Positions 1 through 33,696 of a stretch of DNA of 33,696 nt are shown one piece after another. Both the position numbers and the translations under genes were made by a program. This DNA comes from a virus: IMG/VR virus record IMGVR_UViG_3300009502_000889, positions 1-33,696 of that record. One strand, given 5' to 3'. The notes below the pieces were generated by a model, which saw nothing but the letters and a program-made list of their open reading frames with translations, ran no database searches and was not told the origin of the DNA. Every line of letters starts with the position of its first letter. The stretch's first letter is position 1.

Positions 1-123
1 CAGAACAGCCCATCCCTCCTGACATCTTAGAGAAAATTTAGAGAAAATTTTCAGGAAAAAGGGTGTTGGGTCAGAACAGCCCATCCCTCCTGACATCTTA
101 GAGAAAATTTAGAGAAAATTTTC
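1..123. repeat. 52 bp direct repeat, two copies, with iteron-like 11-mers
   Basis: Bases 1-52 recur exactly at 72-123, giving a 71 bp period with a 19 bp spacer. Inside each copy the 11-mer TAGAGAAAATT occurs twice in tandem (28-38, 39-49 and 99-109, 110-120). The block is AT-rich, non-coding and just upstream of the first gene. Because the window opens on the first base of a copy, more copies could lie upstream. The arrangement resembles initiator or regulator binding arrays (inference); no protein that binds it can be named. Confidence 0.85.
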
Positions 124-127
124 TCTA
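110..127. promoter_or_regulatory. 18 bp perfect palindrome
   Basis: TAGAGAAAATTTTCTCTA is its own reverse complement over all 18 bases. It is made by the last iteron-like 11-mer of the second direct repeat meeting its mirror image; the first repeat copy keeps only the inner GAAAATTTTC. Two bases later the first 14 bp operator-like site begins. It could be a dimer-binding site; there is no run of T to suggest a terminator. Confidence 0.55.
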
Positions 128-128
128 G

Positions 129-142
129 AGAAACCAGTTGCA
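129..142. promoter_or_regulatory. Dispersed operator-like palindrome, site 1
   Basis: AGAAACCAGTTGCA fits the window-wide motif TGMAACYRGTTKCA at 13 of 14 positions (first base A). It lies in the non-coding leader 117 bp before the first gene. A TATAAT hexamer at 221-226 follows, but without a convincing -35 box, so a promoter here is only possible. Confidence 0.65.
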
Positions 143-258
143 AAATGGAGACAATACCCCACATGATGTAGGGGTCGGGTCTGCCATCCAGCGTGTTAGC
201 GCCGTGCCGAAATGGCCGATTATAATAATGCGGGCTCGACCCCAACTGGAGAAACCTC

Positions 259-1293
259 ATGGGTACTCGAAAGCCGAAGCCGCCCATTATGGAGACGGCC
301 ATATCTGCCAAGACGCTCTCGCACATGAAGGCCCACGTCATGGCCCGCGACCTCGGTGTTGACCCCGAGCGTATCGCCCGTGCCTCTGAGAGTGTGACCA
401 AGACCGCCGCGACCCAAAACCCCCTGGTTGCCGTCCGGAAGCGAGCGGTGAAGGCGTTGAGCATCCCTGAGATCGTTGAGCGTCTCGGAATGGGGTATAA
501 GGTCTATGTGTCCGCCCAGAAGCGTTCTCAGTCGGCAAAGCAGCAGACACGGTTCATAGTCCGCACCCACCTCGGTTATCACAAGCATCCTGAAGGAGTG
601 AATGACCTCACATGGGATTGTATGCGTGCCGAAATTGCAATCCGGGCTGACGGCATCATCGAATACCTGATCTCTGGAAAAGACCCTCTGAAACTGACCG
701 GAGCCGACAAGGTGGTAGCTTGCCGGGTGTCTGAACTCATAACCCTCAACCACCTCGTTTGGTCGGTGGCCGACACCATGATCCGGGCAAAGGGGGACGG
801 CTTCGCTACCCTATGCGAACAGCTTCCCGTCTATGATGCCCTCAGAGGGCTCTCAGGCTTCGGCCCGTGCGAGATGGCACGGTTGATAGGGGAATGTGGC
901 GACCTTTGGAACTACCCCTCAGTGGCCGCCCTGTGGGCACGTATGGGCCTTGCGGTTATGCCTGATGGGACAAGGCAACGTCGGGTACGCGGACCCGCCG
1001 CCCTCGACCACGGCTTCAGTCCACGCCGCCGCCGGCAAGCCTTCTATTTCAGCCGAAGCGTCTTCATCAAAGACAGCAACTGGACTGACGTGAAGCACGG
1101 ACACCACCCGGCTGGTGAGTGGCGGCTGCTCTATGACAGGAAGAAAGCCGAGTACCTGGAGCGCGGGTGGCGTTTGAAGCGGGCACACAATGGTGCCCTC
1201 CGGTATCTCTGCAAGTGCATCATCAAGTTCATCTACAAGGAGTGGCTCCGCACGATGCCGAAGCCAGGAAACAGTGGGGCAGACAATGAGTAA
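259..1293 (+). CDS. IS110-family transposase C-terminal-domain-like protein (lacks RuvC-like half)
   Basis: 344 aa. Residues about 195-230 (LRGLSGFGPCEMARLIGECG followed by an aromatic-rich helix ending in ARMGL) look like the helix-hairpin-helix part of the Transposase_20 domain of IS110/IS116 transposases. The C-terminal segment around 313-331 (ALRYLCKCIIKFIYKEWL) fits that domain's terminal helices. I see no N-terminal DEDD/RuvC-like domain, and the serine-glycine motif normally following the HhH is replaced by an unrelated basic stretch (PDGTRQRRVRG). A transposition role is therefore doubtful; DNA-structure binding is a reasonable guess. GGAG lies 9 nt before the ATG. The 3' end overlaps the next gene by 8 bp, so the two are co-translated. 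No inverted repeats or target duplications of an IS are visible around it. Confidence 0.5.
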   Translation: MGTRKPKPPIMETAISAKTLSHMKAHVMARDLGVDPERIARASESVTKTAATQNPLVAVRKRAVKALSIPEIVERLGMGYKVYVSAQKRSQSAKQQTRFIVRTHLGYHKHPEGVNDLTWDCMRAEIAIRADGIIEYLISGKDPLKLTGADKVVACRVSELITLNHLVWSVADTMIRAKGDGFATLCEQLPVYDALRGLSGFGPCEMARLIGECGDLWNYPSVAALWARMGLAVMPDGTRQRRVRGPAALDHGFSPRRRRQAFYFSRSVFIKDSNWTDVKHGHHPAGEWRLLYDRKKAEYLERGWRLKRAHNGALRYLCKCIIKFIYKEWLRTMPKPGNSGADNE

Positions 1294-1870
1294 GCGTGAA
1301 CTGATTAAGGCCGCCTTCGCCGAGTTGCCGAAGACACAGCGCCGTGAGTTTATCATCGAAGGCATCCGTAGCTTCATTGAGACGGCCAGCATCGAGATGA
1401 ACAAGGGGCCGGCAATAGGCACCCGCGTCTTTGCAATCATCGGCTTTGTCGAGATGGGGGGTGAGACTGTTTGTCTGTCGTTGGGGGAGGGCACCTTCGC
1501 CGGCTACCAGACGATGCCGTGGTTAGCACCCGGCAGCACAGACGATGCAATTAAGGCGCTCGGAAATGATCCCGACGATGCTCTTCGGGCCGCATATGAG
1601 GCGTTTGCCGAGTGCGTCCGTCTCAACCCCAAGATCGTCCTGGACCGGGGCGGCGAAGTGTGGGGTGTCGAGTGTTGGTGGTGTCCCCTCGACAGCACGC
1701 AGATGCTGGAGTTCGAGGCAATGCGCGGCGATATCCCGTTCGTCGAAATCACGTTTGAGCGTGATGAAAACCACATGCTGTGTAAGCTCGTCAGTGCCGA
1801 GGACCCATCCGTGGTGCTGTCTGACACCTCGAAGCGGGTGAAACGTCAAAAGCCCGATGTGCCTGCGTGA
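1286..1870 (+). CDS. Hypothetical protein, 194 aa
   Basis: The start chosen is the ATG of MSKRELIK, which overlaps the previous stop (ATGAGTAA), rather than an upstream in-frame codon inside the previous gene. The protein is acidic with a basic C-terminal tail (KRVKRQK). The first 40 residues are predicted-helical by eye, and a Trp/Cys cluster (GVECWWCPLD) sits near residue 130. I recognise no family. Tight overlap with the IS110-like gene suggests a functional pair. The operator-like site at 1878 lies 7 bp after its stop. Confidence 0.7.
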   Translation: MSKRELIKAAFAELPKTQRREFIIEGIRSFIETASIEMNKGPAIGTRVFAIIGFVEMGGETVCLSLGEGTFAGYQTMPWLAPGSTDDAIKALGNDPDDALRAAYEAFAECVRLNPKIVLDRGGEVWGVECWWCPLDSTQMLEFEAMRGDIPFVEITFERDENHMLCKLVSAEDPSVVLSDTSKRVKRQKPDVPA

Positions 1871-1877
1871 GCCAAAA

Positions 1878-1891
1878 TGAAACCGGTTGCA
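1878..1891. promoter_or_regulatory. Dispersed operator-like palindrome, site 2
   Basis: TGAAACCGGTTGCA, with the CG centre. It sits in the 103 bp gap between the 194 aa unknown gene and the LAGLIDADG-like gene. The rest of the gap shows no clear promoter or terminator. Confidence 0.75.
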
Positions 1892-1973
1892 ACACGGCAT
1901 TATATGTTGAGCCAAACGGCAAGTCACACCATCTAATGGGCAATGGCGAAGCCTCAAATCAGTGGAGCACAAA

Positions 1974-2303
1974 ATGGACCGCAACCTTGCTGCTTACTTC
2001 GCCGGAGTGGTGGACAACTCCGGTTACGTGAGCCTGATCGAAACGAAGGGGCGCCCGATGCCGAGCGTCTCGTTCGTGACCTACTATGAAAGCGTTGCCA
2101 AGCTGGCGATGGAATTCTTTGGCTGCGGTCATATCACCGAGAAGAAGGTGAGCAATGAGCGCATCAACCGGCAGGGTGTCCCGATGGATATCCGGTATCG
2201 CTGGTGCGCTTCATGGGCCGAAGCCAAGAAAGTTGCCGGGTTAATTGCACCACACCTTTCTCACTACCAGGAACTGGCCGTGAAGATTGGAGCCCCGGTA
2301 TGA
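1974..2303 (+). CDS. Small LAGLIDADG-like protein, probably catalytically inactive
   Basis: 109 aa. The N-terminus, AAYFAGVVDNSGYVSLIE (residues 6-23), matches the LAGLIDADG helix and following strand of homing endonucleases: F-A-G-V-V-D-N-S-G against L-A-G-L-I-D-A-D-G. Only one motif is present, so it would act as a homodimer. The second acidic residue of the motif, which binds the catalytic metal in I-CreI-type enzymes, is Ser16 here, so cleavage activity is doubtful. A GTGGAG ribosome binding site lies 6 nt upstream of the chosen ATG; an in-frame GTG four codons earlier is really that binding site. The stop overlaps the dUTPase start (ATGA), so the two are translationally coupled. It may be a remnant homing enzyme or a domesticated DNA-binding protein. 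Confidence 0.55.
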   Translation: MDRNLAAYFAGVVDNSGYVSLIETKGRPMPSVSFVTYYESVAKLAMEFFGCGHITEKKVSNERINRQGVPMDIRYRWCASWAEAKKVAGLIAPHLSHYQELAVKIGAPV

Positions 2304-2734
2304 TCGTCGGTATTTCCATGGCCGAGGGTGCTTCACCCCCGGCCTATGCCACGTTAGGCGCGGCTGGTGCCGACCTTCGGGCTTACCTTCCTGATGGTGG
2401 GCTGGCATTCGCACCGGGAGAACGTCGGACGATCTCGACTGGTGTGACCCTCGAAATACCGGAAGGTTATGAGGGTCAGGTTCGTCCAAGGAGCGGGCTT
2501 GCCCACAACAAGGGCATCACGGTCCTGAACACGCCTGGGACCATCGACAGTGATTATCGGGGAGTTGTTGGGGTCATTCTCTACAATGCGGGCCACAACC
2601 AGTTCATGGTAAACCACGGTGATCGCATTGCCCAGATTGTCTTCTGTCCGGTTCAGCAAGTCGTCTTTTCCTTTGGGATGAAAACGGCTACCGAACGTGG
2701 GGTAGGGGGCTTCGGGTCAACCGGTGTAGGCTAG
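2300..2734 (+). CDS. dut: dUTP diphosphatase (dUTPase)
   Basis: 144 aa, the normal size of a trimeric dUTPase. It hydrolyses dUTP to dUMP and pyrophosphate, keeping uracil out of phage DNA and feeding dTMP synthesis. All five signature motifs are visible: AAGADLRA (21-28), RPRSGLA (62-68), GTIDSDYRG (80-88, with catalytic-site Asp83 and Tyr86), GDRIAQ (107-112) and the C-terminal P-loop-like RGVGGFGSTG (133-142). The ATG overlaps the previous stop and has GGAG upstream. The dUMP product is the substrate of the ThyX encoded at 5256. The 3' end overlaps the convergent HTH-receiver gene by 18 bp, with no terminator between them. Confidence 0.95.
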   Translation: MIVGISMAEGASPPAYATLGAAGADLRAYLPDGGLAFAPGERRTISTGVTLEIPEGYEGQVRPRSGLAHNKGITVLNTPGTIDSDYRGVVGVILYNAGHNQFMVNHGDRIAQIVFCPVQQVVFSFGMKTATERGVGGFGSTGVG

Positions 2735-3415
2735 TGCCGCCGGAAGAAGAGACTGGATGGTTACTTTTAGTTGTGCTGGATCGACTGGCTTAGGAAGTAG
2801 CGGAAAGCGAGCATCTTGCATCTTCTGCTTCCGGGCCAGGGTGATCTCACCGGAGATCATGAGGACAGGCATATCAGGGTAGACCTTCCTCAGTCTTACC
2901 GCCGTGTCAACACCGTCTAGCTCCCCTGGGAGTGAGAAGTCGATGATGGCCAGTCCGGGCCTCTCGGTGGTAATGCGAAGGGCCTCTTCGCCGTCAGACG
3001 CCCCAATTGTAGGCAGGTTCCAGTGGCCGATTACCGCCCGGGTTGCCTTTAGGATTGCCCGATCATCGTCAATCACCAGGACCGTTGGAATAGCCGTCAA
3101 GACATCTGGAGCTATTGGTGTTGAACAGTGGTAGCCCGCTGATGACATCAAAACCCGGCCATTGTTATCAACCAGAGCAAGGCCAACCGGTGAGTTCTGG
3201 ATTGCCGAAAATACGGTCATCCATTCCGGGTTTGAGCTTCCCCCCATCATCAACCGCATTCTGGATAGCGCCTCAGTGCTCGGGGCATCAACGCCACGTT
3301 CCCATCGGGAGACCGTCTTTTGGTTGACTCCGAGGAAGTTGGCAAGGTCAAACTGTGACAGCCCTGTTGCCTTTCGGAACGCCTTGATATCGGAGAGTGG
3401 GTCCAGGTCTTCCAT
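2717..3415 (-). CDS. HTH (XRE/CI-like)-receiver domain fusion, response-regulator-type transcription factor
   Basis: 232 aa. Residues about 7-56 are an XRE/Cro-CI helix-turn-helix (core TGLSQFDLANFLGVNQKTVS, then RWERG). Residues 65-100 (GLALVDNNGRVLMSSAG) look like a short PAS-type strand-loop. Residues 110-227 are a complete receiver domain: acidic pocket Asp116-118 (VIDDD), phospho-acceptor Asp159 (AIIDFSLPG), switch Ser188 (MISGE) and conserved Lys209 (LPKP). The DNA-binding domain precedes the receiver, the reverse of most response regulators, and is of phage-repressor type. It is transcribed just after the histidine kinase with an 11 bp gap, so the pair is almost certainly cognate. It probably switches DNA binding by phosphorylation; the target is unknown, and the dispersed 14 bp palindromes or the repeats at 4882-4901 are candidates. 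Confidence 0.88.
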   Translation of the reverse strand: MEDLDPLSDIKAFRKATGLSQFDLANFLGVNQKTVSRWERGVDAPSTEALSRMRLMMGGSSNPEWMTVFSAIQNSPVGLALVDNNGRVLMSSAGYHCSTPIAPDVLTAIPTVLVIDDDRAILKATRAVIGHWNLPTIGASDGEEALRITTERPGLAIIDFSLPGELDGVDTAVRLRKVYPDMPVLMISGEITLARKQKMQDARFPLLPKPVDPAQLKVTIQSLLPAALAYTG

Positions 3416-3426
3416 GATGGCCCCTT

Positions 3427-4836
3427 CTATTTCACAAGAGGTAGTCGAAGCGAGAATACCGACCCCTTGCCCTGTGTCGAGGTTAGCTTGATGTCAGTTC
3501 CCAGAACTTGCGCCGTTTTCCGTGCTATTACAAGTCCTAAACCAGACCCCTTCTCACCCTGGCGAGCTTTGTTATTCAACTGAACAAATGGGTCAAATAT
3601 GGCGTCTAGCTTATCAGGGGCAATTCCGATGCCGTTGTCTAAAACTTGTATCTCAATCTCATTGCCCCGGTGACGGCACCCTACAAGAACTGTCCCACCC
3701 CGTGAGAATTTAATGGCATTTGATACAAGATTTGAAAGAGTGCGGTATAGGATGTCTGCGTTCGTAACGATCGTTACACTTACGGGGATGACGATCTCAA
3801 GCCGGCAGTCGTTGGCACTGGCGTGCCGTGTGAACTGATCTGAGAGGCGGATGAAGATCATGGCGAGCGGGTGCGGTTCCCGGGGCCATAGGGCGCTTCC
3901 AAATTCATACCGGTTGATGTCGAGGAAGTCGTCAAGCAGCTTTGACATTCGATCTGATGATACCCTTGCCTCATTGAGTAGGTCGCCCACATTCTCCCCG
4001 TCTTGTTCAAGGTCAAGCTCTATTGCTGTAATGAGCAACCGGAGGGCGTGTGCAGGTTGGCGAAGGTCATGGGCACCAGCGGCAAAAAACTGACGGCGGT
4101 AGGTAGCCTCAAGGATGGCCTTTTCCTTTTCCTTGATAAGCTCTCCTGTTGCAGCTTTGATGCGGGAGAGAAGTCGGTCTTCTGTTGCCTCATTCAAAAT
4201 TATGATCAGGGCCAGCGTTAAGATTATGCGGCATATGGTAGTTAGTGCGTAATAGAAAGCCAAGACACCCCCTTGCTCGTAGTAGGATATGTCCGGTATG
4301 GGCACAAGTTGAACATAGACGCCACGAACAATAACGACTAGAGTAGTCAAAGTGACTGCAAGTATAATCATACTAAGTCCCACCCCATACGCCCCTCTTC
4401 TAATTCGAGTGGCAATCAAAAAGTAGTTTGCGGTGCCTAGAAAAAAGAAATGAGCGACGCATAAAATAGTGATACGAGTAGCTATGTCTTGTGGTTCAAA
4501 TCCGAACTGGTAATAAAACGCCGCAAACCACCCAATTACGATGGGATACATGACATAAAACATCCGCCGACCGCATAGCCACAAAACTCCTGCATGGAGA
4601 AACGCTGATGCGATAATAACTATGGTGTTCCCGACGAAGCCCTGGTTCACATGGTATATCGACCCCTTTGTAAGAACTATGATCAGGCCGACGCCATAAA
4701 GGAGGTCGTGCGCAGCAAACAGTAGAAAACCTTGTGCCCCCTTCTTATATGCACATAGGGTCAGGAGCACTAGACCGCAGGCTATAGCAACGATTGAAGA
4801 GGCAAGTCCGAAGGTACTCACATCGAGACGGATCAT
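3427..4836 (-). CDS. Membrane sensor histidine kinase with seven predicted TM helices
   Basis: 469 aa from the chosen start. The first 215 residues contain about seven hydrophobic segments, a membrane-embedded sensor with almost no periplasmic domain. A linker helix leads to HisKA with the phospho-acceptor His256 (AGAHDLRQPAHALRL). The HATPase domain has N box (NLVSNAIKFS), G1 (DNGIGIAPD), F box (FDPF) and G2 (GSGLGL). It ends after this domain with no receiver, which is supplied by the next gene. The ATG four codons upstream gives MEGKMIRLD; I prefer the inner ATG because GGAGGG sits 4 nt before it and the candidate promoter would leave almost no leader for the outer one. Base composition is AT-richer than the structural genes, suggesting separate acquisition. 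The sensed signal is unknown. Confidence 0.9.
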   Translation of the reverse strand: MIRLDVSTFGLASSIVAIACGLVLLTLCAYKKGAQGFLLFAAHDLLYGVGLIIVLTKGSIYHVNQGFVGNTIVIIASAFLHAGVLWLCGRRMFYVMYPIVIGWFAAFYYQFGFEPQDIATRITILCVAHFFFLGTANYFLIATRIRRGAYGVGLSMIILAVTLTTLVVIVRGVYVQLVPIPDISYYEQGGVLAFYYALTTICRIILTLALIIILNEATEDRLLSRIKAATGELIKEKEKAILEATYRRQFFAAGAHDLRQPAHALRLLITAIELDLEQDGENVGDLLNEARVSSDRMSKLLDDFLDINRYEFGSALWPREPHPLAMIFIRLSDQFTRHASANDCRLEIVIPVSVTIVTNADILYRTLSNLVSNAIKFSRGGTVLVGCRHRGNEIEIQVLDNGIGIAPDKLDAIFDPFVQLNNKARQGEKGSGLGLVIARKTAQVLGTDIKLTSTQGKGSVFSLRLPLVK

Positions 4837-4857
4837 TTTACCCTCCATGTTCCTAAA

Positions 4858-4901
4858 ATTGTATCTTTCTTAACTATTTCGGTTAGGCGTCGTTAGGCGT
4901 A
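4858..4901 (-). promoter_or_regulatory. Candidate kinase-operon promoter with tandem 10 bp repeats
   Basis: Reading the minus strand, TACAAT (4858-4863) is a good -10 box. At a 17 bp spacing the -35 position falls on CTAACC (4881-4886), a poor match to TTGACA. This position overlaps two tandem 10-mers, GTTAGGCGTC and GTTAGGCGTA (plus-strand 4882-4891, 4892-4901). Repeats one helical turn apart over a weak -35 are typical of response-regulator sites. Autoregulation by the HTH-receiver protein is inferred, not shown. Confidence 0.45.
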
Positions 4902-5013
4902 TCAGGTGCCTCGGGACCGTGCCATAAGTAGGCTATCGAACGCCAGCTAAAAGGCGAGCCGCTCTTGAGAATAGGCGCGGCGCACGGAAACAAGGGCAAA
5001 AGGGGGTTAGGGT

Positions 5014-5259
5014 ATGGATAACGTGACCGGAACACTCGCAGTCGTTGCCGCAGTCAGCTACCTCGTTGCGGGTCGCCAAACCATCATGCTCTACTTCCTT
5101 ACGCGCCGGGGGAACGATGGGATGCTCTTGTGGGCAGAGTATCGCCGTGGCTGTATGTATGCCACGCTCCTGGTCTGGGTTCTCGCTTGTCTTTGGCCCG
5201 TCCTGCTGGTGGGTCAAGTTGTTGCCAAAACCGTCCAGTCCATGGAGCAACCCCAATGA
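5014..5259 (+). CDS. Small membrane protein, 81 aa
   Basis: It has two hydrophobic segments (about residues 5-22 and 49-70) separated by a charged loop containing RRGNDG and EYRRG. The short polar N-terminus and the spacing fit a two-helix inner-membrane protein. It diverges from the histidine kinase across a 177 bp intergenic region, and its stop overlaps the thyX start (ATGA), so it is the first gene of the thyX unit. A holin-like size and topology is possible, but nothing else supports lysis. The ribosome binding site is weak (GGGGG 9 nt upstream). I recognise no family. Confidence 0.65.
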   Translation: MDNVTGTLAVVAAVSYLVAGRQTIMLYFLTRRGNDGMLLWAEYRRGCMYATLLVWVLACLWPVLLVGQVVAKTVQSMEQPQ

Positions 5260-6254
5260 AGTTGGTTCAGCCGCGTGCGTTCATCATCGGGGAGACGACA
5301 ATCGTCGTTCCCGGGATGCGTGACTTCCTTGACGAACTTGGAGCTTCCGCGTTCCCGATCAATCACAGCATCCCACCGGGCCAGTTTATGGCCGAGGTAG
5401 CTGGACGGACCTGTTACAAGTCCTTCCATGTTGGGCTCAATCCCAACGTAAAGTCCATCCGTGCGGACAGTTCCGAGTACATGGCCAACGTGATCGCTTC
5501 GGCTCACGGGTCAGTGCTTGAACACGCCACCGTGAACTTCGGGCTGGCGAACGTGTCTCGCATTCTCACACACGAACTGGTGCGTCATCGTCAAGGTGTG
5601 GCAATCAGTCAGGAGAGTATGAGGTTTGTCCGTCTGACCGACCTCGGGATGTACTATCCAAGCGCATTCGAGGTGGAGGAGATCGAACACTTGTACGACA
5701 GCATTCCACCACTTGAACTTCTAGCCCCCGGCGAGATTATGTTCGACACGGAAGGCAACCCGGTGTGGTATCGCCCAAGCGCGGAAGGGGGTGGCCACTT
5801 CGGCCCCGACGCCTTCAACAAGCTGACCCCCGAAGAGATGAAGGTATGCTGGGTGTCCGAGCGCGTCCTGATGATGTTGACCATCTTCAATGACGAGGTT
5901 GCTGCCGCTGAGGACAATCAGTTGACCATGGCTGGTCTGCTTCGGCTTGACCACTCGAAGTCGTTCACGGCCAAAAAAAAGGTGACCTCGGCAATGCGTC
6001 GGCTTGCCCCGGCTGGCGTTGCAACCTGCTTGGTGTGGACGGCAAACCACCGCACTATCCGGTTCGTTATCCAACAGCGGACCAGCCGTGGTGCTGAGGA
6101 AGAGATACGGGTGTTGTTCCACGACATCTTCAAGCAGGTCCATAATCGGTTCCCGGACCTGTATGCTGATGCCCACTTTGAGTATGACGACGAGGAGGAC
6201 GAGGCGAAGCTCAACGCCAACTACGCCGTCGTGTTCGAGCACCACAAGGTCTAA
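5256..6254 (+). CDS. thyX: Flavin-dependent thymidylate synthase ThyX
   Basis: 332 aa. It converts dUMP to dTMP using methylene-tetrahydrofolate and FAD-bound hydride. Visible family signatures are GSVLEHATVNF (85-95), the substrate/FAD motif RHRQGVAISQES (110-121) followed by MRFV, and a C-terminal NHRTIRFVIQQRTSRGAEEE segment resembling the conserved N-R...R...A-E-E-I-R helix. Spacing from RHR to the motif Ser is eight residues, one more than the textbook RHRX7S. The protein is about 100 residues longer than common ThyX, with extra sequence around residues 135-195. The start is the ATG of MKLVQPRAF, overlapping the previous stop; an upstream in-frame start lies inside the previous gene. With dUTPase it makes a phage dTMP supply route. 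Confidence 0.93.
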   Translation: MKLVQPRAFIIGETTIVVPGMRDFLDELGASAFPINHSIPPGQFMAEVAGRTCYKSFHVGLNPNVKSIRADSSEYMANVIASAHGSVLEHATVNFGLANVSRILTHELVRHRQGVAISQESMRFVRLTDLGMYYPSAFEVEEIEHLYDSIPPLELLAPGEIMFDTEGNPVWYRPSAEGGGHFGPDAFNKLTPEEMKVCWVSERVLMMLTIFNDEVAAAEDNQLTMAGLLRLDHSKSFTAKKKVTSAMRRLAPAGVATCLVWTANHRTIRFVIQQRTSRGAEEEIRVLFHDIFKQVHNRFPDLYADAHFEYDDEEDEAKLNANYAVVFEHHKV

Positions 6255-6255
6255 C

Positions 6256-6269
6256 TGAAACCAGTTTCA
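6256..6269. promoter_or_regulatory. Dispersed operator-like palindrome, site 3
   Basis: TGAAACCAGTTTCA, with both half-sites TGAAAC. It starts one base after the thyX stop and ends 14 bp before the start of the next gene, so it fills the whole gap apart from the ribosome binding site. Confidence 0.8.
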
Positions 6270-6283
6270 AAACGAGGGATGCA

Positions 6284-6505
6284 ATGAAATCGTTGAAGCA
6301 CTCGGAAGTCCAGGCGTTCTCAAATTGGGTAGGCCGCGTTGGTACGATCCTGCCGAACGCCGGATACCACGATGTCCTCCGCGTCGAAGTCAACGGCCAG
6401 CTCGTTGTTTACAAGAAACGCAAGGGCAGCAGCCTCGAAACCTGCCAACGCGGGTCGCGGCTTGTCAATGAATGGCGGTCGTGTGAACAACAGATCGCAG
6501 CTTGA
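6284..6505 (+). CDS. Hypothetical protein, 73 aa
   Basis: A small basic protein (MKSLKHSEV..., ending SCEQQIAA) with a central strand-rich stretch (DVLRVEVNGQLVVYKKRKG). The GAGGG ribosome binding site lies 4-5 nt before the ATG. It is placed directly behind an operator-like site and followed 5 bp after its stop by a terminator hairpin, so it closes the thyX transcription unit. No family recognised. Confidence 0.65.
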   Translation: MKSLKHSEVQAFSNWVGRVGTILPNAGYHDVLRVEVNGQLVVYKKRKGSSLETCQRGSRLVNEWRSCEQQIAA

Positions 6506-6510
6506 CGGGG

Positions 6511-6530
6511 AGGGGGCTTCGGCCCCCTTT
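6511..6530 (+). terminator. Intrinsic terminator with UUCG tetraloop
   Basis: The stem AGGGGGC/GCCCCCT (7 bp) closes a TTCG loop with the stable C-G closing pair, followed by TTT and then ACCCTTT. The T-run is short, so termination may be partial. It lies between the 73 aa and 94 aa genes. Confidence 0.7.
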
Positions 6531-6547
6531 ACCCTTTGGAGGATACC

Positions 6548-6832
6548 ATGAGAGACCGGCCAGCACCGTCCGCAAGTGCCAAGCCTTCTGTTTTTGTACC
6601 GGAACAGCCAACGCAATGGCCTGCCGGTTCCCTGGTATTCGCACACAACACGGCTCATTTGCGTGAGCCTGATGGCAGGTCCAGCTTCAAGGGCTTGTTG
6701 GGGTGTGTTTACAGAGACATAGCAAGTGGGCGGAAGGACTACGCAGTGTGGCGGTATAATAAGCAAGCGGCCTCATTTACGTTTGTGGGTCATTATGTAA
6801 CATGGCATGAGGGAATGGGCCGTCTCGACTAA
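6548..6832 (+). CDS. Hypothetical protein, 94 aa
   Basis: The start is the ATG behind TTTGGAGGATACC; an in-frame TTG upstream is part of the ribosome binding site. The N-terminal 25 residues are Pro/Ser/Ala-rich and probably flexible. The rest is strand-rich with many aromatics (KDYAVWRYNKQAASFTFVGH). It follows a terminator closely, so it is either read through or has its own weak promoter. No family recognised. Confidence 0.6.
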   Translation: MRDRPAPSASAKPSVFVPEQPTQWPAGSLVFAHNTAHLREPDGRSSFKGLLGCVYRDIASGRKDYAVWRYNKQAASFTFVGHYVTWHEGMGRLD

Positions 6833-7065
6833 CGGCGTGTTCGCTGAAATCAAAGTATACATTATGAACTACTTGGTGGACCCCAAGCAGGGCGCCCCCT
6901 ATTCGTAAGGTTAGCGGGTGCGTGATGTACTCAGGTGAGGCAAAATGCAACAGAATGCTACGAAAAGTGATTGACGAACCTCAAGGAAGTGGTATGGTTA
7001 GGCCGGATTTGGGGCGGCAAGCGCCCATAGCCTGATCGACAAAACTCAATGAAGAGGACTTCCCG
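6833..7065 (+). other. Non-coding gap before the structural operon
   Basis: This gap separates the metabolic genes from the head genes. It holds a candidate sigma70-type promoter (6971-6998) and a small hairpin, GGGCG-GCAAG-CGCCC (7012-7026), without a T-run. A 36-codon open frame (6925-7035, MYSGEAKCNRM...) runs through the promoter and has only a poor ribosome binding site, so I do not call it a gene. Confidence 0.6.
6971..6998 (+). promoter_or_regulatory. Candidate sigma70-type promoter for the head genes
   Basis: TTGACG and TATGGT are separated by 16 bp, each matching the consensus at five or four of six positions. It is the best promoter-like pair in the longest gap upstream of the structural run, with a leader of about 60 nt to the next ATG. 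No operator-like site of the 14 bp family lies in this gap. Confidence 0.45.
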
Positions 7066-7524
7066 ATGCTCGAATATACTCCCGCTGGGCAATTGCAGCC
7101 ACTGAAGCGGACACCTCCCGCCTCCACATTCACGGTGGAGCACCTAACCGAACTTAAAGATGTGGAGAAAGATGTAATGCGTGACCGCGTTGCATATATC
7201 CACGTCACAGGGTGCAACCCATCCCACCTTCGTAAGATCACCCAAGATTTCCTGGCCGTGATGACATCCTTCTTCAAAGGACCGCTGCCTGAGCCAAAGG
7301 TGGGTCCAATTGTCATCAACCCAGACGTGCTTGAATTTCTTGACATCGAAGCACACCCGCTTGTGAAAAAGGTTAATGAGTTCTACCGTAGGGGATACCG
7401 GATTAATGTTCCCGGTGGTGAGCGGAGGCGGTATAGCGCGGTTCGTATGGAGGGCGCTATAAACGGAAAGCGGTCAAGGATCACTGTGCAGTCTGATGGC
7501 TCTGTTCTTGAGGGATGGGCCTGA
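7066..7524 (+). CDS. Hypothetical protein, 152 aa
   Basis: The first gene after the candidate late promoter, with GAAGAGGA upstream. The N-terminus is Pro-rich. The middle contains a helical DVEKDVMRDRVAYIHVTGCN segment, and the C-terminal third is basic (FYRRGYRINVPGGERRRYSA, ENGKRSR-like). It overlaps the next gene by 10 bp. Its position before an HTH protein and the portal suggests a packaging-related or early regulatory role, but nothing in the sequence proves it. Confidence 0.65.
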   Translation: MLEYTPAGQLQPLKRTPPASTFTVEHLTELKDVEKDVMRDRVAYIHVTGCNPSHLRKITQDFLAVMTSFFKGPLPEPKVGPIVINPDVLEFLDIEAHPLVKKVNEFYRRGYRINVPGGERRRYSAVRMEGAINGKRSRITVQSDGSVLEGWA

Positions 7525-7868
7525 AGGTGAATGATCTCGCAAAGTTCGCTCCCCCTAAAGGCACGAAAGGGCGCCTGCTCCTCAGACTTCTATTAATTGG
7601 GGATCAGGTTGGGCCAGTTGAGGCATTCTATCGTCTCAACCTTCCCACCCTTGCTGCTAGGGTGAGCGAGCTTCGCAAACTGGGCTGGCCTGTACGAACT
7701 ATCGAAATGCCCCATCCAACCCTTGCAAATGAAGATGTAACCTACTATCTTTTAGATCAGCACTTCCGATCGTGGCTGTCTGCCCACCCGGGCGCTTCTC
7801 CGAAGGATTATCCCGACAGTGATGGCCGGGGTAAGTTTACAGATAGGGGCGAAGTCACCCAGGTCTGA
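7515..7868 (+). CDS. Winged-helix/HTH_39-like protein, 117 aa
   Basis: Residues about 15-65 (GTKGRLLLRLLLIGDQVGPV..., then LAARVSELRKLGWPVRTIE) have the pattern of the phage helix-turn-helix domain HTH_39, in which a helical R-x-S-E-L-R-K-L-G-W-P-V motif is the recognition region. The C-terminal 40 residues are polar and low in structure. A small-terminase-like or regulatory role is possible because it sits immediately before the portal, but the large terminase is not next to it. Its TGA stop forms the first three bases of operator-like site 4. Confidence 0.6.
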   Translation: MGLKVNDLAKFAPPKGTKGRLLLRLLLIGDQVGPVEAFYRLNLPTLAARVSELRKLGWPVRTIEMPHPTLANEDVTYYLLDQHFRSWLSAHPGASPKDYPDSDGRGKFTDRGEVTQV

Positions 7869-7879
7869 AACCAGTTGCA
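7866..7879. promoter_or_regulatory. Dispersed operator-like palindrome, site 4
   Basis: TGAAACCAGTTGCA. Its TGA is the stop codon of the upstream HTH_39-like gene. It lies 40 bp before the portal start. Confidence 0.8.
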
Positions 7880-7919
7880 AAATCCTCAATGACCCACCTC
7901 TGGCCCATTGGGGATTGGT

Positions 7920-9680
7920 ATGTCTGTCACCATAAAAGCGCGTCCAGCGTCCAATCGTGCGACCACCGGCCGCAAGCGCCGGAAGGGTGTCCCCGAGACG
8001 ACTGATGTCCATGTCAGGGCTCTGAAGGAGTTCGTGGCATCGCAAAGCATGGATGATCCTTTCGACCTTTACTACGCTGGCGGGCAGACGGGTGTCCCAG
8101 GTACTAAATGGGTTGTAAGGCAGCCGCCATACTCGTTTAACACGCTTATGCGTGTCCCCTACGAGAACTCCATCCTCTTGAGTTGTATTCGGGCTATCGT
8201 CACAAATTGCGACGGCCACGGTTACACCATGGAGTACATCGGGCCGAGTGGTCAGCACTCCTGCCCGGCAGCAGTCAAGGAAAAGGCTGTCCTGCAAGAC
8301 CTGCTCGACCACCCCACCTATGATATGACCTTCCAGACCTTGCGTGAGCGTATCCGCGAGGACTATTGGACTGTCGGCAACGCATTCATCGAAATTGGCC
8401 GGGGTAAGGACGGGCGTATCGTCTCCGTCAATCACATTCCTGCCTACATGATGCGCGTCACCGGGCCGGACAAAGAGCACACCACCTTCACTTACCCGAT
8501 GCCCCGTGACGGGAACCCCAAGGCTACTGCGCGCTTGTCGCGTCGGTTCCATCGGTTCGTCCAGATGTACGGCATCGAGCGGGTGTTCTTTAAGGAGTTC
8601 AACGACCCGCGCAAGATCAACCCCCAAAATGGCATGCCCAATGATGGGTTGGCCCCGGAAGATTGCGCCACCGAGATCATCCACCTCAAGTTCTACACCC
8701 CGTTTAGCATGTATGGTGTCCCGCCTTGGGTTGCCAACATGCCTTCCGTGCTGGGCACCCGGCAGGCCGAACTGGTGAACCTGGACTTCTTCCAAGAGAA
8801 CGCCATTCCGGCGATGGCCCTGCTGGTCAGTGGCGGCCAGTTGACCGACGAGACAGTTCAGGAAATTGAAGAGCACTTCAGCGTGGTGCGTGGGCGCGGC
8901 GCAATGAACCGGGTCCTCGTGTTGGAAGCCCTCGGGGACATGACCGGAGCGTCTGAGACCGGCACCGTGCCGACCCCGAAGGTTGAGTTGAAGATGCTGC
9001 AAGGTGAGCGACAACAGGACGCGATGTTCCAGGAGTTCGATAAAAATGGTCGGATGCGTATACGCTCTAGCTTTCGGCTTCCTCCTGTGCTGCTGGGTGA
9101 GGCAAATGACTACACCTATGCAACCGCCAAGGTCAGCTTCGAGATCGCCGAAAGTCAGGTGTTCGCCCCCGAGCGCACCAAAATGGATGACGTGTGGAAC
9201 AACCAAATACTCACCACCTATCAGCCCCAGTTTTGGCGCTTCCGTTCCAATCCCCCTCGAATGGTTGATCCCGATGACGTAGTGAATGCCATCAACGTCT
9301 TCGACAAGGTTGGCGCCTTGACCCCCAACACTGCAATCAGGCTCTACAACGAGAGCTTTGATATGCACATCGACACCATCGACCAACCATGGGGCGACGT
9401 GCCGATGCAGTTGCTTGTCGAGTTTGCAACCAATGGCACGCTGATCGGCTTCGACGACGTGAACGACCCCGAGCTTGCCCAGCCCGATGCGGGCGGTGGC
9501 ACGCCGGCTGATGCCAAGCAGCAACCCCGACCGTCCTCACCGAAGGAGGACACCACTCTCGACGCCCTTCACGCGATGCGGCGAACCATCCGTGAGTTTC
9601 GGGCAATAGCATCCAAGATGGACCGCCAGGGCCGTGATGCAAAGGGGCACGACAGTGGAAACCGCCCTCCTCAGTCTTGA
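7920..9680 (+). CDS. Phage portal protein (PBSX/HK97-type)
   Basis: 586 aa. It forms the dodecameric DNA channel at the capsid vertex, where terminase and connectors dock. Recognisable portal-family stretches are MRVPYENSILLSCIRAIVTN, DYWTVGNAFIEIGRGKDGRI, the IIHLKFYTPFSMYGVPPW segment (PBSX-type portals have the same H-x-K...S-x-Y-G-x-P-x-W pattern), and LDFFQENAIPAMALLVSGG with FRLPPVLLGEANDYTYA for the wing/crown region. The C-terminus is a Pro/Gly/Asp-rich tail. The start is ATG with GGGGATT upstream; a TTG four codons earlier is less likely. It overlaps the head morphogenesis gene by 26 bp. Confidence 0.92.
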   Translation: MSVTIKARPASNRATTGRKRRKGVPETTDVHVRALKEFVASQSMDDPFDLYYAGGQTGVPGTKWVVRQPPYSFNTLMRVPYENSILLSCIRAIVTNCDGHGYTMEYIGPSGQHSCPAAVKEKAVLQDLLDHPTYDMTFQTLRERIREDYWTVGNAFIEIGRGKDGRIVSVNHIPAYMMRVTGPDKEHTTFTYPMPRDGNPKATARLSRRFHRFVQMYGIERVFFKEFNDPRKINPQNGMPNDGLAPEDCATEIIHLKFYTPFSMYGVPPWVANMPSVLGTRQAELVNLDFFQENAIPAMALLVSGGQLTDETVQEIEEHFSVVRGRGAMNRVLVLEALGDMTGASETGTVPTPKVELKMLQGERQQDAMFQEFDKNGRMRIRSSFRLPPVLLGEANDYTYATAKVSFEIAESQVFAPERTKMDDVWNNQILTTYQPQFWRFRSNPPRMVDPDDVVNAINVFDKVGALTPNTAIRLYNESFDMHIDTIDQPWGDVPMQLLVEFATNGTLIGFDDVNDPELAQPDAGGGTPADAKQQPRPSSPKEDTTLDALHAMRRTIREFRAIASKMDRQGRDAKGHDSGNRPPQS

Positions 9681-10686
9681 GACGTTGGCCCTCCTACAGC
9701 CGTGGGGGGACCAGCACTCTTTTGATGCTCTTCTGACCGAACTTGATTGCATCGGCATGCTGGCGCGTCTCGATACCCTGATCCGTCAGAAGGGTGGGGA
9801 AGTCCCGGATGAGGGGGAGATTGAGGAAGCTGCCAACACCCGGGATGAGCACGGTTCACCGTGGCTCCGGGGCTACGAGGCCGAACTAACTGCCATCTTC
9901 CTGCAAGACTACTGGGACCGGATGCAGACCTCCTTGGCGAAGTTTCGCTTCGAGATGAACTACAGTCGTCCAGATGTCACGCGCGCAATCAACGAATTGG
10001 ATGCTGCCATTGATGGCATGAGGGTCTTAGACCAGGACGTGAAGAAGGAGACCAAGGCCCGGATAGCTGAGATCATGAAGGCAGGCTTCGACAAGGGGAG
10101 CAAGGGGCAGAACCTTGATAGCAGCTACGTCGCGTCACATAGCCGCCTCATGGTTCAGGACGGCCTTTGGGAGAGCCTGGGGTTCTACCTCCGTGAGTTC
10201 TTTTACCGCTTTGTCGCCCCGAAGGTCCGCAAGGAGCTTGAGGTAGTGTTCGACGAAAAAATTGTCCAGAAGGTAACAGATACAAGAAAGGTGCTTGAAC
10301 TTCTAGCCAATCCATCCTATGTTACAGCTTACATGGCGATCATGGCCAACGTGGCGGCCCAGCGCAGCTACAATTACGGCTTCCTGACAGCCATCCAGGC
10401 ACGAGGTGTCCGGGTATTCCGGCTCGTCGCGGTCATCGACAACCGAACGAGCGACATCTGCCGCGCACTCAACGGCACAGAGTTTTTCGTCTCCGATGCC
10501 CTTCGGTTGATCGAAAGAGCTTCAAACCCTCAAATCCCAACAGCGGCAACGACCGTAACACCCTGGCTCCGGGCTGAAACGCTTGAACCCATGTCGGTTC
10601 AGCAGCTTGTAGCCGCAGGGGTAATGGTCCCGCCGTTTCACGCAGATTGCCGCACCCACCTCGAAGAGGTTAAGGCGTCAATTTGA
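9655..10686 (+). CDS. Head morphogenesis protein, Mu gpF/SPP1 gp7-like
   Basis: 343 aa from the GTG start, which has AAAGGGG 7 nt upstream; ATG/GTG codons 18-21 bp earlier are less well placed. The C-terminal half holds the MuF domain signature: DNRTSDICRALNG (from about 262) and PPFHADCRT (326-334). In this family the Asp, Cys, His and Cys-Arg residues are the conserved core. These minor capsid proteins sit on the inner side of the portal and are often injected or bind DNA. The N-terminal half is helical and charged. The TGA stop is shared with operator-like site 5. Confidence 0.9.
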   Translation: METALLSLETLALLQPWGDQHSFDALLTELDCIGMLARLDTLIRQKGGEVPDEGEIEEAANTRDEHGSPWLRGYEAELTAIFLQDYWDRMQTSLAKFRFEMNYSRPDVTRAINELDAAIDGMRVLDQDVKKETKARIAEIMKAGFDKGSKGQNLDSSYVASHSRLMVQDGLWESLGFYLREFFYRFVAPKVRKELEVVFDEKIVQKVTDTRKVLELLANPSYVTAYMAIMANVAAQRSYNYGFLTAIQARGVRVFRLVAVIDNRTSDICRALNGTEFFVSDALRLIERASNPQIPTAATTVTPWLRAETLEPMSVQQLVAAGVMVPPFHADCRTHLEEVKASI

Positions 10687-10697
10687 AACTGGTTTCA
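10684..10697. promoter_or_regulatory. Dispersed operator-like palindrome, site 5
   Basis: TGAAACTGGTTTCA, the reverse complement of site 3. Its first three bases are the stop codon of the MuF-like gene. It lies 11 bp before the start of the protease gene, overlapping nothing else but its ribosome binding region. Confidence 0.8.
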
Positions 10698-10708
10698 GGG
10701 ACGGGGCT

Positions 10709-11281
10709 ATGTCAGAGCGTCGGAACATCACGTTTGCAATCAAGTCAGTTGACCAAGCTAAACAGCTTGTCACTGGCATGGTGTATGCGCCGATGGTTAT
10801 CGACACGACTGGCGAGTTCATGCTTCCCGAAGACCTTGAACTGGCCGCCCATCGCTTCCTACAGATCGACCTATCCAAGTGCGTTGATACCCAACACAAC
10901 AATGTCCTCAACGGGTCCTACCCGGTCGAGAGCTACATCGCTCGCGGAAACCCGGAATACCCGGAAGGCTCGTGGGTGGTCACAATCAAGGTCCCGGACA
11001 AGGACCTCTGGAAGCAGATCGTCGATGGTGAGATCAACGGTTTCTCATATGAATGCTACGTCACCCTAGTTCCACATGCCGTCGAATACCTCGTCACCCG
11101 GGATCATGTCGGGCTTACTGAGGAAACTGATGGGCACGCTCATATCTTTTTCGCCCAGGTAAATGAGGCTGGAAAGATCGTCTATGGCAAGACCGAAATA
11201 GTCACCGAGCATGATCACCAGATCGTTTGCTCTTCGCGGACTACGACCGATTACGGTCATAGTCATCGTTTCTTCATCTGA
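10709..11281 (+). CDS. XkdF-like prohead protease with His-rich YmaF-like tail
   Basis: 190 aa. Residues 1-125 match the XkdF/Peptidase_S78_2 pattern: GMVYAPMVIDTTGEFM, AAHRFLQ, DTQHNN (His63), VES (Glu74) and a G-E-I-N-G-F-S motif (Ser113). These would cleave scaffold and capsid during maturation; His63 and Ser113 are the likely catalytic pair (inference from the family). Residues 140-190 carry three H-x-H motifs (DGHAHIFF, TEHDHQIV, YGHSHRFF) spaced like the YmaF family, suggesting a metal-binding appendix fused to the protease. Start ATG with GGACGGGG upstream. An 11 bp gap separates it from the scaffold-like gene. Confidence 0.78.
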   Translation: MSERRNITFAIKSVDQAKQLVTGMVYAPMVIDTTGEFMLPEDLELAAHRFLQIDLSKCVDTQHNNVLNGSYPVESYIARGNPEYPEGSWVVTIKVPDKDLWKQIVDGEINGFSYECYVTLVPHAVEYLVTRDHVGLTEETDGHAHIFFAQVNEAGKIVYGKTEIVTEHDHQIVCSSRTTTDYGHSHRFFI

Positions 11282-11291
11282 GGACCATGTG

Positions 11292-12920
11292 ATGCGACCG
11301 ATCCCCCGGACCTTTAAGGCAGTCGCAGTCGCTCAGACTGACCCGGACCCGCGTTTCATTTCGCTGGTCAAGGTCGGGGCGAACCAGACGCCGTTCCGTG
11401 CCCTCAAGTCTGCCGTGAAGGATGAACTCGCCATGATCGTCTTGAAGGGGGAGGGGGCTTCCGTTGTGGGCTTTGCGTTCCCGGCCGCCAGCTTCACCAC
11501 CGCGACAGTGAAGGCTTTCATGGATGACGGTGGTTACTCCGACTATGCGATTATCGCTGGTGCGGATTACATCCGTGTGAAAGCAGCCGATGCTGTTGGT
11601 GGCAATGACCAGCCCGGTGAAGCCCCTGCGGGCTCCCGTGAGATTGCCTTGAGCGGTGGCGTGGTCGTGACCGTCATCACCAACAAAGCTCCCAACCCGG
11701 ACATCGCGGGCAACACGCCCTCCATGATCACGTCCGCAACACCCGTTCGTACCAAGGAAGATGAGCCCGCAGAGCGTGTGAAACGTGACTTCACGGCTGC
11801 CGAACGTGCAACCGACGCCAGTTCAGGCGCGGCTATGCCTGATGGCTCATTCCCCATCGAAAACGGTTCCGATCTCGAAAATGCTGTCCGGGCGATTGGC
11901 CGTGCCAAAAACCCGGCGGCGGCAAAGCGTCACATTATCTTGCGGGCACGGTCCCTCGGCCTGACCGCTAAACTCCCGGAGGACTGGAAAGTGAGCAAAA
12001 AGGACGAAGAGCAGGCCGCCGCAGCGAAAGCCGCTGGCAACAAGCTGCGTAACAAGCCCGCCGATGCTGACGCGGAGGCGGCTGAAATGGGTGTGCCGAA
12101 TAGCGGTGGCGAAGCGGGTGCTGTTACCCAATCGTCCAGCGACAACCCGGAAGACGGTACGGGCGAAGGCTTGCCGTCTGGTGCAAGTGTCCCCCACCCG
12201 GCCACGACTGGTAACGACGGAACGGGTGAGGGCATCGGTACTCGGGGCGGCCCGTCCGTGATTGCGACCCCCGGTTCAACCGGCCCGCAGGATGCTACCG
12301 GCGCTGCCATTCCTTCTCGGGGTGCCCCCTCGAAGATTGGCAAAAAGTTCGACGATTGGTCGGAAAGGATGGCCAAGCCAACTGCCTTCTCCGATGCGCT
12401 GGAAAGCAAAGCGGATGGTGCTCACCCGGACCTCCACGGTCTTACCCGCTCCCTTCATGATGTAACCAAGGCGTGTGTTGCCAAGGGTGATTATGAGGGC
12501 GTGAAGAAGGCAGCCGGCGAGTACGCCGATCTCGTGACCAAGATGGGTCAGGTGTTTGACGGTGCCCGTTCCGCCAAGCGTGCCAAGTCCGACCTCGACG
12601 CCTTCCAGAGCAAGGTTTTCAACGACCAGTCGAACGACACCATTGTCGTTCTCAAGGCCGTTTCGGACCTGAGCGCCAAACTCGATACCGCTCTGCAACT
12701 GGTTTCAAGTCAGAAAGCCGACACCGACGCCAAAATCCAGGAAGTCAAGGCGGCGGCTGAAGCTGTGAACGTCATCGTCCAGCGTGGCGCACAGGCTGGT
12801 GACGAGGCGGTTTCCGCCAAAAAGGAAGATGCGCCTGCTTCTGCTTCGGACTTCGTTCGCGACCTCCGTATCCGTTCTCAGTTTGGGCAACCCCCGGCAA
12901 CCCTCTCCCGCAAAAAGTAA
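11292..12920 (+). CDS. Scaffold-like/prohead-associated protein with DUF6582-type motif
   Basis: 542 aa. The N-terminus (RFISLVKVGANQTPFRALK) resembles the L-V-x-x-G-A-N segment that follows protease domains in XkdF-type proteins. Around residues 200-235 is a motif common in phage prohead proteins (AAMPDGSFPIENGSDLENA, then RAKN and AAKRHI). Residues about 284-352 form three imperfect 22-24 residue repeats rich in Gly, Thr and Pro (D-G-T-G-E-G...), surely disordered. The C-terminal 150 residues are helical with a coiled-coil-like stretch near 450-505. The capsid gene that follows lacks an N-terminal delta domain, which supports a separate scaffold. The start MRPIPRTF is chosen with GAGGACC upstream. 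Site 6 of the operator family is inside its coding region. Confidence 0.65.
   Translation: MRPIPRTFKAVAVAQTDPDPRFISLVKVGANQTPFRALKSAVKDELAMIVLKGEGASVVGFAFPAASFTTATVKAFMDDGGYSDYAIIAGADYIRVKAADAVGGNDQPGEAPAGSREIALSGGVVVTVITNKAPNPDIAGNTPSMITSATPVRTKEDEPAERVKRDFTAAERATDASSGAAMPDGSFPIENGSDLENAVRAIGRAKNPAAAKRHIILRARSLGLTAKLPEDWKVSKKDEEQAAAAKAAGNKLRNKPADADAEAAEMGVPNSGGEAGAVTQSSSDNPEDGTGEGLPSGASVPHPATTGNDGTGEGIGTRGGPSVIATPGSTGPQDATGAAIPSRGAPSKIGKKFDDWSERMAKPTAFSDALESKADGAHPDLHGLTRSLHDVTKACVAKGDYEGVKKAAGEYADLVTKMGQVFDGARSAKRAKSDLDAFQSKVFNDQSNDTIVVLKAVSDLSAKLDTALQLVSSQKADTDAKIQEVKAAAEAVNVIVQRGAQAGDEAVSAKKEDAPASASDFVRDLRIRSQFGQPPATLSRKK
12694..12707. promoter_or_regulatory. Dispersed operator-like palindrome, site 6 (intragenic)
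   Basis: TGCAACTGGTTTCA within the coiled-coil codons (LQLVSS) of the scaffold-like gene, 280 bp before the capsid gene. It is the reverse complement of site 4. Confidence 0.6.
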
Positions 12921-12973
12921 CCGTGGTCCGAGCGTAGTTGCCGGATACACCACCTAACAAGGAGCATGTTAAA

Positions 12974-13939
12974 ATGGCCCGTGACCTCTCCCGTAAGGCG
13001 GATATCGCCCTCGCTGATCTGAACAGCAACGGTGGTATTCTGATGCCGGAACAGTCGGATACTTTCGTCCGTCTGTTGCTTGACACCCCGACCCTGTTGA
13101 ACCAAGTGCGTTTCGTTCCGATGAACGCCCCGATCATGTATGTCAACAAGATCGGTTTTGGTTCGCGCATCCTTACCGCTGCCAACGAACTCGGTGGCGC
13201 CGGTCTGAACTCTGACCTGTCTGTTGACAGCAATGATGGCAACAACAGCCGTTATGTCGCTGCTAACCAGCGTGCAATCCCGACCCTGGAGCGCATCGAA
13301 CTCCAGACTTCGGAAGTCATCGCCGAAATTCGTATCCCCTACGAGGTGATCGAGGACAACATCGAGCGTGGCGACATCACCAACACCTTGCTCCAGTTGA
13401 TCGCCGAGCGTGCGGCGCTTGACCTGGAAGAGTTGCTGATCCTGGGCGGCACCAACAGCGCCGACCCCTACCTGTCGTTGCAGACAGGGGTCCTGACCCG
13501 TATCTCCTCGAACGTGGTGAACGCGAACGGCCAGCCGATCTCTGTTGGCCTTTTCAACAACCTGAAGAAGAGCCTGCCCACCAAGTACCGCCGTAACCTC
13601 GGCGTCATGCGGTGGTTCTTCTCCATGGACACCGAGAGCGATTACCGCGTCCAGGTTGCCTCCCGCATCGGTACGCTGGGCGACGACACCCTGACCGGCA
13701 ATGCCCCGCTCAAGGTGCTCGGCGTCCCGCTGGTCGGCGCGGCCTTGATGCCTGTTACCCAGGGCATCCTGACCAACCCCCAGAACATCCTGTTTGGTAT
13801 TCAGCGGGATGTGCGGATCGAAACTGACCGCAACATTCGGTCGCGTGAAGTGGTCGTGGTTATGACCGCCCGTATCGCTCTGCAAATCGAGCAGGAAGAT
13901 GCGTGTGCGATGGCCGTGAACATTGGTTCGGCCGTGTAA
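12974..13939 (+). CDS. Major capsid protein, HK97 fold
   Basis: 321 aa. The pattern is that of HK97-fold capsids near PBSX XkdG: an early LLLDTPTLLNQVRFVPMNAP segment, KIGFGSRIL, then the spine-helix region ELQTSEVIAEIRIPYEVIEDNIERGDI, AERAALDLEELLILGG, and C-terminal P-domain strands (GILTNPQNILFGIQRDVRIE, VVVMTARIALQIEQEDACAM). There is no N-terminal delta domain. The start is ATG behind AAGGAG; an upstream in-frame codon would add twelve polar residues before this ribosome binding site. It is followed by a strong RNA hairpin, consistent with control of its high expression. Confidence 0.93.
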   Translation: MARDLSRKADIALADLNSNGGILMPEQSDTFVRLLLDTPTLLNQVRFVPMNAPIMYVNKIGFGSRILTAANELGGAGLNSDLSVDSNDGNNSRYVAANQRAIPTLERIELQTSEVIAEIRIPYEVIEDNIERGDITNTLLQLIAERAALDLEELLILGGTNSADPYLSLQTGVLTRISSNVVNANGQPISVGLFNNLKKSLPTKYRRNLGVMRWFFSMDTESDYRVQVASRIGTLGDDTLTGNAPLKVLGVPLVGAALMPVTQGILTNPQNILFGIQRDVRIETDRNIRSREVVVVMTARIALQIEQEDACAMAVNIGSAV

Positions 13940-13960
13940 TCTGACCACCGGCACCACACA

Positions 13961-13992
13961 TAGTGTAGCAGTCAGAAATGGCTGCTACACTA
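13961..13992 (+). other. RNA hairpin with GAAA tetraloop after the capsid gene
   Basis: A 14 bp stem (one T-G wobble) closes a GAAA loop, GNRA type. There is no T-run, so it is not a classic terminator; it ends 5 bp before the ribosome binding site of the next gene. A role in 3' end protection or processing of capsid mRNA, or in damping the next gene, is inferred. Confidence 0.75.
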
Positions 13993-14010
13993 CAGCCAGA
14001 GGATAGAGTG

Positions 14011-15300
14011 ATGAGCATCAAGTTCACCAAGACCGACCAGATCGGTATGAACCAGAACGGAGAGCCGGCCAGCTTGCTTGCGGTGCGTGACGCCCAGCAA
14101 CACGCCCGCGACGTTGCCCGTAACCTTTCTGCCCTTACCGACAGCAGCGGCGGCTCCGTGAGCTTCCCGCAGTCTGTCAATCTCCTGCCCACCTTTGCTG
14201 ACTTCCTTGCTTCTGGATCCACCCTGGCCGACGCAACCGCTTTTGCGGCTTCCCTCGCGAAGCTCAAGAATGCGTTGGGTGAAGTCGCAACCAAGGCTCG
14301 TTCGGTTGCCCTGGCAGTCGGCGCTCCGGTTGAAGTTTGGGATGGCGGCGGCACTGCTACCGGCACCGTTCCCGCCCTCGACCTGACCGCTACCGCGATC
14401 TCCGGCGCGGCCCCCACGGCCTCTGGCCTTCTGACCGTCACCGCTGCGTACAATACTGCCTTCATCGGCCTTGTTGGTCTGGTGAATGGTATCGACGTTG
14501 CGACCGGCAACAGCCTTGTGAAGCCGGTTCCGACCTCGTTCGGTTCGCAGTACACCAGCATCCCGGGCGCCTCGCTTCCGGTTGCTGCGACGGCCACCAG
14601 TGCTACGGCGGGCTTGCGTCAGTCGGATGTCACGACTTGGCTGGCTACTGCGGCCAACAACGTCGCGACCCTGGCTTACAACATCAATCAGGTCGTGGGA
14701 CAGCTCACGGGTCTGACGGATAGCTCGGGCGGCACCGCCAGCGTCTATAGCACCATCGTCGCAAGCCCTGTGCTGCCCGCCGATGCCCTGTTGACCGCAA
14801 CCACCAATGGTCCGACCGTCGCGACCCTGAACACCAAAATCGGTGTTGTGGTCAACGCCCTTGCTTCGTTGGATGCTGAAGCGGCCAAGCTGCTTGCCAA
14901 GTTTGACCTCAACCGTGCCGTTGCCTACACGGGCGCCGGTTCGGTAAGTGTGACCCTGGCTTCGGTTGGCAACACTGGTTCCGGTGCGGCCACTGGCCCG
15001 ACTGCTGCAACTGTTCAGCCGGTGGTTACGGCCATCGACGAGAGCTTTGCCGCCCTCGCCAAGAACTTGGACCTCGTCCTGCCGCTCGCAAACCTGAAGC
15101 CCCTGGCTTTTGAGTACACCGCGACCCCGGCTGCGACCGGTGCGATCACCGTCACCTTGTCGGGTGTGGCGACCGGCCAGTCCAAAGTGACCCTGGACGC
15201 CATCCTGGCGAACTGGGCCAACAACATTGCCACTGTTGCTGCTGTCATCAACGCTGCTGTGGCCCGTGTGAACGGCCCGGTGGTCCTGATCAGCAAGTAA
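14011..15300 (+). CDS. Ala/Thr/Gly-rich structural protein, possible capsid decoration or head fibre
   Basis: 429 aa, 1290 bp, directly behind the capsid gene. It alternates amphipathic helices (AKLKNALGEVATKARSVALA, NNVATLAYNINQVVGQL, ANNIATVAAVINAAVARVN) with Gly/Thr-rich strand regions. The peptide LTDSSGG occurs twice (residues 42-48 and 235-241) with different codons, showing a diverged internal duplication of roughly 190 residues. Cys and His are nearly absent, as in extracellular structural proteins. The start MSIKFTK has AGAGGA upstream; a start 11 codons earlier would overlap the hairpin. No family recognised. Confidence 0.7.
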   Translation: MSIKFTKTDQIGMNQNGEPASLLAVRDAQQHARDVARNLSALTDSSGGSVSFPQSVNLLPTFADFLASGSTLADATAFAASLAKLKNALGEVATKARSVALAVGAPVEVWDGGGTATGTVPALDLTATAISGAAPTASGLLTVTAAYNTAFIGLVGLVNGIDVATGNSLVKPVPTSFGSQYTSIPGASLPVAATATSATAGLRQSDVTTWLATAANNVATLAYNINQVVGQLTGLTDSSGGTASVYSTIVASPVLPADALLTATTNGPTVATLNTKIGVVVNALASLDAEAAKLLAKFDLNRAVAYTGAGSVSVTLASVGNTGSGAATGPTAATVQPVVTAIDESFAALAKNLDLVLPLANLKPLAFEYTATPAATGAITVTLSGVATGQSKVTLDAILANWANNIATVAAVINAAVARVNGPVVLISK

Positions 15301-15353
15301 ACACAACACTGGGGCCTTAAATCTTAACCCCGGTAACTAGAAGGAAGTGTGTC

Positions 15354-15602
15354 ATGGCCGACGAAGCCGCTCCTCGCTACAAAGCGACCCTAGTCCGGGG
15401 GCAGGTCTACTACCTCGGAAACACCATCTTTACCGTCGGAACCCCGAAGGAAGTCGATCAGGTGACGAAAGAGACGCTTGAACGGGATGCAATCGACATG
15501 ATCAAGGTCGAGCGCAACCTCAAGCCAATCCAGAAGTTCACCTTTGAAGTCTTTGATCCCTCCGCTCCGGTAGTCCCGGCGCCCAAGGTTCGGAACCGGT
15601 AA
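15354..15602 (+). CDS. Small head-region protein, 82 aa
   Basis: It begins MADEAAPRYKATLVRGQVYYLGNTIF; the K-A-x-L-V-R-G-Q-V-Y-x-L-G-N pattern resembles short proteins often encoded between capsid and head-tail connector genes, whose role is unclear. Pro-rich tail. Ribosome binding site GAAGGAAG. It is followed 45 bp later by a strong terminator, so it ends the head transcription unit. Confidence 0.65.
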   Translation: MADEAAPRYKATLVRGQVYYLGNTIFTVGTPKEVDQVTKETLERDAIDMIKVERNLKPIQKFTFEVFDPSAPVVPAPKVRNR

Positions 15603-15646
15603 CACGCCCTGTGCGAGGCCCTCGGGCCAGCAGTCGGGACGTGTGG

Positions 15647-15679
15647 CGGGAGAAGGGATGCCCCTCCTTCTCCCGTTTT
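15647..15679 (+). terminator. Rho-independent terminator between head and tail modules
   Basis: Perfect 10 bp stem CGGGAGAAGG/CCTTCTCCCG with a 9-base loop, then TTTT. It is the strongest terminator in the window and separates the head genes from the connector and tail genes. Confidence 0.88.
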
Positions 15680-15698
15680 ACTCTAAGGAGATCACGCT

Positions 15699-16448
15699 AT
15701 GTCTCAGCTTCCGTTCTGCCAGATGTCTGATGTGAAGCAATGGCTCCCGGTCCGGGACGGCGTGAGCACCTATGATGCCAAGATCATGTCCTTGATGCTG
15801 ATCGCATCCAAGCAGATTGAAAGCTATTGCCGTCGTGACTTTACTTACCAGTCGAATTTCGTTGAAGCCTTTGACACCAAGCAGACCATCCACCGGGTTC
15901 CCGACTTCGCCAGTAGCTGCATCCCTGCAACCGGTTTCATGTATGTCGGTCGGCCCCAGTCACTGTACCTGACCCTGACACCCATAGACATGACGCAACC
16001 AATCATCGTGAACTTTGACCCTTATTTCGTCTTTGGCACCCAGACCGTCCTAAATGGCGTTCCGGGAGCCAACGGTATTTGCATCCCGGACTATCAGATT
16101 GAGCCAGGGAAGGCCAACAAGTGGCCCAAGGTCATCCTCATGCGTGGCTTGCCCAAGACCAACAGGGCGCTCCAAGTGACCTACAGCGGCGGCTACCAGC
16201 CAGACCCGGCCAACACCTACCTCATGGTGGACAGCGACATCACGATGGCTACGGCCCTCCAGACGCTGTTCCTATGGACCCGCAACAACCCGGACAACAT
16301 CGGTATCAGCCAAGACCGCACGATGGGCTCCCCAGGTAACAAGGGTTTCCACGCAGGTACAGCCGACTTCGAGAAAAATTCCGGGGTGTGCAATGAGGCC
16401 GCCATGCTTCTCAAGGACTACGCCAGGATTGCGAAGGGACGCGGCTAA
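15699..16448 (+). CDS. Head-tail connector protein (gp6/YqbG-like)
   Basis: 249 aa. The N-terminus (MSDVKQWLPVRDG, then an IASKQIESYCRRDF helix) matches the helical start of gp6-type connectors, where a short acidic/aromatic motif is followed by two helices and a Y-C-x-R-x-F turn. A strand-rich insertion follows (about 50-165), then V-T-Y-x-G-G-Y and further helices to the end. It forms the ring below the portal. Ribosome binding site AAGGAG. It carries one intragenic operator-like site. It overlaps the next gene by 1 bp. Confidence 0.72.
   Translation: MSQLPFCQMSDVKQWLPVRDGVSTYDAKIMSLMLIASKQIESYCRRDFTYQSNFVEAFDTKQTIHRVPDFASSCIPATGFMYVGRPQSLYLTLTPIDMTQPIIVNFDPYFVFGTQTVLNGVPGANGICIPDYQIEPGKANKWPKVILMRGLPKTNRALQVTYSGGYQPDPANTYLMVDSDITMATALQTLFLWTRNNPDNIGISQDRTMGSPGNKGFHAGTADFEKNSGVCNEAAMLLKDYARIAKGRG
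15926..15939. promoter_or_regulatory. Dispersed operator-like palindrome, site 7 (intragenic)
   Basis: TGCAACCGGTTTCA inside the connector gene, codons for PATGFM. It is the mirror of site 2 (half-sites exchanged) with the CG centre. Confidence 0.6.
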
Positions 16449-17092
16449 TGTTCGTCTTCACCGTGAAGATCGGAAAGAAGGAATACGAGGACTTCGAGGA
16501 CGCCTTTAACGGTGTTGATGAAGGGCTGATCTCAGCAATGGACAGCGCAGCATCGGGTATCAAAGCGGCCCTGGCTTCGGCCCTCCGTGAAGTTGCTGCC
16601 AAGATAGCCGCCCGGCACGGCGAGCAGTGGAGCGGCATCCCGGACGGAAGCCAGCCGAACCTGTTCTCCAAGACGGGAAGTGGGCTTCGGTCGGTCCTTG
16701 AAAGCATCGAAGTGATGGGCGGTGCGACCATTGAGAGCATCGTTGGCGTGATTAGTGCGGGCGGCCTATCCTGGCATGAGTTTGGCGCGGAGCCAAAGCC
16801 CAAGGGCAAGTACATGGTGATCCCACTTCCGGCAGCGATGGATAGCCGTGGTGTTCCGATCTATCCCAGCCCCCGGGCTTGGTACAACACCTTCATCCGA
16901 ATGTCTAAACGCGGAAACTTGATTATTTTTCAAAAGCGCGGTAACTCGATTGTTCCACTGTATTTGCTCAAGACAGACGCTCCAAGACCACCAAGGCTTG
17001 GTATGTCCGAAGCCCTTACCGAAGAGCTTGGTTTCTTTCAGGCTAGGCTGATCGAACAGATCGACGAAGCAATGGGAAAGTGGAGAATGTAA
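16448..17092 (+). CDS. HK97 gp10-like tail/neck component
   Basis: 214 aa. The helical N-terminus (about 20-60: LISAMDSAASGIKAALASAL, ALREVAAKIAAR), then the K-Y-M-V-I-P...F-I-R-M...L-I-I-F-Q-K-R-G strand arrangement, is typical of gp10/XkdI-type proteins that join the tail tube to the head connector. It starts on the stop of the connector (TAATG) and its own stop overlaps the next ATG, so this is a tight operon. Confidence 0.65.
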   Translation: MFVFTVKIGKKEYEDFEDAFNGVDEGLISAMDSAASGIKAALASALREVAAKIAARHGEQWSGIPDGSQPNLFSKTGSGLRSVLESIEVMGGATIESIVGVISAGGLSWHEFGAEPKPKGKYMVIPLPAAMDSRGVPIYPSPRAWYNTFIRMSKRGNLIIFQKRGNSIVPLYLLKTDAPRPPRLGMSEALTEELGFFQARLIEQIDEAMGKWRM

Positions 17093-17574
17093 TGGCAAGC
17101 GTAATCTCAGTCCGCGAGGACATTATGGAATACCTTGTCGCAGTGTTCCAAGGTGTTGCCCCGGGTGTTGTAGTCGGTGAGCAGACATACTCCACCGCCT
17201 TCGACGTGGTATCACGCTTCCCATTCAGAGGCCAAGACCAATTGATGAACTGTGAAATTTCGATTATTGACCTCAAAGAAAAGAAGAAGCAGGTAATGCT
17301 CTATCAGGACTGCTTCCTAATGGTGACAACCGAGTTCCGTTACCGCTTGCAGCTTGGTGACGATCCGCTCACGGAAGCAAACAGGGTGCTATCTGACATC
17401 CAACTGGCGATGCGTAGCGACATCACCTGCGACGCGAAGTCACTTAATGTGACAGAACTTTCAAACGAGCTTGATCCTGAACATGGCGGCATCCATATAG
17501 TGGGTGGCATCGCCTTCTGGGAGATACGCTACAGACACCGTTGGGATGACCCTCGTCGGATGGTCGGCCAGTGA
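17092..17574 (+). CDS. Probable tail terminator/completion protein
   Basis: 160 aa. The start is the ATG of MASVISVRED, which has GTGGAG six bases upstream and overlaps the previous stop. A helix-rich N-terminus is followed by strands (NCEISIIDLKEKKKQVMLYQ, DCFLMVTTEFRYRLQL) and a helix with NRVLSDIQLAM, then GGIAFWEIRYRHRW. This alpha/beta layout and the slot just before the tail tube gene match tail-terminator proteins. Identification is by context and fold pattern, not by clear family motifs. Confidence 0.55.
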   Translation: MASVISVREDIMEYLVAVFQGVAPGVVVGEQTYSTAFDVVSRFPFRGQDQLMNCEISIIDLKEKKKQVMLYQDCFLMVTTEFRYRLQLGDDPLTEANRVLSDIQLAMRSDITCDAKSLNVTELSNELDPEHGGIHIVGGIAFWEIRYRHRWDDPRRMVGQ

Positions 17575-17577
17575 CTT

Positions 17578-17591
17578 TGAAACCAGTTGCA
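17578..17591. promoter_or_regulatory. Dispersed operator-like palindrome, site 8
   Basis: TGAAACCAGTTGCA, immediately before the AAGGAG ribosome binding site of the tail tube gene; it begins 3 bp after the upstream stop codon. Confidence 0.8.
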
Positions 17592-17604
17592 AGGAGAGCA
17601 ACCA

Positions 17605-18885
17605 ATGTTGACGCAACGTGCCGTGGTCCTGGCCAAGCTGGAGACCACCTTCGGAACTGACGCGAGCCCGTCGCCCACCGTGGACGCCGTACTCGTTGAG
17701 GCTCCCGATTACCAACTCGACCCCAACATCCTGGAGCGCAAGTTCGTTCACTACGATCTGTCCACCATTCCGCACTTGGTCGGCCGCAAGTTGGCGAAGT
17801 GCGCGTTCGTGACGGAACTTCGTGGTAACGGCCTCGGCGCAACCGGCCTTGTTGCGAACCTGCCCAAGATTGCGGTTCTGCTTCAGGGCTGCGGTATGGC
17901 GGCCACTGCCTTGACCGGTTCTACGTGCGTTTACCCGCCGATGCCGTCTCTGGACAACAGTGCGTCCGAGCCTGCGATCGCCTGGGCCGAGACCCTTGCT
18001 ACCGCCCCGACATGGGCCGGTATGAACCTGTATAGGCTCACCGTCATGACTGGCGGCGCTTCAGGGACGGCCACCATCGCAATCCAGTCTACCAACCCGG
18101 CTTTGGACACCACTGACACCTCTTCGGCTCCGGCTGCTATCACCTCTGGCTCCCCGATCACTCTGGGCACCTCGACGGCAACTGTCGCCCCGACCTGGAC
18201 CGGCTCGCTCGTTGCGGGTAGCCAGTACTTCGTGCTGGTGGTTCCGAAGAGCGTGGTGCTTTCCCCGGTCAGCACCTTGTTCCAGTCGCTTACCCTCTAC
18301 ATCTATCTCGACGGTGTTCTGTGCAAGATGACCGGCGCGATTGGCACCTACAAGGTGTCGGCTGATGCGGGCGCCTACCCCAAGATCACGTTCGACTTCG
18401 TGGGCCAGTACATCACCCCTATTGATGCTGCCCTGCCGGTGAATGCGGTCTATGAGAGCACTCTGCCTCCGGTGGTCCAGACCTCTGGCTTCACCTGGAA
18501 TGGCAACAACAGCCTTGTCGCGGCCCAATGGACCATCGACATGGCCAACAAAGTGGTGCAGAGGCCCGATATCAACGGGACCGATGGTTATCTCGGTTCG
18601 ACTATTACCTCTCGCGACCCGAGCGGTGGGTTCAACCCGGAAGCGACCACGGTCAGCACCAACAACAGCGATGTCAATGCTTTCGATGACTTCGCCACCT
18701 CCCGGCAGAAGACCTTTGTGGTCCAGGCAGGCAACACCTCGGGGAACATCGTCGGTGTGTACGGCCCCCGTGCCCAGATGTCGGCTCTGAAATACGCCGA
18801 CCGCGAAGGCATCCGGGTGTACGACTACACGATTAAGTTCCGTCGCAACAATGGCAACGACGAATTGCAGCTATTCTTCATGTAA
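17605..18885 (+). CDS. Major tail (tube) protein
   Basis: 426 aa. It starts MLTQRAVVLAKLETTFGTD, the pattern of tail tube proteins (x-K-x-E-x-T-x-G-T-D), followed by LERKFVHYDLSTIPHLVGRKL. Residues about 150-215 are a Thr/Ser/Ala-rich insertion with an Ig-like look. Long C-terminal beta-rich segments (ALKYADREGIRVYDYTIKF, RRNNGNDELQLFFM) resemble the final strands of the tube fold. It is larger than common tubes (about 200-300 aa). It is followed by a terminator-like hairpin, and the ribosome binding site AAGGAG is next to operator-like site 8. Confidence 0.75.
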   Translation: MLTQRAVVLAKLETTFGTDASPSPTVDAVLVEAPDYQLDPNILERKFVHYDLSTIPHLVGRKLAKCAFVTELRGNGLGATGLVANLPKIAVLLQGCGMAATALTGSTCVYPPMPSLDNSASEPAIAWAETLATAPTWAGMNLYRLTVMTGGASGTATIAIQSTNPALDTTDTSSAPAAITSGSPITLGTSTATVAPTWTGSLVAGSQYFVLVVPKSVVLSPVSTLFQSLTLYIYLDGVLCKMTGAIGTYKVSADAGAYPKITFDFVGQYITPIDAALPVNAVYESTLPPVVQTSGFTWNGNNSLVAAQWTIDMANKVVQRPDINGTDGYLGSTITSRDPSGGFNPEATTVSTNNSDVNAFDDFATSRQKTFVVQAGNTSGNIVGVYGPRAQMSALKYADREGIRVYDYTIKFRRNNGNDELQLFFM

Positions 18886-18910
18886 GCCGCATCGTTGTTG
18901 TTGACAACCT

Positions 18911-18954
18911 CCCTGTCAAGAGCCACATATTGTGCAACACTTGACGGGGCTTTT
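18911..18954 (+). terminator. Terminator-like hairpin after the tail tube gene
   Basis: CCCTGTCAAG pairs with CTTGACGGGG (10 bp, one T-G wobble). A small inner CACA-TAT-TGTG hairpin sits in the loop. CTTTTG follows. It may attenuate transcription into the less abundant chaperone and tape measure genes. Confidence 0.65.
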
Positions 18955-18973
18955 GTATCTCTGTCAACCGGCG

Positions 18974-18987
18974 TGAAACCGGTTTCA
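18974..18987. promoter_or_regulatory. Dispersed operator-like palindrome, site 9 (perfect)
   Basis: TGAAACCGGTTTCA is a perfect 14 bp palindrome and the likely ideal form of the family. It lies between the terminator and the start of the tail assembly chaperone gene, 21 bp before its ATG. Confidence 0.85.
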
Positions 18988-19008
18988 ACTTTCCAAAGGG
19001 GCAGTATC

Positions 19009-19437
19009 ATGGCGATTAAGGCACTCACGCTCGCGGCCACCAAAACCCACGAGCTTTCCCGGGACCCGGACAAGGGCACTCCGCAGGCCACCCGTTTCAG
19101 GCTCGGCGTCTTGGACAGCCGTGTGATTGGGCATCTTCGCGATAACAGCGCCACCATCCAGTACGATGAAGGCGACCGGTCCCGGGTTTCGACCAAAGTC
19201 AACAACTCGGCCGTCGAATTTGAGACCGTTCAGTTCGGCCTCAAGGGCATCGAGAACTTCAAGGATGACGCGGGCAATGACGTGCCGTTCCGCACCGTCA
19301 AGAAGACCCTCGGCTCCCGCCAGTACGATGTTGCGGACCCAGCCCTCGTGGCTCAGTTGGGCATCTTCGACATTCACGAGTTGGCTTTCGAGATCACGCG
19401 CATCAATGACGTGACCGAGACAGAAGCAAAAAACTGA
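19009..19437 (+). CDS. Tail assembly chaperone, short (G-like) form
   Basis: 142 aa (MAIKALTLAATKTHELSRD...), with a ribosome binding site AAAGGGGC. The upstream in-frame start lies in the terminator region and is rejected. The gene sits just before the tape measure, the standard place for lambda G/T-type chaperones that keep the tape measure soluble. It ends GCA AAA AAC TGA, which contains the slippery heptamer A-AAA-AAC ending just before the stop. A -1 shift there joins it to the frame that continues to 19796. It is probably the abundant, non-frameshifted product. Confidence 0.82.
   Translation: MAIKALTLAATKTHELSRDPDKGTPQATRFRLGVLDSRVIGHLRDNSATIQYDEGDRSRVSTKVNNSAVEFETVQFGLKGIENFKDDAGNDVPFRTVKKTLGSRQYDVADPALVAQLGIFDIHELAFEITRINDVTETEAKN
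19428..19434 (+). other. -1 programmed frameshift site (A AAA AAC)
   Basis: The heptamer A-AAA-AAC is in the correct register of the G-like frame and ends just before its TGA. The -1 frame is open from 19410 through to 19796. A small TGAACT/AGTTCA hairpin (19457-19476) lies 22 nt downstream, farther than usual for a stimulator, so the signal may work alone. Confidence 0.78.
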
Positions 19438-19796
19438 GACAGGCGGTCATAGCGAATGAACTTCTCCCTGAGTTCAGTTGCTCAAAGTGTACCGCCCAGC
19501 AAAAGGTCGTCAGAGGGTGTGATACGGATGCACGGCAACCTCGAATGGTTCTTGATGATGTCGAGCTTGTGCGGTGCATCCGGCGACCCATACTAGATGA
19601 CCCCCAGTTCTATACTGAGGTATTCAGAATGTACCGAGCCTATAAGCAGGGAAACTATCCCGAGGACGGTGGGCTACTTTCACAACCTGGGCGCCTAATG
19701 CTTCTGTTCTCTGTGGTCGATCAGGCAATCAACTACTGCGATCATGAGCGGGCAGAAAAAGAAAAGCTCAAACGCAAAAGAGCAATGCGCGTCTAG
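19434..19796 (+). CDS. Frameshift extension of the tail assembly chaperone (GT-like C-terminal part)
   Basis: Read in the -1 frame, it adds 120 residues to the 142 aa chaperone, for a 262 aa fusion. The joining sequence is ...TEAKN-LRQAVIANELLPEF, then a Cys-rich loop (SCSKC) and a helical domain (LDDVELVRCIRRPILD, FRMYRAYKQG, VDQAINYCDHERAEKEKLKR). An ATG at 19545 could be read alone, but no ribosome binding site precedes it. The extension ends 11 bp before the tape measure start, as in classic GT/tape measure arrangements. Confidence 0.72.
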   Translation: MRQAVIANELLPEFSCSKCTAQQKVVRGCDTDARQPRMVLDDVELVRCIRRPILDDPQFYTEVFRMYRAYKQGNYPEDGGLLSQPGRLMLLFSVVDQAINYCDHERAEKEKLKRKRAMRV

Positions 19797-19807
19797 GAGG
19801 GTGTGAG

Positions 19808-22800
19808 ATGGCCGTGAACACAATTGATTTTGTCGTGAAGATGACGAATGAAGCATCCTCGGTACTGCGTAACCTCGGAGCAGACTTCCAATCCCTCGGT
19901 AGAATTGCGAACACGCTCAAGGAGCAGCTTGACGCAACAGCCGAGGGGTTTGCTTCTATTGACCGGGCGGCCACCACGACTGTGGCGAAGTGGGAGACCG
20001 TGAGCCGCACCATGACGGCTGTCAAGACGGCTTCAACAGAGATGAATGCCAGCCTAGAAGGCTCGGCGCGGGCAATGACCAGCTTGTCTGGAGCCCTACA
20101 GACGTCCCTTGAGGCCAGGACAGCGGGCGTGACCCGGCTGGCCAGTGCAATCTCCCGTCTGACCTCTTCGACCGGTGGCCTCGCTGGAGCAAACACTGAA
20201 ATTGCGCGTCTCGGCACAAGCCTTGAGACCCTGGTGGGTGCGACCTCCCGAATTGCGCCCCAGATGCGGGCGTTCCAAACGACCATGCGCGGTGTGAGCC
20301 GGGCCATCGAACAGACCACGGGTGCGGCAAACGGTATGGGCTCAGGCATCACCGAACTCGACCGCATGTCCATCGCTATGGAGCGTCTCGCTCAGGCGAC
20401 CACCGTGATCACCCCGGTTGGGCGGGCGTTCTCTTCCATCCGTACCGCTGCCAATAACCTGGGTAGCTCGGTCGCTACCATCGACGCCCTCGCCGTTGCA
20501 ATGGACCGGATGGCCCTCAGCACCGGTTCGATGCTTGCCGTACCTGCGGCCTTCCAACGGCTGGCAAATGACATCCGTGCGGAGACCGCTGTCATTCGGC
20601 GCGAGATCGCTGATGTCAACTCGGTGTTCTCCCAAGGCACCCCTGCGGCCAGGAGCTATGTCACCGCGCTCGATGCCGTGGTCAAGCACTTCAAGGACAT
20701 CATCGCCCTTGGGAGCGCAACTGCAACGGCCATTAACTCGGTCAATCTCGCCATGGCCCGGCAGACCGTTGCCACGGCCGGCGGTGGTGATATCGGCACT
20801 TCTATGAAGGTTGCCTCCCACGAGGCTGAAAACCTGGGGTACGCTCTTGAGCACGCCACCCGCCGGGTGAGCGGCCTTCACGAAGGCATCGCCGGTATCG
20901 TTGCGCTGATGGGTGCGGGTGTCGTGGTCGAGCGGCTGATGGGCTGGTCGGAGGCGATGGCCCACGTTCAAGCCATCACCATGTCCACCAAAGAGCAAAT
21001 GGCAGACTGGGAAAGCGCGGCCCGGCAGATTGGTGTCACCACAGAATACAGCGCCGTTCAAGCTGGGAACGCCATGGAGAGCCTTGCGCGTGCGGGCATC
21101 ACCGGGGCAGGGGCGCTTACCGCAATCATCCCAGTGACCAACCTAGCCCGACTGAGTGGGCAATCCTTTGAGGACACGACCAAGGAACTCGTCCAGATCA
21201 TGGGAGACTACGCGATCAGTCTCGACAAGGTGTCCATCGTTACTGACGTGCTGGCTGTCACGACCAAGCACTCTCTGGCCACCATGGCAGACATGGTTGT
21301 GTCCTTCAGGTACGTGGGTGCCACGGCGGCTGAAGCGGGTATCTCCGTCAACGAAACCGCCGCTGCCCTTGCGGTACTAGCCAACGGCGGCGTGCGCGCA
21401 AGCACGGCTGGTACGGGCCTGCGCGGCATGTTCACGGCACTTGTCAACCCAACCTCGAAGGCCCAACAGGCTTTTGAGGACCTGGGTCTATCGATGGACC
21501 AGATGGACGTGCAAGCGCGCGAGGTTGCTTCCCCGGGCCACGGCCTTGAGAACATCATGCGCGACCTCAAGGCGGCTGGGGCCGGGACCAAGGAACTCCA
21601 GGAAATCTTCGGCAAGTGGTCTATGAACGCTGCCGGCATCGTCATGGCCGCAGTGGGGACCGGAAAGTTTGCGGAAGCCTTTGAGCGCACCAACCACGCC
21701 ATCGGTGAGGCCGCCAAGATCGGCCAGACCTATGCCGACAACCTGCAAAGCGATTGGCTGCGTCTCAAGGCCGTCTTCACCGAAGCCACTCTTGAGCTTG
21801 GCGACGGCGGAATGAATGACGCTATCCGTGGCATCTTGCAGGGTAGCCGTGCCATCCTCCTGATCTGGGAAGGTATCGTCACAGAGGGGGATGCGGCTTA
21901 CGAGCAATATCACCGTATTGCACAGGTCATTGAAGACATTGGCGTTGGACTTGCTGCGCTTGCGGTTGGGGGACTGGTTGCCAAAGTCGCGGAAGTTGGA
22001 TTGGCTTTCTTTTCGTGGCCCAGGGCCATCGCGATAGCTGCCGCTGCCTTGTGGGATGTCCGCGATAATACGGTCGAAGTACACGGGCATGTTATTTCGC
22101 TGGCTGGAGCTTTTGAAGCTGCGGCTGAAGCGGCAACACATATACACATGCCAGAAAACACTACATGGATTGACTTGTGGACAACAGGGATTGTCAACGC
22201 AGCCGTATTGGTAGTAAACAAGGTAATAGGAGCGTCGCGGGCTATCTGGGACGTTCTCTTGGCAACCTCCACAGCTATATGCAATCTGTTTGAAGGTGTC
22301 GTTCGCAGTATCATAGAACGGTTTATGGACCTCGGTACGGTGATCAGTAAACTCATGAGCGGGGACTTTGCGGGTGCAAACGAAGCAGCCGGACTTGCTC
22401 TCGGAAAGTCTATAACGACGGGAATTGGTAAGGCGTTTGACAGCCTCGGCGACGATATCACTAAGGCCATGAATACGGACTACCTGCACGACGCTGGTGT
22501 GGTCATTGCCAACACGGTTATCGGTGGGGTGGACGCTGCCCTTGGCGCCAGCGGTGGGGCGTTGACTGCTGCGGAGGAAGCAACCCGTAAGCGTCAAGAG
22601 GCGGCTCGCCAGGAAAGCGAGGATGCGTTCCAACGCCGTCTCCAACAGGAAGAGGATCAGAAGGCTGCACTGGGGGCCAGCCTGGAAGGCCAGGATGCCA
22701 CGCGCCCTAGTTTTCTGTCGGCCAACCCTCGACTGCCCCGTGGTGCCGGTCATGATGACGAAGCGGATGACGGCTCCAAAAAGAAGGACCCATACGCGGA

Positions 22801-25800
22801 TGCCATTAAGAAGGTTGCCCCCTTCATCGAAAAGCAAAAGGACTTGTCAGAGGCTATCGCGAAGGCGAGCGAGAAGCTGGCGATGGGTGATGCTGAACTG
22901 AAAAAGTACGGCATCACCACGGCCCAACTGAGTGAGGCAATCCAGGCTGCTGAAATCCGCGTGAAGGAAGAGACCGGCAGCTACGACAAACACATGGAGA
23001 AGATGCGCCAAGACGCGGACATGATGAAGCTCACGTCCGATCAACGCCGCATTGCCACTGACGTTCTGAACCAGTACAATCAGAGCGTGGGCGAAGGAAA
23101 GATACTGACAGAAGACCAGATGAAGGCAATGGCTGCTGCCGAAGCCAATAATCACCTTTCGTCTCAGTCTGCTGAGATGCAGCGTAACCTAGACATGAAG
23201 TCTCAAGAGATTGAGAGAGAGGAAGTGCTGATGAATGTTCGCGGAAAGAACGCGGATATTACTCGTCAGTTGCTCGACCTTGAGTATCAGGCTGCTCAGA
23301 AGGGCGTAACCCTTAGCGACAGTCAGCTTGACGCCTATAAGAGCCAGCTTGAGCAGTTGCAGTCAATGAAGAAAGAGCAGTCTGACGTGACCTCAACGAC
23401 GGATTTCCTCTTTGACCACCTGGAAAAGGGTGCCGTGGCTGCGGCGTCCGGGTCGCGTGCGGCCTTCACGAACATGCTCAAGAGCATGTCCGAAGACCTG
23501 ATGAAGTCGTCGATGCACGACCTGTTCGATAAGATGAAGAGCCTCGCCAATGGGGAAGCTCTTGGTAAGGGCGTTGACGCGAAGAGCCAGCCGTTCAAAA
23601 ACATCGCTGATCAGAATGCCAACTCCCTGAAGCAGACCGACTACCTGTCGTCGATCATGGAATACACCCGCCAGATGGCTGCGGCCACTCAGGGGCAAAA
23701 CCGTGTGCCCGGCGACAAGACGGCAATGAGCAACCCCATCGTCCAGGGCGGCCACAGCGGCGGAAGCCTTGACGGGTCGAATGACCAGATACTGACGGTT
23801 GCCGCAGCCGCTCGTAAGGCCGGCATTGACCCGACAGTTGCCCTCGCGACCGTCGAGCGGGAAAGCTCGTTCAACTCAAAGGCCGGAAACAAGAATTACG
23901 GTGGTCTATTTGGCACTCCGCGTGGTCAAAACTTGTCCCCACAAGAACAGATTGACGCCGGCTTGAAAGAGATGCAGGGGGACCGCGACTGGTTTGAACG
24001 GGCTCACGGTGAGGTGCCGACAGGTCAGCAGCAATATCTGATGCATAACCAGGGCCTGCTCGGCTATCAGACGTTGACCTCCGGTGATCCGAACCAGTCT
24101 CTGAAGGAGGCTTACCAGCAGGCGGGCATCCCGTTCTCGAATGTCGTCGGGCAGAGCACTCGGGAGCATCCCGGAAACTTGCAGATGGATAGCGGGCTAC
24201 CCCGCGACGAGACGTTGACCAAGGGACAATACGTCGATTACATGGGGAAGAAGACGCAGGCCGATATGGATGCTGCGGCGGCCAAACTTGCGGCGGCCGG
24301 CGACAAGCTCACTGCGGCTGCGGATAAGCAACAGGCCACAAAGTCGGACACAGGCCCGGCCCGCTCGTTCGACAGCATCCTTGCCAACCCGGTGATGCCG
24401 AGCGTCATCGGAGACAACGGTGACATTTCCCCGACGCCCTATGTGGATGCGACTGACCAGTCACGTACCGCCGTTGCGAAGGCGACTGGTGGTTTGATCT
24501 TTGGTCCGGGCGGCCCGAAGGACGACGCGATCTTGGCCCGCTTGTCGAACCAGGAGTACGTGGTAAACGCGGATGCGACGGGCTATTACGGCTCAGATAT
24601 CCTGGACATGATCAACAACAAGACCTTCCCGAAAGAGATGCTGCCTGCCTTCGCGGATGGTGGTGTTGTCGGCTCTTCTGTCCCTTCCTCAATATCTAGC
24701 GGCGGTAGCCCGTTCAGTGGCTCTGCGGCGGCCCTATACGGTGCCGCCATCGACCTGTCGCAAGCATCCGAAGCCGTCAACACAGGTGGCAACTACCTCA
24801 ACCAGGGAGCCCAATTAATCCTGACTGGTGGCCAGACTGCTGTCCAGAAGACGTGGCAGTCTGCTGTCCCTTACGCCCAGTGGACGAGTTCGTCTAGCTT
24901 CACCCCGAAGCCACAACAGCCATCGGCCTATTCTGCGATCTTCAGTAACTTCGCGCAGACTGCCATGAACAAGATGGCCCTCGCAGGGCTGAACTCGGAT
25001 GCCTTCAAGGGTGTTATGAGTTCGATGGGCATTGACACAGGTGGAACGGCAGTAAGCACCCCAGGCGGTGGCGTTGACATCACCAACCAAAGCGGTGGTT
25101 CAGGCGGCTCAAGCTCTGTCGCCTCTGGTAGCGGCGGCCTCTTCGGCGGTCTTGGCAACTGGTTCACCAGCCTCTTGAGGCCGTCATCGGACAACGGGGC
25201 CAACACCCTGGCGCTCCCGGCGCTCTTGCCGACACAGACGGCCTCCACCCCGAATGCCCCCGGCTTCACCTCCAGCGGCTTTTCCACCGACGTTCCGATT
25301 GGGCCGACCTCTGATATGCAGAGTTCATCCGCAATGAGTGTGGACCAGTATACCCCACCCCAGAACGATGCTATCGGTCAGATGATCCAAAACGCGGGTA
25401 TGGATAGCCCGGACTTCAACGCGGCCACCGACAGTCTCGGAAACATGGGTGCCGATGCATCGTCGAGCATGATGGGCAGTGCTCTCGGGGCCATGAGCAG
25501 CATGGAAGCCCCGGTCATCGGCCTTGCCCTGAGTGTTGCGCGCCAGTTGATTTTCTCTCAGAAGCCCACGACGACGACCGTAGGAAGCACGAGTGTCAAC
25601 TGGACGGATGCCAGCGGTAATGCCATTGGCGGGTATACCTTCGATGAGGAAAAAGCCAAGACGCTCTCCCAGGGGCTGATCGATAACAGCAAGTACACGT
25701 CAACCAACGTCAGTCAGAATGACAACACATTGAACCCGAACATGGCAGCACTGACCAGCACGAGTGGAAACCTCGTATGGAACCCCGGATCACTGGTAAA

Positions 25801-26368
25801 GAACTCGGACGGGACCATACAGAACGACGCTCGGACGGCCCAGTGGATGCCGAGTTTCTTCGGCCAGAACCCTTACACCCCAATTGGCGGGTCCAATGCC
25901 TATGAGCAAGGCGGATCACTCTTTAACTACATGCCTTATACCTACCATGATGGTGGTGTTGTTGGTGATCCGACTAACTCCAGCCGGTCTGTGTCCTCTT
26001 CCCTGTGGGGTGGGGCTCGGCGCTATCACGACGGTGGTGAGGTGCTGAGTGGCGACGAAGTGCCGATCATCGCGAAGCGTGGCGAACGTGTGCTCAATCT
26101 GTCTGACAGCGCCCTCTTGGCCCAATCGCTGTCGGCCCCGGGCAGTGGCCTGCTTCGTGACGATGCACTGTCTCCGCAATCCTTGGCCGGTGGTCGTGGT
26201 GGGAATGGTGTGAACTCAAACGGGTATTCTACTGGTAATGGGTCTGGGGGCCACACTATATACCTCAACGTATCGACGCCTGATGCCCAGAGCTTCAAAA
26301 AGTCGGAAAGCCAGATAGGGCACGAAGTCGGTAACGCCATCAACCGGACGATGCGGAGAAACGGGTAA
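19808..26368 (+). CDS. Tape measure protein with embedded lytic transglycosylase domain
   Basis: 2186 aa, by far the largest gene; its length sets tail length. The N-terminal 330 residues are helical. Residues about 375-665 match the phage tape measure core (GWSEAMAHVQAITMSTKEQM, GNAMESLARAG, ALAVLANGGVRASTAGTGLR). A hydrophobic stretch near 715-745 may cross the membrane. A coiled-coil-rich region follows (about 920-1260). At about 1325-1450 lies a transglycosylase-like domain (ALATVERESSF, putative catalytic Glu1352, then YGGLFG). Repeated D-G-G-V-V/E-V motifs near the C-terminus are typical. Ribosome binding site AGGAGG. Around 21890-22330 base use is AT-richer with different codons. The stop overlaps the next start (TAATG). 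Confidence 0.95.
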   Translation: MAVNTIDFVVKMTNEASSVLRNLGADFQSLGRIANTLKEQLDATAEGFASIDRAATTTVAKWETVSRTMTAVKTASTEMNASLEGSARAMTSLSGALQTSLEARTAGVTRLASAISRLTSSTGGLAGANTEIARLGTSLETLVGATSRIAPQMRAFQTTMRGVSRAIEQTTGAANGMGSGITELDRMSIAMERLAQATTVITPVGRAFSSIRTAANNLGSSVATIDALAVAMDRMALSTGSMLAVPAAFQRLANDIRAETAVIRREIADVNSVFSQGTPAARSYVTALDAVVKHFKDIIALGSATATAINSVNLAMARQTVATAGGGDIGTSMKVASHEAENLGYALEHATRRVSGLHEGIAGIVALMGAGVVVERLMGWSEAMAHVQAITMSTKEQMADWESAARQIGVTTEYSAVQAGNAMESLARAGITGAGALTAIIPVTNLARLSGQSFEDTTKELVQIMGDYAISLDKVSIVTDVLAVTTKHSLATMADMVVSFRYVGATAAEAGISVNETAAALAVLANGGVRASTAGTGLRGMFTALVNPTSKAQQAFEDLGLSMDQMDVQAREVASPGHGLENIMRDLKAAGAGTKELQEIFGKWSMNAAGIVMAAVGTGKFAEAFERTNHAIGEAAKIGQTYADNLQSDWLRLKAVFTEATLELGDGGMNDAIRGILQGSRAILLIWEGIVTEGDAAYEQYHRIAQVIEDIGVGLAALAVGGLVAKVAEVGLAFFSWPRAIAIAAAALWDVRDNTVEVHGHVISLAGAFEAAAEAATHIHMPENTTWIDLWTTGIVNAAVLVVNKVIGASRAIWDVLLATSTAICNLFEGVVRSIIERFMDLGTVISKLMSGDFAGANEAAGLALGKSITTGIGKAFDSLGDDITKAMNTDYLHDAGVVIANTVIGGVDAALGASGGALTAAEEATRKRQEAARQESEDAFQRRLQQEEDQKAALGASLEGQDATRPSFLSANPRLPRGAGHDDEADDGSKKKDPYADAIKKVAPFIEKQKDLSEAIAKASEKLAMGDAELKKYGITTAQLSEAIQAAEIRVKEETGSYDKHMEKMRQDADMMKLTSDQRRIATDVLNQYNQSVGEGKILTEDQMKAMAAAEANNHLSSQSAEMQRNLDMKSQEIEREEVLMNVRGKNADITRQLLDLEYQAAQKGVTLSDSQLDAYKSQLEQLQSMKKEQSDVTSTTDFLFDHLEKGAVAAASGSRAAFTNMLKSMSEDLMKSSMHDLFDKMKSLANGEALGKGVDAKSQPFKNIADQNANSLKQTDYLSSIMEYTRQMAAATQGQNRVPGDKTAMSNPIVQGGHSGGSLDGSNDQILTVAAAARKAGIDPTVALATVERESSFNSKAGNKNYGGLFGTPRGQNLSPQEQIDAGLKEMQGDRDWFERAHGEVPTGQQQYLMHNQGLLGYQTLTSGDPNQSLKEAYQQAGIPFSNVVGQSTREHPGNLQMDSGLPRDETLTKGQYVDYMGKKTQADMDAAAAKLAAAGDKLTAAADKQQATKSDTGPARSFDSILANPVMPSVIGDNGDISPTPYVDATDQSRTAVAKATGGLIFGPGGPKDDAILARLSNQEYVVNADATGYYGSDILDMINNKTFPKEMLPAFADGGVVGSSVPSSISSGGSPFSGSAAALYGAAIDLSQASEAVNTGGNYLNQGAQLILTGGQTAVQKTWQSAVPYAQWTSSSSFTPKPQQPSAYSAIFSNFAQTAMNKMALAGLNSDAFKGVMSSMGIDTGGTAVSTPGGGVDITNQSGGSGGSSSVASGSGGLFGGLGNWFTSLLRPSSDNGANTLALPALLPTQTASTPNAPGFTSSGFSTDVPIGPTSDMQSSSAMSVDQYTPPQNDAIGQMIQNAGMDSPDFNAATDSLGNMGADASSSMMGSALGAMSSMEAPVIGLALSVARQLIFSQKPTTTTVGSTSVNWTDASGNAIGGYTFDEEKAKTLSQGLIDNSKYTSTNVSQNDNTLNPNMAALTSTSGNLVWNPGSLVKNSDGTIQNDARTAQWMPSFFGQNPYTPIGGSNAYEQGGSLFNYMPYTYHDGGVVGDPTNSSRSVSSSLWGGARRYHDGGEVLSGDEVPIIAKRGERVLNLSDSALLAQSLSAPGSGLLRDDALSPQSLAGGRGGNGVNSNGYSTGNGSGGHTIYLNVSTPDAQSFKKSESQIGHEVGNAINRTMRRNG

Positions 26369-27006
26369 TGTCATCTAGCTTCCTCGAAAGCCAGTTCCCC
26401 CCGGGGATCAGCTATGGTGCGGTAGGAGGACCCTCCTACCAAACCACCATCGTCCAGTTTCAAAATGGCCGGGAATGCCGCAATCAGCAGTGGGCAACCG
26501 GCCTGTGCGTATGGGACATTTCCCACGGCGTGAAGACGCAGGAGGAAGTTGACCAGCTTGTGGCGTTCTTCCGAAGCGTTAAGGGGAGGGCCTTCGGCTT
26601 CCGCTTCAAGGACTGGTCGGACTTCCAGGCAACAACCACCTTGATCGGGACAGGGGATGGAACGACTTCTGTATTCCAGCTTGTCAAGAACTACGTGACA
26701 TATGCCTCGGATGGAACTACAGTTGTTGGCTCGGAGGCGCGTCCAATCTTCAAGCCTATCCGTGGGACGGACAGCGTCTGGGTTGACGGCGTGTTTGATA
26801 ACAACCACTCTATCGACTACACGACTGGTCTTGTCACTTTCAGTTCCGGGCACATACCGGCTTCCGGTAAGGCCATCACGGCGACCTTCCAATTTGACAC
26901 ACCGGTTCGTTTTGACACGGACCAGATGAAAGTCACTTTGGAGGATTGGAATGCATACTCGTGGGGGAGCATCCTGCTCAAGGAGATCATCCCCTATGGT
27001 TCTTGA
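26368..27006 (+). CDS. DUF2460 distal tail protein (GTA gp12-like)
   Basis: 212 aa, the usual size. The family pattern is clear: FLESQFPPGISYGAVGGPSY, an R-N-x-x-W segment, then EEVDQLVAFFRSVKGRAFGF (F-R-F-K-D), a Gly/Thr-rich beta region and the ending F-D-T-D-x-M-K-V-T. In the Rhodobacter gene transfer agent the equivalent protein forms the distal tail ring below the tape measure. Its start overlaps the tape measure stop. It is followed by a 48 bp gap holding an operator-like site. Confidence 0.92.
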   Translation: MSSSFLESQFPPGISYGAVGGPSYQTTIVQFQNGRECRNQQWATGLCVWDISHGVKTQEEVDQLVAFFRSVKGRAFGFRFKDWSDFQATTTLIGTGDGTTSVFQLVKNYVTYASDGTTVVGSEARPIFKPIRGTDSVWVDGVFDNNHSIDYTTGLVTFSSGHIPASGKAITATFQFDTPVRFDTDQMKVTLEDWNAYSWGSILLKEIIPYGS

Positions 27007-27028
27007 GGGTGTCCATCCCCATATAAAA

Positions 27029-27042
27029 TGAAACCAGTTTCA
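27029..27042. promoter_or_regulatory. Dispersed operator-like palindrome, site 10
   Basis: TGAAACCAGTTTCA in the 48 bp gap before the hub gene, ending 12 bp before its ATG; its last bases merge with the CAGGGAAG ribosome binding site. An ATG at 27028 that overlaps this site is not the gene start. Confidence 0.8.
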
Positions 27043-27054
27043 GGGAAGTGCCCG

Positions 27055-27963
27055 ATGAAAACCTGCTCCTCAAGCCTTCTGGCCCACCTTCAGGGGGAAG
27101 TCACGCAGCTTTGCTCGCTGTGGCTGATCACCCGTACCGATGGGACGGTGATGGGCTTCACTGATTTCCAGAAGGACATCGTGTACGGCGGCAACACCTA
27201 CGCCTCTAAGAGCGGCTTCACACGCACCGCAATCAAGACGACTTCCGACCTGTCCGTGAATAACATGGAGGTCGAAAGCATTTTTGATAGCGACTACATC
27301 GCTGAGGTTGACCTCCGGGCCGGCAAGTATGATTACGCACAGGTCGTCGTCTACACTATGTGCTGGGCGCACCCAGAATGGGGTGTCATTATCATCCAAA
27401 GTGGCACGCTAGGCGAAGTCACCCTCCAGGATCAGACCTTCAAGACAGAGCTTCGGGGCCTCACCCAGCCCTATGCCCAGAGTGTAGGAGAACTCACGAC
27501 CCCGACCTGCCGGGCGGACTATGGGGACAAGCGATGCACACTGACCCCTCCGACTGGGACAGGAACTGTCACAGCAATCACAAGCCAGTGGGAAATCACT
27601 TCTGACAATACGAGCCAGTGGAGTAGCGGTAGCGCCAAGTTTACATCCGGCGCCAACACAGGATGGACCGTTGAACTGATGTTGGCAACAGCCGGAACGA
27701 TCAACTTCTTCCTGCCCGCACCTTATACCATCCAAATAGGAGACGCGCTCCTGTTCACGGGTGGCTGCAATAAGACGCTCGCCAACTGTACCACCAATGG
27801 AAACATCGCCAACTTTCGGGGCGAGCCTTGGATACCGGGCAACGATGCCATTTACAGCATCCCAGATGCACCGCCGCCTGCACCTGCACCTGCACCTCCG
27901 TCCGTAAGCAGTGGAACGGTAAACCAGAAGACCACTTCGTCCACGACTTCAACAGGGGGCTAA
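27055..27963 (+). CDS. DUF2163/BR0599 tail hub protein (GTA gp13-like)
   Basis: 302 aa from the ATG preceded by AGGGAAG. The N-terminal domain matches DUF2163 (LAHLQGEVTQLCSLWLITRT, T-D-F, V-Y-G-G-N-T-Y). The C-terminal part matches the phage BR0599 motif (TPTCRADYGDKRC, then GGCNKTLANC and F-R-G-E-P-W-I-P-G-N-D). The four cysteines of C-x8-C and C-x6-C could bind a [4Fe-4S] cluster, as known for lambda gpL-type hub proteins; that role is inferred here. A Pro/Ala run and a Ser/Thr tail end the protein. It is followed 1 bp later by the peptidase start. Confidence 0.92.
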   Translation: MKTCSSSLLAHLQGEVTQLCSLWLITRTDGTVMGFTDFQKDIVYGGNTYASKSGFTRTAIKTTSDLSVNNMEVESIFDSDYIAEVDLRAGKYDYAQVVVYTMCWAHPEWGVIIIQSGTLGEVTLQDQTFKTELRGLTQPYAQSVGELTTPTCRADYGDKRCTLTPPTGTGTVTAITSQWEITSDNTSQWSSGSAKFTSGANTGWTVELMLATAGTINFFLPAPYTIQIGDALLFTGGCNKTLANCTTNGNIANFRGEPWIPGNDAIYSIPDAPPPAPAPAPPSVSSGTVNQKTTSSTTSTGG

Positions 27964-27964
27964 T

Positions 27965-28387
27965 ATGGCGACGCGCAGACAGGTCGTTGACGAAGCCCGG
28001 AAGTGGGTAGGGGTCAAGTGGCGTCATATGGGGCGTGACCGGGCCGGTATTGATTGCGGCGGCCTTGTATGCAATGTCGCCAACGCCCTCGGCGTCGAGC
28101 ACATTGACATGCGGATATACTCTCATGTCCCGGATGGGTTTGAGCTTCGTGCCGTCATGGACAAGTGCCTTGACCGGATTGACCACACGGCGGCCCGCTA
28201 CGGGGACCTTGTTCTCATGAGATGGGACCGTATGCCAGTCCACATTGGCATCCTCTCTGACACCTACCAGCCCCTCGGTCTGATCCATGCCTACGCGGCA
28301 ATGAGGGGGGTGGTCGAGCACACCTTCTCCGGTGAGTGGCCGGCTCGGACCTGTGTCTACTTTTCGTTTCGTGGCTTGGAGGATTGA
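27965..28387 (+). CDS. NlpC/P60 family tail-tip peptidase (GTA gp14-like)
   Basis: 140 aa, the usual size of this tail-associated cell-wall hydrolase. The catalytic triad is readable: Cys31 in GIDCGGLV, His93 in PVHIGIL, and a third polar residue, likely His108 in HAYA. The GDLVLMRW strand before the His is standard. It cleaves peptide stems to let the tail through the cell wall. Only 1 bp separates it from the hub gene and 3 bp from the next gene. Confidence 0.93.
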   Translation: MATRRQVVDEARKWVGVKWRHMGRDRAGIDCGGLVCNVANALGVEHIDMRIYSHVPDGFELRAVMDKCLDRIDHTAARYGDLVLMRWDRMPVHIGILSDTYQPLGLIHAYAAMRGVVEHTFSGEWPARTCVYFSFRGLED

Positions 28388-28390
28388 CCA

Positions 28391-31255
28391 ATGGCAATGA
28401 TGATCGTTGTCGCCATCGTCATGATGGCGGTTTCCTACGGCGTCTCGATGCTGATGGCTCCTGGCCCGCAGCACAACAACTCGTCTTCGTCGAGCTTGCA
28501 GGAAGGCTCCCGCCTGTCCGACCTGTCTGTTCAGACGGCAAACTACGGCGCGTCCATCCCCGTGGTATGGGGGGCGATGCGCTTCGCCGGGACTGTGCTG
28601 TGGTCACGCCCTATTGACGAAGAGACGACGACCTCCACCACGGTGACGACGATCACCCAGACAAGTAAGAGCGGTAAGGGCGGCGGTAGCAAGAGCACGT
28701 CAACAAGTTCGTCAACGGACATACAGATTACCTACAACTACTTCATCACGATGGCGTCTGGTATTTGCGCGGGACCAATCGCAGCGATCACCAGGGTATG
28801 GGCGAACAGCAAGCTCGTGGTAGACCTGACACCAGGGAACCCAGGGCTGAAGTACAAGTACGCTGAAGACATTTACACCTTCTATGAGGGCAACCCAGGG
28901 CAGGGGATTGACCCCACGATGTCGAGCTTCGACACCACTCCTCAGACACCGGCCTACCGCGACTGGGCTTACATGGTCGTAAAGAACTTCCCTCTAGCCG
29001 ACTTCGGGAACTCAATCCCCCAGTTCACCTTTGAAGTTGTCAGCACATCTGTCCAGATTAGCACGGGCAACTTGGTGACAGGGACTTACGGAGCCGCCCC
29101 GGGAAATGCTCAGTTTTTCGTGGCCGACCCCAACGGTGCCCTTGCGGTATCAAGCCAAGGGGCGCACGTCCTAATAGGCGTGAACCGCCTGTCAAACCAG
29201 ACGATATGGACCTTTGACACGTCAACCCAGACACTCAATTTCAAGACAGGCTGGTTCTTTACAGGAACCGGGTTAATTGTCAACGGTGTGTTCTGGGTGT
29301 GCATGATGACAGGTAGCAACTCACAGTTCTACTTGGTTGGATTTGACGTGAACTCCGGGCAACAGACACAGACTATAAATCTGTGCCCAGCGAGCGTGTC
29401 GTACCTATACTTCTTCGTCTCTGGCATCATGTGCATTGACGGCGCAATCATCCCTGTTGGCGACCCTGAGACAGATTGTTCGGCTTACCTGTCCTCGGGG
29501 ACCTTGGTAAAGACGGGCGGCGACTACTTCGTGTCTTGCACGGGTTCGACGAGCGGGTACGGAGTTGTGCTCTCCACAAGCACTCCTATGACAGCCGATG
29601 GCAAAACCTTCATTGGCATCGTCACTACGGACGGCTGCACTTCCAATGGACAAGATGCAATCCTTCTCAAGTCGGGCCTGACCCTAACCAATTACAGCGG
29701 GACGCCAACAACCTACATGACGGGGACAGGGACAGCCGCATTTATGGACCTCGACAGTGGTCACGTCATCGTTGTGACCGTCGATAGTTCGTGGGGACGC
29801 GGTGGTATCTGGCGTGTCGATCCTGCATCATGGACGGTCCAGGCGGCCATCCTGAACATGGATGGGCCAATCTTTAGCATTACCGGCTCTGGCGGAACGA
29901 ATACAATCACCACCTCTGTTGCGCTTTCACAAGCGTATATCGGCGGGTTCATTGACGTATCTGGCGTCGGGACCATCATACCGGATGGGACGTGGATTAC
30001 CGCAATCAGCGGGTCTACCGTTACCCTAAGCAACGCACTCATGTCAGACGTGGCCGGAAATGTTGCCCAGATTGAAAGCTCAAACTGGGGCGGCGGCATG
30101 ACGACCGCGAGTTCACAGAATGCCCCGACCCTAAATACGAACTTCAACACGGTGACTAATAGCCGAACGGTGATGTTGAACGTGGCAACAATGATGCCGG
30201 TAAAGAGCGTCAAGTTGAGCACAGTGAACTGGACAAATGGCTCAGGGTCAACGATGTATGACTACTGGTACGACAGCTATACATGCTCGTCTTACGTTAG
30301 AGACCAAGGAGTATACGTCCTCGATCTCGGTCGCCAGACCGCAGGGGCCATAACCGATGGGGATGTGGTTGCTTGGCTGTCAGGGATGGTTGGTGTCACA
30401 AACATCGACGTGAGCCAGTTGACTGACACCTTCAATGGCTGGTTTCTGTCCAAGCAGGCGCGAGTAAGGGATTGTCTTGACCAGTTAAAAACCTGCTTCC
30501 TTTTCGATGCTGCGGAGATTAGCGGGAACATAGTCTATCGCAAGCGCACCAACCCGGTTGTCACCTGGAATAACTTCACGGGAACGGTCCCATTCGAGGA
30601 CATCACCTTCAAATTGGACGGTAACAAAAACTCCAATATGATCAAGGAAAGTCGCCAACAGGAAATCGAGATACCCCGTCGCCTCACCGTGAGGTATGCG
30701 AACTATGACAACGCCTTCCAGGCTGGTAGTCAGGTTGCCCAGCGGATGATCAAGACCACCGAGGCTAAGGGGGATATGACATTCGATACCCCGCTCTGCA
30801 TCACTGATAGCGTAGCCGCAAACATGGCCCAGCAAATGCTTGGAACCATGTGGAGTGAGCGAGCAGCCGTTGAATTTATGCTACCTCCTAAATATATGTT
30901 ACTCGACCCGACCGATGTCATCATTATAGAGAAGATCGACCGTGAGGTTGGGCCATCATCCGGCACGAACAACGGGACGTTGACCTACATATCAGTGCGG
31001 CTAACAGAGGTATCACTCCTTGAAGGATACATCGTAAGCTGCAAGGGGGTTGTAACTAACAGCGTGAGCACAGACGAATATGTTGATATTGGTGGCCTCG
31101 TTTCCTCGAACTACGTCGCACCTACTATGACGCCCCAGGTGATTAATCCGATCCCAGCATCGGCTATAACGATGAACTATTCGACAACGGCAACATCTGG
31201 AAACTGGATGCCAAACACCGCCTACTCGGTTGGCACCATCGTTACCGGTACATAA
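28391..31255 (+). CDS. Host-contact tail-tip protein with Phage-tail_3 domain (GTA gp15-like)
   Basis: 954 aa. A hydrophobic N-terminal segment (1-24) precedes a family motif: NYGASIPVVWGAMRFAGTVL, with WSRP. Residues about 240-640 are a strand-rich region with many Gly/Thr and aromatic residues that looks like an inserted beta domain, absent from compact GTA versions. Residues about 730-860 match Phage-tail_3 (SRQQEIEIPRRLTVRYANYD). The last residues, GNWMPNTAYSVGTIVTGT, look like the first half of a small W-x-x-N-T-A-Y-x-x-G module that continues in the next gene. Its stop lies within that gene's ribosome binding site. Confidence 0.85.
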   Translation: MAMMIVVAIVMMAVSYGVSMLMAPGPQHNNSSSSSLQEGSRLSDLSVQTANYGASIPVVWGAMRFAGTVLWSRPIDEETTTSTTVTTITQTSKSGKGGGSKSTSTSSSTDIQITYNYFITMASGICAGPIAAITRVWANSKLVVDLTPGNPGLKYKYAEDIYTFYEGNPGQGIDPTMSSFDTTPQTPAYRDWAYMVVKNFPLADFGNSIPQFTFEVVSTSVQISTGNLVTGTYGAAPGNAQFFVADPNGALAVSSQGAHVLIGVNRLSNQTIWTFDTSTQTLNFKTGWFFTGTGLIVNGVFWVCMMTGSNSQFYLVGFDVNSGQQTQTINLCPASVSYLYFFVSGIMCIDGAIIPVGDPETDCSAYLSSGTLVKTGGDYFVSCTGSTSGYGVVLSTSTPMTADGKTFIGIVTTDGCTSNGQDAILLKSGLTLTNYSGTPTTYMTGTGTAAFMDLDSGHVIVVTVDSSWGRGGIWRVDPASWTVQAAILNMDGPIFSITGSGGTNTITTSVALSQAYIGGFIDVSGVGTIIPDGTWITAISGSTVTLSNALMSDVAGNVAQIESSNWGGGMTTASSQNAPTLNTNFNTVTNSRTVMLNVATMMPVKSVKLSTVNWTNGSGSTMYDYWYDSYTCSSYVRDQGVYVLDLGRQTAGAITDGDVVAWLSGMVGVTNIDVSQLTDTFNGWFLSKQARVRDCLDQLKTCFLFDAAEISGNIVYRKRTNPVVTWNNFTGTVPFEDITFKLDGNKNSNMIKESRQQEIEIPRRLTVRYANYDNAFQAGSQVAQRMIKTTEAKGDMTFDTPLCITDSVAANMAQQMLGTMWSERAAVEFMLPPKYMLLDPTDVIIIEKIDREVGPSSGTNNGTLTYISVRLTEVSLLEGYIVSCKGVVTNSVSTDEYVDIGGLVSSNYVAPTMTPQVINPIPASAITMNYSTTATSGNWMPNTAYSVGTIVTGT

Positions 31256-31265
31256 GGAGCCCGCC

Positions 31266-33077
31266 ATGATCGGCGCATATCAGTGCATCCAAGCGGGCAC
31301 CTCAAATGGCCCGAGCAAAACCTGGGCGGCGAACACTGCCTTCGTGAAGGGTGATCAGGTTAAGGTCGGTGGCAACCTCTACAAGTGCGCGACCGGGGGC
31401 ACGAGTGGAACTGTTGGCCCGACAGGGACCTCAACTACCTACTCGGTATGGGACGGGTCTGTTGGGTGGGTATTCGTGGCGACCTACGGCCTCAGCGGAA
31501 CAGGTGCGAGCATCACGGACGGAACCTGTCTATGGAAGTACGTTGGGGTGGCCAATGCAACGGCATCGGGAACCAGCAATGGAGGGGGCAGTAGCTCCGG
31601 CGGCATCGCCTATAGCATCCCTACGTCCTTCCTGATGCTCAACGCCCCAAACGTGGGGCAGGCGAATGACGTTGGCGGCTTCTGGATGTGTGCGGGGCCT
31701 TCCTACGGGGCCGGGAAATCCTTTAGCCAGTGGAACGGGTGCGTCGTGTTCCGCTCCACAGACAATGTGACGTGGAACCAGTGGAAGGCCATCACGAAGC
31801 CGGCTGCGATGGGCACCGTCCAGGGCACAGTTCCCGGCCCTGCGAGCGGGTGGGAAGACTGGGATATGAGCACGGCCCTGACCGTAACATGGAACTACGA
31901 CTACGGCTTCGAGAGCAAGACAGACCTCGACGTGCTAAACGGAAACAACGTGCTGCTTATTGGGTCAGAGATTATCCAATTCGCAAATGTGTCCTTCGTG
32001 AATGGTGATCCAACTCAAACAGTATTCACCCGTCTATTGCGCGGCAGGCAATGCACAGATAGCTCAATTTGGACACACGCAAGTGGTGAGACTGCAATAG
32101 TTATTGACACAAGTGCGTTTACCTATTGCTCCGACATTTCTGAGCGTGGGATGGCAAGGTATTACCGGGCAACAACCGTTGGAACGGATATGGCCTCGTC
32201 AAATACCGTCACGTTCACCAACACCAGTGCCGGCCTTATGCCTTACAGCCCGGTCCAGATCAAGGCTACCTTCGATGGCAGCTTGAACCGGACTTTGAAG
32301 TGGTTCCGGCGGTCCCGTGTGCAGGGTGGGTGGGCTGAGAGCGTTGACGTTCCGATGGCCGAGACCACCGAAAGTTATGACATCGAGTTCTGGAACAACG
32401 GGGCGGTCGTTCGGACGGTGAGCGGCTATGTCAACAGCACCCCTTCAGCCCAGCCGACCATCACCTACAGCGCCGCGAACTACGCCGCTGATTACCCGAG
32501 CGGCCTGAAGATACCCCTGCTGTTGGCAGATACCGGCGCCGAGACCACGGACTGGGCCGACTGGCATATAAGCTCTGGCAGCATCGGAGTGGGACATGAC
32601 ACGTCCTCTGGCGTCACACCCCACGCTGGGACGGCGATGTTCCTGACAGGGACGGCCAGTCTCAATTCGATGTATCAGATCGTGAACATGATGGAGAGCG
32701 TCACAGTCGATGACCTCAGACAAGGCTTAACGCTGTTGATCGAGTGCTACATCGCGCAGACGGCAACCAACGCAAACACTTCTTCCGTTGTTGCAACCTT
32801 CTATGACTACGCAGGCACAGCGATTGGCACTGTAACTACGGGCTTGCAATCGTTCACCGGAAGCACCACATGGAAATATGTTAGCGCATCGGGCGTCATC
32901 CCTGTGGGAGCGCGCACTGTCAAGGTGGCGATGTCTACCAATGTAACGGCTTACACTGGTTCCATCTACTTTGACGATCTCGCGATCTCGGTGACTTCAA
33001 CCTCACTAGCTCAAGTCATCATATACGAGCTTTCGTCCGTTGTCGGGCGTGGCTATCCGGGGAGCGCCGTCCTATGA
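31266..33077 (+). CDS. Tail-tip receptor-binding protein with carbohydrate-module-like N-terminus
   Basis: 603 aa, start ATG with AAGGAG 6 nt upstream. It opens with IGAYQCIQAGTSNG, the second half of a module whose first half ends the previous gene. A complete copy follows (TWAANTAFVKGDQVKVGGNLY, then KCATGGTSG and DGSVGWVFV), resembling chitin/carbohydrate-binding small modules. Later regions are strand-rich: TWNYDYGFESKTDLDVLNGN and LLRGRQC look like the GTA gp15 C-terminal region. The final 180 residues (DTGAETTDWADWHISSGSIG) resemble a jelly-roll-like module. It overlaps the next gene (ATGA). Likely contacts the receptor. Confidence 0.75.
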   Translation: MIGAYQCIQAGTSNGPSKTWAANTAFVKGDQVKVGGNLYKCATGGTSGTVGPTGTSTTYSVWDGSVGWVFVATYGLSGTGASITDGTCLWKYVGVANATASGTSNGGGSSSGGIAYSIPTSFLMLNAPNVGQANDVGGFWMCAGPSYGAGKSFSQWNGCVVFRSTDNVTWNQWKAITKPAAMGTVQGTVPGPASGWEDWDMSTALTVTWNYDYGFESKTDLDVLNGNNVLLIGSEIIQFANVSFVNGDPTQTVFTRLLRGRQCTDSSIWTHASGETAIVIDTSAFTYCSDISERGMARYYRATTVGTDMASSNTVTFTNTSAGLMPYSPVQIKATFDGSLNRTLKWFRRSRVQGGWAESVDVPMAETTESYDIEFWNNGAVVRTVSGYVNSTPSAQPTITYSAANYAADYPSGLKIPLLLADTGAETTDWADWHISSGSIGVGHDTSSGVTPHAGTAMFLTGTASLNSMYQIVNMMESVTVDDLRQGLTLLIECYIAQTATNANTSSVVATFYDYAGTAIGTVTTGLQSFTGSTTWKYVSASGVIPVGARTVKVAMSTNVTAYTGSIYFDDLAISVTSTSLAQVIIYELSSVVGRGYPGSAVL

Positions 33078-33696
33078 GCACGTCACCCAATCTCGGCATC
33101 ACGCACATTGACGTGAGCCAAGCCCAGAAGGAAGTCACGGCCAACGCCGCTTTCGACGCCTTGGACCTTGCGATCACCGGGATGGCTACCGTTGCGTTGA
33201 CCACGACAACGGCCACTGTCTCTTCGGCAATTGCAACCAGTTGCACGACGATGAAGTTTACCGGAACGCCCGGAGGGACATGCATCGTCACAGTGCCGGC
33301 AGCGAAAAAGGACTGGTTCATTGTCAACACGACGGCTTCCGCGCTCCTCCTGACCACCGGCTCAGGCACCACGGTTAGCGTGGCCGCAACGAGCAATGCC
33401 CTGATCTACTGCGACGGGACCAACGTCATCGCCATCGCCGCAACCACCATCGCCATGGCCTTGTCCGGTCTGACCGACTGCTTGATCAGCACCCCGACCA
33501 ATGGCCAGTACCTGACCTATAACACCACAGCCTCGAAGTGGGAGAACACCTCCCTGACCGTTGTGACGGCCCTGAATGCCCTGACCGACGTGAACGTGAC
33601 GGAGGGTAGTGGCATCAATGGCTTCGCCCTCACTTGGTCGAACAGCACCAGCAAGTGGGTCGCGTCGGCAATCACCAGCACCCTTGCCGGATGCAC
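33074..33696 (+). CDS. Tail fibre protein, N-terminal part (cut by window end)
   Basis: At least 207 residues, open to the window end. It begins MSTSPNLGITHIDVSQAQKE, then VTANAAFDALD, the DUF2793-type fibre start (P-x-L-G-I-x-x-I...Q-A-Q-K-E-V-x-x-N). A small beta domain follows, then two fibre repeats: LTDCLISTPTNGQYLTYNTT with KWEN, and LTDVNVTEGSGINGFALTW with SKWV. These L-x-D-V...G-x-x-L-x-Y/W-x...K-W units are typical of trimeric tail fibres. The ATG overlaps the previous stop. It carries the last operator-like site. Confidence 0.82.
   Translation, partial: MSTSPNLGITHIDVSQAQKEVTANAAFDALDLAITGMATVALTTTTATVSSAIATSCTTMKFTGTPGGTCIVTVPAAKKDWFIVNTTASALLLTTGSGTTVSVAATSNALIYCDGTNVIAIAATTIAMALSGLTDCLISTPTNGQYLTYNTTASKWENTSLTVVTALNALTDVNVTEGSGINGFALTWSNSTSKWVASAITSTLAGC
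33232..33245. promoter_or_regulatory. Dispersed operator-like palindrome, site 11 (intragenic)
   Basis: TGCAACCAGTTGCA, with both half-sites in the TGCAAC form, within codons for IATSCT of the fibre gene, about 160 bp from its start. Confidence 0.55.

Follow-up and report, generated by a model that had tools for sequence, protein, structure and literature searches.

Two-component pairs are already known in phages. The Mycobacterium prophage prophiGD05-1 carries a complete histidine kinase together with a DNA-binding response regulator near its structural genes, and the genome of the Microcoleus cyanophage My-WqHQDG encodes a histidine kinase followed by a receiver gene. A related situation is found in phiCDHM1, where the agr genes, including the kinase AgrC, form a sensor kinase cassette on the phage that is low in GC and originates from a host (PMC3901668). 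Complete pairs of sensor kinase and regulator are uncommon on phages, and the pair described here departs from these examples in the make-up of its regulator. In prophiGD05-1, the regulator is of the OmpR type, with the receiver first and a winged helix at the C-terminus, and the kinase has a HAMP domain. The receiver of My-WqHQDG is a stand-alone domain devoid of a DNA-binding part, and phiCDHM1 relies on peptide quorum sensing and has no response regulator on the phage (PMC3901668). In our phage, by contrast, the kinase is accompanied by a receiver that is joined to an XRE-type HTH.

The phage genome and the module

The window, by which we mean the whole stretch of DNA that was analysed, is a 33.7-kb virus record that matches a longer one, IMGVR_UViG_3300022555_000027 (G001, 96,269 bp), from end to end at 99.8-99.9%, with window positions 1-16626 corresponding to G001 79644-96269 and positions 16456-33696 to G001 1-17241. 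Since the ends of G001 have 171 bp in common, with one mismatch, the genome is complete-looking at approximately 96.1 kb. It encodes a portal, a capsid, a tape measure, a DnaB helicase, a DNA polymerase and a primase as well as a UvsX-like recombinase, a ribonucleotide reductase and a ParB-domain methyltransferase. Among the proteins of the phage (n=105), 31 are held in common with Rhizobium phage L338C, 18 with Agrobacterium phage JP1 and 12 with Stenotrophomonas phage DLP5. Because of this ranking of the three cultured relatives that were compared, an alphaproteobacterial host is likely.

Several features outside the module deserve mention in their own right. The frames of the ribonucleotide reductase (1153 aa, G001 42746-46207, plus strand) and of the terminase (1115 aa, G001 49561-52908, plus strand) exceed the profile or the genes of relatives by about 400 residues, such that inteins or other insertions are likely. 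Two TnpB/OrfB-type genes of the IS605 family lie at G001 60916-62103 (plus strand) and 76925-78157 (minus strand). At window 259-1293 (plus strand), a protein of 344 aa matches NCBIfam NF052498 (TIGR-Tas RNA-guided endonuclease) with its C-terminal half at E=6e-13, which is below the curated cut-off, and it also has a weak Transposase_20 match. It is preceded by tandem repeats at window 1-123 (G001 79620-79766), which comprise about two copies of a 71-bp repeat. This may be a Nop-domain or TIGR-like system, though described TIGR arrays differ from this short array of identical copies. Just upstream of the dUTPase gene, window 1962-2303 (plus strand) encodes a small protein that matches a PHROG of HNH endonucleases at E=2e-6.

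The features of the module and its flanks are as follows, in window coordinates.

2300..2734, plus strand: flanking dUTPase (Pfam dUTPase, E=3e-27)
2717..3415, minus strand: response regulator of 232 aa, composed of XRE HTH, truncated linker domain and receiver (Pfam and alignment)
2744..3082, minus strand: receiver domain, residues 112-224, with Asp159, Ser188 and Lys209 (Response_reg)
3137..3226, minus strand: residues 64-93, piece of the C-terminal domain typical of the parent family of XRE regulators (aligns with L035, L038, L039, L041, L056 and a protein of phage DSS3_MAL1)
3257..3388, minus strand: XRE/HTH_3 DNA-binding domain, residues 10-53 (Pfam HTH_3, E=4e-9)
3427..4836, minus strand: sensor histidine kinase of 469 aa, composed of membrane sensor, HisKA and HATPase_c (Pfam above cut-off, active-site motifs)
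3436..3759, minus strand: HATPase_c catalytic domain (Pfam, E=2e-26; N, G1 and G2 boxes)
3904..4098, minus strand: HisKA dimerisation and phosphoacceptor domain, His256 in HDLRQP (Pfam, E=8e-10, and motif)
4180..4836, minus strand: multi-pass membrane sensor region at the N-terminus, residues 1-219 (hydropathy peaks)
4858..4863, minus strand: -10-like TACAAT, putative operon promoter (read from the sequence)
4882..4900, minus strand: ACGCCTAAC as a direct repeat, the two copies 10 bp apart, upstream of the kinase gene; the regulator may bind here
5256..6254, plus strand: flanking thymidylate synthase ThyX (Pfam Thy1, E=3e-30; ortholog in L338C)

The ATG of the regulator lies 11 bp past the stop of the kinase, and because of this short gap we regard the two genes as an operon. 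Shine-Dalgarno sequences accompany the operon genes, and the regulator gene and the convergent dUTPase gene overlap at their 3′ ends by 18 bp. The ACGCCTAAC repeats overlap the -35 position of the TACAAT box, which was not picked up in a scan for consensus promoters. A tandem run of the length of these repeats was reached in 6 of 2000 shuffles, and no further copy of the repeat is present elsewhere in the 96-kb genome. The candidate repeats suggest autoregulation, and there is no sign of a phage-wide regulon. A 14-mer common to the kinase promoter and contig 64059 was dismissed as chance, 16 of 200 shuffles giving 14 or more. Searches of the window for Rfam families and tRNA returned none. Divergent from the kinase, over a common intergenic region of about 177 bp, window 5014-5259 (plus strand) encodes a predicted membrane protein of 81 aa, which could be a co-regulated partner.

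The two proteins

The kinase combines the HisKA histidine with a complete HATPase domain, as in canonical two-component systems. Both Pfam matches are above their cut-offs, and the HDLRQP histidine, the N box LSNLVSNAIKFS, DNGIGI and GSGLGL are all found, so that an earlier note on this DNA, which had read a complete histidine kinase from the sequence, is confirmed on this point. The start at 4836 was preferred over an upstream ATG at 4848 because it has a GGAGGG 4 nt upstream (4841-4846) and because the N-terminal MIRLDVST aligns with the beginning of a related kinase (L078) and of a GGDEF protein (L077), which begin at the same point. Counted from this start, the phosphoacceptor is His256. 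The seven membrane helices that had been proposed for the kinase are plausible, though unproven: six membrane stretches are clear in the hydropathy profile, and the seventh is weaker. The membrane sensor belongs to no Pfam family and has no match at E<0.1 in 72,556 plasmids; it displays weak full-length similarity to multi-pass histidine kinase and GGDEF membrane proteins of alphaproteobacterial genomes. The kinase core falls into the group of HDLRQP kinases, with 38-41% identity to proteins of Rhizobium and Ensifer. Nine plasmid-borne relatives were examined, and most of them are membrane or PAS hybrids that carry the receiver in the same chain.

In the regulator, the matches to Response_reg (residues 112-220, E=1e-15) and to HTH_3 are likewise above cut-off. 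The receiver has the acidic pocket (Asp116-118), Asp159, Ser188 and Lys209 of canonical receivers, and it is thus complete, as had been stated before. The domain order is reversed relative to OmpR- and NarL-type regulators, the receiver being C-terminal, and the HTH is of the XRE type, such that the earlier view of an N-terminal XRE HTH in place of a C-terminal winged helix holds. An XRE-type HTH at the N-terminus is also what characterizes CI/C-type repressors. The regulator was at first described as having the shape of a phage repressor; more exactly, an XRE front part of about 93 residues, rather than a whole CI-like repressor, precedes the receiver. Phage_CI_repr scores 13.7 bits, under its cut-off of 22 bits; there is no Peptidase_S24 match that would indicate a repressor dimerisation and cleavage domain, and the C-terminal domain is the receiver by Pfam.

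The front part is informative with respect to origin. Residues 10 to about 93 can be aligned with XRE regulators of Alphaproteobacteria that stand alone and measure about 195-220 aa, as well as with one protein of phage DSS3_MAL1, and the similarity runs beyond the HTH into the initial 30 or so residues of the C-terminal domain of this family. By eye, residues 64-93 look like a PAS-like beta-hairpin, of the kind formed by the initial strands in a PAS fold; Pfam calls no PAS at these residues. As judged from the alignments, the regulator is a chimera, in which the front 93 or so residues of the alphaproteobacterial XRE family are retained and the remainder of the C-terminal domain is replaced by a receiver. 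An AlphaFold model calculated without an alignment had a mean pLDDT of 51, with the HTH helices alone fairly confident, and was not used for fold searches.

Among NCBIfam models, the receiver scores best against that of hybrid kinases of the NahK/ErcS type, at 61 bits compared to 36 for the next model. The corresponding family, NF041832, matches the kinase with 171.6 bits (E=3e-50) and the receiver with 61.4 bits (E=8e-17) as separate proteins, the curated cut-off of 400 bits not being reached. In trees, the receiver grouped with non-hybrid receivers in one sampling, and in another it fell, weakly supported (69/81), among the hybrids. The two proteins may derive from a single hybrid kinase, as the profile match favours, with tree support for this being weak and varying with the sampling.

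Close homologues of the whole regulator were absent from genome contigs, viral contigs (except those of the same phage), plasmids and phages in pattern searches, the reach of which is close relatives, and none was found at E<1e-14 in 289 genomes of the class of genome G002, with few candidates scored per genome. Two plasmid matches of 82% coverage each were rejected, since one (H41) is a hybrid kinase and the other (H42) spans two unrelated neighbouring genes. No other fusion of XRE and receiver was encountered in the collections searched, though the searches were not built to enumerate architectures; the architecture is suggested to be rare. Defence-system models gave weak matches to HTH or ATPase domains only.

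Origin and possible role of the module

The location of the pair inside a phage genome, as the earlier note had it, is confirmed by the near-identical 96.3-kb contig, with phage genes on both sides. The note was also correct in that the module is AT-richer than its surroundings (local GC 0.48-0.53 vs about 0.57) and opposite in strand, both genes lying on the minus strand and the flanking dUTPase and ThyX genes on the plus strand. At 0.51, the GC3 of the kinase is the lowest among 44 genes (0.67 +/- 0.05), and that of the regulator, at 0.60, is less extreme. In L338C, the gene order is dUTPase, hypothetical, glutaredoxin, hypothetical, ThyX and, further on, portal and capsid. Our phage has dUTPase, ThyX, portal and capsid in this order, with kinase and regulator between dUTPase and ThyX, and neither protein has a match in L338C, JP1 or DLP5. 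From the opposite strand, the kinase GC3 and the absence from three relatives, we infer that the module is an acquired cassette, and its acquisition looks recent.

Our preferred explanation, which we place slightly on the probable side, is that this acquired two-gene phosphorelay cassette is cargo of the tailed phage of about 96 kb and likely has its own promoter and host or lysogen genes as targets. Both proteins have intact catalytic or receiver residues, they are encoded in one operon on the opposite strand, and they are embedded in the phage genome; the pair is intact and unusual, and it most likely functions as a signalling cassette. In such a cassette, the membrane sensor would respond to an envelope or membrane-associated cue, upon which His256 would autophosphorylate and the phosphate would pass to Asp159. 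The receiver, which would occupy the place of the C-terminal (probably sensory) domain of the parent XRE family, would when phosphorylated alter the dimerisation of the XRE head and in this way DNA binding. The likeliest site of the regulator would be its own promoter, with the repeats at 4882-4900, and this would result in autoregulation. As to other targets, host genes or genes of a plasmid-like lysogen would be more likely than a main lysis/lysogeny operator. Provided that the pair functions, the phage comes equipped with a membrane sensor and a transcription switch of its own, and host or environmental signals could feed directly into phage or lysogen gene expression.

How else might the module be explained? 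The earlier note had considered a host segment picked up at the edge of a prophage, and the shift in composition would agree with such a border or with an assembly artefact. However, two assemblies agree across the module, the phage genes are collinear with L338C on both sides, and the genome is complete-looking with its 171-bp end redundancy. The prophage edge is thus ruled out by the 96-kb genome and by synteny, and border segment and artefact taken together are highly improbable. A host two-component operon that was recently picked up and is carried passively, or has decayed, without a role for the phage, would be in keeping with the atypical GC3 and with the module having been seen in this phage alone. 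Recent acquisition is compatible with such non-functional cargo, though the frames are intact, with all catalytic residues, and the proteins are identical in two assemblies; furthermore, no bacterial parent with the XRE-receiver arrangement was found. We consider this quite unlikely.

Another alternative, in line with the earlier note, is that the phage uses the regulator as its own CI/C-type repressor, with the kinase making the maintenance of plasmid-like lysogeny, or the expression of late genes, dependent on a signal. Among the proteins of the 96-kb genome, the regulator alone contains HTH_3. The phage also has the gene content of a phage-plasmid, with partition and resolution genes (a ParA-like ATPase and, after it, an RHH protein at G001 68629-69470, plus strand, and a serine resolvase at G001 55520-56446, minus strand) and no match to PF00589, the tyrosine integrase, in the genome. 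DLP5, a distant relative with 12 of the 105 proteins in common, was isolated as a phagemid and is temperate (PMC5834331), and DLP3 forms lysogens (PMC7326821). On the basis of these genes, the missing tyrosine integrase and the two DLP phages, a plasmid-like prophage is plausible, lysogeny of this phage itself being putative. Against a repressor speak the foreign composition of the cassette and its absence from L338C, JP1 and DLP5, for whose life cycles it is therefore dispensable. Moreover, it resides in the nucleotide-metabolism and structural arm instead of adjoining the ParA or resolvase genes, and the candidate operator has no second copy in the genome. In our view, such a repressor is rather unlikely, and it is unlikely that the lysogeny repressor is a response regulator in the strict sense that phosphorylation by a phage membrane kinase, and not RecA-driven cleavage or a peptide, decides on the dormancy of a prophage in plasmid form.

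Comparison with known regulators

The preferred reading of a cargo cassette with host or lysogen targets has a precedent in phage phiCbK, insofar as a phage XRE protein, TgrL, can act on host promoters (PMC10688885). TgrL is likewise an XRE protein of an alphaproteobacterial phage, and it regulates host genes; it differs in that no receiver has been reported for it, that it belongs to a different XRE cluster and that it is expressed early in infection (PMC10688885). The arrangement of an N-terminal DNA-binding domain and a C-terminal receiver is also seen in archaeal LtrR and FilR1, but these are cellular proteins of archaea with a (w)HTH of a different type (PMC5847659).

With the NahK/ErcS hybrid kinases (NF041832), the pair has in common the HDLRQP motif and the best profile match of kinase core and receiver. 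In the hybrids, kinase and receiver form one chain, whereas here the receiver sits on a separate XRE protein. Closest to the front of the regulator are the alphaproteobacterial XRE regulators (such as L035, L038, L041 and L056) and the DSS3_MAL1 protein (QGH74812.1), in which the HTH and the next 30 or so residues (SPxxVxLxD...RLLAAS) align with residues 10-93. These proteins retain a C-terminal domain of their own and lack a receiver, whereas the phage regulator carries a receiver instead. A receiver in place of the C-terminal part of an XRE protein offers evolution a simple way of putting a repressor under the control of a signal.
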